In this document: positions 1 to 64,000 of the stretch, one piece after another
How positions within the stretch are numbered: the stretch's first letter is position 1
How the letters are laid out: each line of letters starts with the position of its first letter
Assembly: GCA_907163375.1 (NCBI GenBank)
Contig: CAJQUW010003429.1
Span: 1-64,000 of the forward strand
From: Prostheceraeus crozeri
Taxonomy: Eukaryota > Platyhelminthes > Polycladida > Euryleptidae
Direction of reading: 5' to 3'
DNA: 64,000 nt
The notes under the pieces: generated by a model
Seen by the model: only the letters and a program-made list of their open reading frames with translations
Told to the model about the DNA's origin: nothing
The model's database searches: none
Position numbers and translations under genes: made by a program

Positions 1-1425
1 ACACTCAGCACATGCTTCATAGGGTGAGTTAGAAAGGATAGCAATTCCTTTCTGACTTGCGTTTGAGTACATCTTCCCGACTCGCTTCGTACCACCCGTT
101 AAGGAAGTCAATAATGTCATCTACTTGGGTGGCTTTGGAATATATAGGATGGATTCAGTGTATATCGAGAGAGAGGCTATTTGTTATCCTGTGTGCTGAC
201 CATAATATAGCCCATTCACTTGAAAATGATATCCCAAAGAGAGAATGTGCGTCCATCACTTGTATGATTCAACGATGGAATGATTCTCACTGTGGAAGGC
301 TTGAGTCTCATTAGACAACAATCCTCATTGGAGAATAGAATACATTTAGTAAAGCTGGCACGCTAACGAGTGTGACTGCAGAAACATTTCTTCAACGTTC
401 GCTACGTTTCACAACAACCTGTCAAAGATTTCTTACAAACTTATTTCAACATTTGCATTTAAGCGAACATCTGCTTCACATATTCTACACGAACGGTTAA
501 CGCATGTAATATAAAACCCTAAATCCAACCGTACAGGAGCCTAGCCTTGGATTATGAACTTTACAATCCATGCGATTCAATGTCATGGAACTAGCTCTCA
601 TACACTCAACGTGTGTGACAACATCTGGTTTTATAAAACATTCAACGCTGACTATAAGACCTTGTGTGAAACAATCTACACAGCGCAGTAAAACTTTCTA
701 GCGCTGTGATGAACACTGTTTTCATATAACATTCTAAACTCGCAGTCTTACTGCAGTAGAAAACTGCTTTTACTAAACCTGATGAAGCTAATCTAACAGT
801 CATGAAGTTTGAATTTCTAATAGGGAAACATTTGGCAACTGTCTCCAATAAAACTTTCTAACACTGTGAAAGTAAGTTACAAGACAATCTACACTGTGCA
901 GTAAATAAAACCTTCTAAAACTTTCTAGTGCTGTGATGAGTTCGGTCAGTCATATAACGTCAATGATCAAACTTTATTTTCACAAACGTGCGTCGCGGTA
1001 AATTATTTGACTACACTAACGCTTACATTTCATGACATGTGTGTTTCATAAAACGTCATGATCAAACTTTTCTAACTATACATCAACCTGTGTTGCAGTA
1101 AAACTTTTACAAACAATGATACACTTTCTAACGACACTCACGAATACAACTTCGATGATCAGACTTTACTTTCTCAAACGGGTGTCACAGTAAAATTATT
1201 TGACTACACTAACTTTGCAAACCATGATGCACTTTCTGACAAGACTTACGAATACCTAACTATACATCAACCTGTGTTGCAATAAAACTTTTGTACAACA
1301 TGATAAAGTTTCTGACTAGACTTACGAATACAACGTTGATGATCAAACTTTTCTAACTATACATCAACCTGTGTTGCAGTAAAACTTTTACAAACCATGA
1401 TACACTTTCTAACGACACTCACGAA
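1..1425. repeat. Left flank, degenerate AAACTTT-rich repeat, no gene seen
   Basis: I see no supportable gene in the first 1.4 kb. From about 630 onward the + strand is built of imperfect short repeats around AAACTTTCTAAC, ACTCACGAAT and TGTTGCAGTAAAAC. A 35-bp block beginning CTAACTATACATCAACC recurs at 1072, 1256 and 1353. The motif has the same flavour as the reverse complement of the large satellite at the right end (AAACTTTATTCTTAAC), so it may be a diverged, inverted relative. That link is inference. Short open frames here look random. Confidence 0.5.
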
Positions 1426-1430
1426 TAGTG

Positions 1431-1643
1431 ATGGAGATCGCCAGCACCAAATTCCTCCACCAATTATGGGAATGGTACACCCCTAACTCCCAGCCACGAA
1501 CTATAGCGGAGTGGGAGTATATCGACAAAGTGAGGCTCGCGGTAGAAGAACGATTGAAGCAAGTGAACTGTTTTTGTAATCTATGTGAAGCCAGACTCTG
1601 GGACGATATTGACGATGAAGACCTTTTGAAATACATGCCATAA
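1431..1643 (+). CDS. Small hypothetical protein, 70 aa
   Basis: An open frame starts at the ATG at 1431, directly where the flanking repeat stops, and ends at TAA 1641-1643. A TAATAAATTTT polyadenylation-like signal follows at once. The product is acidic toward its end (DDIDDED) and contains a CxxC pair (CFCNLC) and several Trp residues. I do not recognise it. It points inward, toward the left arm, and has no TATA/initiator pair or histone-like stem-loop, unlike the arm genes. Base composition is richer in GC than the flank, which favours a real or recently real gene. It could also be a chance frame or an exon of something larger. Confidence 0.3.
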   Translation: MEIASTKFLHQLWEWYTPNSQPRTIAEWEYIDKVRLAVEERLKQVNCFCNLCEARLWDDIDDEDLLKYMP

Positions 1644-1690
1644 TAAATTTTTATTTCATATTATCTTTGCTTTCATACTGACTTACTTGA

Positions 1691-2085
1691 ATGGGGCTTC
1701 AGTGGATGATTTAACCATGTATACTTTTTCATTTGGAATAGTAGCACGCTTATTATGAAATCTTATAACATTTCATATGGGGAGATGAAGATGAAAGTTA
1801 ATAAAGTTAAGAAACTACATGATACAGGGATAGCAATCCACTGCGATCCATGTGTAAAGAGCTGCTTGTTAGACTACGGATGGGCTTAAGTGGATGATTT
1901 AACCATGTATACTTTTTCATTTGGAAATAGTAGCACGCTTAGTCTAACTTGCAATTCTTATAACATTTCATATGGATGATAATGGTAGATGAAATAGTGT
2001 TAGATAAAATTAAGATAGCTTACACTTCTGATACAGGGATAGCAATCGACTGCGATCCATGTGTAAAGAGCTTGTTAGACTACGG
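1691..2085. repeat. Imperfect tandem duplication of about 190-205 bp at the outer edge of the left arm
   Basis: Copy 1 (1691-1879) and copy 2 (1880-2085) share a long segment beginning ATGGGCTTAAGTGGATG-like and ending in TTAGACTACGG. Copy 2 runs on into the left arm. The second half of each copy (GATACAGGGATAGCAATC onward) also occurs at the outer edge of the right arm near 38400 in reverse orientation, so the duplication involves the arm terminus. Confidence 0.75.
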
Positions 2086-2532
2086 AAGAGAGAAGTGTGT
2101 TATGTTGCGTGTGGCGCGTGAGTGTCCTTCCTTTTCATTCCATTCATCAATTCGTCTCATTGATAGAGACAGGTAGAACTCATGGTTCTCATAACGTATG
2201 CAATGGAAAGTTTTAGGCAACCTTCGAGAGTTGGCTAAATGTCACCCTGGCGCGAATGCATACTACGTTGAGACAGAAGCAATCACTTGCAAACATGACG
2301 CAGAGAGGTTTAACAAGATTGACCATTGCCGAATGTCCCTTGCGGTATACATAGCTACGGGTTTCACCGCCGCCCTTTACAGGAACGCCCGTCGAAAGGA
2401 AGTATTACACCGAACTTCATTTGCAACGTTCAAGTTGACTGATAGCAGATTCAACTTAATGATAGTATTCGCCAGTCCGAAGACTGCCCAGGGCAAACCG
2501 CGAGGAGGTTCTATCATGTCTTGCCCCATGGT
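2060..2532 (-). repeat. Left outer terminal segment (near-identical to the right outer segment)
   Basis: On the minus strand this follows the histone-like stem-loop and reaches the arm edge. It matches 37908-38400 with only scattered substitutions by eye. An open antisense frame (2198-2611, +) runs across it and also exists in the right copy. Most of the few differences change the amino acid, so I treat the frame as a by-product rather than a gene. Confidence 0.8.
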
Positions 2533-2548
2533 GGCCCTTAAGAGAGCC
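2533..2548 (-). terminator. Histone-type mRNA 3' stem-loop of the left arm gene
   Basis: On the minus strand the sequence is GGCTCTCTTAAGGGCC: a 6-bp stem GGCUCU/AGGGCC with loop CUUA. It fits the metazoan histone stem consensus GGYYYU/ARRRCC. Only the first loop base departs from the usual UNUN loop. ACCATGG follows, then CAAGACATGA about 10 nt downstream, in the position of a histone downstream element. After removing the 62-nt intron it lies about 33 nt past the stop codon at 2644. Function is inferred from sequence. Confidence 0.65.
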
Positions 2549-2569
2549 GATGGTTCGTTCTCGTCGTAT

Positions 2570-2631
2570 CTGAAAATAGAAGGAAAAATAGATGAAAATA
2601 TATTCAAGTGATAGAGATGATATTAACTTAC
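2570..2631 (-). other. 3'-UTR intron of the left arm gene (62 bp)
   Basis: On the minus strand the donor is ATG|GTAAGTTA and the acceptor is TTCTATTTTCAG|ATACG. An intron of 60 bp lies in the same place, just past the stop codon, in the right arm (36775-36834), with unrelated interior sequence. Conservation of position with divergence of sequence supports a real spliced intron. Confidence 0.7.
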
Positions 2632-2643
2632 CATAAGAGAAAT

Positions 2644-3735
2644 TTAGCCGGTTCGCGACCCCTTCGATGGTGATGGTTGAGGTAAGTATTTGGCCGGCAG
2701 TTTCCGCTTCCGGTGGCGCAGCTCCTTTATTTCGCCATCATGCTTTATAGAGACATGGAGACAGCGCATCTCCGCCATTGCTCCCTCGTAGCACTCAAAT
2801 GTGGCATCCAAGTCCTCACTCTCAAGGATGACGCTGTCGACGATTCTGCTCTTGATGATGGGAATGTGGAGCGTTGTTCGTCTCTCTTCTTTCTTCTGAC
2901 TCTCAGTCAGGCTAGTCTTTAATTGCTCAATTTTTAAATTTGATACCTCTTCCTGAGCTTTTAGCGATTTTATGTAAGTCGCCTGCTCTTCAACTCGTTT
3001 TTCGTGGCAAGCGCCCTTTGTCGGAAAGGTTCTAAGTTAATGACTTGGGTCTTGAGGGCCCGAATCTCGGCTACCTGACCCTTCAGGTGGAAATTGTCAT
3101 CCTTAAGGGCCGAACATTCGTTTTTGTAACGAGTGAGCTCATCTTTTAATTTCGTGAGTGCATATTCCTGGCTCACTTTTGCAATCTGCTCATCCTTATT
3201 CAGCTGTTCATCTGCTGCTTAATCCCCTTCTTTACTGGGGAAGGTGGCGATTACTTTCTTTTTCGGGGAAGACGATTTGTTGGTTTTCCTATCTCTTCCG
3301 TGTTTTTAGTGATGACGACCTCCTCAGAATCGGAGTCATCTGAGCTGTCCAAATCGCTTAGTGGGGCCTTCTCTTCTCCTGTTGATGAGGTAGTGGCCGA
3401 AGCAGCAGGTTCCAAAATTGTTGCAATAGCCTCTTGTAGTGCTGCGTCTAGATCGACTGTTTCTTCGTTGAAGAAGGGTGCGATCACTTTGCCGATATCT
3501 GATGTTATATAATTGTTAGCCTTTTTGAGCGGACATTCGGCGTGGGCGATGTAAAATTCTCATGCTCCTTGCCTTTCAAAAATTTCAGGCAATGTGTACA
3601 GCCGGAAATAACGGCTCTTTCCTCGTGGAAGTGAGGAGTATTCTTGTACTTATTAATGTGACGTTTGAATTCGCCACCCCTCTTTATTTCTCCGCAAGAA
3701 CACTTTTTAAATAAAAATTTTGAGTTGCCTCCCAT
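2644..3735 (-). pseudogene. Left arm zinc-ligand/coiled-coil protein gene, frameshifted
   Basis: The start is the ATG at 3735, 16 nt after a splice acceptor (TTCCTTTACAG, 3752). The first frame (to 3505) has the zinc-ligand block: CSCG, a His pair, then CTHC. Next comes an acidic Ser/Asp frame (3487-3251, with SDLDSSDDSDSEE and a basic KRK tail), then a coiled-coil frame (about 3200-2970). The last frame, ending at TAA 2644, has HIPI and CLH motifs. The right-arm protein (35547-36770) has the same modules in the same order, including HIPI and CLH. At least three frame changes break the left copy, so it is probably a pseudogene of about 360 codons. Undetected short introns are an alternative. 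It is not a family I can name. Confidence 0.7.
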
Positions 3736-3752
3736 TTTGTAACTTATGTATC

Positions 3753-4411
3753 TGTAAAGGAAGGATGAAATAGAATTACTAACAGGCGACATTGGCAGTC
3801 ATTCTTATAATCATACAGCTAAATTGTGAGATTGGTGGAAAGTGTCGAACCATTGAATCCGTTACAGGCATTACTCAGAGGGGATCTTATCCCAACTCCA
3901 AGGCCTCGGCCCACAAATCCAACCTCCCGCGGACAGAGCGTGCGTCATATCACTGTGTTGGTATCCGGACCCCGATTTTGACATGAAAATGAGTGGATTG
4001 TTTACAAAGGTTGCAAATTCCAAGCCGAAGCTTGCCTCCCACAACTTTATAAATGTCTTAGTTGAATTCAGAAGGTTTGAAAACCCCGAAAATTGCCAAA
4101 ACTAGTGAATTTAAATTTTTCAATTTTTTAGCACTACTTATGAAATTTTATAAGTAGTCTATCACTTAGGGCAGGTCAATAGCGACCGAACCTTTTTTGA
4201 ATCAAGTCAAACGGACTTGTAGAAGCAAAGTTACAAGCCTTTAAAATTTTGGAGTCTTTTATGGCCTGGAGACGAAGGCCATCTCCTGGCGAACCTCTAA
4301 GTCTGACGCCTTAGCTGATATCAGCAATGAAATTTTCTAAGTCGGTTTCTTACAGAAACTCGGAATTTGGAATGTCCGAAGCTATCATCGGAGCTCAGAG
4401 AGACGACCTAC
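3753..4411 (-). other. 5'-UTR intron of the left arm gene
   Basis: The donor on the minus strand is CAGAG|GTAGGTCG (4412/4411) and the acceptor is CTTTACAG|ATACAT at 3752/3751. The right arm has the same arrangement (GACGAG|GTAAGCGA at about 34970, ATCTTACAG|TTAACG near 35525). Both introns begin with a shared CTCTGAGCTCC stretch about 15-20 nt in. Both hold a short inverted repeat around ACTTAT/ATAAGT or similar AT-rich hairpins. Confidence 0.65.
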
Positions 4412-4433
4412 CTCTGACGATCGTTCTCCTCTA

Positions 4434-4467
4434 AATGACAAGTCTCCGTCGGTTCCCAGCTTATATA
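4434..4467 (-). promoter_or_regulatory. Core promoter of the left arm gene: TATA plus initiator
   Basis: On the minus strand TATATAAGC starts at 4467 and TCATTTAG starts at position 30 counted from the first T of the TATA box. The three right-arm genes show the same TATATAA[A/G]C box and a TCAYT-type initiator at 29 or 30. The 5' exon then runs to the donor at 4412. Confidence 0.7.
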
Positions 4468-4559
4468 GTGTGTGGCGATCAGCTGATGACGTAATACCCA
4501 TCATCCAAACACTAAAAATCCCGTCTATCTCCGGTTCTAGTGCTCCGATTGAGCTGGAA

Positions 4560-6410
4560 ATACACCATTTCCATGTAGAATTTGACGCTGAATCCGAATC
4601 TGACCTCCGTTTTCCCATCCGATGCTTCGTTTTGGCTCTACAGTAGGCAGCCATCGCAAAAATTCTAACTCTGTCGTTTTTCCGAAAAATGTTGAAAATT
4701 TTTCTCGCCGATTGACTTGAAACTCTCCGATTGACATGAAACTCACCATACAGATAAAGAATTTCACGCTGATTCAAATCTGAAATCCGTTTTCCAATCC
4801 GATGCTTCGTTTTGAAGCTACAGCCCAAAACGTTCCAAATTCTAACTCTGTCGTTTTTCGACAATGTCCCAAAATCTTAAATGGCGTCTCACATCTAAAC
4901 GAAGACAGATAGGAACAAGCCGATTCTTTCAGTGAATTTGTCTCACTCTTACCTTTCAAACGAGCTATCGCACGACAAAATCCGTCCACTGGAAGCCAAA
5001 ATCGAAGCAAGCTGTCCAGAGGGGGGGGAGTCAGCGAAATTTTTCTCGCCGATTGCCTTGAAACTCACCATACAGATAGAGAATTTGACGCTGATTCCAA
5101 ATCTGAAATCCGTTTTCTCATCCGATGGTTCGTTTTGGCGCTACACACCAAAACGTCCCAAATTCTAACTCTGTCGTTTTTCGCCAATGTCCCAAAATCT
5201 TAAATGGCGTCTCACATCTAAACGAAGACAGATAGGAACAAGCCGATCCTTTCAGTGAATTTGTCTCACTCTTAGCTTTCAAACGAGCTATGGCACGACA
5301 AAATCCGTCCACTGGAAGCCAAAATCGAAGCGAGCTGTCCAGAGGGGGGGGGAGTCAGCGAAAATTTTTTCTCTCCGATTGACTTGAAACTCACCATACC
5401 GATGCAGAATTTCACGCTGAATCCGAATCTGGCCTCCGTTTTCTCATCCGATGGTTTGTTTTGGCGCTACACACCAAAACGTCCCAAATTCTAACTCTGT
5501 CGTTTTTCACCAATGTTCCAAAATCTTAAATGGCGTCTCACATCTAAACGAAGATAGATAGGAACAAGCCGATTCTTTCACTGAATTTGTCTCACTCTTA
5601 GCTTTCAAACGAGCTATGGCACGACTAAATCCGTCCACTGGAAGCCAAAATCGAAGCGAGCTGTCCAGAGGGGGGGGACGTCAGTGAAAATTTTTTCTCT
5701 CCGATTGAGCTGGAAATACACCATTTCCATGTAGAATTTGACGCTGAATCCGAATCTGGCCTCCGTTTTCCCATCCGATGCTTCGTTTTGGCTTTACAGT
5801 AGGCAGCCATCGCAAAAATTCTAACTCTGTCGTTTTTTCGAAAAATGTTGAAAATTTTTTCTCGCCGATTGCCTTGAAACTCACCATACAGATAGAGAAT
5901 TTCACGCTGATTCCAAATCTGAAATCCGTTTTCTCATCCGATGGTTCGTTTTGGCGCTACACACCAAAACGTCCCAAATTCTAACTCTGTCGTTTTTCGA
6001 CAATGTCCCAAAATCTTAAATGGCGTCTCACATCTAAACGAAGACAGATAGGAACAAGCCGATTCTTTCACTGAATTTGTCTCACTCTTAGCTTTCAAAC
6101 GAGCTATGGCACGACAAAATCCGTCCAGTGGAAGCCAAAATCGAAGCGAGCTGTCCAGAGGGGGGGGGCGTCAGCGAAAATTTTTTCTCTCCGATTGACT
6201 TGAAACTCACCATACCGATGCAGAATTTCACGCTGAATCCGAATCTGGCCTCCGTTTTCTCATCCGATGGTTTGTTTTGACGCTACACACCAAAACGTCC
6301 CAAATTCTAACTCTGTTAAAATTTTGAAGAAAAATTTTTTCTCGCCGATTGCCTTGAAACTCACCCTACCGATGCAGAATTTTACGCTGAATCCAAATCT
6401 GGCAGCCATT
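4560..6410. repeat. Tandem array with poly-G runs in the left arm
   Basis: The array holds imperfect repeats of about 320-500 bp. Blocks recur in order: GACTTGAAACTCACCATAC, TCCGTTTTCTCATCCGATGG, CCAAATTCTAACTCTGTCG, AAATGGCGTCTCACATCTAA, CAAACGAGCTATGGCACGAC, CCGTCCACTGGAAGCC, then CTGTCCAGA followed by 8-9 G. G-runs sit near 5020, 5343, 5668 and 6160. The reverse complement of several blocks makes up the right-arm array (33030-34560). Open frames through it follow the repeat and are not evidence of genes. Confidence 0.9.
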
Positions 6411-6424
6411 TCACCATCCACGAC

Positions 6425-6535
6425 AACCTAGACGGTCGCCCACGTCAACCTAGACGGTCGCCCACGTCAACCTAGACGGTCGCCCACGTTAACCTGGACG
6501 GTCGCCCACGTCAACCAGGCGGTCGGACCAACTCA
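6425..6535. repeat. 22-bp minisatellite, about five copies
   Basis: The unit is AACCTAGACGGTCGCCCACG plus TC, repeated about five times with small changes (CTGGACGG, CCAGGCGG). A short reverse-complement trace (CTAGGTTGGCGTGG) is present in the right arm near 32985. Confidence 0.9.
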
Positions 6536-6559
6536 CCCGAGTCTCACACTCTGTCGTTC

Positions 6560-6640
6560 CAGAGGGGGGGGGAGTCAGACCCGAAGCACCACGGCGGCCG
6601 ACCACGACACTCTGTCGTTCCAGAGGGGGGGGGGAGGGCG
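6560..6640. repeat. Inner edge of left arm: two poly-G units
   Basis: Two copies of CTCTGTCGTTCCAGA followed by 8-10 G, about 60 bp apart, with CACCACGGCGGCCGACCACG between them. The right arm starts with the reverse complement of the same units (32805-32960), so this is the inner end of the inverted pair. Confidence 0.8.
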
Positions 6641-6803
6641 CGCTGTGTTTATTATGGACCTTTTATTACTACTCATGTACATGCATAGTCCAATTGTGCA
6701 ATAGTCATACTAAAGACAACTCTACATGTAGCTACACTAACACTGCTAGGTATTTAACAAACATGAAATCAATCTTTCAACCGGCGCAATTTTCCAAATG
6801 AAT

Positions 6804-7222
6804 TTGTATGCATAAATCAGAACGACATTTTCTTCCATAGGTCTCGCTTGTTTTCTGAAGATGAATACAACAAGTGATAAAGCATAAACGATGTAATTGT
6901 TTATTTTATTTACATCCATCTATCAGCTTTTCAATTTTAAAATTTTCGCTCATTACATGTACCAGAATTGTTTACACATATGCATGTATTATTTTATTAT
7001 ATCGTCGTTGTTTTACGATATGTATGTAGATATCAATAGTATAGCTGAAAGTCATATGTTTCATGTCTATGTTATCGCCAGTTCGCTACCGTAGCTACGT
7101 CATAAATGTTATTCACTGCCTGAAACAATTGCATCGTCTATGTTTTATCACTTGTTGTATCCATCTTCAGAGAACAAGCGAGGCCTATGGAAGAAAATGT
7201 CGTTTTGATTTATGCATACAAA
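6804..7222. mobile_element. MITE-like element: 98-bp inverted repeats around a 222-bp centre
   Basis: 6804-6901 and the reverse complement of 7124-7222 match at about 91 of 98 positions, and all seven differences I count are transitions. The arms begin TTGTATGCATAAATCA. The AT-rich centre has no gene. No transposase or clear target duplication is visible, so the family is unknown. It lies between the left arm and the truncated ZBED-type gene. Confidence 0.7.
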
Positions 7223-7424
7223 AACATGAAATTGATAAGACATACAAGCAAATCTACAGCCTCAAAGGTCATATCTGGTGTCGAATGTAAAATATGTTAT
7301 GTCAAATATCATATTGGTGTATATAATCTTCCAACAGTGTATTGATTGCTACGTGCATACCGGTAGGCTAATACATGCAAACTGAAAATTGATCAATAGG
7401 CATCTCATATTTAATTTTACATAC

Positions 7425-8636
7425 CTGTTGTGTGCCGTCAAGATGTCTGCCGTTGTCGCAACGTGCGACAGGTCCTTGAGAATGCTCTTTAACTCCTCTC
7501 TTGTCTCATCCCCCATGGCCTTGATGTCGCGAGTCAGTGTGCGGCGGCTGGGGACCCTGAATTCAGGCTGGAGGACTCGGAACATCTCCCTGGTGGCTGG
7601 GTGGTCTGTGATGCTGAGTGGGATGAGGCACCTGGCGAACCACTTGGTCACTGCCTCCCTGCCATTAGCCTGCACCAAACAGGAAAAAATGAAAGATTAC
7701 TTCTCCTATAAGCAGTTGGCAGAGGTAGGACTACACAGGGTTTTATAAAATTCCAGACAAATCTAATACAAAACTATCAAAACATATCAAAACTTATCGA
7801 ATGAAATTATAATGATTAATACGAAAAATTTAAATTGTGCATATACTTTTATCTGATGTGAAAGCATTATCAGACATTTCTCATGAAAGGTTTACCTGTG
7901 TAAATCGTGTACCCTGGTCAACAGATTCCTTTAAGGAGAGCTGGTGGAGTTGCACTTGATTATCTCCGCTTGGGTGCCTGACACGTCGCCTGCTAGTCCT
8001 GCTGATGGCTGCTTTCAGTTGAGACAAGTCCTGAGCGTGCTGAAAAGAAATAAATTAAAAAGTGCATGCTTTAGTTTACATGAAAATAATAAGCTTGAGT
8101 ATGAGTGACATGTAATTTCATCATTTATGAAAACAGAGTGATGTTGAGCTATAGAACCTTACCTTGGTCTTGTAATGTGAGACCAGGTTGCCAGCTGTAT
8201 TGTTCCAGAAAGACACTTCCGCGAAGCACTTATGGCACTTGGCTTTCAAGTTGTAAACTGTGGTTGTCTTTTCCTGGACATTGGAAGAAGTAGGCCTATC
8301 TGGGGCGTTCTTGCACTTGAGCACTTGAGATAATTCGTAATAGCTTGTCAAAGCTGCCATCTTGCCTTTGATGGTCTGCAGCTCCTGGCTGGAAATACCG
8401 CATCCAGGCGCAATCACAAGGTGTTGCTGGTCGACGTCAATGGCTTGACTACCTGAGCGGCTGTCGGCCTCTAACTCACTACCCAGGGACATGAGGGAAT
8501 TCGAGTGGGAGACGGGGGGAACGTCTGCAGATCCCGAACTTCCGGAAATGTTCCGCTTCTTCTCTTGAGTCACACCACTACTCCTGTTCTCAACACGGAA
8601 GAAGTCCTCCATACATGTAGTCCACTTGCGTGACAT
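7425..8636 (-). pseudogene. BED-finger hAT-transposase-like gene, spliced, 3' part missing
   Basis: There are three minus-strand exons with clean splice sites and consistent phase. Exon A is 8636-8163 (158 codons, donor AAG|GTAAGG), B is 8039-7896 (48 codons), C is 7669-7425 (81 codons plus 2 nt). A splice acceptor also precedes the ATG near 8660, so a 5' non-coding exon is likely. Exon A ends in a BED-type zinc finger (CHKCF, Trp, then SHYKTK with the next His starting exon B). Exon C resembles the conserved hAT N-terminal region: VTKWFARCLIPLSITDHP, then VPSRRTL, ending TTADILTAHNR, where D matches the first catalytic Asp (TTDxWT). I find no later exons with the rest of the catalytic core or the dimerisation domain before the MITE and left arm. 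It is either a truncated hAT/ZBED gene or one with exons outside recognition. Confidence 0.65.
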
Positions 8637-8669
8637 ATTGCAGTCCTCTTGACGCTGAAACTGAAACAA

Positions 8670-9950
8670 AAAAAATCAGTGATTTTATTTTGATATATCC
8701 TCGGCTATGACAAAATAAATAATACACATGCTTGTATACAGCAGATGTAGGTACAATGATATAACCTTAAAATTCTTGCGGTCCAGAAATTTACAAGACA
8801 GCTAAATATAACGCATATATACATGTAGTTTCATTGTTACAGCGTCTTATAAGCACATATACGTGTATGTATTTTACTAGACTCTGCAGGATGATGGTAA
8901 ACATGTTGGCAGACAATGAAAAAAATGATGATCGTCAACTTTATCAGCTTAATTGAAAAGTGCGCGCTCAAAAAACGCAATCTATAAATAAGTATTTACA
9001 TGTAGCCTACTTAGTGTGTCCCATAGTCTCAGTATACCACCATGGTAAAGGATGATGATCGGATTGCACTTGTCTCTTAGACGTAAATAACATGTAGCAA
9101 TTTGCAATTCCAAACTCATGTCCAAGCCTGGCAAGCAAAGTCCAAAATTATAATGTAGCTATCTGTGGGACCTCACTCGTAACGTATGAACATCGAGGGA
9201 CAATACACTCATCATTGTACCTAGCTAGCTACTGGATAAGGCCTATATAGCTTCGATAATTTTGACAGCCTAATCAATAATCATATCAATAGACTAAACA
9301 ACAATTCAATGTTCTTCTTGTTCTGCGTTCTTGGCTGATGAAGTTCTAGCGGCGTCGCTCTTAGAAATACCAATTACCCCTACCGGTAATTATTAAATTG
9401 CACCCTAACTATGCTACGGTATGCCTACATTGCACGTAAGTACATGCGTAAGATGAAATAAAAATTTAATAATGTATTTGCAACGTAAACAATCAATTGG
9501 GCTATTCCATCAACCCCATCCAGTGGGTACGTCGATTTATCGAGAAGCTAATGCGGTATACTGCAGCATAATAGAGCGTGTAGTGTTCATTAAAGTTGCT
9601 AAAATATTGAAAAAAATTAATGTAGTGCTCATTACAGTTGCTAAAATACTGAAGGGAATTAATATATCCACGGCACCGCAATTAGAAAGTTAAGGAAATC
9701 ATATTGTTGTATAAACTTGCGATACATACGTATATCTACACGGCTGGAAATAAATGTCCATAAACGTAGGGTAGGCCAAGTGCCAAGTGATCTACATGTA
9801 GGCATATGTACGTGCAATGCCTACGCACAATGTAGGCTACATTATCAGTCTACTCTAGAAACTATGAAAGATAGTTATCTACAAGTATGTCATCGTCGCT
9901 TTATATTGTTCAGCCTGCGCTAGCCTTATGATGTGACTGACACTGACTGT
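8670..9950. other. No gene recognised
   Basis: AT-rich sequence with scattered short repeats such as ACATGTAG. Open frames are short and without recognisable motifs. It may hold the promoter and 5' exon of the minus-strand ZBED-like gene. Confidence 0.5.
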
Positions 9951-9954
9951 GTTA

Positions 9955-10200
9955 CAGTGGCGTAGCGTGAGTTTCTTGCGCCCGGATGCGAGATACTCAT
10001 TTGGCGCCCTCAGCCTCCGTGTTAACCATCTTTGAATCTTCCCAAATTTGATCAGGGGTTCGTTCCCCTATCAGGAAGACCAATTCCCTGGCGTTCATCT
10101 CATTAGAAATGAGAATGGTCAATCAAAATTGCTAAATTATAACAATCATCTCATTGGAAATGAGAATGGTCATTGGTCAATCCAAATTGATAATCATTAA
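9955..10200. mobile_element. Possible solo end of a hAT-like element, with two small hairpins
   Basis: The sequence CAGTGGCGTAGCG at 9955 resembles hAT-type termini (CAGTGGCG), with GGCGCCC nearby. Two copies of a CATCTCATTRGAAATGAGAT hairpin follow at about 10096 and 10147. No matching opposite end was found, so this is a weak call. Confidence 0.3.
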
Positions 10201-11049
10201 CAAGAGATTTAAAAAATTGTGCGACTAGTTGTCCTAGTTGTTTACCACGGAGTATGGGCCTGGCCTACACATAAGTTAAATATAGGAACTATATTTTCCT
10301 TTTTCATGCATATGCGACGTATTTTTCTACTCTTATAGACGATGAGGATTTAAAAACACTACTCGACTGCTTGCAGTCTAAAAAGGTACGATTTTGGAAA
10401 ACACTGTGTTAAATGAATGTTGGTAGTTTCTCATGAATATGCGCATACATAGTATGATTAATAGATTATAAAAACGTTGCATGATGAGCTGATTGAACGT
10501 TCGATGGTAGAAGACAAATGCACTTTATCACTTGATGAGCAATATAGACACCGACTGCCGTCTAGACGCGAAGAAAAAATGATTCTCATTGAAACGTTCA
10601 AATACGGCTGTCAGGGGCCAATCCTCTTTAAATCTTATTCGACAACTTACCTCAGTGAGGTCGACGTCATACTTGCTGTCCATGGATGACGACTATTTCG
10701 AAGCTAATTGATGCGAAAGGCTGTGTGTTAATGCACGCGCACACACGCAGGATCAGAAGTCGAGGCACATACTGCGATGAGTGAAAATGAAACAATCTCA
10801 TGCTTTTATTAACGAGTACTAATTCAGTAGAAATGTACCAACTCGCTGTTCAACTTACCTTCATCTAACCCTTTAAATCGTAGAAGACCTCAACGAGGAA
10901 TCGGAACGGGATCGCGCATTGATATTCTACATGCAAGAGTTGTGAACTATCAAGCACTGTGTGGTGTTTGATGCAATTCCGATTGACGCTTTTAAGAGTC
11001 ACATTCGAGCAGTTAATGCAAATCGTAGAATGTTTGTCTAATAAGCCAA

Positions 11050-11222
11050 AGAAATTTTTGTTTTCAAAAAAATTATCGCTTTATCGTTATCGCAGGAAAA
11101 TTTAAAGCGATAACGATAAACGATAAATTTTGCGATTCCTTGCGATAAACGATAAGCGATAAATTTTCGGCCAGTACGATATCATCGCTTTATCGCTTCA
11201 TTTATCGGAACGCCCACCACTG
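11050..11222. mobile_element. hAT-type 3' end with clustered TTATCG/CGATAA motifs
   Basis: The segment ends CGCCCACCACTG, whose complement CAGTGGTGGGCG is a typical hAT terminus. Just inside it I count eleven TTATCG or CGATAA hexamers in about 150 bp on both strands, the layout expected of subterminal transposase-binding repeats. A matching 5' end is not visible, so the copy looks truncated. It abuts the ribozyme-bearing repeat that follows. Confidence 0.5.
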
Positions 11223-11253
11223 TATATTTATCAAATCTCAACAGATGTAACCA

Positions 11254-11295
11254 CCACGAGACATGTTTCGGCCTGTTGGGCCTCATCAGTCGTGG
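11254..11295 (-). ncRNA. Hammerhead ribozyme, copy 1
   Basis: On the minus strand: helix I CCACGA, core CUGAUGA, helix II GGCC with loop CAACA and GGCC, core GAAA, a minimal helix III ACA/UGU, cleavage-site C, then UCGUGG, which pairs perfectly with the first six bases. All invariant hammerhead core bases are present. Cleavage is predicted between the bases complementary to 11260 and 11259. The very short helix III is typical of animal type I retrozyme and Penelope-associated hammerheads. Confidence 0.85.
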
Positions 11296-11555
11296 GTAGG
11301 TTTGAACCAGCGACGTTGGAGCTAGAGGACGTGCAAGCATACCCTCTAACCACAAGGCCACCGGACCATCTGTTGAGAGCGTGAATTAGCCAGGAAGGCA
11401 CTGCTTTAACGCAGGCACGTGGAGGGCGGACTGCTTTCTGCAATCACTTATACCGCATCCGAGATTGAGGCGCTTCACGCAGGCGCTACTCATTACATGT
11501 TTAGACAAGTAACCTGGCAATTGATAAATTTATCAAATCTCAACAGATGTAACCA

Positions 11556-11597
11556 CCACGAGACATGTTTCGGCCTGTTGGGCCTCATCAGTCGTGG
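11556..11597 (-). ncRNA. Hammerhead ribozyme, copy 2
   Basis: Identical in core and stems to the copy at 11254-11295, in the same orientation, 302 nt away. Two cleavages would release a 302-nt RNA carrying the tRNA-like boxes, with ends suited to circularisation. This is an inference from the known behaviour of retrozymes. Confidence 0.85.
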
Positions 11598-11609
11598 GTA
11601 GGTTTGAAC

Positions 11610-11611
<2 letters not shown>

Positions 11612-11653
<42 letters not shown>
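11612..11653. repeat. (AT)n microsatellite
   Basis: About 20 AT dinucleotides in a row, directly abutting the second ribozyme-bearing repeat. Confidence 0.95.
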
Positions 11654-11654
<1 letters not shown>

Positions 11655-11655
<1 letters not shown>

Positions 11656-14060
11656 AAATGTGCGCTCCTGCCCCACCGAGAATTGTACTTTCCTGCCGCA
11701 CTTGTACATGAAGGGACCATGGCCTACAGCAATCGTCGGACCAGGCATTTGGAGGTGCTGTGACAGCCATAGAACTTCTTTCACAACAGTACATATCAAT
11801 GCACAATCATATTCCGTAAAAGCTCATACGTGGGGCAGGAGAGTCAGTGGGGCAGGGGTGCACATGGGGGCAGGAGCGTACAGTTGTTACTGTACTTGTT
11901 GCCGACTAAGTTCATCACATTATAGGCTGTTAAGTCTAATTTACTATTTTCCTGAGCAATGTATTAGACTGAATTATAAATTCAGTATGTGCTGTTAGTG
12001 AATTCTGCGTAATGACCAAGGCTAATATAATACAGAGAAATGTGACTTATAGCTAAAATTTCCACCAGTTTGAGACCCCACTCCACCCCATACCCACAGA
12101 AAAACCTGTGGGTATCCCTACAGAATCCCCATGCCCCCACAGGATTAGATGGCTAATTTGCTACTTTTCCTCTTAAAGAACAACTGATATCCGATGCTTC
12201 AATTTCAGTGGAACTTAGAACATTACAGTATGCGATCAGACAACTGCATTTGATGATTGGATTATAGCACAATGATTCTCGCTGCAATTTCTTTTCTGCA
12301 CCATATCAATTCATGTGTTACTTTTATAACACAGCCGAACTCCGACGAATGCATTTGTATTGAAAGGGCTCTTCAATGGTTGCCAGACCGTCAAAGAGCG
12401 GGTACCAATACATATTATTTGTTTGTACTTAGCAAAAAGTAACGGTTCCTGCAAATAGTTTCATACATGATCAGATCGTCACCCTGGATGTAATTTTCTT
12501 TGTGGAGCAACAATTGCAACACTGTCACTCTTTGCAATTACATGGAACATGCATATCACTTTAGTCTATCTGAATTTTAGCAGGCTTCCCACAGGCAAAT
12601 CGAGATGCCGTCTGCTTTACTCATACTGCTTGTCTACGAACGAGTCGAAAGAGTCGATCTAAGGTCATCGATCACTGTGAAATGAAACTACCTGTATGCT
12701 TTGACTATTCGGCTATTATTTAATAGGTTCCTACAATTGTATAGGTTCTTCATCAACGAATCAGACTTAATTTTAGAGGTCTTCGTGCAAGATTTTAACT
12801 TTTCAAACTAACTTTTCGTTGCACCATCACTGACCAATACACCATTGACGACATTTAAGAAATCGTTTTCAGTTCAGAATATAAGTAGAAACGAAATTCA
12901 GTCAAAAAGACGACTGCATTTTCCAATCTGGGTAGATCCTAGGTTTTCATAATTTTAGCTGAATCGAAAATCGGAGCTATTCTCTTGTGATGTCGTCCAC
13001 TGATTACCACTTATTAGGAATAAGTGTGCACTATGGAGTAAGTACATTGAAATGCGTGTTGAGGGATAAAAGATGAATTTGAGCCTAGATGGATGACTAT
13101 ATGGCTCTACACTCCCTTTGGTGCCAAATTAAACACGAGAAAATGATGGGAGTCGAAGCGCATCGTGTTAGCCTGCACCACTGACACAGAATCTTAGAGA
13201 CAAGACGGATTAATGTAGGTAGGCCCTTTTACTATTTACTAGAACCGCAAATGACCGTTTACTGAAACTTTTTCAGCATATCCTACAAACATCATCCTAC
13301 TTTATTTTCAAATCATCAAGGTTTTCATATGCATTGAATTTGCTGAGAATTTTTATGTGCCTCTATTGGAACACGTAGCATCATCGACAGGTCGGTCGCT
13401 TTATATACATTGACAAGAGTTCGGAACTCCGTGCGCGCCCAAGGTCTTGTTATGTACAGTATAACAGACAACCTCTATTTTAATAATCCTGTGAAGTCGA
13501 AATTATGAGTATTGAAAAGCGTCCTCAGGACGCAAAATTTCAAGTTTTCTGTGTAATGATCGATGAATTATCAGTACATGTATATAAGTATACCAGAGAT
13601 ATTTCATTGGGACTTCTTTTGCATCGTGATAAGTTTCAAATGATTAATCGCATTAATCACGTAGGCATAGTCACATAATTATTATGAATCAAAGTGATTT
13701 AATCTGCATGCAAGTGATTTACCGGCATATACCGCCCGATTTTCCGGGAATCATACCGGTATAAAAAGGCGTGCAAATCAGGCTCCATTCAGTTCCAAAA
13801 CCAGCTTGTAGCGTTCTTCCCCTTCGGACGTCCCTGACACAACGAAGTCATTCAAAATCATTGTCATTGTGTTTTCATAGAACATATATTTCATAGAATT
13901 TAAGCGGTGAGATGGCAAGCTGTTTGATAATTCAAAGTCAGAATTTATTGAGTGATATCAGTTCTGACTGCTTCTAGTGAATGTCAAAAATCATGACAAT
14001 CCCCACAGAACCCGCATAGAAGCGCTATGGGAGCTGTGGGGATGGCCTCAGCACCCATAC
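11655..14060. other. No gene recognised; short repeat remnants
   Basis: There are no convincing coding signals. Around 12070-12150 and 13995-14060 are C/G-rich remnants with ACCCACAGAA and CCCATACCCAC phrases. These resemble the sequence just outside the right end of the hAT element (19049-19110), so the hAT may have inserted into an older repeat. Confidence 0.45.
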
Positions 14061-15344
14061 CAGGCTTGCCGTGGGAATGGGAATTCCCATGAGATGGGAA
14101 TCTTGCTTCAGGTCATGGGGATCCCATGGGAATTAAATGAAAATTTTGATCACCAAAATAAGATAAATTTAAATCTTATTTGAAAGTATCAACTTTTTGG
14201 AAAGGTTGTGAGAAAGCGAGAATGCAGGCTGTAGTTGCACTCATCTTACTGGATGACTAGGCGAAGCCGCTCATGAATGACGCACAGATTGAAGTGAAAA
14301 TACAACATTTATACATGTACATTGTACAGGTGTGTCTACAGTAAGCAGGCTGTCCTTGTCTGAAAAAAGCATGATTCTGTCAGGGTGACGAAACACGGGT
14401 CGGTAACCATCATCATAACAATTCTTTTCTTGGCTTATCAATTTTATAAGAAGACTAGTATCGGTATTGAATTCTCATACGATGATGAAAGTCATCCCAG
14501 TAGCCATTTATAATAGAATATAATGCTTACTAATTTAAATTATTAGTTAAAGTAGTCCTAATGAGGACTGATGGCGTTCTCCAATCCGCAAGTGTACAAA
14601 GGCAATGCTACTGTAACCATTGGATTAATCAGTTCTTAAAAGAACTTAATGTAGCTTTCTCGTGGCAACGAATTAAAATTGATTAGCTTTGGCCCAATAT
14701 CTGGTAAAAATGGAAATCTTAATACTTGTAATACTACTCATTCTTGCTGTTAATATACTAATACCATAGATTCCAAACACTGCCGCATAGACGCTCAAAA
14801 CAGACGTCTAATATATTGTACCGACTACAGATGCCGATAGTGGAAATAGAATAGGACAATGGTCACCATAGGTTAAGGAAATTAAAAATGGATATTATAA
14901 AACAACAGCAAACCGATGAATAAAAATCTGAAAAATTGGAAAAGTGGAGGTAAGATATGGAAATACAACGATGCTACTACACCGATTACAAGTGAACTAT
15001 ATCTGACAATACACAAAGTGGATAATGGTAAGAGTGGATAAGTGGAAAGTGGATAATGGAGGTAAACAATAGAACGACAATGACGCTCTACTACACCGAA
15101 AGCAATGAAACTATACACACTACACCTAAGACTACACATGGAAAATACTATTTCTTCACTTGAATTTGTTATTTCCAGTTTCTTCATCCGTCTATAGTAC
15201 TTCATGTAATTCCACATTTCTTCATTTGAATTACAATACATCGACCACTACTTCAGCTACCGATTAAGGGATATAAAACATAATACTGCAGTTCGTCACT
15301 CATCAGCAGGTACTCGTCTAGGTGTGTTTCGACCCCTAACCTGT

Positions 15345-15362
15345 GAGAGAGAGAGAGAGAAC
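15345..15362. repeat. (GA)n microsatellite
   Basis: A short GA run inside the hAT element, upstream of its transposase. Confidence 0.9.
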
Positions 15363-15805
15363 CTGGATTATGTAATTATCTGTTGAGGCTGTCTGTCAAT
15401 TCGCATCGTCAACCGACGGGAGGAGAATCAGTATCCATGTCAGTGACCGACCGATTCTCTCGCCCCGTGCGCTGCATGATCAATTTCACTTACACAATTT
15501 TTGACAATTCAAGTGAGGGAATGTGAGCTCGCAAAACATTCTTTTCCCCTGATTGACGCTTGGCGATGATTCATTAGGCTGCAGACCGAAGAGGAACCGA
15601 GCTATATGATGTAATTATAATCGTCTGCAACTTCAGTTGCCACTCTGAGGCAGGTCGTCGCTGCGATGTCTTTGAACAAGCTCTTCGAAGTAGACAAAAA
15701 ACTCTGCAGCAGCACATTTCTGATGCTCGTGTATCTTTTGTTCCGCCACCGAAGTCATTAACCAGTGGTAGTGCCAATCTTGATTCGAGGACAAAGGCCG
15801 TGTAA

Positions 15806-17726
15806 GTGGACATATCACCGGTTGCCGAGAGCTCAGGAGACGACAAGAAACCATTGTTGGCCCCTTTCCTTTATTGTGATGCCTGTAAGAAATTGTTTCT
15901 TTGGTTTAAGAAGACAAGAGGACAGTGGGTCAACCAGAGTGGGGTCAGTGCAATAAAACGCCATCTCGAGAAAAACTGCGCACCGGCGACGTCGACGTCC
16001 AATCAACTCACCATTCACCGAAGTTTTCAGTGTGCTCCATCAACAAGCAGGCCTCCTCTTCCGAAAGAAGCAAAAGAACAATGGCAGCAGCATGTAGTGA
16101 AGCTTGTTTGTGCCCATCCAACTGTGTCCATCAACGCCATGGCTCAAATTGCATCTTCTTGCGCAAACTTCGCTTCTTCGGTAACGCACATACAGAAACA
16201 ACAAGATCAATGACTATTCCATCGGACGAACTTACATTTCATCGGGGTTAATGACTGAGGGAGAGCAATCCCATGCGAAGTTGCAACATCATTTTAGAAA
16301 CAGTCTCAACGATCCGGATGCTGGTGTATCATGCATGATTGATTTTTGGTCTGGAAGACATGAACATCGACTTTCTTATTTTGCTATTGTTGCTTGTGGA
16401 CTCGATAAAGATTGGCGTTGGTTCAGTTATCCACTTAAGATTTGTGATTTGGATGATGTACCACACGACGCTTCGTTCACTTTCAAAATTCTCGAAGAAT
16501 GCATTAAGTCACCGGATGATGAAAAACAGGGTGAGCTCTCTCAACCCATCTTTATAGTTAGTGACAACGAACCGAAAATGGTCGCAGCGTTCGACGGCCG
16601 TTATCCAACGACGCTGAACTTGGGTGGTAGAATTGGTTGTACCGAACATGCCTTGTCGACTTGTGTCAAAGACGTTTTCGAGAAGTCTCCACCAGAATTA
16701 CTAAGTGGCATGCTGTCTAATCTGACTTCTGTGGAATCTTTCTATAATGTACGCGACCAAAATGCGAAGCGACTGAAGCGTGCTGTTCCTGATAAAAGCA
16801 CGACTCGCCCATGGCGCTTTCAACATTCTCGACTTCGATCTGCGGTGGACAACTACACTGTATTTCTGTCAGAAGAAGACTGTCATGTATCTGACAATTT
16901 ACCACCTTTACCTTCACTGAAATCTCTGTTGGATATTATGGAAGCCGTCAAGTGCTTCTTTGACAGAGTTGAGGTTGATGAGCCAACTTCTCATCTATCT
17001 TACCTGAACTATCTTACTTTGGATATTCACTTGTTCCAAATGCAGATTAGTGAAGAAGTGCCTGCCATCGCTCGGGAGACTTGCTGCCTTCTACGAAACC
17101 AGATGAGAAAGAAGCTGTAGCCATATTGTGGTTCATCATTTGCAAAAGCGGCTTGTTATTTGTCAGGCATTGATGTCTGCAACACGGCTTTGGATATGGT
17201 GAAAACTCTTAGATATTCCAGCAAAAAGACCCGAGAATTGCAGGTGTTCATGAATGAAAGGGAACAGGAGATGCAAGGATTCAAATCGAGTGTTGTGAAC
17301 TATTTGAATCAGCTGCTTGATTCAATGCATATATCTGATATCCCCACGGACAAAGTCAGTGACAACCAAGAACGTGAGCCCTCGACATCCAGCGATCCGT
17401 TTGAGACATTGTTTGCTCCACGCCCAAAGCGCATGAAGACTTCGCTTCATGAACAACTTGAAACAGAAATGTTGCTTTTTGAGACCATTCGTGTGGCCTC
17501 CAGACATCCGACCAAGGATTTTTGGAAAGAGAAAGGACCACAAATGAGACTTTTGTCAAAGTGTGCAAAAATTCTTTTTTCCACCCCAGTGTCATCGGCT
17601 TCTGTAGAAAGACTATTCAGCGAGGCGGGGATTCTCTTATCAAAGCTTCGAAAAAGGCTCAAGCCTGACAAGCTCAGCGCTATGATTTACACAAAATATG
17701 CTTGTAAGTTAGAGACTGTATTATAA
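15806..17726 (+). pseudogene. hAT transposase, one frameshift and one in-frame stop
   Basis: A BED zinc finger lies at about 15870-15990 (YCDACKKLF ... AIKRHLEKNC). One base must be skipped near 16206 to pass into the next frame, which reads INDYS, SGLMTEGEQ and GVSCMIDFWSGRHEHR (first catalytic Asp region), then a Cys/His stretch GCTEHALSTCVKD. A TAG at 17118-17120 interrupts the frame, which then continues unchanged to the hAT C-terminal dimerisation domain (SSASVERLFSEAGILLSKLR, about 17590-17660) and a stop at 17724. No good ATG opens the BED frame, so an upstream exon or lost start is possible. Overall length (about 640 codons) is normal for hAT. It sits centrally between the matching TIRs and is the element's own enzyme, probably inactive in this copy. 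Confidence 0.9.
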
Positions 17727-17739
17727 TTCAGTTCCTAGG

Positions 17740-18310
17740 TTTGCATGAGCGTTTGTTATTCATTTGATATATTTCATAACAACGTTTGTTAATCCATTGA
17801 CATTTTTCCAGTGCATCGGCTATTCTCTAGATTTTCATACCCGTAGAAACGCTTGTTAATCCATTGATATTTTTCTAGAGCATCAGCTATTCTCTTGATA
17901 GCCTTCATTGCCGCATGGTAGCGTTTTGCGTTTATTAATCCATTGATATTTTACTTCAGTATCTGCTATTCTCATGATTGTTTTTATACCCGCATTTTGT
18001 TTGTTAATCCATTGATATTTTCTTGAGTATTTGCTTTTGCCTTGACGGTTTTCAAAGTGACGCTTGTTAATCCATCGATGGTCTTCATTCGGCATCACGC
18101 GGGTCTCAAAGTAACGGTTGTTAATCCATTGATAATTTATTGAAGATCTGCTATTCTTAGATTGTAGTACTGTCATTCGTAGGCCTTTATACATAATAGG
18201 GCCTACATTGGAGAGTTTTTATAATATGTACCTTTCATCAATCCATTGATATTTTTTAATGTTTGATGCCTTTTTAGCAGCAACGTTTGTCAATCCTTGG
18301 ACAAATTTTC
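17740..18310. repeat. Diverged tandem repeat around TTGTTAATCCATTGA
   Basis: The phrase TTGTTAATCCATTGATATTT recurs about nine times at 55-120-bp spacing after the transposase stop. On the minus strand it encodes recurring YQWINK, which explains the open frame 18194-17883. Its place inside the hAT element suggests subterminal repeats or a captured minisatellite rather than a protein gene. Confidence 0.8.
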
Positions 18311-19048
18311 AATGAACGTTTGTTTCTCGAATATAAATTTGTCTTTTTGCATTTGTGGCTTTATCATCAAAGTTAGATAGAATTGGAATTACGCCGTACC
18401 TAAATACATGGGATGCGAGCGAGCGTATTATCACATATTCATAAATCAGTAGTTGTTTTCTGTTGATAAGTCATAGAAATATGCGTAGGCGAAGTATTGA
18501 CTTCATTGCTTGTATACAGGCACTGTACTTGTATTGTAAACTTAAATATGATATTGCGATGAGCTAGAAGTTTGCCATGTTCATCACAAGTACGGCACCG
18601 CATGAAGTGAATCAGAGTGAATAGACATGCGAATATGTGTATGTATAGGCCTATATGTAATCGAAGACTATTTCGATGAAGTCGTCTTTATTGATTGACT
18701 AATCCCTGAAACAAAATGATAGATATTTTTGATAATTAGTAAAAACTTGCAATTTTTGGAAATTACAAAATAAGATAGATTGATATGCCAATACTTTTTC
18801 ATCCAGAAGATAGGTCAACTAAAAGCGCCTAATCTCATCAGTTCAATTACGAAAATCCGTTAATCGACTTGTAGTCCGAGAGAAGAGAACCATAAACCGT
18901 ATATAGGAAGAGTAACGAGGCATGGGAATTCTGATGGGAAATACTGAAAAATCCCGTGGGAATGGGAATTCCCATGGGATTCCCATCAAAAATCCCGTCG
19001 GAATGGGATGGGAATGGGAATTCAAAATCAATTCCCACGGCAAGCCTG

Positions 19049-20840
19049 AGCCATACCCACCTCATACCCATGGTAACCACAGAATCCCGATACCCACGAC
19101 AACCCTATTTACCTATACTCCTGTCCTCATAATCACTTGGTCTCCATTACTTTTTGATATAAATATGCAACCGCATCTCACAATTTTGCTAGATGGAATT
19201 GCTTGATAATTGAATCAAAAATGCGGTTGAAGAAGCGTAATTCCTTTTCAATTGCGACTAGCACTGCATTAACGTCGTATTTTGCATGTTGATTTGCTAA
19301 TTGCTCTATTTATTTATCCATCAACTTCATCAGATGCTATGCTTCGTAATTAGCCTTCTCAAAAAATTTAAGGGAAGTGATAACTTGCAGACTCAGCTAC
19401 TTTAAATTCATTGTGCCAGTTACATTTAATCGATAAATCAAGATGTTCTGGTCGACTAACACTGGTATCGATCAATCACCGACAGTTCTGATCAAAGCTA
19501 TAGAATTTCTTCACAAATTCAAGTGTATTTAAGATTCTTAAGGCAATCAACTTTAAGATTGCTCAGTAGGACCCTGTTTTTTTATTGTCATGTCGACAAA
19601 GGGACTGCAACCTGCACATGTATTTTTGCAAAATCAGCTACTAAGTACCTCAATTATTGCCGTATTTCCTGCCACTTCGATTCCAGCTGACCAATAAAAG
19701 AAATGCGCTGACAACTCCCAAGTTATCTATACATAGACCCATACATTTGCAATTTGTTAGTCCATTTCTGCTTTCTTGCAGCCTTTTGGTTTCCATTTGT
19801 TTATTAGTCTTGTGATAATTTGAAAATACTGTTTCTCTAGCATTTCCACGCCGTCTTTAGAACAATTGAACAACTTAATAAGTATTTCCTCGGGTTTACC
19901 TTAGATACCATCTTTCAGCACACTACTGGCATTTCGTCTATATTTGTAAAATAATAACAAGCAATACAATAAAATTAATTTTGAAAACACTGATGTATGT
20001 TCCCATTTCCCAACAAAGGATACAACTCGATGTTCTATGATTATAGTTGCATCAACATTGCAGGAGCTCTAGAGTCAAAGAAATATTTTGTAATAAAAGG
20101 AAAAAGCAAAACAAAGAATCAAGCTGCTTTGCTTAGAAGCGCTGAACGCAAGCTTTTCGACACCATTCAGAATTATTCAGGAAAATTCATGGTATATCAG
20201 TTTCATGTACTTTTCCGACACTTTGCGTACTGTATCACAACAACATAAATTTTGTTTCAGATATTGGTTGGGATTGTTGTTTGACAAGCTTTATTTTTAA
20301 TATTTTAAAGTTTTGATATTTTGTTACTCATCTTTCGTACTCATTCCTGTATTACAGTTTCACATCATTGCGATCTCAATTCTCAATAGCTTTCAGTTGA
20401 GTTGAATGGACAATATTGGTTCTAAAATTAAGCAAGTTTATTAAGACTATAGTTCCTGTGATTTAGACGGAATTCTCCTTTAAACTTTATAATAAGTGGA
20501 ATGATTTTCGTAGTTTCGCTTTACAAATAACTTCGATTTGATGTAGCATAAAGTTTAGAAAGAAAAGTGAAACAACAAATCCGAACACGAATGAAGTAAT
20601 TGAAATATTTGGCATATAAATATCGAACATAATTATGCCTGTCTGCCAGTTGACGATTTTCATGTAGCATTGTCCATAAATAGCTCTATTCTACTACGCA
20701 TTTAGTGTGTGATCCATTGAATCTAAAAATATATTCTGCTCTGATGAAGCAAAAGTTGGTTGTTATGGCGACTATGCATAACGCAATCCGATGGCGCAAT
20801 TTAGATATATCATCGTGTACAACAGAACTAGTATATCGAT
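19049..20840. other. No gene recognised; upstream region of the sirtuin gene
   Basis: AT-rich, with no clear promoter. A possible exon lies at 20062-20190 (acceptor ACATTGCAG, donor ATG|GTATAT; reads ESKKYFVIKGKSKTKNQ). It has no recognised homology and no link to another exon, so I do not call it a gene. Confidence 0.4.
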
Positions 20841-21335
20841 ATGCTGTGTTCTTTCAAAGGTTGTAGTGGAAAACGTTCAATTCCTGAAGATGAAGGACGT
20901 GTGGAAATAAAAGCTACAGTAAATAAATCCTTTCTTAAGAAAAAGCCGCGAAATGTTTCATGGAGAGATGATGGCAACGCTATTTTTCATCGACCATGCT
21001 GGGAGGTGCTACATCAGCAGTCTGAGAAACGTGTGACAGTGTCTCGCAAAAGAAAGCGGTCAGAGAGTTCGGATGATCTTGAATTGAAATCCGAGGCAAT
21101 GAAGATCGTAGAGGCTGCTGAAACAGCAGAATTCCATGATTCAGTAACTTCCGTGGTTAAAGCTGGGAAAACTGTAGCAGACCTAATTCGTAACTCACGT
21201 CATTGTGTCTTTTTCACTGGTGCTGGGATAAGTACAGCCGCTGGCATTGGAGATTATCGGGGAAAAGATGGAAAGTGGACTGAGATGGATCGGGAATTTA
21301 ATGGATTATCCGGTAAGTTCACATTCGGCTCTCTC

Positions 21336-21398
<63 letters not shown>

Positions 21399-24300
21399 TT
21401 TCGCTTACATTGACTCAAAAAGTTTAAATCAACTGTTAGCCGACCCTATACGAGTACTTTCCTATCATAATATTAGAAATACATTTCAAAGTATGGGGTA
21501 TCGTTACAACATGAATTAATTATCTGTGTTTTCAATGTGGTGACTACAACGTTTATGCAGTTGTAGTGACACCTTTTGATCAAAAGTTCGAATCCACAGG
21601 TACTCGTTGTATGCAAAGGAAGAAAAATACAAGTAAAATAAAATAAAAGTAAGCTGCCACATTCCTATGTCCAAAACCTGTCTATCAATCACTCATACCA
21701 TCACTCTTGCCATGTCACCGCATCTGATCGTCATGCCGTACACATATTCAGCATGGAATGGAACTTCTGATGAATTCCTTGATTTATTCATTTGTGTGGT
21801 AATTTTGACTCGAACATGCAGATTTTGTTCATACGAAGATATGTCCATGTAACTTCTTTCATAAATGCTAAAAATGTCAATTTTACCCATTTAAGGCCGC
21901 CTATGTAAATATCGGCAATTTTTCTATAAAAACGGTGGTAAGTATTTCAGAATGTTATAATTAAGAATAATATATGATGACCAGTTCATTACAATAACCC
22001 TTTCTTAGAAATTAAAGCCGTAACGATTTCGTTACGATGGCGTCATATGATGTCAAAATTTACAAAAGCATGTTTTTTTCAAATGCAGCTTATGAATTGC
22101 TCCAAGCAATTCCTGCCGAAGTAATGAGTCATAGCTTCAGCATGAAAGCTCTCCATCATATTTCAAAGGTATTTGTCGAAACTGTGAATTAGCAAATTTA
22201 ATCAAAGGCCTGCTTTATGCTACTTGTCGTTGCTGTTTGCTGTGAAGTCGTTATCGTTGAAATGAGAACAAGTTTTTATATTTCGAAATTCATGTCGAGA
22301 AATTGATTCTCTTTCTGCATCGACTCCAAATTCATGGTAGATTTGGAGACGCCTCGGTCATTCGCAATGTCCACATAAATAAAGAACATCAAGAAATGAA
22401 CGCATTTGAGATTGTTTAGTATTATGTAGGCCTAAACAATTAATTCTTTTGTCCCGAGTAGTCACTGGCTTCTGCCACTGAGGTTGATAAGACCATCAGC
22501 ATGCGTATCAAGCATCTCATAAAGATTCTTGCCTTGAAATGCATCCAGAGAATGTTTGTCCTATCTGCGAAGATGGAAATTACCGATATTTGCCATTATG
22601 TTGACTGCTTTTTCTGTTTACTGAAATGATCATTCAAATAATCTTTCGTTGCAATCTCACACTGCCTTACGATGTCACTAACCTCTGAGATATCGTTTGA
22701 GAGACTTACCTCTGAGACACATAAACTCATCATCGTCTCAAAACTCTGATGAAGCATTTACTTATGGAGGTTTTGTGGCAACATTCATATACCGTGATCG
22801 TCGGCATAGGCCTATTGCATATTTCAGTAACTTCTTTATCCATAGTTAGAAACAGCTTGGGTATTGTCTTCAGATAGCTACACAGGTTGATATAATCAAG
22901 CTAAGCCTTTACAGCTATTTTAAACCAGTTTGGGCCATCTCGAGCCTCTGGCGTGCCCTTGTAGGAAGAGACGCATCGTCTACAGCCAAAGAAGTTTTGG
23001 ATTAAAATTGCTCGAGTCGGAGGACATCTTTGTATTCTATGCCCAGGCGAACTGGTACCCTGCAATGTTTATGATTAAGCTATAAGAGAAAATGCTTGAG
23101 ATTTGATCTCTCTTTGACTTGCTTCTGTACATGAGCTAACAAGTCTAATGTTGAGGAAATTACTACGGCAATTGACCTCAGTTGGTTTTGTGACGGGAAA
23201 GCCGTAGACTATAATCAGCAACAAGCATTACAGACTCATGGAATACACTAAAAATGCAATATTCCAATGAAATTGTTCGTTTTCAGTATTCGACAAACAT
23301 TAGTTTTAAAGAAAATTGATAGTATTCACCATTATTTACTTCATTTATATCGTTGCTGTATTTAACTTTTGTATATCATATTACGCCGGTGTAACTAAAA
23401 CGTTACGGTTCAAAACAATTACGTGCCATGTCATGAATGAATATCCGAGCGAGTATTGATTGCTATTTTCAGTATTTGATGGATAATGAGATCACGCAAA
23501 TGACATTGACAGTAAATTACATGTGGACGTTCATGCACTGAGCCTTTCAGTATATTAGCAGATTTTAAGCCCATTTTTTGTCTAATTTCGTGATAAAATA
23601 TAAGCACTAAAAAGTGATAAATTTTGAATTGGCGATTGTTTACCTGAAAATATGTGATAAATAATGTATGGTAATCAAAATATTGTATCATATGTTGCAA
23701 GCTAGAAAAGACAGCAAATTCCGAAAAATGCTGTAACGAAAACGTTACACTGGCGCTAAATGGGTTAAGAGCGGATTTTCGAGTAAAATGCGCGGCCCCA
23801 TGATTTATGCAATACATGTATTCAAAAGAAGTCCTCGTACATTAGATTTTGCTCTCTTTCAAGAAAGAATTTCGCATGTGACGAAGTATTAATCTAGCTT
23901 CGTGTTTATTGGTGCATGCGTAATAGGTTGGCTTCAATTTTAGCATACATGAACGAATCTTTATTTAAGAAACTTGAATTTTCAAAAATACCTGTTTTCT
24001 TGCTTGATGGTTCGAGACGGCGGCCTATCTTTTTTCTAACCTAGTTCCTCACTACTTGAGACGTTGCGCCACGTAACAGCAAAATAGAAGAGATGTTGCT
24101 GGTACTTCAGTCGGTAGAAGTTGGGTCGGCATGGATCTTTCGGAAATGTTTGAGTGCTTGGAGAGATACTACCTTAATAGCCATCAGACAGTAGTGGCCG
24201 GCCGAAGCGGCCGAAACACTGTTGATGCTCGGTTAACTGCTGATGATCTCTCAGCAGCCTACTCGCAAGTGTTACGCAGTTTTTGTATTTAGAGATGCTG

Positions 24301-27300
24301 TTGGAAAAATATTGATTTGCTTTATCTGATTGTGCAAAAACGGTAAAAACTACAGGTGGAGAAGTGTGTAGAGATATTAGAAGTAATAAAAAAGACGAAA
24401 GTCCATGTTCTACTTACATTGGTCGAAGTGAACATGCTAACGACAATGATGTGACAAACATAATGCCTTCTGCTCAAATTCATTGCCACTTCGCTTTGAA
24501 CTGGCAATTATTAGAAAGCCTATTTTTATCTTAACATTGCCGACCAGAATAGAACACGGAGAAAACCTTTGTATTTTTTCTCTGATTTCTAATGGATGTG
24601 TAGACCTTACATTAGCATCGTTCTTGCCGTTTGCGCAGTCAGAGAAATTGTCTCCTATTGTCTCAAAATTGTCGCTACTTTCTGCAAAATAGCATCAAAT
24701 TACAAGATCAATTTCTTTGCGCGAAAGGCAATTTTTGAATAATTTACCTTGACGATCTGCATCCCTGCGATACTTTTCTAAACATGTTTTCTAGCCTTTA
24801 TTGGCATTCTACAGTTATAACTGTTTTTTTAGAGCGCGTAGGCCGATATAATGTTCAGCATGGCAAATTTTGAATGGATTTTTATGCTGATGAAGCCTCT
24901 TTTTTAGTCATGTTTCAAATATTAAAATTTAAATTCTTTGTCAGGTTATCATTACTGGAATCTCCAGATTGAAGACATGCTGACACAAAATTCAGAAAAT
25001 TTTTGAGTTTTCTTTTTCAATTCATTTAAAAGATTGTGCGAGTACTTGTCCCTATATTGCACAACAACCCACTTTGGAACACTATATGAGAGGCGAAAGG
25101 GATTATAGCATGATCGTCAAGACTTGAAAGACGCCATGTTGTAAACAGTTATCAACAGGAATGCCAACATAATATAATAGCAAAGGTCGACATAATTTAT
25201 GCACTACTCTAAATCGTATTTTGATATCACTTCCTGTTTCTTCATGATTGTCGGGAGTCATGCTGTGTTTATTGAAATTTCTTTCAAAGTTGTGCCGAAT
25301 TTTTATCCGCTGCCTCAAGAAATACAGCTTATTATATAATGTAATATAGCTTTGCGAATGAAAATCACAGGCTGAAGCTATGTCACTGCTGCTTTAGATC
25401 CAGTTGGCAGGAATCAAGTTTAAATCAGGTCAAAGTGTAAAAATGGACACTGTAGCCTATCTTGATCCCTAATAGACCCCACTCAATCTTTTAGCCACGC
25501 TACTGCCATTATAGCAATTTCAAAATGATTTAGGCTGCAAAATATGAAAATTCAATGATAAAAATCAAAAATAGGAATTATAGCTCACGTAATTGACTGC
25601 TTTCGTGTTTTTTTAAAACAAGGGATTATAAAAAAGCATATTCTTATCCAGGTTTCTATCACATCCTTTCCAACCTTTGCATTGGCAGCTCTTGTGATGT
25701 TTTGAACTGTGATTTTGTGATATTAAGATACTAAAGTGATATTTCCTTTACGTTTAGATAACCTGATGGACGAGGAAGACGGTGTTCCTTACGAATCTCT
25801 ACGACCAACTTTAACTCATGAAGTCATTGCGAAAATGGTGGAAGATAATCACGTCAAATTTGTCATCACTCAGAATTGTGATGATCTTCATGGACTGTCC
25901 GGTATTCCGCGCCGCAATCTGGCTGAACTCCATGGCAACTGCTTCGTAGAATGCTGTCAGAAATGTAGGAAACGTTATGCACGGACTTCTTACGTCATGG
26001 ATGATGAAGCAAGTGAATACTTCGAAATGTCTGTTAGGGAGCGATCCAGAGTCATACGAAAACCGCACTGGATTAAATGCAAACGGTGCGGATTATGTCA
26101 TCATACTGGACGTACATGTGACGACAAAGTAAGTCTTAAGTGCTCTTGCACACCACCATGATGCGCCACAAAAGGCACAGTCATAATACCAAAATAGTGC
26201 CAGTGGTTAAATTTTCTAGATGTTTAACGGCAAATATTGTTTATCTTTGCTGCAGGAATTACTTGCTTCACGTCACTTACACTGTAAATCGCTAAATCGC
26301 TGGATACGAAAATTACATACAAACATATACCAAAATCACATGCAATTTGAAACTAACATCTGATACGAGATTCTCGTATATTTACAGAGATCTGGTATGT
26401 TTTTCATACCACATCTCACTTACTTTCGCATGTGATTGGTATGTAGCGATACGAACTATTCTATCTGTGATTACCCTGAAATACGAGTTGTTGGTATGTT
26501 TTATATACGAGACCCGATGCAAATTCATCCTTTTTCGTATGCCTCTGGTATGCATTTCGTATGTGCAGCTTTAAGACAAGACACATAGCAAAAGAATATA
26601 TTACATATTACTGTCAAATAACTTTTTCGGTGATACCAGTCGTGAATATTTTTTGTTTGATAGAGTGATATTTAACTAGATTAGATTTATGGTTAATTTT
26701 ATGCTCCACGAGATTTTGTTCGTTGCTATTTATCTAGCATTAACAGGACGTTTAGTTAGCTCTACTTCATGAGCCAAGTTGATGAACATCAATTCATTCA
26801 TTCGATATCTGTCGTGAAATCATGTTGACTTATATAGCCTACCTCAAACTATTTTTGCGTTCATGAATTATAATGTGTTTTTATTTCGGATTGATAATAT
26901 GCTTAATTTCAAAATTACATAATGCATAATTTTGATGGTTGAATAGTTATTGATTATTCATGAAATGCCTTAGACTTACGTGTATCAAAATCGAATTCAG
27001 TATTGAAAGTATGACTCTTGAATGTCATTATCTCACTACTTACGGAACAGTAGTAACATTAGTGGGATCTTTGTTGACAAAAGGCCTTAAATCAACATAC
27101 TTTGGACATGATTTATGCGTTCTTTTAACATTGTGCTGGTATGGCTTTAGTATGTAAAGCATACCACATTTGAAATAACATACGAAAAGCATACAAATAT
27201 ACACCAAGAGAATACAGATATATTACAAAAAAATTTTGGTATGCATCCTTCGCATGTGATTAGTATTGAGCGATTTACAGTGTACTTGAGCAAATCTCAG

Positions 27301-30025
27301 CGATCCAAGCGAGTAAATACTTTCATTTGTATTTGACGAATCATATATCCTAAAGTATTTACCTCTATACATTTTGGAAACTTTACTTACCTATATTTGG
27401 ATTCATATACATTTTTGGTTCTATACAGCAAATTTTCTATTCCTTTATGTTGCCAGTAGGCCTGTACCGCTTCCAAATCCAAGTACTGCTGATTAAAGCT
27501 TTAAGCTCTGAAGAATAGAATTTGCATTTTGAGTGTTCATTATAATTTACATTACTTATTGCTTGTACAAAATACACGAATGTCGAAATACAAGCGAACC
27601 AATGATATCTTTCTTTCATATGAGCATCCGTATTATATGTTTCCAATTAATCAACCGTGATAGAACATTTCGTGATTGTGGTTTCAGAAGCACCTAATCT
27701 GCGGAGTGGGACCCAGAGTAGCAACAATCTAGCCCAATCCACCCAGCACCAAACTAAATTACAGCAGCCCTACATCATCCTTGTAAGGCCCGACATTATG
27801 TGACAGAGGTTGCATAGCTGCTTTTATGGGAAGGTCCCCATCGAGCTCCTTAACCCCGGTTCGGTTGCACCTGTTTCATGCTTACTTCCAACAAAAAACA
27901 ATCATGTCAGCAATTCTCCACATTTTCAGAAACGTGCTCTCCGGCGCTGACTCTGGCGTCTCAGGGACACTTTGCCATTTACAGAGGTATCTCCCCCACT
28001 GATAAGCACTGGCTCTTAAGGACCAGTAACCCAACAAGAACCAACCATGACACAAAATTATCGCTACCCCATATACAACCATCAGGAGCAATCGCTCTCG
28101 GACCTGCGTTCTCCAAGAAGGAATCCGTTGTACAATCTTTGCCAGCTGTCAATGGAATTATTCTCCACGGTCACCAGATCTATTTCCTGGAGTCACCAGA
28201 TCTTTCCCTGGACAGAGTTAACTAGCACGGCTTTAGAAACACCCGAATGTGGGGAGTGGGACACAGAGTAGCAACCATATAGTAGCAACAATATACCATT
28301 TCATTTGTGAATGTTCAGTATACAATGCTATCAGGCTAAACTTCACACCCTTCTTTATAAACATATCGAAGCAAGATTTCTATGCTATGCTGGAAACTTT
28401 AGAGATAGGTAAAGTTGTAAAATTGACTAAGTTCATACAGAATGCAAATGACATCAGAGCTGACAAATTACGTCAAGTACCAATGGCATCATGATAACTA
28501 ATCAACTTCATTAAAAAATCACACAATCCAAGATTGCGTCCAGTTCGAGTTGAAAGACAAATTGTAATCGGAGGTCCGGAACGTATCCACTAAGCGCGAA
28601 CACATTCTTTGATTCAACAATCTCATTACAGGTGAGGCATTGTGAAGCATCATTTGTGCTTTGATCATGATTTTACATTTGTACCTGTAAGTTGATTAAA
28701 TTATATTTTTGGCGTTTCGGACCTCCTACTAATTAGGACTTATTAATTAGATCGGAAGCCTATTAAGATCTAAAACAAGCTGAATTATTAATGCCGTTTA
28801 TATTAACACTCGTTTTATCATATTGATTGAAATGTTTTATATGACGCATGACTATTTGAATTATATATGAATGCACTAAAAATTGTTATGATTCTATCAT
28901 CAATCATCAACTGTAATTTGCTGACAATGTCCTCTCCTTCCAGATAAGCTAGAATCATTTCTCCATCTCACTCATAAATCTCACAAATCATTTTTCCTGT
29001 AAATATGTCATTATTGCAACTTGCCATCTCTGTATAATACATGCCTCATTAACCTCATTGTATGTATTTTTCATGTATTGAAAAAATATACGTTCTGATA
29101 TTCTAATCTAGGCCAATCCACCCACCATCAAGCTAACAGCAACTTGTACCACCCTAGGAGACCCTGATATGTTACAAAGGATCAGGTATGCAGGGATACT
29201 GTATTACACGGGTAATATATATCTGCTCTCATGGTAAGGTCCCCATCAAGTACCTCATCTCGAGTTTGCGATTATTTGCTTGGTTTTTACTTTTTATCAC
29301 GATATTTCATTATTGCAATTTCGATCTTTAAAGAGGATCATTGATTTCTGATTTGTACATATTTGATGCGGTAACTATGCAATTGCATAGGCATGATTAG
29401 GTTTGTACAATTGGCTAAAATTCGTACTCATTATCGTCTTTCAGAAAATTTGGGGTGGGCTCACGCGCACCGCACCTAGAAGAAATTTAATAGTGATTCC
29501 TGGAGATATTGGGAGAGAACCACTGAGATAAAACAAAATCTAATAACATGCGCTTTGAAGCCTTCTGCAGGATCGTGACATTTATTAGAGATATCTTTAG
29601 AATTTTATTGATAGATCAAATGATCCAATGCAGTTACAAACATTTTTGCATCTATTTTGCAGGTTTGCAGTGGTTGGCTCACGGATACAATCATAAATTT
29701 CAGAGATCATTTGGAGGAAGATATAATCACGACAGCATTTACAGAAGCTTCACTTGCTGATCTTATCATTTGCTTCGGTTCCACTATAACTGTCACACCT
29801 GCATCTGATATTGTAAAAGACAGTGCTCGACGGAACAACTGTAGGCTTGTTATTTGCAATAGACAAATTACTGAATTCGATAAGGATGCAGATATTCGCA
29901 TTTTTGGTGACTGTGATCCACTCACAAAGGAGATAGCGAGGCAACTATTGGGAGACGAACAGTTGGCAGAATGGCTCTCTGACAGAACTAATCGAATCAA
30001 AGTATATGATGAACTAAGAAAATAA
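20841..30025 (+). CDS. Sirtuin (NAD-dependent deacylase), SIRT6/7-like, three coding exons, 401 aa
   Basis: The exons are 20841-21312, 25758-26128 and 29663-30025, with GT-AG splice sites and matching phases (phase 1, then phase 0). Residues 127-147 hold the NAD-binding GAGISTAAGIGDYRG...KWT motif. TQNCDDLH is at 195-202 and catalytic His is at about 216 in LAELHGN. Four-Cys zinc ligands follow (CQKC, then CGLC and the TGRTC...VCSG region), then WLTDTIINF and a CFGSTITVTPAS motif. The TGRxC and LxDTIxxF phrases resemble SIRT6/7-type class IV sirtuins, which act on chromatin; that subtype is inferred. Oddities: GDYRG replaces the usual PDFRG, NFRDHL replaces the usual xFGExL, and the N-terminus adds about 110 residues with a C-x4-C...H-x2-C pattern and a basic KRKRSESSDD stretch (likely nuclear). 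AATAAA overlaps the stop. It is probably a host gene. Confidence 0.93.
21329..21396. repeat. (CT)n microsatellite in sirtuin intron 1
   Basis: A long CT run begins about 16 bp after the exon 1 donor (21313). It creates open frames that read through the donor but carry no coding meaning. Confidence 0.97.
21886..23764. mobile_element. Non-autonomous piggyBac-type element (1879 bp) in sirtuin intron 1
   Basis: The left end is CCCATTTAAGGCCGCC, preceded by TTTA. The right end, as complement, is CCCATTTAGCGCCAG, followed by TTAA (23765-23768). CCC ends with a TTAA-type site are diagnostic of piggyBac; the left TTAA has one mismatch. Palindromes GTAACGATTTCGTTAC (about 22019) and TGTAACGAAAACGTTACA (about 23731), plus an AACGTTACGG at 23400, sit near the ends, like the GTGTCAC palindromes of the piggyBac element at 60065. 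No transposase is present. Confidence 0.75.
26280..27282. mobile_element. TA-flanked DNA transposon remnant (1003 bp) in sirtuin intron 2
   Basis: The ends share the inverted repeat CACTGTAAATCGCT, with TA on both sides (26278-26279, 27283-27284), fitting a Tc1/mariner-type or similar TA-targeting MITE. GTATG/CATAC pentamers are strikingly frequent over the first and last 250 bp. No transposase frame is present. Confidence 0.7.
27690..29270 (+). mobile_element. LINE 3' remnants with diverged direct repeats in intron 2
   Basis: A segment at about 28273-28494 reads HFICECSVYNAIRLNF and onward, the Cys/His pattern seen at the C-terminus of non-LTR retrotransposon ORF2 proteins. It then stops. 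Phrases from 27690-27860 (GGAGTGGGACMCAGAGTAGC; CCAATCCACCCAGC; GGAAGGTCCCCATCGAG) recur in diverged form at about 28240 and at 29110-29260. These look like several decayed copies of one LINE tail rather than LTRs. Confidence 0.4.
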
Positions 30026-30029
30026 AGAA

Positions 30030-32357
30030 TTACAGAACATGTCAGAAAAAATGGTTTATGAATGATACATTGTTGTGCATTGATGTAATTAATACTCATT
30101 CAAATCTTTGAGATTTAATGCTTGATTATCTTACTTCCGATGAATTGCATTAATTTTCGTCATCAAAGTACTCAACTATGAAGGGAGCAACGTTCACCCA
30201 AAGTTTGGAGGAAAAACTCGGAACTCAGTAGCCTACTCAGAGATTCATGTTCGAATCTTATCTCAAACCGAATCGGGTGGCATTCTGCGAATTGATTCGA
30301 ATCTCGAATCGAATCATATACAGTCCGTTTCCTAAATCGTTGCACAACCCGATAAGCTCATTTATCTCTTGTTTTTCTCATCAAATTTAACCGTAAGCTC
30401 ATTTAATTGATTACTAACATTTTTTACTTGGTCAGCCGAGAAACTTGTCTAGTTTAGGAAACAGTGTGGTCTGCCTGATTAAATGAAGTAATTAGAAGTT
30501 TGTTGCTTCATGATTATCTCATAGCTAATCATGTCATGTCACAGTAACTGCTTCGTCTCCTGTCATTCATTGAATGAGGTGCTAGAAGTCTTGTCGATTC
30601 ACTTGTCAATTATCATCTGGCGCCATAGAAATAGATTGTTTAACTGAAGTTGACTAGAATGGAAATTGACTCAAGGTCGCGGCACATCCGGGGGAACTAA
30701 GTTGGGGCATGAATAACCAATGAAAAGCTTTGATTTACACATGTGACTGATTCTGACCCAATGATACAGCCGTTGACAAGTGTATCTAGATGAAAATGCG
30801 TGCGATTTATGTGCCACTATTGTGTATTGCATGAAGCTTAACCTCCGTTCTAGAGGTTTTATTGTTGTCGATTTCTATGTCTGGCGCAGCAACCAACATC
30901 GACGTGAAGAGATTGCCATTGCTATTGTTTGTAAATTGTAAACAGCTGGCGAGTCAGACAGCCCAGCCTTTGTGTGCACGCAGTCAGATGTTCGAAATCT
31001 TATCTGACCTCCACCGGGACAAGTGATGACTCAGGAATGGCACAGAAATACAACAGTACAAATTTGAAGTTTGCCAGTGAACGGATGGGCCGATCTTGAT
31101 AAAACTTACATATTCTTGGAGCTGATAGCACCAGCATTATTCTGACCCCAAACTTGAATGAGCTACCGTTAATGCAACAAAAGTTATTAAGTTGTGTGTA
31201 ATTGACCGTTTAAGACAATGTTGGACTCGAAATCAATGCAAAAGTTAGGTAAAAATGTAAATTGAATGAAATTGCACAAATTGTTGTCCGAATTCGAAAA
31301 AAATTATGTCATCTGAAAGCTTATCACGAGCTTAATCCAATGGTGACAATCCTAATTTTCTGTTTTCCATACTTAAGTCCGTGCATCATCGGTGAATGAA
31401 TTGACCAAACATTCATACTTTTAAGTCTGTTGACCACAACTGAGCAAACACAACCTAATCGCTCTGTCGAATCAAAGTACTAAACATATCATTTTCACGT
31501 GGTATAAAGTTTGTTGAAATTGAGAACCCTCATCAATGAAAAAATCATGTCTCACTTTTTGAGCAGATTTTTTTTGGCAAAAATGATTAGTGCCGCATCT
31601 GCTTCCACTTTAAACGAATCTTAAAATCTTTTCGTCATGATAAAGCTGAGTGATAGTTCACATTGTCTGCCAGTTTTCATTAAAAAATTCTGTCGTCTTC
31701 ATGTTAAAATCCTGCATTAAAAATTTCGCTCAATTTTCTTTCAGAAGGCCTACTGACCACAACTGACCACTTACGAAAGTAAAACATATGTCAAAATATT
31801 CTATGGAGCATAAGGTTTCATATGGTATATCGTTTATTAAAATTGAACCAAGACTTCAACACGAAAATTGCATTTGAAGATAGGGTAAATTTTTTGTGCA
31901 ATTCTTTTTGAAACGGTCTGTAAAACATGCTTCCAAACAGGACCTAGTTGTATCCACTGAACGCATGTCTCGGCGACACCACATCACTTTTTGCCATATT
32001 GTCAAAATTGTAATGAAATTCGATATATTATTACACTGTGCAATACAAAGGGATTCATGCTAGCATAGATACAACAAATTTTTAGAGAATATTAGATTGG
32101 GATTTATGGCTCCCTCACGTAGCAAGCGTCATCGATGTGAAGACATTGCTCGTGATCAGGAAAATAGGGAAACCCTGTATTTGTATGGAAAAAGCTAATT
32201 GAATGACTTTGAGTCGACAGACAATATGCCTAATTATTTTGTACTGTGCACCAGGCTTCCGATTGACTTAGTCATTTATGTAGGCCAACAGTCAGTCTGT
32301 AAGGCAAATGCAATGTGCTAAAATTAAAAGTGATGGATACTAGTAATTAAATTTCTA
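30030..32357. other. No gene recognised
   Basis: AT-rich sequence downstream of the sirtuin. A small cluster of GAATCGAATC-type repeats lies near 30240-30310. No coding signal is convincing. Confidence 0.5.
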
Positions 32358-32741
32358 TCAGTCTGGAAGCATGGTTTAGCTACTCCTGTGCAATTTGGAT
32401 ATATGCCGTATTCATCGACATGTGCTATCCATCTGCATGATCGCATCACCAAGAAACTCGAATCTAAAGAAGCTATTGGTGTCACAGTTCTTTCCCTAGA
32501 CTTCAGTCGGGCCTTCGACACAGTTTCTCACAGATTATTATTTGAAAAATTGTTCACGCATAGTTTGCCACTTGAGTTCATAGAATGGCTCTCTTCGTAT
32601 CTAAGTAATCGCTTTCAATCCGTGAGTTTGGGTAACTCCATCAGTAATCCCGTTCATGTAAGGAGTGGAGTGCCACAAAGGTCCATTATTGGTTCTCTCC
32701 TCTTACCTTTTTGCACTGCAAATCTAAGTGACCCAAAATTA
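32358..32741 (+). pseudogene. Non-LTR retrotransposon reverse transcriptase fragment
   Basis: One open frame of about 125 codons shows the standard non-LTR RT order: QFGYMPYSST, then LSLDFSRAFDTVSHRLL (catalytic Asp region), WLSSYLSNRFQSV, and SGVPQRSIIGSLL in place of SGVPQGSxLGPLL. It ends before the YxDD motif. Both 5' and 3' parts of the LINE are missing. The homology stops within about 10-40 bp of the inner edge of the right arm, so the arm junction probably cuts it. Confidence 0.88.
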
Positions 32742-32804
32742 ACGGACTAGTAGTAGTAAGTAAAACTCCACTTATGGACCGCGCAAGATGGCCGCCGTCG
32801 CTGA

Positions 32805-32960
32805 CGTCCCCCCCCCTCTGGAACGGCAGAGTGTCGTGGTCGGCCGCCGTGGTGCTTTGAGTCAGACGTCCCCCCCCCTCTGGAACGACAGAGTGTCGTG
32901 GTGTGCCGGCCACGTGCGTCCGTCAGGTTCGCTGACGTCCCCCCCCTCTGGCCGACCGTC
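32805..32960. repeat. Poly-C units at the inner edge of the right arm
   Basis: Three units of GACGT plus a 7-9 C run plus TCTGG(AACGRCAGAGTGTCG), about 63 bp apart. They are the complement of the poly-G units at 6560-6640. They are GC-rich and CpG-rich in an otherwise AT-rich window. Confidence 0.9.
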
Positions 32961-33029
32961 GTATAGCGCGCGGTGATGTGGTGTCTAGGTTGGCGTGGTG
33001 TGCCGGCCAGGTTGGGAGGGTGGACTGTC

Positions 33030-34560
33030 GTAGCTCACCTGAAAAAATCCTAGGTGTCAGAGTGACTTTGTATGGGTAAAATTTTGAAAATTTTCCAAAG
33101 TGTGGAATTTCGACCTGGGACCGTCACCAAAACATTTTTCATCAAATTTCACTGACCCCCCCCCGACAGCAATCTTCTAACTTTGGTTCTAGTGAACGGA
33201 TTTTGTCTTACAGCTACTCGTTTGAAAGAGGAGAAAAAACTGCTCGACGCCATTTTTGCCGCGAGTCAATCGGACTAGCCGTTCAAAAGTTAGAGCTGTT
33301 ACAAGATTTTAGGTCGGAGCTCGCTCACCTGAAAAAATCCTAAGTGTCAGAGTGGCTTTGTATGGGTAAAATTTTGAAAATTTTCCAAAGTGTGGAATTT
33401 CGACCTGGGACCTTCACCAAAACATTTTTCATCAAATTTCACTGACCTCCCCCCCCCTCTGGACAGCTAGCTTCGATCTTGGCTTCTAGTGGACGGATTT
33501 TGTCGTGCAATAGCTCGTTTGAAAGCTAAGAATGAGACAAATTCAGTGAAAGAAACGGCTTGTTCATATCTGTCTTCGTTCAAAAGTTAGAGCTGTTACA
33601 AGATTTTAGGTCGGAGCTCACCTGAAAAAATTCTAAGTGTCAGAGTGGCTTTGTATGGGTAAAATTTTGAAAATTTTCCAAAGTGTGGAATTTCGACCTG
33701 GGACCTTCACCAAAACATTTTTCATCAAATTTCACTGACCTCCCCCCCCCTCGGGAGAGCTCGCTTCGATCTTGGCTTCTAGTGGACGGATTTTGTCTTA
33801 CAGCTACTCGTTTGAAAGCTAAGAGTGAGACAAATTCAGTGAAAGAAACGGCTTGTTCATATCTGTCTTCGTTCAAAAGTTAGAGCTGTTACAAGATTTT
33901 AGGTCGGAGCTCACCTGAAAAAATTCTAAGTGTCAGAGTGGCTTTGTATGGGTAAAATTTTGAAAATTTTCCAAAGTGTGGAATTTCGACCTGGGACCTT
34001 CACCAAAACATTTTTCATCAAATTTCACTGACCTCCCCCCCTCTGGACAGCTCGCTTCGATCTTGGCTTCTAGTGGACGGATTTTGTCTTACAGCTACTC
34101 GTTTGAAAGAGGAGAAAAAACTGCTCGACGCCATTTTTGCCGCGAGTCAATCGGACCAGCCGTTCAAAAGTTAGAGTTGTTACAAGATTTTAGGTCGGAG
34201 CTCACCTGAAAAAATTCTAAGTGTCAGAGTGGCTTTGTATGGGTAAAATTTTGAAAATTTTCCAAAGTGCGGAATTTCGACCTGGGACCTTCACCAAAAC
34301 ATTTTTCATCAAATTTCACTGACCTCCCCCCCCTCTGGACAGCTAGCTTCGATCTTGGCTTCTAGTGGACGGATTTTGTCTTACAGCTACTCGTTTGAAA
34401 GAGGAGAAAAAACTGCTCGACGCCATTTTTGCCGCGAGTCAATCGGACCAGCCGTTCAAAAGTTAGAGCTGTTACAAGATTTTAGGTCGGAGCTCGCTCA
34501 CCTGAAAAATCCTAAGTGTCAGAGTGGCTTTGTATGGGTAAAATTTTGAAAATTTTCCAA
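33030..34560. repeat. Tandem array of about 290-bp units with C-runs
   Basis: About five units, each containing TAAGTGTCAGAGTGGCTTTG, GGGTAAAATTTTGAAAATTT, GTGGAATTTCGACCTGGGAC, AAACATTTTTCATCAAATTT, a C7-C9 run with TCTGGACAGCT, and CTAGTGGACGGATTTTGTC. They sit at 290-296 bp spacing (C-runs near 33449, 33742, 34034, 34326). Units alternate between a GAGGAGAAAAAACTGCTCGA version and a GAGACAAATTCAGTGAAAGA version; the second matches the left-arm array in reverse. Open frames through it follow the repeat. Confidence 0.92.
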
Positions 34561-34566
34561 AGTGTG

Positions 34567-34684
34567 GAATTTCGACCTGGGACCTTTACCAAAACATTTT
34601 TCATCAAATTTCTCTGAACGAGGGGGGGGGAGGTCCGTGAAATTTGATGAAAAATGTTTTGGTAAAGGTCCCAGGTCGAAATTC
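34567..34684. repeat. Perfect 45-bp inverted repeat (hairpin) at which the array flips orientation
   Basis: 34567-34611 and the complement of 34640-34684 are identical, separated by 28 nt containing a G-run. Weaker inverted similarity continues outward for about 80 bp more (CACTTAGGAATTTTTTCA against the array unit). The tandem array thus reverses direction here, some 240 bp before the TATA box of the right-arm gene. Such a structure could extrude as a cruciform or fold as a strong RNA hairpin. Confidence 0.92.
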
Positions 34685-34919
34685 GGAAGTTTTAAATTTT
34701 TCAAAATTTTCACCACACTGGAGCTCTCACACTTAGGAATTTTTTCACTTGTGGCATGTTACATGGACATGTGCTGACGGACCAACTTCCCGTGGTCATA
34801 TGAGAATGGTTCAGGTGTCATATGATAGAGAATGATGAGACAAATCGTTTGCAACAAACCGCATGTCGCTACGATGAATACTTTCGGAGATAGAGCCATT
34901 TTAAGTTTTCTTCCGAGCA

Positions 34920-34955
34920 TATATAAACCCCCGACAACGTAAGTCTGATCACTTC
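34920..34955 (+). promoter_or_regulatory. Core promoter of the right coiled-coil gene
   Basis: TATATAAACC starts at 34920, and TCACTTC starts at position 30 from it. A 5' exon of about 20 nt then reaches the donor GACGAG|GTAAGC near 34969, and the intron runs to ATCTTACAG just before TTAACG at about 35526. The box-to-initiator distance equals that of the left arm gene. Confidence 0.72.
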
Positions 34956-35546
34956 ATCGAAAGACGAGGTAAGCGACGGTCGTCGCTCTGAGCTCCCGAT
35001 ATCGGGTGTTTCAAAGGACTCTATCTTTTGAAGTAGGCAAGCTATCTTCTTACTTCAAAGTTTGTATGATAGAGTTTGATAGTGTCTTTACTACTGATAA
35101 AATTTTTTAAAAGTAGTATGAGTAGTAAAATGCGGAATTTTTTAAAAATTCTTAATTTTCAGTTTTTTCAAAGTTTTAATATGTAAACTAAGGTTTTCAA
35201 GTATGCTGAGTTCAAATCTGCTATCAGATTTGAAATTTAACTAAGTCTAAGGCAGCTTTGAGGGGTTAGATCCCAGCTACTGATCACTACCTTTGACTCG
35301 GCGTTCCTGTTACCACTTCGGGGCAGTGACAATGATGTCTTCAGCTGTAAATAGCGGGTATCGGGGAAGATCTCTCACTTCCCTAGTGATCAGTACAAGG
35401 CCTTCGGGCTGTCGACGGGATCGAGTGCCACTCACTACACTCAAATCTATCATTCCTCACTAAGTGTTATGCTTTAGTCTGTATACTACATGATTCCAAA
35501 CTTATACAAATTTCATTATCTTACAGTTAACGATAAAATCGCAGCC

Positions 35547-36770
35547 ATGGTCAACAATGACAAAAATAAGAAGTTCCACATTAAAATGTGTGTATGCGGC
35601 CGAATTAACCGCCGAGACGGTCTCAAGGACCACATCAAGAAGGCAGGGGCCGACCACATGGTTATCCTGAGTAGGGTTGCCTGTGTGAAGTGCAGGGTGC
35701 TGTTGGTTGTTGGGCAGGAGGCCGAGTTTTATTTGAGGCATGGTGAGTGCACAGGAGGGTTGGTGACCGATTTGAGATTTGTGGAGTTGATGAATGCTGA
35801 GAAGGAGCGAATGTTGGGGAAAGAGGCCAAGAATGTTGTTGAGAATGCTAGTGGGAATGTTGTTGAGAATGCTAGTGGGAATGTTGTTCAGAATGCTAGT
35901 GGGAATGCTGTGGAGAATGAGGTAGAGAATGCTGTGGCCGGTTTGAAGGCTGACAAGTGGCGGAAGAGATTGTTTGAGAGTGATGAGGATGAAGTGGATT
36001 TGGATAGGGAGCGAGTGAGGAAGCGTGTGAGGAAGTTGAGCTCTTCGTCGTCGGAGGTATCCGATATTGTCATTACCGACCCCCCGCAGAGCTCATCTTC
36101 CCCAATAGTGAAGGGTGGTGGGGTACGGAAGCAGTCGGCGCGGTGGGATGAGGACATGGAAGAGAAGCATGTGTCGCAGCAAGCGGCACATGCTTTGTTG
36201 GTTGATCGGTACGAAAGTTTGAAGAAGGTGAATGAGAGAACGTTGAGTGAGTTGAGTGAGCTGAAAATGAAGGAGGTGAAATGTAAGGAGGTGGCAGATG
36301 AGAATATCCGTATGAGGCGTGTTGTGAAAGAGTTGAAGGAGAATGTGCGAGTGTTGGAAGACAAGAATGATGAGCGAGAGAAGAGGAAGAGTGCTGCAGA
36401 GAGGAGAATGGGAGAGGCAGAGTCGAAGTATGAGGAGTTGATGAAGGAGATGAGTGTATTGAGAGCGAGGAATGCTGAGTTGGAGAGGAGTGTGAGTAGG
36501 CAGGGTGATGAGAGAGAGTCGTTTTCGAAGTTGGAGCGCATGAGGAATGAGTGGAGTCGTGTGAATGAGGACAGAATGTTTGAGTTCCACATCCCTATTC
36601 GGGATAACCATCTGGGCGGTCAAGTCCTCGTCAACCAAAGCCTAGACGAGAGTATAATCTGCTATAATGGTCATCCGACTAAGAAGTGCTTACATGCCAC
36701 ACTCAAAATGCGCGGCCATTTACAAAAATTTTCAGTCAGGAAGCCCGCGAGACTGCCTAAGGATGACTAA
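35547..36770 (+). CDS. Zinc-ligand/coiled-coil protein of the right arm, 407 aa, unknown family
   Basis: I place the start at 35547 (GCAGCCATGG context), 21 nt after a splice acceptor, because the left-arm copy begins at the equivalent ATG. Residues 15-49 hold CVCG, His29, His37 and CVKC, a probable zinc-binding unit shared with the left copy. About residues 105-140 hold three to four NVVENASG-type repeats. A Ser/Asp-rich stretch with KRVRKLSSSSSEVSD follows. About residues 210-350 are a long coiled coil rich in Lys/Glu, and a C-terminal block has FHIPI and CLH motifs conserved in the left copy. The coding strand is strongly purine-rich. The protein is likely nuclear and self-associating; its function is unknown. 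A 60-bp intron follows the stop by 4 nt, then the histone-like stem-loop. Confidence 0.8.
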   Translation: MVNNDKNKKFHIKMCVCGRINRRDGLKDHIKKAGADHMVILSRVACVKCRVLLVVGQEAEFYLRHGECTGGLVTDLRFVELMNAEKERMLGKEAKNVVENASGNVVENASGNVVQNASGNAVENEVENAVAGLKADKWRKRLFESDEDEVDLDRERVRKRVRKLSSSSSEVSDIVITDPPQSSSSPIVKGGGVRKQSARWDEDMEEKHVSQQAAHALLVDRYESLKKVNERTLSELSELKMKEVKCKEVADENIRMRRVVKELKENVRVLEDKNDEREKRKSAAERRMGEAESKYEELMKEMSVLRARNAELERSVSRQGDERESFSKLERMRNEWSRVNEDRMFEFHIPIRDNHLGGQVLVNQSLDESIICYNGHPTKKCLHATLKMRGHLQKFSVRKPARLPKDD

Positions 36771-36774
36771 CTTG

Positions 36775-36834
36775 GTAAGTGAAAAGCAAATAAGATAGTA
36801 TATCCTTTTCTAATACATATCATTTTCATTGCAG
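36775..36834 (+). other. 3'-UTR intron of the right coiled-coil gene (60 bp)
   Basis: Donor CTTG|GTAAGTGA and acceptor TTTTCATTGCAG|ATCTTT. It matches in position, but not in sequence, the 62-bp intron in the left arm. An intron after the stop codon upstream of a histone-type stem-loop would be unusual, since replication-dependent histone genes normally lack introns. Confidence 0.7.
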
Positions 36835-36886
36835 ATCTTTGCCTGCCTTCACCACCCCATCAATTCACTCCCGAGAACGAACCATC

Positions 36887-36902
36887 GGCTCTCTTAAGGG
36901 CC
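36887..36902 (+). terminator. Histone-type 3' stem-loop of the coiled-coil gene
   Basis: GGCTCTCTTAAGGGCC, preceded by GAACCATC and followed by ACTTAGGGG and CAAGACATGA. After splicing it lies about 56 nt past the stop. It is part of a 138-bp module (about 36874-37012) repeated after the next two genes and in the left arm. Confidence 0.65.
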
Positions 36903-37027
36903 ACTTAGGGGCAAGACATGATAGAGCCTCCACGCGGTTTGCCCTGGGCAGTCTTCGGACTGGCGAATACTATCATTAAGTTGAATCTGCTATCAGTCAA
37001 CTTGAACGTTGCGTCGCGTTAGAGGGG

Positions 37028-37061
37028 TATATAAACCACTGCCTCTCATTTCATTTCATTT
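37028..37061 (+). promoter_or_regulatory. Core promoter of the 88-aa gene
   Basis: TATATAAACC starts at 37028. A TCATTTCATTTCATTTC run follows, with one TCATT at position 29. The predicted 5' leader is only about 10 nt, before the ATG at 37067. Confidence 0.68.
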
Positions 37062-37066
37062 CAATC

Positions 37067-37333
37067 ATGCAGACGCCGAACAGTCAAGTCAGCTCTCCTC
37101 GCGGACCGCAGTTAAGGCCGCGAAATTTATTTGAGGAGTTTGTCAGGCTAGAGGAGCAAGACAGAGTTTATAATAATCTTGCTCGGATTGGCAATCCGAT
37201 GACAGCAACTGCTGTCAATCCAACGGAATGGCGCTACATTCCACTTTTTAGCCATGTACCAGTTAGTGTGGAAGTCGACAGTGCTACCAAAGAGAGAGTC
37301 AAAGACTCTCTCAGCAGAATTGGTAGGGTGTAA
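37067..37333 (+). CDS. Small unknown protein, 88 aa
   Basis: The ATG is 39 nt after the TATA box, the stop is at 37331-37333, and the histone-like stem-loop starts 30 nt later. This compact gene layout, with a short leader and short 3' end, resembles intronless histone genes, but the protein is not a histone. It begins with a Pro/Ser/Arg-rich basic part (SPRGPQLRPRNLF), then a charged helix-like stretch (EEFVRLEEQDRVYNNLARIG), then an uncharged Trp/Tyr segment. I recognise no family. Promoter and 3' signal on both sides argue it is real. No copy is found in the left arm. Confidence 0.68.
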   Translation: MQTPNSQVSSPRGPQLRPRNLFEEFVRLEEQDRVYNNLARIGNPMTATAVNPTEWRYIPLFSHVPVSVEVDSATKERVKDSLSRIGRV

Positions 37334-37362
37334 GATGACGTTACTCCCGAGAACGAACCACC

Positions 37363-37378
37363 GGCTCTCTTAAGGGCC
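37363..37378 (+). terminator. Histone-type 3' stem-loop of the 88-aa gene
   Basis: GGCTCTCTTAAGGGCC, 30 nt after the stop codon, followed by ACCATGGGG and CAAGATTTGA. It is module copy 2 (about 37345-37488). After AACGTT this copy jumps directly to GCAGTCGATTGCTATCCCTG, a phrase otherwise found at the arm terminus (38386), so it looks like a terminal segment with an internal deletion of about 370 bp. Confidence 0.65.
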
Positions 37379-37551
37379 ACCATGGGGCAAGATTTGATAG
37401 AACCTCCTCGCGGTTTGCCCTGGGCAGTCTTCGGACTGGCGAATACTATCATTAAGTTGAATCTGCTATCAGTCAACTTGAACGTTATGCAGTCGATTGC
37501 TATCCCTGAAGCATTCTGATTCGCTGTTGAGCAATTCATTGTTGAAAACCC

Positions 37552-37585
37552 TATATAAGCCAGAAGATTGTAGCGCTTCTCATTC
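37552..37585 (+). promoter_or_regulatory. Core promoter of the 85-aa gene
   Basis: TATATAAGCC starts at 37552 and TCATTCAATTTC starts at position 29. The leader to the ATG at 37600 is about 18 nt. Confidence 0.7.
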
Positions 37586-37599
37586 AATTTCAAGTCACG

Positions 37600-37857
37600 A
37601 TGGAAGCAACGTCTCCTGCCAACAGCATTCTCGTCTTCATCGATGAAGACAACGCCATTCCCGAGTTCGTCATCCTCGACGAGTGGGATGAAGAGGATGA
37701 TAAGAAGGGGAAGATCAAGAGGATCGTTTGGACGGATGGGGTGTGGACTCCGAATACCACTCGCATCCGAAAGGTGCCAGATGCACCAGCACGAGCTAGG
37801 CGGTATAGGGTCTATGACAACCTAACCGTCATACCCATTGACTATTCCAGCCAATAG
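37600..37857 (+). CDS. Small acidic unknown protein, 85 aa
   Basis: The ATG (ACGATGG context) lies 48 nt after the TATA box and the stop is at 37855-37857. The stem-loop follows 34 nt after the stop. The product has a hydrophobic/acidic first half (FIDEDNAIPEFVILDEWDEE), a basic patch (DDKKGKIKRIVW), and an Arg-rich second half (PARARRYRVYDNL). It has no recognised domain. It lies between module copies 2 and 3, in line with the two preceding genes and in the same direction. Shared regulatory parts suggest co-expression with them. The left arm has no counterpart. Confidence 0.7.
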   Translation: MEATSPANSILVFIDEDNAIPEFVILDEWDEEDDKKGKIKRIVWTDGVWTPNTTRIRKVPDAPARARRYRVYDNLTVIPIDYSSQ

Positions 37858-37891
37858 TCAACTTAGATTCACACCCCGAGAACGAACCATC

Positions 37892-37907
37892 GGCTCTCTT
37901 AAGGGCC
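37892..37907 (+). terminator. Histone-type 3' stem-loop of the 85-aa gene
   Basis: GGCTCTCTTAAGGGCC, followed by ACCATGGGG and then CAAGACATGA 9-10 nt downstream. This copy and the left-arm copy are the best matches to the histone signal. It begins the outer terminal segment shared by both arms. Confidence 0.67.
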
Positions 37908-38455
37908 ACCATGGGGCAAGACATGATAGAACCTCCACGCGGTTTGCCCTGGGCAGTCTTCGGACTGGCGAATACTATCATTAAGTTGAATCTGCTATCA
38001 GTCAACTTGAACGTTGCAAATGAAGTTCGGTGTAATACTTCCTTTCGACGGGCGTTCCTGTAAAGGGCGGCGGTGAAACCCGTAGCTATGTATACCGCAA
38101 GGGACATTCGGCAATGGTCAATCTTGTTAAACCTCTCTGCGTCATGTTTGCAAGTGATTGCCTCTGTCTCAACGTAGTATACATTCGCGTCAGGGCGACA
38201 TTTAGCCAACTGTCGAAGGTTGCCTAAAACTTTCCATTGCATACGTTATGAGAACCATGAGTTCTACCTGTCTCTATCAATGAGACGAATTGATGAATGG
38301 GATGAAATGGGAGGACACTCACGCGCCACACGCAAGATAACACACTTCTCTCTTCCGTAGTCTAACAAGCTCTTTACACATGGATCGCAGTCGATTGCTA
38401 TCCCTGTATCATGTAAGCTATCTAAATTTTTTTAACACTATTTCATCTACCATTT
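37908..38455 (+). repeat. Right outer terminal segment
   Basis: About 97% identical by eye to the left outer segment, in inverted orientation, as far as AACACTATTTCATCTACCATT (about 38432-38452). The satellite begins immediately outside. It contains no TATA box or supported gene. The antisense frame 38242-37829 parallels the left one but shows mostly amino-acid-changing differences. Confidence 0.82.
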
Positions 38456-41400
38456 CAAGAATTTACAAGTTAGAAATTAAGTTTCAATGGTGTATACGTT
38501 AGAAATAAAGTTTTATCTGTTTGTATATCAAAATAAAGTTTGAAGAGTTTACAAGTTAGAAATAAAGTTTCAATAGTGTATGCGTTAGAAATAAAGTTTT
38601 ACCTGTTTATATATCAAAATAAAGTTTCAAGAGTTTACAAGTTAGAAATAAAGTTTCAATAGTGTATATGTTAGAAATAAAGGTGTAACTGTTTGTAAAA
38701 ATAAGATCGCAAGATTTACTAGTTTAAAAGTTAGACTAAGTGTAAATTAAAAATAAAATTATAACTGTTCACGAGTTAAAGCGTTGATGCAACGATGAAC
38801 AATTAATAAGCTAAAAAGTTTTAGATTCACTTTAACATTACCATATGTTTACAGATAGAAATGTATCGCAGCAAAGCTACTTCATGAGTTAGTTTGCCAG
38901 GAGTGTATCATCTCAAACTTTTACTCCGACTGTGGAACATTGATTTCCATGATGAATTTAAAATAGTCAGAATCGATGACGAACAAGATTTACTAGTTTA
39001 CAAGTTGGACAAAGCGTTCTACTATTTGTAAATGAAAGATATCATTTCAACAGTTTACCAGTTAGAAATAAAGTTTCAACAGTCTACAAGTTAAGCATAA
39101 AGTTTCAACCGTTTACAAGTTAAAAATGAAGTTTCAATAGTATGTATGTTAAGAATAAAGTTTCATCTGTTTATATGTTAGAAATAAAAATGAAGGTTCA
39201 CCAGTTTACAAGTTAAGAATAAAGTTTTATCTGCTTGTATGTCAGAAATGAAATAAAGTTTCACCAGTTTAAGAGTTAAAAATAAAGTTTCAATATTTTG
39301 CAAGTTAAAACTAATGTTTCAATAGTGCATATGTTAAGAATAAAGTTTTATCTGTTTGTATGCTAGAAATAGAATGAAGTTTCACCAGTTGGCAAGTTAA
39401 GAATAAAGTTTTATCTGTTTGTATGATAGAAATAAAACAAAGTTTCAACCGTTTAAAAGTGAAAAATAAAGTTTCAATAGTTTACAAATTAAGAATAAAG
39501 TTTCAATAGTGTGTATGTAAGAAATATAGTTCTATCTGTTTATATGTTAGAAATAGAATGAAGATTCACCAGTTTACAAGTTAAGAAAAAAGTTCTATCT
39601 GTTTATATGTTAGAAATAAAATGAAGTTTCATCAGTTTACAAGTTAAGAATAAAGTTTCAATAGTTTACAAGTTAAGAATAAAGTTTCAATATTGTATAT
39701 GTTAAGAATAAAGTTTTATCTGTTTATATGTTAGAAATAGAATGAAGTTTCACCAGTTTACATGTTACGAATAAAGTTCTATCTGTTTAAGTTTACAAGT
39801 TAAGAATAAACTTCTATCTGTTTGTATGTTAGAAATAAAACAAAGTTTCAACCGTTTACAAGTTAAAAATAAAGTTTCAATAGTTTACAAGTTAAGAATA
39901 AAGTTTCAATAGTGTGCATGTTCAGAATAAAGTTCTATCTGTTTATATGTTAGAAATAGAATGAAGTTTCACCAGTTTACAAGTTAAGAATAAAGTTATA
40001 TCTGTTTATATGTTAGAAATAAAATGAAGTTTCATCAGTTTACAAGTTAAGAATAAAGTTCTAAATGTTTGTATGTTAGAAATAAAACAAAGTTTCAACC
40101 GTTAACAAGCTAAAAATAAAGTTTCAATAGTTTGCAAGTTAAAACTAATGTTTCACTAGTCGTCAAGTTAAGAATAAAGTTTTATCTGTTTGTATGATAG
40201 AAATAAAACAAAGTTTCATCAGTTTACAAGTTAAAAATAAAGTTTCAATAGTTTACAAGTTAAGAATAAAGTTTCAATAGTGTGTATGTTCAGAATAAAG
40301 TTCTATCTGTTCATATGTTAGAAATAGAATGAAGTTTCACCAGTTTACAAGTTAAGAATAAAGTTTTATCTGTTTGTATGATAGAAATAAAACAAAGTTT
40401 CAACCTTTTACAAGTTAAAAATAAAGTTTCAATAGTTTACAAGTTAAGAATAAAGTTTCAATAGTGTGTATGTTAGAAATATAGTTCTATCTGTTTATAT
40501 GTTAGAAATAAAATGAAGTTTCACTAGTTTACAAGTTAAGAAAAAAGTTCTATCTGTTTCTATGATAGAAATAAAATGAAGTTTCATCAGTTTACAAGTT
40601 AAGAATAAAGTTTCAATAGTTTACAAGTTAAGAATAAAGTTTCAATAGTGTATATGCTAAGAATAAAGTTCTATCTGTTTATATGTTAGAAATAGAATGA
40701 AGTTTTACCAGTTTACAAGTTACGAATAAAGTTCTATCTGTTTAAGTTTACAAGTTAAGAATAAAGTTCTATCTGTTTGTATGTTAGAAATAAAACAAAG
40801 TTTCAACCGTTTACAAGTTAAAAATAAAGTTTCAATAGTTTACAAGTTAAGAATAAAGTTTCAATAGTGTGCATGTTCAGAATAAAGTTCTATCTGTTTA
40901 TATGTTAGAAATAGAATGAAGTTTCACCAGTTTACAAGTTAAGAATAAAGTTCTATCTGTTTATATGTTAGAAATAAAATGAAGTTTCATCAGTTTACAA
41001 GTTAAGAGTAAAGTTCTATCTGTTTGTATGTTAGAAATAAAACAAAGTTTCAACCGTTAACAAGTTAAAAATAAAGTTTTAATAGTTTGCAAGTTAAAAC
41101 TAATGTTTCACTAGTTGGCAAGTTAAGAATAAAGTTTTATCTGTTTGTATGATAGAAATAAAACAAAGTTTCAACCGTTTAAAAGTTAAAAATAAAGTTT
41201 CAATAGTTTACAAGTTAGGAATAAAGTTTCAATAGTGTTCATGTTCAGAATAAAATTCTATCTGTTTATATGTTTGAAATAGAATGAAGTTTTACCAGTT
41301 TACAAGTTAAGAATAAAGTTTTATCTGTTTGTATGTTAGAAATAAAACAAAGTTTCAACCGTTAAAAAGTAAAAAATAAAGTTTCAATAGCTTGCAAGTT

Positions 41401-44400
41401 AAAACTAATGTTTTAATAGTGCGTATGTTAAGAATAAAGTTTTATCTGTTAGTTTGTTAGAAATAAAATGAAGCTTCACCAGTTTACAAATTAAGAATAA
41501 AGTTTTATCTGCCTGTATGTCAGAAATGAAGTAAAGTTTCACCAGTTTAAAAGTTAAAAAAAAAGTTTCAATAATGTGTACGTTAGAAACAAAGTTTCAA
41601 CCGTTTACACGTTAAAAATAAAGTTTCAATAGTTTACAAGTTAAGAATAAAGTTTCAGTAGTGTATATGTTAAGAACAAAGTTCTATCTGTTTGTATGTT
41701 AGAAATAGAATGAAGTTTCATCCGTTTACAAGTTAAGAATAAAGTTTTATGTGTTTGTATGTTAGAAATAAAACAAATTTTTTAACGTTTACAAGTTAAA
41801 AATAAAGTTTCAATAGTTTACAAGTTAAGACTAAAGTTTCAATAGTTTACAAGTTAAGAATAAAGTTTCAATAGTGTATATGTTAAGAATAAAGTTCTAT
41901 CTGTTTATATGTTAGAAATAGACTGAAGTTTCACCAGTTTACAAGTTAAGAGTAAAGTTCTATCTGTTTATATGTTAGAAATAGAATGAAGTTTCACCAG
42001 TTTACAAGTTAAGAATAAAGTTTTATCTGTTTGTATGATAGAAATAAAACAAAGTTTCAACCTTTTACAAGTTAAAAATAAAGTTTCAATAGTTTACAAG
42101 TTAAGAATAAAGTTTCAATAGTGTGTATGTTAGAAATATAGTTCTATCTGTTTATATGTTAGAAATAAAATGAAGTTTCACTAGTTTACAAGTTAAGAAA
42201 AAAGTTCTATCTGTTTCTATGATAGAAATAAAATGAAGTTTCATCAGTTTACAAGTTAAGAATAAAGTTTCAATAGTTTACAAGTTAAGAATAAAGTTTC
42301 AATAGTGTATATGCTAAGAATAAAGTTCTATCTGTTTATATGTTAGAAATAGAATGAAGTTTTACCAGTTTACAAGTTACGAATAAAGTTCTATCTGTTT
42401 AAGTTTACAAGTTAAGAATAAAGTTTTATCTGTTTGTATGATAGAAATAAAACAAAGTTTCAACCGTTTAAAAGTTAAAAATAAAGTTTCAATAGTTTAC
42501 AAGTTAGGAATAAAGTTTCAATAGTGTTCATGTTCAGAATAAAATTCTATCTGTTTATATGTTTGAAATAGAATGAAGTTTTACCAGTTTACAAGTTAAG
42601 AATAAAGTTTTATCTGTTTGTATGTTAGAAATAAAACAAAGTTTCAACCGTTAAAAAGTAAAAAATAAAGTTTCAATAGCTTGCAAGTTAAAACTAATGT
42701 TTTAATAGTGCGTATGTTAAGAATAAAGTTTTATCTGTTAGTTTGTTAGAAATAAAATGAAGCTTCACCAGTTTACAAATTAAGAATAAAGTTTTATCTG
42801 CCTGTATGTCAGAAATGAAGTAAAGTTTCACCAGTTTAAAAGTTAAAAAAAAAGTTTCAATAATGTGTACGTTAGAAACAAAGTTTCAACCGTTTACACG
42901 TTAAAAATAAAGTTTCAATAGTTTACAAGTTAAGAATAAAGTTTCAGTAGTGTATATGTTAAGAACAAAGTTCTATCTGTTTGTATGTTAGAAATAGAAT
43001 GAAGTTTCATCCGTTTACAAGTTAAGAATAAAGTTTTATGTGTTTGTATGTTAGAAATAAAACAAATTTTTTAACGTTTACAAGTTAAAAATAAAGTTTC
43101 AATAGTTTACAAGTTAAGACTAAAGTTTCAATAGTTTACAAGTTAAGAATAAAGTTTCAATAGTGTATATGTTAAGAATAAAGTTCTATCTGTTTATATG
43201 TTAGAAATAGACTGAAGTTTCACCAGTTTACAAGTTAAGAGTAAAGTTCTATCTGTTTATATGTTAGAAATAGAATGAAGTTTCACCAGTTTACAAGTTA
43301 AGAATAAAGTTTTATCTGTTTGTATGATAGAAATAAAACAAAGTTTCAACCTTTTACAAGTTAAAAATAAAGTTTCAATAGTTTACAAGTTAAGAATAAA
43401 GTTTCAATAGTGTGTATGTTAGAAATATAGTTCTATCTGTTTATATGTTAGAAATAAAATGAAGTTTCACTAGTTTACAAGTTAAGAAAAAAGTTCTATC
43501 TGTTTCTATGATAGAAATAAAATGAAGTTTCATCAGTTTACAAGTTAAGAATAAAGTTTCAATAGTTTACAAGTTAAGAATAAAGTTTCAATAGTGTATA
43601 TGCTAAGAATAAAGTTCTATCTGTTTATATGTTAGAAATAGAATGAAGTTTTACCAGTTTACAAGTTACGAATAAAGTTCTATCTGTTTAAGTTTACAAG
43701 TTAAGAATAAAGTTCTATCTGTTTGTATGTTAGAAATAAAACAAAGTTTCAACCGTTTAGAAGTTAAAAATAAAGTTTCAATAGTTTACAAGTTAAGAAT
43801 AAAGTTTCAATAGTGTGCATGTTCAGAATAAAGTTCTATCTGTTTATATGTTAGAAATAGAATGAAGTTTCACCAGTTTACAAGTTAAGAATAAAGTTCT
43901 ATCTGTTTATATGTTAGAAATAAAATGAATTTTTATCAGTTTACAAGTTAAGAGTAAAGTTCTATCTGTTTGTATGTTAGAAATAAAACAAAGTTTCAAC
44001 CGTTAACAAGTTAAAAATAAAGTTTTAATAGTTTGCAAGTTAAAACTAATGTTTCACTAGTTGGCAAGTTAAGAATAAAGTTTTATCTGTTTGTATGATA
44101 GAAATAAAACAAAGTTTCAACCGTTTAAAAGTTAAAAATAAAGTTTCAATAGTTTACAAGTTAGGAATAAAGTTTCAATAGTGTTCATGTTCAGAATAAA
44201 ATTCTATCTGTTTATATGTTTGAAATAGAATGAAGTTTTACCAGTTTACAAGTTAAGAATAAAGTTCTATCTGTTTATATGTTAGAAATAGAATGAAGTT
44301 TCATAAGTTTACAAGTTAAGAATAAAGTTTTATCTGTTTGTATGTTAGAAATAAAACAAAGTTTCAACCGTTAAAAAGTAAAAAAATAAAGTTTCAATTG

Positions 44401-47400
44401 CTTGCAAGTTAAAACTAATGTTTTAATAGTGCGTATGTTAAGAATAAAGTTTTATCTGTTAGTTTGTTAGAAATAAAATGAAGCTTCACCAGTTTACAAA
44501 TTAAGAATAAAGTTTTATCTGCCTGTATGTCAGAAATGAAGTAAAGTTTCACCAGTTTAAAAGTTAAAAAAAAAGTTTCAATAATGTGTACGTTAGAAAC
44601 AAAGTTTCAACCGTTTACAAGTTAAAAATAAAGTTTCAATAGTTTACAAGTTAAGAATAAAGTTTCAGTAGTGTATACTCGTATGTTAAGAACAAAGTTC
44701 TATCTGTTTGTATGTTAGAAATAGAATGAAGTTTCATCCGTTTACAAGTTAAAAATAAAGTTTTATGGGTTTGTATGTTAGAAATAAAACAAATTTTTTA
44801 ACGTTTACAAGTTAAAAATAAAGTTTCAATAGTTTACAAGTTAAGACTAAAGTTTCAATAGTTTACAAGTTAAGAATAAAGTTTCAATAGTGTATATGTT
44901 AAGAATAAAGTTCTATCTGTTTATATGTTAGAAATAGACTGAAGTTTCACCAGTTTACAAGTTAAGAGTAAAGTTCTATCTGTTTATATGTTAGAAATAG
45001 AATGAAGTTTCATCAGTTTACAAGTTAAGAATAAAGTTTTATGTGTTTGTATGTTAGAAATAAAACAAATTTTTAAACGTTAACAAGTTAGAAATATAAT
45101 TTCAATAGTTTGCAAGTTAAAACTAATGTTTCAATAGTGCGTATGTTAAGAATAAAGTTTTATCTGTTTGTATGTTAGAAATAAAATGAAGCTTCACCAG
45201 TTTACAAGTGAAGAATAAAGTTCCAGCTGCTTAAGTTTACAAGTTAAGAATAAAGTTCTATCTGTTTGTATGTTAGAAATAAAACAAAGTTTCAACCGTT
45301 TACAAGTTAAAATAAAGTTTCAATAGTTTACAAGTTAAGAATAAAGTTTCAATAGTGTGCATGTTCAGAATAAAGTTCTATCTGTTTATATGTTAGAAAT
45401 AGAATGAAGTTTCACCAGTTTACAAGTTAAGAATAAAGTTATATCTGTTTATATGTTAGAAATAAAATGAAGTTTCATCAGTTTACAAGTTAAGAATAAA
45501 GTTCTATCTGTTTGTATGTTAGAAATAAAACAAAGTTTCAACCGTTAACAAGCTAAAAATAAAGTTTCAATAGCTTGCAAGTTAAAACTAATGTTTCACT
45601 AGTTGTCAAGTTAAGAATAAAGTTTTATCTGTTTGTATGATAGAAATAAAACAAAGTTTCATCAGTTTACAAGTTAAAAATAAAGTTTCAATAGTTTACA
45701 AGTTAAGAATAAAGTTTCAATAGTGTGTATGTTCAGAATAAAGTTCTATCTGTTCATATGTTAGAAATAGAATGAAGTTTCACCAGTTTACAAGTTAAGA
45801 ATAAAGTTTTATCTGTTTGTATGATAGAAATAAAACAAAGTTTCAACCTTTTACAAGTTAAAAATAAAGTTTCAATTGTTTACAAGTTAAGAATAAAGTT
45901 TCAATAGTGTGTATGTTAGAAATATAGTTCTATCTGTTTATATGTTAGAAATAAAATGAAGTTTCACTAGTTTACAAGTTAAGAAAAAAGTTCTATCTGT
46001 TTCTATGATAGAAATAAAATGAAGTTTCATCAGTTTACAAGTTAAGAATAAAGTTTCAATAGTTTACAAGTTAAGAATAAAGTTTCAATAGTGTATATGC
46101 TAAGAATAAAGTTCTATCTGTTTATATGTTAGAAATAGAATGAAGTTTTACCAGTTTACAAGTTACGAATAAAGTTCTATCTGTTTAAGTTTACAAGTTA
46201 AGAATAAAGTTCTATCTGTTTGTATGTTAGAAATAAAACAAAGTTTCAACCGTTTACAAGTTAAAAATAAAGTTTCAATAGTTTACAAGTTAGGAATAAA
46301 GTTTCAATAGTGTGCATGTTCAGAATAAAGTTCTATCTGTTTATATGTTAGAAATAGAATGAAGTTTCACCAGTTTACAAGTTAAGAATAAAGTTCTATC
46401 TGTTTATATGTTAGAAATAAAATGAAGTTTCATCAGTTTACAAGTTAAGAGTAAAGTTCTATCTGTTTGTATGTTAGAAATAAAACAAAGTTTCAACCGT
46501 TAACAAGTTAAAAATAAAGTTTTAATAGTTTGCAAGTTAAAACTAATGTTTCACTAGTTGGCAAGTTAAGAATAAAGTTTTATCTGTTTGTATGATAGAA
46601 ATAAAACAAAGTTTCAACCGTTTAAAAGTTAAAAATAAAGTTTCAATAGTTTACAAGTTAGGAATAAAGTTTCAATAGTGTTCATGTTCAGAATAAAATT
46701 CTATCTGTTTATATGTTTGAAATAGAATGAAGTTTTACCAGTTTACAAGTTAAGAATAAGGTTCTATCTGTTTATATGCTAGAAATAGAATGAAGTTTCA
46801 TAAGTTTACAAGTTAAGAATAAAGTTTTATCTGTTTGTATGTTAGAAATAAAACAAAGTTTCAACCGTTAAAAAGTAAAAAATAAAGTTTCAATAGCTTG
46901 CAAGTTAAAACTAATGTTTTAATAGTGCGTATGTTAAGAATAAAGTTTTATCTGTTAGTTTGTTAGAAATAAAATGAAGCTTCACCAGTTTACAAATTAA
47001 GAATAAAGTTTTATCTGCCTGTATGTCAGAAATGAAGTAAAGTTTCACCAGTTTAAAAGTTAAAAAAAAAGTTTCAATAATGTGTACGTTAGAAACAAAG
47101 TTTCAACCGTTTACAAGTTAAAAATAAAGTTTCAATAGTTTACAAGTTAAGAATAAAGTTTCAGTAGTGTATATGTTAAGAACAAAGTTCTATCTGTTTG
47201 TATGTTAGAAATAGAATGAAGTTTCATCCGTTTACAAGTTAAGAATAAAGTTTTATGTGTTTGTATGTTAGAAATAAAACAAATTTTTTAACGTTTACAA
47301 GATAAAAATAAAGTTTCAATAGTTTACAAGTTAAGACTAAAGTTTCAATAGTTTACAAGTTAAGAATAAAGTTTCAATAGTGTATATGTTAAGAATAAAG

Positions 47401-50400
47401 TTCTATCTGTTTATATGTTAGAAATAGACTGAAGTTTCACCAGTTTACAAGTTAAGAGTAAAGTTCTATCTGTTTATATGTTAGAAATAGAATGAAGTTT
47501 CATCAGTTTACAAGTTAAGAATAAAGTTTTATGTGTTTGTATGTTAGAAATAAAACAAATTTTTAAACGTTAACAAGTTAGAAATATAATTTCAATAGTT
47601 TGCAAGTTAAAACTAATGTTTCAATAGTGCGTATGTTAAGAATAAAGTTTTATCTGTTTGTATGTTAGAAATAAAATGAAGCTTCACCAGTTTACAAGTG
47701 AAGAATAAAGTTCCAGCTGCTTAAGTTTACAAGTTAAGAATAAAGTTCTATCTGTTTGTATGTTAGAAATAAAACAAAGTTTCAACCGTTTACAAGTTAA
47801 AAATAAAGTTTCAATAGTTTACAAGTTAAGAATAAAGTTTCAATAGTGTATATGCTAAGAATAAAGTTCTATCTGTTTATATGTTAGAAATAGAATGAAG
47901 CTTCACCAGTTTACAAGTGAAGAATAAAGTTCCAGCTGCTTAAGTTTACAAGTTAAGAATAAAGTTCTATCTGTTTGTATGTTAGAAATAAAACAAAGTT
48001 TCAACCGTTTACAAGTTAAAAATAAAGTTTCAATAGTTTACAAGTTATGAATAAAGTTTCAATAGTGTGTATGTTCAGAATAAAGTTCTATCTGTTTATA
48101 TGTTAGAAATAGAATGAAGTTTCACCAGTTTACAAGTTAAAAATAAAGTTTCAATTGTTTACAAGTTAAGAATAAAGTTTCAATAGTTTACAAGTTAAGA
48201 ATAAAGCTTCAATAGTATGTATGTTCAGAATAAAGTTCTATCTGTTTATATGTTAGAAATAGAATGAAGTTTCACCAGTTTACAAGTTAAAAATAAAGTT
48301 TCAATTGTTTACAAGTTAAGAATAAAGTTTCAATAGTTTACAAGTTAAGAATAAAGTTTCAATAGTGTACATGTTAAGAATAAAGTTCTATCTGTTTATA
48401 TGTTAGAAATAGAATGAAGTTTCACCAGTTTACAAGTTAAGAATAAAGTTCTATCTGTTTATATGTTAGAAATAAAATGAAGTTTCATCAGTTTACAAGT
48501 TAAGAATAAAGTTTTATCTGTTTGTATGATAGAAATAAAACAAAGTTTCAACCGTTAACAAGTTAAAAATAAAGTTTCAATAGTTTGCAAGTAAAAACTA
48601 ATGTTTCACTAATTGGCAAGTTAATAATAAAGTTTTATCTGTTTGTATGATAGAAATAAAACAAAGTTTCAACCGTTTACAAGTTAAAAATAAAGTTTCA
48701 ATAGTTTACAAGATAAGCATAAAGTTTCAATAGTGTGTATGTTCCGAATAAAGTTCAATCTGTTTATATGTTAGAAATAGAATGAAGTTTCACCAGTTTA
48801 CAAGTTAAGAAAAGTTCTATCTTTTTATATGTTAGAAATAAAATGAAGTTTCACCAGTTTACAAGTTAAGAATAAAGTTTTATCTGTTTGTATGATAGAA
48901 ATAAAACAAAGTTTCAACCGTTTACAAGTTAAAAATAAAGTTTCAATAGTTTACAAGTTAAGAATAAAGTTTCAGTTGTGTATATGTTAAGAATAAAGTT
49001 CTATCTGTTTGTATGTTAGAAATAGAATGAAGTTTCACCAGTTGGCAAATTAAGAATAAAGTTCTATCTGTTTGTATGTTAGAAATAGAACAAAGTTTCA
49101 ACCGTTTACAAGTTAAAAATAAAGTTTCAATAGTTTACAAGTTAAGACTAAAGTTTCAATAGTTTACAAGTTAAGAATAAAGTTTCAATAGTGTATATGT
49201 TAAGAATAAAGTTCTACCTGTTTATATGTTAGAAATAGACTGAAGTTTCACCAGTTTACAAGTTAAAAGTAAAGTTCTATCTGTTAGTTTGTTAGAAATA
49301 AAATGAAGCTTCACCAGTTTACAAATTAAGAATAAAGTTTTATCTGCCTGTATGTCAGAAATGAAGTAAAGTTTCACCAGTTTAAAAGTTAAAAAAAAAG
49401 TTTTAATAATGTGTACGTTAGAAACAAAGTTTCAACCGTTTACAAGTTAAAAATAGAGTTTCAATAGTTTACAAGTTAAGAATAAAGTTTCAGTAGTGTA
49501 TATGTTAAGAATAAAGTTCTATCTGTTTGTATGTTAGAAATAGAATGAAGTTTCACCAGTTGGCAAATTAAGAATAAAGTTCTATCTGTTTGTATGTTAG
49601 AAATAGAATGAAGTTTCATCCGTTTACAAGTTAAGAATAAAGTTTTACGTGTTTGTATGTTAGAAATAAAACAAATTTTTAAACGTTAACAAGTTAGAAA
49701 TAAAATTTCAATAGTTTGCAAGTTAAAACTAATGTTTCAATAGTGCGTATGTTAAGAATAAAGTTTTATCTGTTTGTATGTTAGAAATAAAATGAAGCTT
49801 CACCAGTTTACAAGTGAAGAATAAAGTTCCAGCTGCTTAAGTTTACAAGTTAAGAATAAAGTTCTATCTGTTTGTATGATAGAAATAAAACAAAGTTTCA
49901 ACCGTTTACAAGTTAAAAATAAAGTTTCAATAGTTTACAAGTTAAGAATAAAGTTTCAATAGTGTGTATGTTCAGAACAAAGTTCTATCTGTTTATATGT
50001 TAGAAATAGAATGAAGTTTCACCAGTTTACAAGTTAAAAATAAAGTTTCAATTGTTTACAAGTTAAGAATAAAGTTTCAATAGTTTACAAGTTAAGAATA
50101 AAGTTTCAATAGTGTATATGTTAAGAATAAAGTTCTATCTGTTTATATGTTAGAAATAGAATGAAGTTTCACCAGTTTACAAGTTAAGAATAAAGTTTTA
50201 TCTGTTTGTATGATAGAAATAAAAAAAAGTTTCAACCGTTAACAATTTAAAAATAAAGTTTCAATAGTTTGCAAGTTAAAACTAATGTTTCAGTAATTGG
50301 CAAGTTAAGAATTAAGTTTTATCTGTTTGTATGATAGAAGTAAAACAAAGTTTCAACCGTTTACAAGTTAAAAATAAAGTTTCAATAGTTTACAAGTTAA

Positions 50401-53400
50401 GAATAAAGTTTCAGTAGTGTATATGTTAAGAATAAAGTTCTATCTGTTTGTATGTTAGAAATAGAATGAAATTTCACCAGTTGGCAAATTAAGAATAAAG
50501 TTCTATCTGTTCGTATGTTAGAAATAGAATGAAGTTTCATCAGTTTACAAGTTAAGAATAAAGTTTTATGTGTTTGTATGTTAGAAATAAAACAAATTTT
50601 TAAACGTTAACAAGTTAGAAATAAAATTTCAATAGTTTGCAAGTTAAAACTAATGTTTCAATAGTGCGTATGTTAAGACTAAAGTTTTATCTGTTTGTAT
50701 GTTAGAAATAAAATGAAGTTTCATCAGTTTATAAGTTAAGAATAAAGTTCTATCAGTTTGTATGTTAGAAATAAAACAAAGTTTCAACCGTTTACAAGTT
50801 AAAAATAAAGTTTCAACCATTTACAAGTTAAGACTAAAGTTTCAATAGTTTACAAGTTAAGAATAAAGTTTCAATAGTGTATATGTTAAGAATAAAGTTC
50901 TATCTGTTTATATGTTAGAAATAGACTGAAGTTTCACCAGTTTACAAGTTAAGAATAAAGTTCTATCTGTTTATATGTTAGAAATAGAATGAAGTTTCAT
51001 CAGTTTACAAGTTAAGAATAAAGTTTTATGTGTTTGTATGTTAGAAATATAACAAATTTTTAAACGTTAACAAGTTAGAAATAAAATTTCAATAGTTTGC
51101 AAGTTAAAACTAATGTTTCAATAGTGCGTATGTAAAGACTAAAGTTTTATCTGTTTGTATGTTAGAAATAAAATGAATCTTCACCAGTTTACAAGTTAAG
51201 AATAAAGTTCTATCTGTTTGTATGTTAGAAATAAAACAAAGTTTCAACCGTTTACAAGTTAAAAATAAAGTTTCAATAGTTTACAAGTTAAGAATAAAGT
51301 TTCAATAGTGTGTATGTTCAGAATAAAGTTCTATCTGTTTATATGTTAGAAAAAGAATGAAGTTTCACCAGTTTACAAGTTAAAAATAAAGTTCTATCTG
51401 TTTATATGTTAGAAATAAAATGAAGTTTCATCAGTTTACAAGTTAAGAATAAAGTTTTATCTGTTTGTATGATAGAAATAAAACAAAGTTTCAACCGTTA
51501 ACAAGTTAAAAATAAAGTTTCAATAGTTTGCATGTTAAAACTAATGTTTCACTAATTGGCAAGTTAAGAATAAAGTTTTATCTGTTTGTATGATTGAAAT
51601 AAAACAAAGTTTCAACCGTTTACAAGTTAAAAATAAAGTTTCAATAGTTTACAAGTTAAGAATAAAGTTTCAATAGTGTGTATGTTCAGAATAAAGTTCT
51701 ATCTGTTTATATGTTAGAAATAGAATGAAGTTTCACCAGTTTACAAGTTAAGAATAAAGTTTCAATTGTTTACAAGTTAAGAATAAAGTTTCAATAGTTT
51801 ACAAGTTAAGAATAAAGTTTCAATAGTGTATATGTTAAGAATAAAGTTCTATCTGTTTATATGTTAGAAATAGAATGAAGTTTCACCAGTTTACAAGTTA
51901 AGAATAAAGTTCTATCTGTTTATATGTTAGAAATAAAATGAAGTTTCATCAGTTTACAAGTTAAGAATAAAGTTTTATCTGTTTGTATGATAGAAATAAA
52001 AAAAAGTTTCAACCAATAACAATTTAAAAATAAAGTTTCAATAGTTTGCAAGTTAAAACTAATGTTTCAGTAATTGGCAAGTTAAGAATTAAGTTTTATC
52101 TGTTTGTATGATAGAAATAAAACAAAGTTTCAACCGTTTACAAGTTAAAAATAAAGTTTCAATAGTTTACAAGTTAAGAATAAAGTTTCAGTAGTGTATA
52201 TGTTAAGAATAAAGTTCTATCTGTTTGTATGTTAGAAATAGAATGAAATTTCACCAGTTGGCAAATTAAGAATAAAGTTCTATCTGTTTGTATGTTAGAA
52301 ATAGAATGAAGTTCCATCAGTTTACAAGTTAAGAATAAAGTTTTATGTGTTTGTATGTTAGAAATAAAACAAATTTTTAAACGTTAACAAGTTAGAAATA
52401 AAATTTCAATAGTTTGCAAGTTAAAACTAATGTTTCAATAGTGCGTATGTTAAGACTAAAGTTTTATCTGTTTGTATGTTAGAAATAAAATTAAGCTTCA
52501 CCAGTTTACAAGTGAAGAATAAAGTTCCAGCTGTTTAAGTTTACAAGTTAAGAATAAAGTTTTATGTGTTTGTATGTTAGAAATAAAACAAATTTTTTAA
52601 CGTTTACAAGTTAAAAATAAAGTTTCAATAGTGTATATGTTAAGAATAAAGTTCTATCTGTTTATATGTTAGAAATAGACTGAAGTTTCACCAGTTTACA
52701 AGTTAAGAATAAAGTTCTATCTGTTTATATGTTAGAAATAGAATGAAGTTTCATCAGTTTACAAGTTAAGAATAAAGTTTTATGTGTTTGTATGTTAGAA
52801 ATATAACAAATTTTTAAACGTTAACAAGTTAGAAATAAAATTTCAATAGTTTGCAAGTTAAAACTAATGTTTCAATAGTGCGTATGTTAAGAATAAAGTT
52901 TTATCTGTTTGTATGTTAGAAATAAAATGAATCTTCACCAGTTTACAAGTGAAGAATAAAGTTCCAGCTGTTTAAGTTTACAAGTTAAGAATAAAGTTCT
53001 ATCTGTTTGTATGTTAGAAATAAAACAAAGTTTCAACCGTTTACAAGTTAAAAATAAAGTTTCAATAGTTTACAAGTTAAGAATAAAGTTTCAATAGTGT
53101 CTATGTTCAGAATAAAGTTCTATCTGTTTATATGTTAGAAATAGAATGAAGTTTCACCAGTTTACAAGTTAAAAATAAAGTTTCAATTGTTTACAAGTTA
53201 AGAATAAAGTTTCAATAGTTTACAAGTTAAGAATAAAGTTTCAATAGTGTATATGTTAAGAATAAAGTTCTATCTGTTTATATGTTAGAAATAGAATGAA
53301 GTTTCACCAGTTTACAAGTTAAGAAAAAAGTTCTATCTGTTTATATGTTAGAAATAAAATTAAGTTTCATCAGTTTACAAGTTAAGAATAAAGTTTTATC

Positions 53401-56400
53401 TGTTTGTATGATAGAAATAAAACAAAGTTTCAACCGTTAACAATTTAAAAATAAAGTTTCAATAGTTTGCAAGTTAAAAATAATGTTTCACTAATTGGCA
53501 AGCTAAGAATAAAGTTTTATCTGTTTGTATGATAGAAATAAAACAAAGTTTCAACCTTTTACAAGTTAAAAATAAAGTTTCAATAGTTTACAAGTTAAGA
53601 ATAAAGTTTCAATAGTGTGTATGTTCAGAATAAAGTTCTATCTGTTTATATGTTAGAAATAGAATGAAGTTTTACCAGTTTACAAGTTAAGAATAAAGTT
53701 CTATCTGTTTATATGTTAGAAATAAAATGAAGTTTCATCAGTTTACAAGTTAAGAATAAAGTTTTATCTGTTTGTATGATAGAAATAAAACAAAGTTTCA
53801 ACCGTTAACAAGTTAAAAATAAAGTTTCAATAGTTTGCATGTTAAAACTAATGTTTCACTAATTGGCAAGTTAAGAATAAAGTTTTATCTGTTTGTATGA
53901 TTGAAATAAAACAAAGTTTCAACCGTTTACAAGTTAAAAATAAAGTTTCAATAGTTTACAAGTTAAGAATAAAGTTTCAATAGTGTGTATGTTCAGAATA
54001 AAGTTCTATCTGTTTATATGTTAGAAATAGAATGAAGTTTCACCAGTTTACAAGTTAAGAATAAAGTTTCAATTGTTTACAAGTTAAGAATAAAGTTTCA
54101 ATAGTTTACAAGTTAAGAATAAAGTTTCAATAGTGTATATGTTAAGAATAAAGTTCTATCTGTTTATATGTTAGAAATAGAATGAAGTTTCACCAGTTTA
54201 CAAGTTAAGAATAAAGTTCTATCTGTTTATATGTTAGAAATAAAATGAAGTTTCATCAGTTTACAAGTTAAGAATAAAGTTTTATCTGTTTGTATGATAG
54301 AAATAAAAAAAAGTTTCAACCAATAACAATTTAAAAATAAAGTTTCAATAGTTTGCAAGTTAAAACTAATGTTTCAGTAATTGGCAAGTTAAGAATTAAG
54401 TTTTATCTGTTTGTATGATAGAAATAAAACAAAGTTTCAACCGTTTACAAGTTAAAAATAAAGTTTCAATAGTTTACAAGTTAAGAATAAAGTTTCAATA
54501 GTGTGTATGTTCAGAATAAAGTTCTATCTGTTTATATGTTAGAAATAGAATGAAGTTTCACCAGTTTACAAGTTAAGAATAAAGTTCTATCTGTTTATAT
54601 GTTAGAAATAAAATGAAGTTTCATCAGTTTACAAGTTAAGAATAAAGTTTTATCTGTTTGTATGATAGAAATAAAACAAAGTTTCAACCGTTTACAAGTT
54701 AAAAATAAAGTTTCAATAGTTTACAAGTTAAGAATAAAGTTTCAGTAGTGTATATGTTAAGAATAAAGTTCTATCTGTTTGTATGTTAGAAATAGAATGA
54801 AATTTCACCAGTTGGCAAATTAAGAATAAAGTTCTATCTGTTTGTATGTTAGAAATAGAATGAAGTTCCATCAGTTTACAAGTTAAGAATAAAGTTTTAT
54901 GTGTTTGTATGTTAGAAATAAAACAAATTTTTAAACGTTAACAAGTTAGAAATAAAATTTCAATAGTTTGCAAGTTAAAACTAATGTTTCAATAGTGCGT
55001 ATGTTAAGACTAAAGTTTTATCTGTTTGTATGTTAGAAATAAAATTAAGCTTCACCAGTTTACAAGTGAAGAATAAAGTTCCAGCTGTTTAAGTTTACAA
55101 GTTAAGAATAAAGTTTTATGTGTTTGTATGTTAGAAATAAAACAAATTTTTTAACGTTTACAAGTTAAAAATAAAGTTTCAATAGTGTATATGTTAAGAA
55201 TAAAGTTCTATCTGTTTATATGTTAGAAATAGACTGAAGTTTCACCAGTTTACAAGTTAAGAATAAAGTTCTATCTGTTTATATGTTAGAAATAGAATGA
55301 AGTTTCATCAGTTTACAAGTTAAGAATAAAGTTTTATGTGTTTGTATGTTAGAAATATAACAAATTTTTAAACGTTAACAAGTTAGAAATAAAATTTCAA
55401 TAGTTTGCAAGTTAAAACTAATGTTTCAATAGTGCGTATGTTAAGAATAAAGTTTTATCTGTTTGTATGTTAGAAATAAAATGAATCTTCACCAGTTTAC
55501 AAGTGAAGAATAAAGTTCCAGCTGTTTAAGTTTACAAGTTAAGAATAAAGTTCTATCTGTTTGTATGTTAGAAATAAAACAAAGTTTCAACCGTTTACAA
55601 GTTAAAAATAAAGTTTCAATAGTTTACAAGTTAAGAATAAAGTTTCAATAGTGTATATGTTAAGAATAAAGTTCTATCTGTTTATATGTTAGAAATAGAA
55701 TGAAGTTTCACCAGTTTACAAGTTAAGAAAAAAGTTCTATCTGTTTATATGTTAGAAATAAAATGAAGTTTCATCAGTTTACAAGTTAAGAATAAAGTTT
55801 TATCTGTTTGTATGATAGAAATAAAACAAAGTTTCAACCGTTAACAATTTAAAAATAAAGTTTCAATAGTTTGCAAGTTAAAACTAATGTTTCACTAATT
55901 GGCAAGTTAAGAATAAAGTTTTATCTGTTTGTATGATAGAAATAAAACAAAGTTTCAACCGTTTACAAGTTAAAAATAAAGTTTCAATAGTTTACAAGTT
56001 AAGAATAAAGTTTCAATAGTGTGTATGTTCAGAATAAAGTTCTATCTGTTTATATGTTAGAAATAGAATGAAGTTTTACCAGTTTACAAGTTAAGAATAA
56101 AGTTCTATCTGTTTATATGTTAGAAATAAAATGAAGTTTCATCAGTTTACTAGTTAAGAATAAAGTTTTATCTGTTTGTATGATAGAAATAAAACAAAGT
56201 TTCAACCGTTTACAAGTTAAAAATAAAGTTTCAATAGTTTGCATGTTAAAACTAATGTTTCACTAATTGGCAAGTTAAGAATAAAGTTTTATCTGTTTGT
56301 ATGATTGAAATAAAACAACGTTTCAACCGTTTACAAGTTAAAAATAAAGTTTCAATAGTTTACAAGTTAAGAATAAAGTTTCAGTAGTGTGTATGTTCAG

Positions 56401-59400
56401 AATAAAGTTCTATCTGTTTATATGTTAGAAATAGAATGAAGTTTCACCAGTTTACAAGTTAAGAATAAAGTTCTATCTGTTTATATGTTAGAAATAAAAT
56501 GAAGTTTCATCAGTTTACAAGTTAAGAATAAAGTTTTATCTGTTTGTATGATAGAAATAAAACAAAGTTTCAACCGTTTACAAGTTAAAAATAAAGTTTC
56601 AATAGTTTACAAGTTAAGAATAAAGTTTCAGTAGTGTATATGTTAAGAATAAAGTTCTATCTGTTTGTATGATAGAAATAAAACAAAGTTTCAACCGTTT
56701 ACAAGTTAAAAATAAAGTTTCAATAGTTTACAAGTTAAGAATAAAGTTTCAATAGTGTGTATGATAGAAATATAGTTCTATCTGTTTATATGTTAGAAAT
56801 AGAATGAAGTTTCACCAGTTTACAAGTTAAGAATAAAGTTCTATCTGTTTATATGTTAGAAATAAAATGAAGTTTCATCAGTTTACAAGTTAAGAATAAA
56901 GTTTTATCTGTTTGTATGATAGAAATAAAACAAAGTTTCAACCGTTAACAAGTTAAAAATAAAGTTTCAATAGTTTGCATGTTAAAACTAATGTTTCACT
57001 AATTGGCAAGTTAAGAATAAAGTTTTATCTGTTTGTATGATTGAAATAAAACAAAGTTTCACCAGTTTACAAGTTAAAAATAAAGTTTCAATAGTTTACA
57101 AGTTAAGAATAAAGTTTCAATAGTGTGTATGTTCAGAATAAATTCTATCTGTTTATATGTTAGAAATAGAATGAAGTTTCACCAGTTTACAAGTTAAGAA
57201 TAAAGTTCTATCTGTTTATATGTTAGAAATAAAATGAAGTTTCATCAGTTTACAAGTTAAGAATAAAGTTTTATCTGTTTGTATGATAGAAATAAAACAA
57301 AGTTTCAACCGTTTACAAATTAAAAAAAAAAATTTCAATAGTTTACAAGTTAAGAATAAAGTTTCAGTAGTCTATATGTTAAGAATAAAGTTCTATCTGT
57401 TTGTATGTTAGAAATAGAATGAAGTTTCACCAGTTGGCAAATTAAGAATAAAGTTGTATCTGTTTGTATGTTAGAAATAGAATGAAGTTTCATGAGTTTA
57501 CAAGTTAATTATAAAGTTTTATGTGTTTGTATGTTAGAAATAAAACAAATTTTTAAACGTTAACAAGTTAGAAATAAAATTTCAATAGTTTGCAAGTTAA
57601 AACTAATGTTTCAATAGTGCGTATGTTAAGACTGAAGTTTTATCTGTTTGTATGTTAGAAATAAAATTAAGCTTCACCAGTTTACAAGTGAAGAATAAAG
57701 TTCCAGCTGTTTAAGTTTACAAGTTAAGAATAAAGTTCTATCTGTTTGTATGTTAGAAATAAAACAAAGTTTCAACCGTTTACAAGTTAAAAATAAAGTT
57801 TCAACCGTTTACAAGTTAAGACTAAAGTTTCAATAGTTTACAAGTTAAGAATAAAGTTTCAATAGTGTATATGTTAAGAATAAAGTTCTATCTGTTTATA
57901 TGTTAGAAATAGAATGAAGTTTCACCAGTTTACAAGTTAAGAATAAAGTTCTATCTGTTTATATGTTAGAAATAGAATGAAGTTTCATCAGTTTACAAGT
58001 TAAGAATAAAGTTTTATGTGTTTGTATGTTAGAAATAAAACAAATTTTTAAACGTTAACAAGTTAGAAATAAAATTTCAATAGTTTGCATGTTAAAACTA
58101 ATGTTTCAATGGTGCGTATGTTAAGAATAAAGTTTTATCTGTTTGTATGTTAGAAATAAAATGAATCTTCACCAGTTTACAAGTAGTGAAGAATAAAGTT
58201 CCAGCTGTTTAAGTTTACAAGTTAAGAATAAAGTTCTATCTGTTTGTTTGTTAGAAATAAAACAAAGTTTCAACCGTTTACAAGTTAAAAATAAAGTTTC
58301 AATAGTTTACAAGTTAAGAATAAAGTTTCAATAGTGTGTATGTTCAGAATAAAGTTCTATCTGTTTATATGTTAGAAATAGAATGAAGTTTCACCAGTTT
58401 ACAAGTTAAAAATAAAGTTTCAATTGTTTACAAGTTAAAAATAAAGTTTCAATAGTTTACAAGTTAAGAATAAAGTTTCAATAGTGTATATGTTAAGAAT
58501 AAAGTTCTATCTGTTTATATGTTAGAAATAGAATGAAGTTTCACCAGTTTACAAGTTAAGAAAAAAGTTCTATCTGTTTATATGTTAGAAATAAAATGAA
58601 GTTTCATCAGTTTACAAGTTAAGAATAAAGTTTTATCTGTTTGTATGATAGAAATAAAACAAAGTTTCAACCGTTAACAAGTTAAAAATAAAGTTTCAAT
58701 AGTTTGCAAGTTAAAACTAATGTTTCACTAATTGGCAAGTTAAGAATAAAGTTTTATCTGTTTGTATGATAGAAATAAAACAAAGTTTCAACCGTTTACA
58801 AGTTAAAAATAAAGTTTCAATAGTTTACAAGTTAAGAATAAAGTTTCAATAGTGTGTATGTTCAGAATAAAGTTCTATCTGTTTATATGTTAGAAATAGA
58901 ATGAAGTTTCACCAGTTTACAAGTTAAGAATAAAGTTCTATCTGTTTATATGTTAGAAATAAAATGAAGTTTCATCAGTTTACAAGTTAAGAATAAAGTT
59001 TTATCTGTTTGTATGATAGAAATAAAACAAAGTTTCAACCGTTTACAAGTTAAAAATAAAGTTTCAATAGTTTACAAGTTAAGAATAAAGTTTCAATAGT
59101 GTGTATGATAGAAATATAGTTCTATCTGTTTATATGTTAGAAATAGAATGAAGTTTCACCAGTTTACAAGTTAAGAATAAAGTTCTATCTGTTTATATGT
59201 TGGAAATAAAATGAAGTTTCATCAGTTTACAAGTTAAGAATAAAGTTTTATCTGTTTGTATGACAGAAATAAAACAAAGTTTCAACCGTTAACAAGTTAA
59301 AAATAAAGTTTCAATAGTTTGCATGTTAAAACTAATGTTTCACTAATTGGCAAGTTAAGAATAAAGTTTTATCTGTTTGTATGATTGAAATAAAACAAAG

Positions 59401-60060
59401 TTTTCAACCGTTTACAAGTTGAAAATAAAGTTTCAACCGTTAACAAGTTAAGAATAAAGTTTCAATAGTGTGTATGTTCAGAATAAAGTTCTATCTGTTT
59501 ATATGTTAGAAATAGAATGAAGTTTCACCAGTTCACAAGGTAAGAATAAAGTTCTATCTGTTTATATGTTAGAAATAAAATGAAGTTTCATCAGTTTACA
59601 CGTTAAGAATAAAGTTTCAATAGTTTACACGTTAAGAATAAAGTTTCAATAGTGTATATGCTAAGAATAAAGTTCTATCTGTTTATATGTTAGAAATAGA
59701 ATGAAGTTTTACCAGTTTACAAGTTACGAATAAAGTTCTATCTGTTTAAGTTTACAAGTTAAGAATAAAGTTCTATCTGTTTGTATGTTAGAAATAAAAC
59801 AAAGTTTCAACCGTTTACAAGTTAAAAATAAAGTTTCAATAGTTTACAAGTTAAGAATAAAGTTTCAATAGTGTGCATGTTCAGAATAAAGTTCTATCTG
59901 TTTATATGTTAGAAATAGAATGAAGTTTCACCAGTTTACAAGTTAAGAATAAAGTTCTATCTGTTTATATGTTAGAAATAAAATGAAGTTTCATCAGTTT
60001 ACAAGTTAAGAGTAAAGTTCTATCTGTTTGTATGTTGGAAATAAAACAAAGTTTCAACCG
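38456..60060 (+). repeat. 21.6-kb AT-rich satellite of 29-33-bp monomers with higher-order repeats
   Basis: Monomers alternate among a few types, for example AATAAAGTTTCAATAGTTTA plus CAAGTTAAG (29 bp), AATAAAGTTCTATCTGTTTA plus TATGTTAGAA (30 bp), and a 33-bp type with ATGAAGTTTCACCAGTTTAC. Most carry AATAAA on the + strand, and TTAA recurs throughout. No frame of 60 codons is open on either strand across the whole array. Blocks repeat at larger scale: the AAAGTTTTATCTG...CGTTTAAAAG block at 41131 recurs at 42420 (1289 bp), 44077 and 46574. The AACCAATAACAATTT block at 52011 recurs at 54318 (2307 bp). The proximal 700 bp (38456-39200) are the most degenerate. Confidence 0.97.
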
Positions 60061-60064
60061 TTAA
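60061..60064. repeat. TTAA target-site duplication, left
   Basis: TTAA within the satellite phrase CAACCGTTAA. The matching TTAA is at 63141-63144. Joining the two flanks recreates CAACCGTTAACAAGTTAAAA, a sequence present intact elsewhere in the array. Confidence 0.97.
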
Positions 60065-60768
60065 CCCATTACAGTCTAGTGTCACATATATGTGACACAT
60101 AAAATTGAAACTTTCTAGCTAGTTATTTAACCGTATAATGTTAGCTTTTCCTGATTTAATACATCAATTACATCAATCAGTTCCTGTATCTCTTCCATAT
60201 TTTACCATTGATGCTATTTTTATTTTTCAAAAATCGAGTTAAAAAATGGGTCAATTTTTCTATTATTAAAATTACTGCTTTTTTCATACAGAAAAGCTAA
60301 GTGGACTACTGATATCTTAGTACAACATTTCGTTTCGGTTGTGGCAATAATATACAACCATAAAAATGATAATAAAATGACGTACACTACGTTTTTTACA
60401 ACGTGTCACACAATTGTGACACTGGACATAAGCAGTATTTCAAGTTCATAGCAAAAAAACGATGAGGTTTATCCTACTTAGCAAATTATTGTATAAGTAG
60501 TATTTCATGTTCATTATCTGCATGAAACTCTACCTCAACAAATGTTTTTATAACTGATTAATTCAAATATATCATGATGAAGTGAATAATGAATCTCTTT
60601 GTGAGGTTTTGGAAGTGAAGTGTCATAAATTCAGCCAAGCATTTTCGAGTTTCGCAGATAGCATGGTAAATTTCAATCAAGCGTTGTATTAAAATTAGGG
60701 TTATATAGTGCTTCATCACTCGTAAATTTGTTGTCTTGGATTCATTACACTTTCTGAAAACTGTTTTC

Positions 60769-62693
60769 ATGCCGCTAAAACGTTATTCGAGATTGTATAC
60801 GGCAATCGAGGTGGCCAATAGAATCATGGGGGAGATTGAAAGCTCTCGTGAGGGAGTAACCATAGATTTAGTTAAATTGCCTCCTGACAGAGTGGATTTA
60901 TTGACAGATGACGAGGACGTCAGTGATAATATCTCCAATAACGAGTTGCCATCTGAGATTGCAGGCTCAATTGAAATTGATATTGAAGGTAAGGTGGTTA
61001 ACAGTAGGCCTATTCAGAAATTAATAATTAAGTAATATAATGCAATACTTTTGCAGGTACCGAAAACGTAATCGATGATGTCTCTCCAGATCCAACGTTT
61101 TCCAACGAAAATATGCAAGTTGACAGGAAAGGAGCCGAAGTATTAAAAGCTCTGACTAAAGTTGACCAGCTTTCGAATATTAGGCTTAAATGGTCGGAAA
61201 CTCCATCATCCGATCAACCAATGCTAAGTCCTGTGGAAGGTATATCAAAAGGCATTACAGATGCAACAAATGCCGCTATAGAGATATTGGAAGGGAAGGA
61301 ACCCCACGAGGTGTTCGAGTATTATTTCAATGAAGAGCTAAAAGACTGTATTATAACAGAAACCAATAGGTACGCGTCTCAACAAAATGATCTTAGCTTT
61401 CGACTAAGTAAAGTTGATTTGAACTCTTTTGTAGGTATCTTACTACTTAGTGGGTACCATTCTTTGCCTAGAACACGGATGTATTGGGAAAAGGAGGATG
61501 ATGTCGGTGTACCCTTAGTGTACGAAGCTATGCGCAGACATGAATTTGAAACGATCAAAAAGTATATACATTTTTTTGATAACAACAATCTAGATACTAA
61601 TGACAAATTTGCGAAAGTGAGGATATTGTACGATATTACCAACAAAAACCTGCAGCAGTTTGGATATTTCCATTCTCACTATTCTATAGATGAGCAAATG
61701 ATACCTTATACAGGAAAAAACAGCAGCAAACAGACCATCAGAACAAAAAGCATTCGATTTGGCTACAAGAATTTTGTCTTATGCTCATTTGACGGTTATC
61801 CCTACTTCTTAGATCCTTACTGTGGTAGGAAGTACGCTGGGGGAGAATCAAGGAACCTTTCTGCGCGATCGGTATTTGACTGTGTCTTAGAAATTGATGA
61901 TTGGAGTGATAAGGAGGTGTACTTCGATAATTGGTTCACCAGCATTCGTTTGCTCAATGCATTGAAAGATCGCGGAATTCGTGCCACAGGCACCATACGA
62001 TCTGATAGATTAGGAAAAGATCTGAAAATCGATAATACCGAACTAAAGAAAAAAGAGAGATGATATACTGAGACGTATTATGAGAATGATGCTGGTTTGA
62101 CTTGTGTCTCGTGGAATGATAACAGCGCTGTTCTGGTAGCCTCAAACGTGCATGGACCAGAACCACATACTACTGTCAAGCGCTGGAGTCCTGAAACAAA
62201 AGACTTCGTCAATATTTTGAGAACTAACTCCATCTCTTTATGCAATAAGTATATGGGCGGAGTAGATGCATTGGATAGTTTAGTGGGAAACTATGGGATC
62301 AGCATACGCGGGAAAAAGTGGTACTGGCCCCATTTTATCAACACCGTTGATGTTCTCAAAAGTGCTGCCTATAAGCTATACAAACTGTGTAATCCAGATG
62401 ATAAGCTTGATTTGCTGCACTTTACTAGAAGAGTTACTCTACATTATCTAAAAGCAGCAAAATTGAAACGGGAAATACCAGCAAGGATAGTATACCCGAG
62501 AAAGCGATCGTGGACCGGAAATACTGTTGTACCTATGAGTGATAGGGGAGGAGGTTCAAACCAGCATTTTGTTGAAAAGACTACTCAAAAACGCTCTCGT
62601 GTTTGCCCCGGACGACCGAGAACATGGTGTCCTACTTGTAGAGTTGGCCTATGTGTGGAGCCATGCTTCAAGATCTTCCATACCAACAAGTAA
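60769..62693 (+). pseudogene. piggyBac transposase, two exons, one in-frame TGA
   Basis: Exon 1 is 60769-60988 (acidic N-terminus, DDEDVSDN). A 68-bp intron (GTAAGG...TTTTGCAG) follows, and exon 2 is 61057-62693. The frame is continuous for about 617 residues except for a TGA at 62061-62063, so a single substitution inactivates it unless it is read through. The catalytic Asp triad is visible: IDEQM (61689), FDNWFTS (61926), and GGVDALD (62265/62274). The C-terminus has the Cys-rich zinc domain (VCPGRP...WCPTCRVGLCVEPCF). The start at 60769 is the first ATG in frame. Length and motifs are normal for the family. Confidence 0.93.
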
Positions 62694-62696
62694 TAA

Positions 62697-63140
62697 ACAC
62701 TCATATGACGATTTTTTCGTTTATTTGTATACGTTAGCCTGCGTGAATAGACACATTTTCTCTATTTATTGTTCTCATTTTCTGGAAAAGGTAAGCATAT
62801 GTATTTTACATGTATTGTAGACTAATTGTACTCTATGTAGTGTTATACCACATAAGCAACATAGTCCGAGATCTTTTAAACATCATACACTATATACAAG
62901 CAATTATCTTGCATTCTTTGTTTGTTAACTATAGAATTATAGCTACATAAATTATAGATAGATGTTACGACTGAATTGTGCTTATGTCCAGTGTCACACA
63001 TATGTGACAGTAAATGTAACCATGTTGTCTTTGCACGAAAAGGATGAATTACTGGATATTAAATTTTTATCGCTAACTCAGTATCTTGAACGATAAAGTT
63101 CTCCAAAATCGATTTTCTTCTAGGTGCTGACATTAATGGG
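62697..63140. other. 3' non-coding part of the piggyBac element
   Basis: AT-rich and without a gene. It contains the right subterminal palindrome (about 62991) and the terminal inverted repeat ending AATGGG. Confidence 0.85.
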
Positions 63141-63144
63141 TTAA

Positions 63145-64000
63145 CAAGTTAAAAATAAAGTTTCAATAGTTTGCAAGTTAAAACTAATGTTTCACTAGTT
63201 GGCAAGTTAAGAATAAAGTTTTATCTATTTGTATGATAGAAATAAAACAAAGTTTCAACCATTTAAAAGTTAAAAATAAAGTTTCAATAGTTTACAAGTT
63301 AGGAATAAAGTTTCAATAGTGTGCATGTTCAGAATAAAATTCTATCTGTTTATATGTTTGAAATAGAATGAAGTTTTACCAGTTTACAAGTTAAGAATAA
63401 AGTTCTATCTGTTTATATGTTAGAAATAGAATGAAGTTTCATAAGTTTACATGTTAAGAAAAAAGTTTTATCTGTTTGTATGTTAGAAATAAAATGAAGT
63501 TTCATCAGTTTACAAGTTAGAAATAAAATTTCAATAGTTTGCAAGTTAAAACTAATGTTTCAATAGTGCGTATGTTAAGAATAAAGTTTTATCTGTTTAT
63601 ATGTTAGAAATAGAATGAAGTTTCACCAGTTTACAAGTTAAGAAAGAAGTTCTATCTGTTTATATGTTAGAAATAAAATGAAGTTTCATCAGTTTAGAAG
63701 TTAAGAATAAAGTTTCAATAGTTTACAAGTTAAGAATAAAGTTTCAATAGTGTATATGATAAGAATAAAGTTCTATCTGTTTGTATGTTAGAAATAGAAT
63801 GAAGTTTTACCAGTTTACAAGTTACGGATAAAGTTCTATCTGTTTAAGTTTACAAGTTAAGAATAAAGTTCTATCTGTTTGTATGTTAGAAATAAAACAA
63901 AGTTTCAACCGTTTACAAGTTAAAAATAAAGTTTCAATAGTTTACAAGTTAAGAATAAAGTTTCAATAGTGTGCATGTTCAGAATAAAGTTCTATCTGTT
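63145..64000 (+). repeat. Satellite continues to the window end
   Basis: Same monomers and strand as 38456-60060, resuming exactly at the piggyBac target site with ACAAGTTAAAAATAAAG. The array runs off the end of the window, so its full length is unknown. Confidence 0.97.

Follow-up and report, generated by a model that had tools for sequence, protein, structure and literature searches.

A histone-type stem-loop followed by a predicted HDV-like ribozyme at the 3′ ends of non-histone genes in a repeat element

The analyzed window, a 64-kb stretch of DNA, contains four units that, judged by their sequence, appear to be genes of an animal-like repeat element, three on its right arm and one on its left arm (Table 1). 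TATATAA was found shortly before the ATG of gene 2 (at 37028, 39 nt) and gene 3 (at 37552, 48 nt), and farther upstream of gene 1 (at 34920, ~0.6 kb, with a presumed 5′UTR intron) and the left-arm gene (at 4467-4461, ~0.7 kb). The left-arm gene is split into three frames, indicating a broken copy or assembly errors, and is probably a divergent homologue of gene 1 with similarity near the N-terminus only. The gene 1 protein had no Pfam match above the cutoff, and its best hit among PDB sequences had an E-value of 0.84. AlphaFold2 gave a mean pLDDT of 43.6 for gene 3 and 38.9 for residues 1-86 of gene 1, too low for use. No histone Pfam match was obtained for the three right-arm proteins or four pieces of the left gene, in agreement with the initial annotation, which had stated that the encoded proteins are not histones. 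Among the 22 window proteins scanned, a single reverse transcriptase match was obtained (32388-32750, upstream of the right arm), and sense ORFs of ≥100 aa beyond the modules were limited to piggyBac-type ones at 61-62 kb. Hammerhead retrozyme-like repeats were present elsewhere in the window.

Table 1. Positions of the predicted genes and of the elements of their 3′ modules (R1 to R3, right arm; L, left arm)
Feature	Position	Strand	Remarks
Gene 1 CDS	35547..36770	+	407 aa; Cys/His-rich N-terminus then coiled-coil-like, by eye
GT-AG intron, gene 1 3′UTR	36775..36834	+	after the stop codon and ahead of the stem-loop; sequence-based prediction
R1 histone-type stem-loop	36887..36902	+	6 bp, loop CUUA; gene 1 3′UTR; RF00032 17.5 bits
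R1 5-nt linker ACTTA	36903..36907	+	predicted cleavage after 36907
R1 HDV-like ribozyme	36908..36976	+	RF02682 24.0 bits; putative catalytic C 36964
R1 helix P1	36908-36914/36939-36945	+	
R1 helix P2	36918-36924/36970-36976	+	
R1 helix P3	36926-36928/36936-36938	+	
R1 helix P4	36949-36962	+	
R1 conserved 3′ hairpin	36978..37003	+	AAGTTGA/TCAACTT; second CTATCA in loop
Gene 2 CDS	37067..37333	+	88 aa, no family
R2 histone-type stem-loop	37363..37378	+	gene 2 3′UTR; RF00032 18.2 bits
R2 5-nt linker ACCAT	37379..37383	+	predicted cleavage after 37383
R2 HDV-like ribozyme	37384..37452	+	RF02682 27.2, RF00094 28.1 bits; putative catalytic C 37440
R2 conserved 3′ hairpin	37454..37479	+	
Gene 3 CDS	37600..37857	+	85 aa, no family
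R3 histone-type stem-loop	37892..37907	+	gene 3 3′UTR; RF00032 18.1 bits
R3 5-nt linker ACCAT	37908..37912	+	predicted cleavage after 37912
R3 HDV-like ribozyme	37913..37981	+	RF02682 26.8 bits; putative catalytic C 37969
R3 conserved 3′ hairpin	37983..38008	+	
Left-arm gene	2644..3735	-	open pieces in three frames
L histone-type stem-loop	2533..2548	-	left-arm gene 3′UTR; RF00032 18.1 bits
L 5-nt linker ACCAT	2528..2532	-	predicted cleavage between 2528 and 2527
L HDV-like ribozyme	2459..2527	-	RF02682 26.5, RF00094 27.5 bits; putative catalytic C 2471
L conserved 3′ hairpin	2432..2457	-	

The 16-mer GGCTCTCTTAAGGGCC occurred as four exact copies in the whole window, three on the (+) and one on the (-) strand, and no fifth copy was found there even when up to three mismatches were allowed. 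Only 0.13 matches were expected per shuffled window, and four were reached in none of 100 shuffles. The pattern GGYYYTNNNNARRRCC matched the same four places only (0.11 expected). All four copies fit the 16-nt histone consensus GGYYYU-NNNN-ARRRCC exactly and stand in sense orientation 29-56 nt past a stop codon in the mature mRNA, which bears out both the consensus assignment of the initial annotation and its placing of the 16-mer near all four gene ends. The individual stop-to-stem distances were 56 nt for gene 1 (predicted intron 36775-36834 removed), 29 nt for gene 2, 34 nt for gene 3, and, by hand count, 33 nt for the left gene (predicted intron 2631-2570 removed). Rfam model RF00032 (Histone3) scored 17.5-18.2 bits, under its gathering threshold of 34. 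The loop CTTA is present in four C. elegans H2B genes, and histone mRNAs of that species end 3-6 nt past the hairpin, after A or U, according to the available text of PMC1924863. Neither AATAAA nor ATTAAA occurred from 36700 to 38452, where about two would be expected, which also weakly favors a histone-type 3′ end. Sequence and position together support the view that these non-histone genes carry a histone-type stem-loop at their 3′ end.

A complete HDV-like double pseudoknot starts 5 nt past each of the four hairpins, with P1, P2, P3, L3 (UCC[A/U]CGC), P4, and J4/2 (CGAA). The nested helices (~7-bp P1, P2, 3-bp P3, and P4) were in canonical order in 4/4 copies, and all carried J4/2 GCGAATA and L3 TCC[A/T]CGC, that is, the putative catalytic C and the L3 U and G. 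The CNRA context of J4/2 and the exact L3 positions used in our ribozyme descriptor are what we take to be those of the class. HDV-like ribozymes contain a U-G reverse wobble in L3, as described in PMC3774820. For P1.1, CC in L3 could pair with GGG in J1.1/4, where the descriptor demanded only a G. Standard pairs filled 139 of the 140 pair cells, hairpins included, against at most 47.9% in slid registers; the outermost P2 pair of R2 is U-U. The Rfam HDV models scored under gathering (RF02682, 24.0-27.2 vs 44 bits; RF00094, 22.8-28.1 vs 50 bits), a score that is a curation threshold of narrow models and not a biochemical definition of the HDV-like class. The lowest E-value among them belonged to the HDV-F-prausnitzii ribozyme (RF02682), which has a 7-nt L3 and a 5-bp P4 alike; that ribozyme is bacterial and the match sub-gathering, indicating structural likeness only. 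Hairpin, full ribozyme fold, 5-nt spacing, sense orientation, and post-stop position were all read directly from the DNA.

The linker between hairpin and ribozyme is constant in length and variable in sequence (ACCAT/ACTTA). The initial annotation had noted ACC(A) after three of the four copies, and this was so, R1 having ACTTA instead. Its downstream motif about 10 nt further on was found as well, since CAAGACATGA/CAAGATTTGA starts 9 nt past the stem. However, CAAGACATGA is part of the ribozyme strand P1/J1-2/P2, and the interpretation of the motif as a U7-binding element found no support as the main route; the HDV-like fold in the downstream part of the module had been overlooked. Major cleavage of histone pre-mRNA takes place 5 nt past the stem-loop, as described in PMC6303110, and the predicted self-cleavage falls at the same distance.

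In an Rfam scan of the whole window (E ≤ 10), Histone3 and HDV matches were confined to these four modules, with E-values of 0.6-7 (whole window, all families). The double-pseudoknot descriptor gave four matches in the window, and each was preceded, at 2-8 nt, by a histone stem. On 400 shuffled windows it gave a mean of 0.01 matches (one match in each of 4 shuffles) and none jointly with the hairpin, and on 182 viral-contig loci (1.64 Mb) one match and none jointly with a histone stem; the descriptor was written with the Rfam alignment known, and these statistics are a guide only. A looser first version, which had returned the four copies plus four poor extra matches, was tightened before the shuffles. 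A chance match was rejected, as the 16-mer, the consensus pattern, and the descriptor were all rare in shuffles. IMG/VR contained no match to the stem-loop 16-mer or the ribozyme core and no confirmed relative of the proteins of genes 1, 2, and 3. Two loose hairpin-plus-core patterns returned 62 and at least 120 stretches from IMG/VR, and none of the 182 loci examined passed the strict joint descriptor. The ribozyme core had no match in prokaryote genomes. A covariance model built from the four copies scored them at 181-185 bits and gave two further weak matches (9.9 and 4.6 bits).

The four modules form one homologous family, with 139 shared columns and pairwise identities of 94-99%, and for this reason they are counted by sequence as one independent occurrence rather than four. 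Because the copies are near-identical, covariation was absent, with no two-sided (compensatory) change among them. Of nine variable columns, seven were unpaired, one changed A-U to G-U in P3, and one broke the outermost P2 pair in R2. The left cassette was 96-99% identical to the right-arm cassettes, whereas the gene 1-like proteins of both arms had diverged (50% over 26 aa).

From its sequence, the ~139-nt module may be a self-contained mRNA 3′-end cassette. The transcript of each gene would continue through the stem-loop into the ribozyme, which would fold and cleave at its own 5′ side, leaving an mRNA end 5 nt past the stem-loop, the site where U7 snRNP-guided cleavage ends a true histone mRNA. 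This end would carry a 2′,3′-cyclic phosphate and be made without U7, CPSF73, or a poly(A) signal, and the hairpin would act as the tail, with bound SLBP providing stability, export, and translation. Transcription, self-cleavage, SLBP binding, and a benefit to the element are what we infer. We regard it as fairly probable that the HDV-like ribozyme takes the place of U7/CPSF73 here and leaves a poly(A)-less 3′ end of histone type to which SLBP can bind. About evenly balanced, in our judgment, is the wider proposal that these are the first natural mRNAs with ribozyme-made functional 3′ ends, in which the messages of a mobile or repeat element would pass for histone mRNAs, attract SLBP, and depend on neither the poly(A) nor the U7 machinery. 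Counted against the ribozyme reading were the sub-gathering Rfam scores with their E-values of 0.6-7, the lack of covariation, the unremarkable folding energies, the loss of the histone hairpin from three minimum-energy folds, the sense frame through the module, and the split frame of the left gene.

About the same place of cutting would be expected from classical histone-type processing. In that case the hairpin and CAAGACATGA would be bound by SLBP and U7 snRNP, the cut would be made by CPSF73, and expression would be coupled to S phase, the ribozyme likeness being incidental or secondary. Hairpin and spacing fit, and CAAGA resembles the sea-urchin downstream element named in the initial annotation. 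However, the supposed element falls within P1, J1/2, and P2 of a full ribozyme fold expected ~0.01 times per window by chance, and conservation spans the entire ribozyme and a further hairpin, beyond the needs of U7. We consider this route unlikely, and U7-only processing was rejected as the simplest reading, the supposed element being inside the ribozyme fold. Of the proposed histone-type 3′ ends, the stem-loop at non-histone gene ends found support in sequence and position, but U7-dependent processing as the main route did not. Since ribozyme cleavage is independent of U7, FLASH, and CPSF73, the suggested S-phase coupling of expression is weakened; SLBP supply could still tie translation to the cell cycle. 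Ribozymes acting 3′-ward, to free the 5′ end of downstream RNA with the hairpin as mere flank, would resemble those of R2, RTE, and L1Tc, and many known animal HDV-like ribozymes are described at retrotransposon 5′ ends (PMC3774820, PMC8256844). R1 and R2 each precede another ORF, and short sense ORFs follow R3 (37 and 40 aa) and L (37 aa; 75 aa ~0.8 kb on). But the protein scan revealed no reverse transcriptase downstream of the copies, on which ground a retrotransposon 5′-end ribozyme was rejected. Past the copies, sense ORFs of ≥100 aa are absent up to 61 kb, and TATATAA sits between R1/R2 and the following ORF. Such action seems quite unlikely to us, as it would not account for the histone-consensus hairpin, its spacing of exactly 5 nt, or the position 29-56 nt past four stop codons.

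The module might also be coding or inert. It could hold a short peptide ORF (MGQDMIEPPRGLPWAVFGLANTIIKLNLLSVNLN...) whose start, in the linker, has a strong initiation context, or an ORF on the antisense strand, or it could be a copied repeat that has no RNA function. In R2, R3, and L a sense frame with GCCACCATGG at its ATG runs through the module uninterrupted, synonymous third positions account for 4 of 8 variable sites, the antisense frame is open in the same three copies (in R3 and L it belongs to an ORF of 137 aa), and the 94-99% identical copies may be recent duplicates. However, both frames are interrupted by a stop in R1, the third-position excess was not significant (P 0.26), 4 of 6 differences between L and R3 alter the antisense protein, and neither peptide belongs to a Pfam family. 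Two RNA motifs at functional spacing, sense in all four copies and 29-56 nt past a stop codon, would not be expected in coding or inert DNA, and we judge this account very unlikely. Coding as the source of conservation was rejected on the R1 stops, a rejection not complete for R2, R3, and L. Least probable of all is that the tandem ribozymes R1-R2-R3 cut read-through RNA into monomers of 476 and 529 nt, to be closed into retrozyme-like circular RNAs by a ligase such as RtcB. Three same-sense tandem ribozymes, cut ends that would suit RtcB, the hammerhead retrozyme-like repeats in the window, and the animal retrozyme circles described in PMC7229834 agree with it, but the left arm has just one copy, the would-be monomers contain promoter-like TATATAA sites, and the hairpin is left without a role.

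Among the closest known systems is the engineered betaHis-delta of human cells, in which, according to the available text of PMC4456446, a histone stem-loop followed by a delta ribozyme gives a poly(A)-less stem-loop end. There the stem-loop restored the unspliced RNA lowered by the ribozyme alone, and the pre-mRNA was still poorly spliced. The introns predicted just before the hairpin in gene 1 and the left gene count against our reading, given this poor splicing. Unlike betaHis-delta, which is man-made on a beta-globin gene, the present arrangement is natural and found at four repeat-element gene-like units. It shares with replication-dependent histone mRNAs the stem-loop consensus, a short 3′UTR, a predicted end 5 nt past the stem, and no nearby poly(A) signal (36700 to 38452). 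Unlike those mRNAs, which depend on SLBP, U7 snRNP, and CPSF73, its proteins are not recognizable histones, a ribozyme occupies the U7-element position, and the end would be a 2′,3′-cyclic phosphate. Similar to the ribozymes of R2, RTE, and L1Tc are the nested double pseudoknot, the predicted cleavage 5′ of P1, and the putative catalytic C in J4/2; those lie at the 5′ end of retrotransposon RNA, whereas here the ribozymes are at gene 3′ ends and the useful product would be upstream of the cut. In the literature on histone stem-loops with ribozymes or transposable elements and on ribozyme-made 3′ ends, no natural case was found; the parts are known, and the natural combination of stem-loop and HDV-like ribozyme is new as far as the literature was searched. 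Non-histone genes of a repeat element seem to gain a histone-type end via predicted RNA self-cleavage. If true, this would add an mRNA 3′-end route beside cleavage/polyadenylation and U7-guided cleavage, a new 3′-end role for HDV-like ribozymes, and a selfish element that has captured the histone mRNA pathway.

The folding energies of the modules were unremarkable (z -0.6 to -1.5). The ribozyme fold summed to 1.4-3.4 kcal/mol under the free minimum with the pseudoknot penalty not yet added, and the lowest pair probabilities were 0.57-0.81 for the histone hairpin and 0.49-0.69 for P1. For R2, R3, and L the minimum-energy fold had another pairing in place of the histone hairpin, whereas all four centroid folds contained the hairpin. 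Since P3′/P1′ is paired in these three minimum-energy folds with ACC and the 3′ side of the stem, SLBP on the stem could be a switch that frees the ribozyme.

Four exact copies of GGCTCTCTTAAGGGCC were found in the window (0.13 expected by chance), and this number was reached in none of 100 shuffles. When up to three mismatches were allowed, no further copy appeared elsewhere in the window, and matches to the consensus GGYYYTNNNNARRRCC in a window-wide scan were restricted to the same four stem-loop sites. The initial annotation had placed this 16-mer after stop codons and read it as a histone-like 3′ end; the placement was confirmed, and the reading held at the level of sequence. In the mature mRNA, the stem would follow the stop codon by 56, 29, and 34 nt in genes 1, 2, and 3 of the right arm, respectively, and by 33 nt in the left-arm gene (hand count on the sequence). 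The ORFs of genes 1, 2, and 3 comprised 407, 88, and 85 aa, and ORFs of equal length arose in 0, 20, and 68 of 2000 shuffled intervals, respectively; genes 2 and 3 are thus plausible, though unproven. No Pfam match above the curated cutoff was obtained for the proteins of genes 1–3 or for any of the left gene's four pieces.

The common unit exceeded the 16-mer, spanning ~139–142 nt, with its start ~16 nt ahead of the hairpin and its end at AACTTGAACGT. These modules (R1, R2, and R3 after genes 1, 2, and 3; L after the left gene) all lay in sense orientation shortly after the stop codon, with pairwise identities of 94.2%–98.6% over 139 columns. Rfam, run with a permissive threshold, returned in all four modules a Histone3 match followed directly downstream by HDV ribozyme matches (RF02682, 24.0–27.2 bits; RF00094, 22.8–28.1 bits), and in a separate whole-window scan (E up to 10), HDV and Histone3 matches were confined to the modules. 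All scores were below gathering (RF02682, 44; RF00094, 50; Histone3, 34 bits) with whole-window E-values of 0.6 to 7, and Rfam alone therefore makes a weak case. A covariance model of the module also gave a weak match elsewhere in the window (9.9 bits, E 0.25), probably by chance.

Coordinates of the modules and of other features in the window
Feature	Position	Strand	Remark
Stem-loop GGCTCTCTTAAGGGCC, R1, R2, R3	36887; 37363; 37892	+	exact
Stem-loop GGCTCTCTTAAGGGCC, L	2533-2548	-	exact
Hairpin 3′ of ribozyme, R1, R2, R3	36978-37003; 37454-37479; 37983-38008	+	invariant in all four modules
Hairpin 3′ of ribozyme, L	2432-2457	-	invariant in all four modules
Predicted GT-AG intron, gene 1 3′UTR	36775-36834	+	sequence only
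Predicted 62-nt intron, left gene 3′UTR	2631-2570	-	sequence only
50-aa sense frame from GCCACCATGG in R3 linker	37911-38063	+	ORF reading
50-aa sense frame from GCCACCATGG in L linker	2377-2529	-	ORF reading
Match to module covariance model	14522-14583	-	weak
Outer stretch common to both arms	1977-2563 vs 37877-38457
Tandem repeats, ~326 bp	4723-6183		upstream of left-arm gene 1-like gene
Tandem repeats, ~293 bp	33027-34617		upstream of right-arm gene 1
Sirtuin-6-like gene	20841-30025	+	at least three pieces, between arms
Giant array, ~29-nt units	38453-60062; 63140-64000		downstream of gene 3
piggyBac-type transposase (PF13843)	61113-62693	+	two ORFs, inside array
70-aa ORF	1431-1643	+	outer left arm
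GCAGTCGATTGCTATCCCTG	37489-37508; 38387-38406	+	after R2 module and near outer arm end
GCAGTCGATTGCTATCCCTG	1825-1844; 2034-2053	-	near outer arm end
Hammerhead matches RF02275	11240-11305; 11542-11607	-	302 nt apart

Right after the predicted cleavage site, each module carries in order the P1 strand GGGGCAA (then GAC or GAT), the P2 strand ATGATAG (TTGATAG in R2; then A), the P3 strand ACC or GCC, L3 TCC[A/T]CGC, P3′ GGT, P1′ TTGCCCT, J1.1/4 GGG, P4 CAGTC-TTCG-GACTG, J4/2 GCGAATA (containing CGAA), and P2′ CTATCAT, the element order of a complete HDV-like double pseudoknot as predicted from the sequence. The predicted fold has a G.U wobble at the P1 base, which is typical of HDV-like ribozymes. 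In the four-row alignment, 139 of the 140 cells in 35 pairs (hairpin, P1–P4, and 3′ hairpin) were standard pairs, compared with 26%–48% when partners were slid by 1–3 columns. Nine of 139 columns varied, seven of them unpaired; the paired ones comprised a replacement of A-U by G-U in P3 and loss of the outermost P2 pair in R2, and no covariation was seen among the four aligned modules. Pseudoknot-free centroids contained the hairpin, P1, P4, and 3′ hairpin in all modules, and folding stability, likewise pseudoknot-free, was unexceptional (z −0.6 to −1.5). The 3′ strand of the hairpin instead paired with P3′/P1′ in the minimum-energy folds of three modules (R2, R3, and L). When the hairpin, P1, P3, and P4 were imposed as constraints and a P2 duplex was added, the energy sum (pseudoknot penalty excluded) was −41.0 to −42.8 kcal/mol versus free minima of −37.9 to −40.1, values compatible with the ribozyme fold that fall short of proof. 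The loop of the 3′ hairpin carries a second CTATCA, which could compete for the P2 strand.

Could the module be a coding sequence, in sense or antisense? We consider this very improbable. In R2, R3, and L, GCCACCATGG can be read across the linker and P1 and offers a strong initiation context; a sense frame runs open through these three modules, and four of the eight variable sites were third positions with synonymous change (P 0.26). R1, however, carries TAG where the ATG of that frame would be, and no Pfam family matched the 50-aa frame. An antisense frame is likewise open in R2, R3, and L, but it is closed in R1, and four of the six differences between L and R3 alter its protein. As for chance, a looser ribozyme descriptor gave four extra, poor matches. 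The tightened version, composed after the Rfam alignment had been seen, specified a 7-bp P1 from G, a 3-bp P3, L3 TCnnnGn, G in J1.1/4, P4 of ≥4 bp, CnRA, and P2 of ≥5 bp, and matched exactly the four module sites, each with a histone stem 2–8 nt upstream. Over 400 dinucleotide shuffles, the average was 0.01 matches (four shuffles with one match), and 182 viral-contig loci (1.64 Mb), chosen for a match to a loose hairpin pattern, yielded one match; none in either set adjoined a hairpin. The four modules are homologous and therefore count as one event, yet even so, a hairpin and a ribozyme at the exact functional spacing are hard to ascribe to luck.

The predicted ribozyme cut lies directly before GGGG, 5 nt past the stem, after a linker (ACCAU or ACUUA) that varies in sequence and is constant in length. 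Published work places histone cleavage mainly 5 nt and less often 7 nt after the stem-loop (PMC6303110), and C. elegans histone mRNA ends 3–6 nt past the hairpin, after A or U (PMC1924863); the loop CTTA of four C. elegans H2B genes is shared with the window's stem-loops (PMC1924863). TATATAA occurs 39 nt upstream of the gene 2 ATG and 48 nt upstream of that of gene 3, in each case between a module and the next gene; its copies ~0.6 kb upstream of gene 1 and ~0.7 kb upstream of the left gene say less, the motif occurring eight times per strand in the first 39 kb. Neither AATAAA nor ATTAAA was present in 36700-38452, which is weak evidence with about two expected.

The cassette is rather likely to form a self-processing histone-type 3′ end, in which the ribozyme would replace U7/CPSF73 in making the end and the stem-loop would replace poly(A); the U7 reading proposed initially gives way to that of an HDV-like ribozyme. 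We infer from what is established on ribozymes and histone mRNAs that the mRNAs would end in a 2′,3′-cyclic phosphate, which, unless removed, would resist 3′ trimming and uridylation, the usual route of histone mRNA decay after S phase. Such mRNAs could be processed outside S phase, and their translation would depend on SLBP, which the host, a eukaryote and probably an animal, presumably has. A bolder idea is that SLBP on the stem blocks the inhibitory pairing of its 3′ strand with P3′/P1′ and thereby licenses cleavage. The engineered betaHis-delta has the same part order; in human cells, a stem-loop placed ahead of the ribozyme restored the level of unspliced RNA, although splicing remained poor, which is in tension with the apparent terminal 3′UTR intron of the window's genes (PMC4456446). 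Natural HDV-like ribozymes are described at retrotransposon 5′ ends and various other loci (PMC8256844, PMC3774820). No natural stem-loop/ribozyme 3′ end was found in the literature searched, mostly without subscription papers, which does not show absence from print; each component is of a known kind.

The left and right arms are mutually inverted. Their common outer stretch (587 nt) is 97% identical, and the inner tandem repeats, possibly promoter or enhancer repeats, are partly shared, with 78%–94% identity in blastn pieces. The gene 1-like proteins have diverged (50% identity over 26 aligned aa), and the inner arm ends read alike, with AGTAGTAA(G)TAAAA near 6670 and 32752. A hAT transposase also lies between the arms, which may represent separate insertions of a single element family or the two termini of one giant element. 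Leaving aside the piggyBac-type transposase inserted in the outer array, the scanned arm proteins included no recognizable transposase or reverse transcriptase. In 38453-60062 of the giant array, AATAAA occurs 504 times on the + strand and never on the − strand; the array could be a polyadenylation or termination barrier or simply a satellite. The stop codon of the 70-aa ORF runs into AATAAA, and no Histone3/HDV match follows it, in contrast to the other four genes. Three copies of GCAGTCGATTGCTATCCCTG are exact and one has a mismatch, with 0 expected. The hammerhead matches, each scoring 33.5 bits with a whole-window E-value of 1.3e-4, were below gathering and outscored the module HDV matches; with a tRNA-promoter-like stretch recognized by eye between them, the pair looks like an animal retrozyme/SINE-type repeat.
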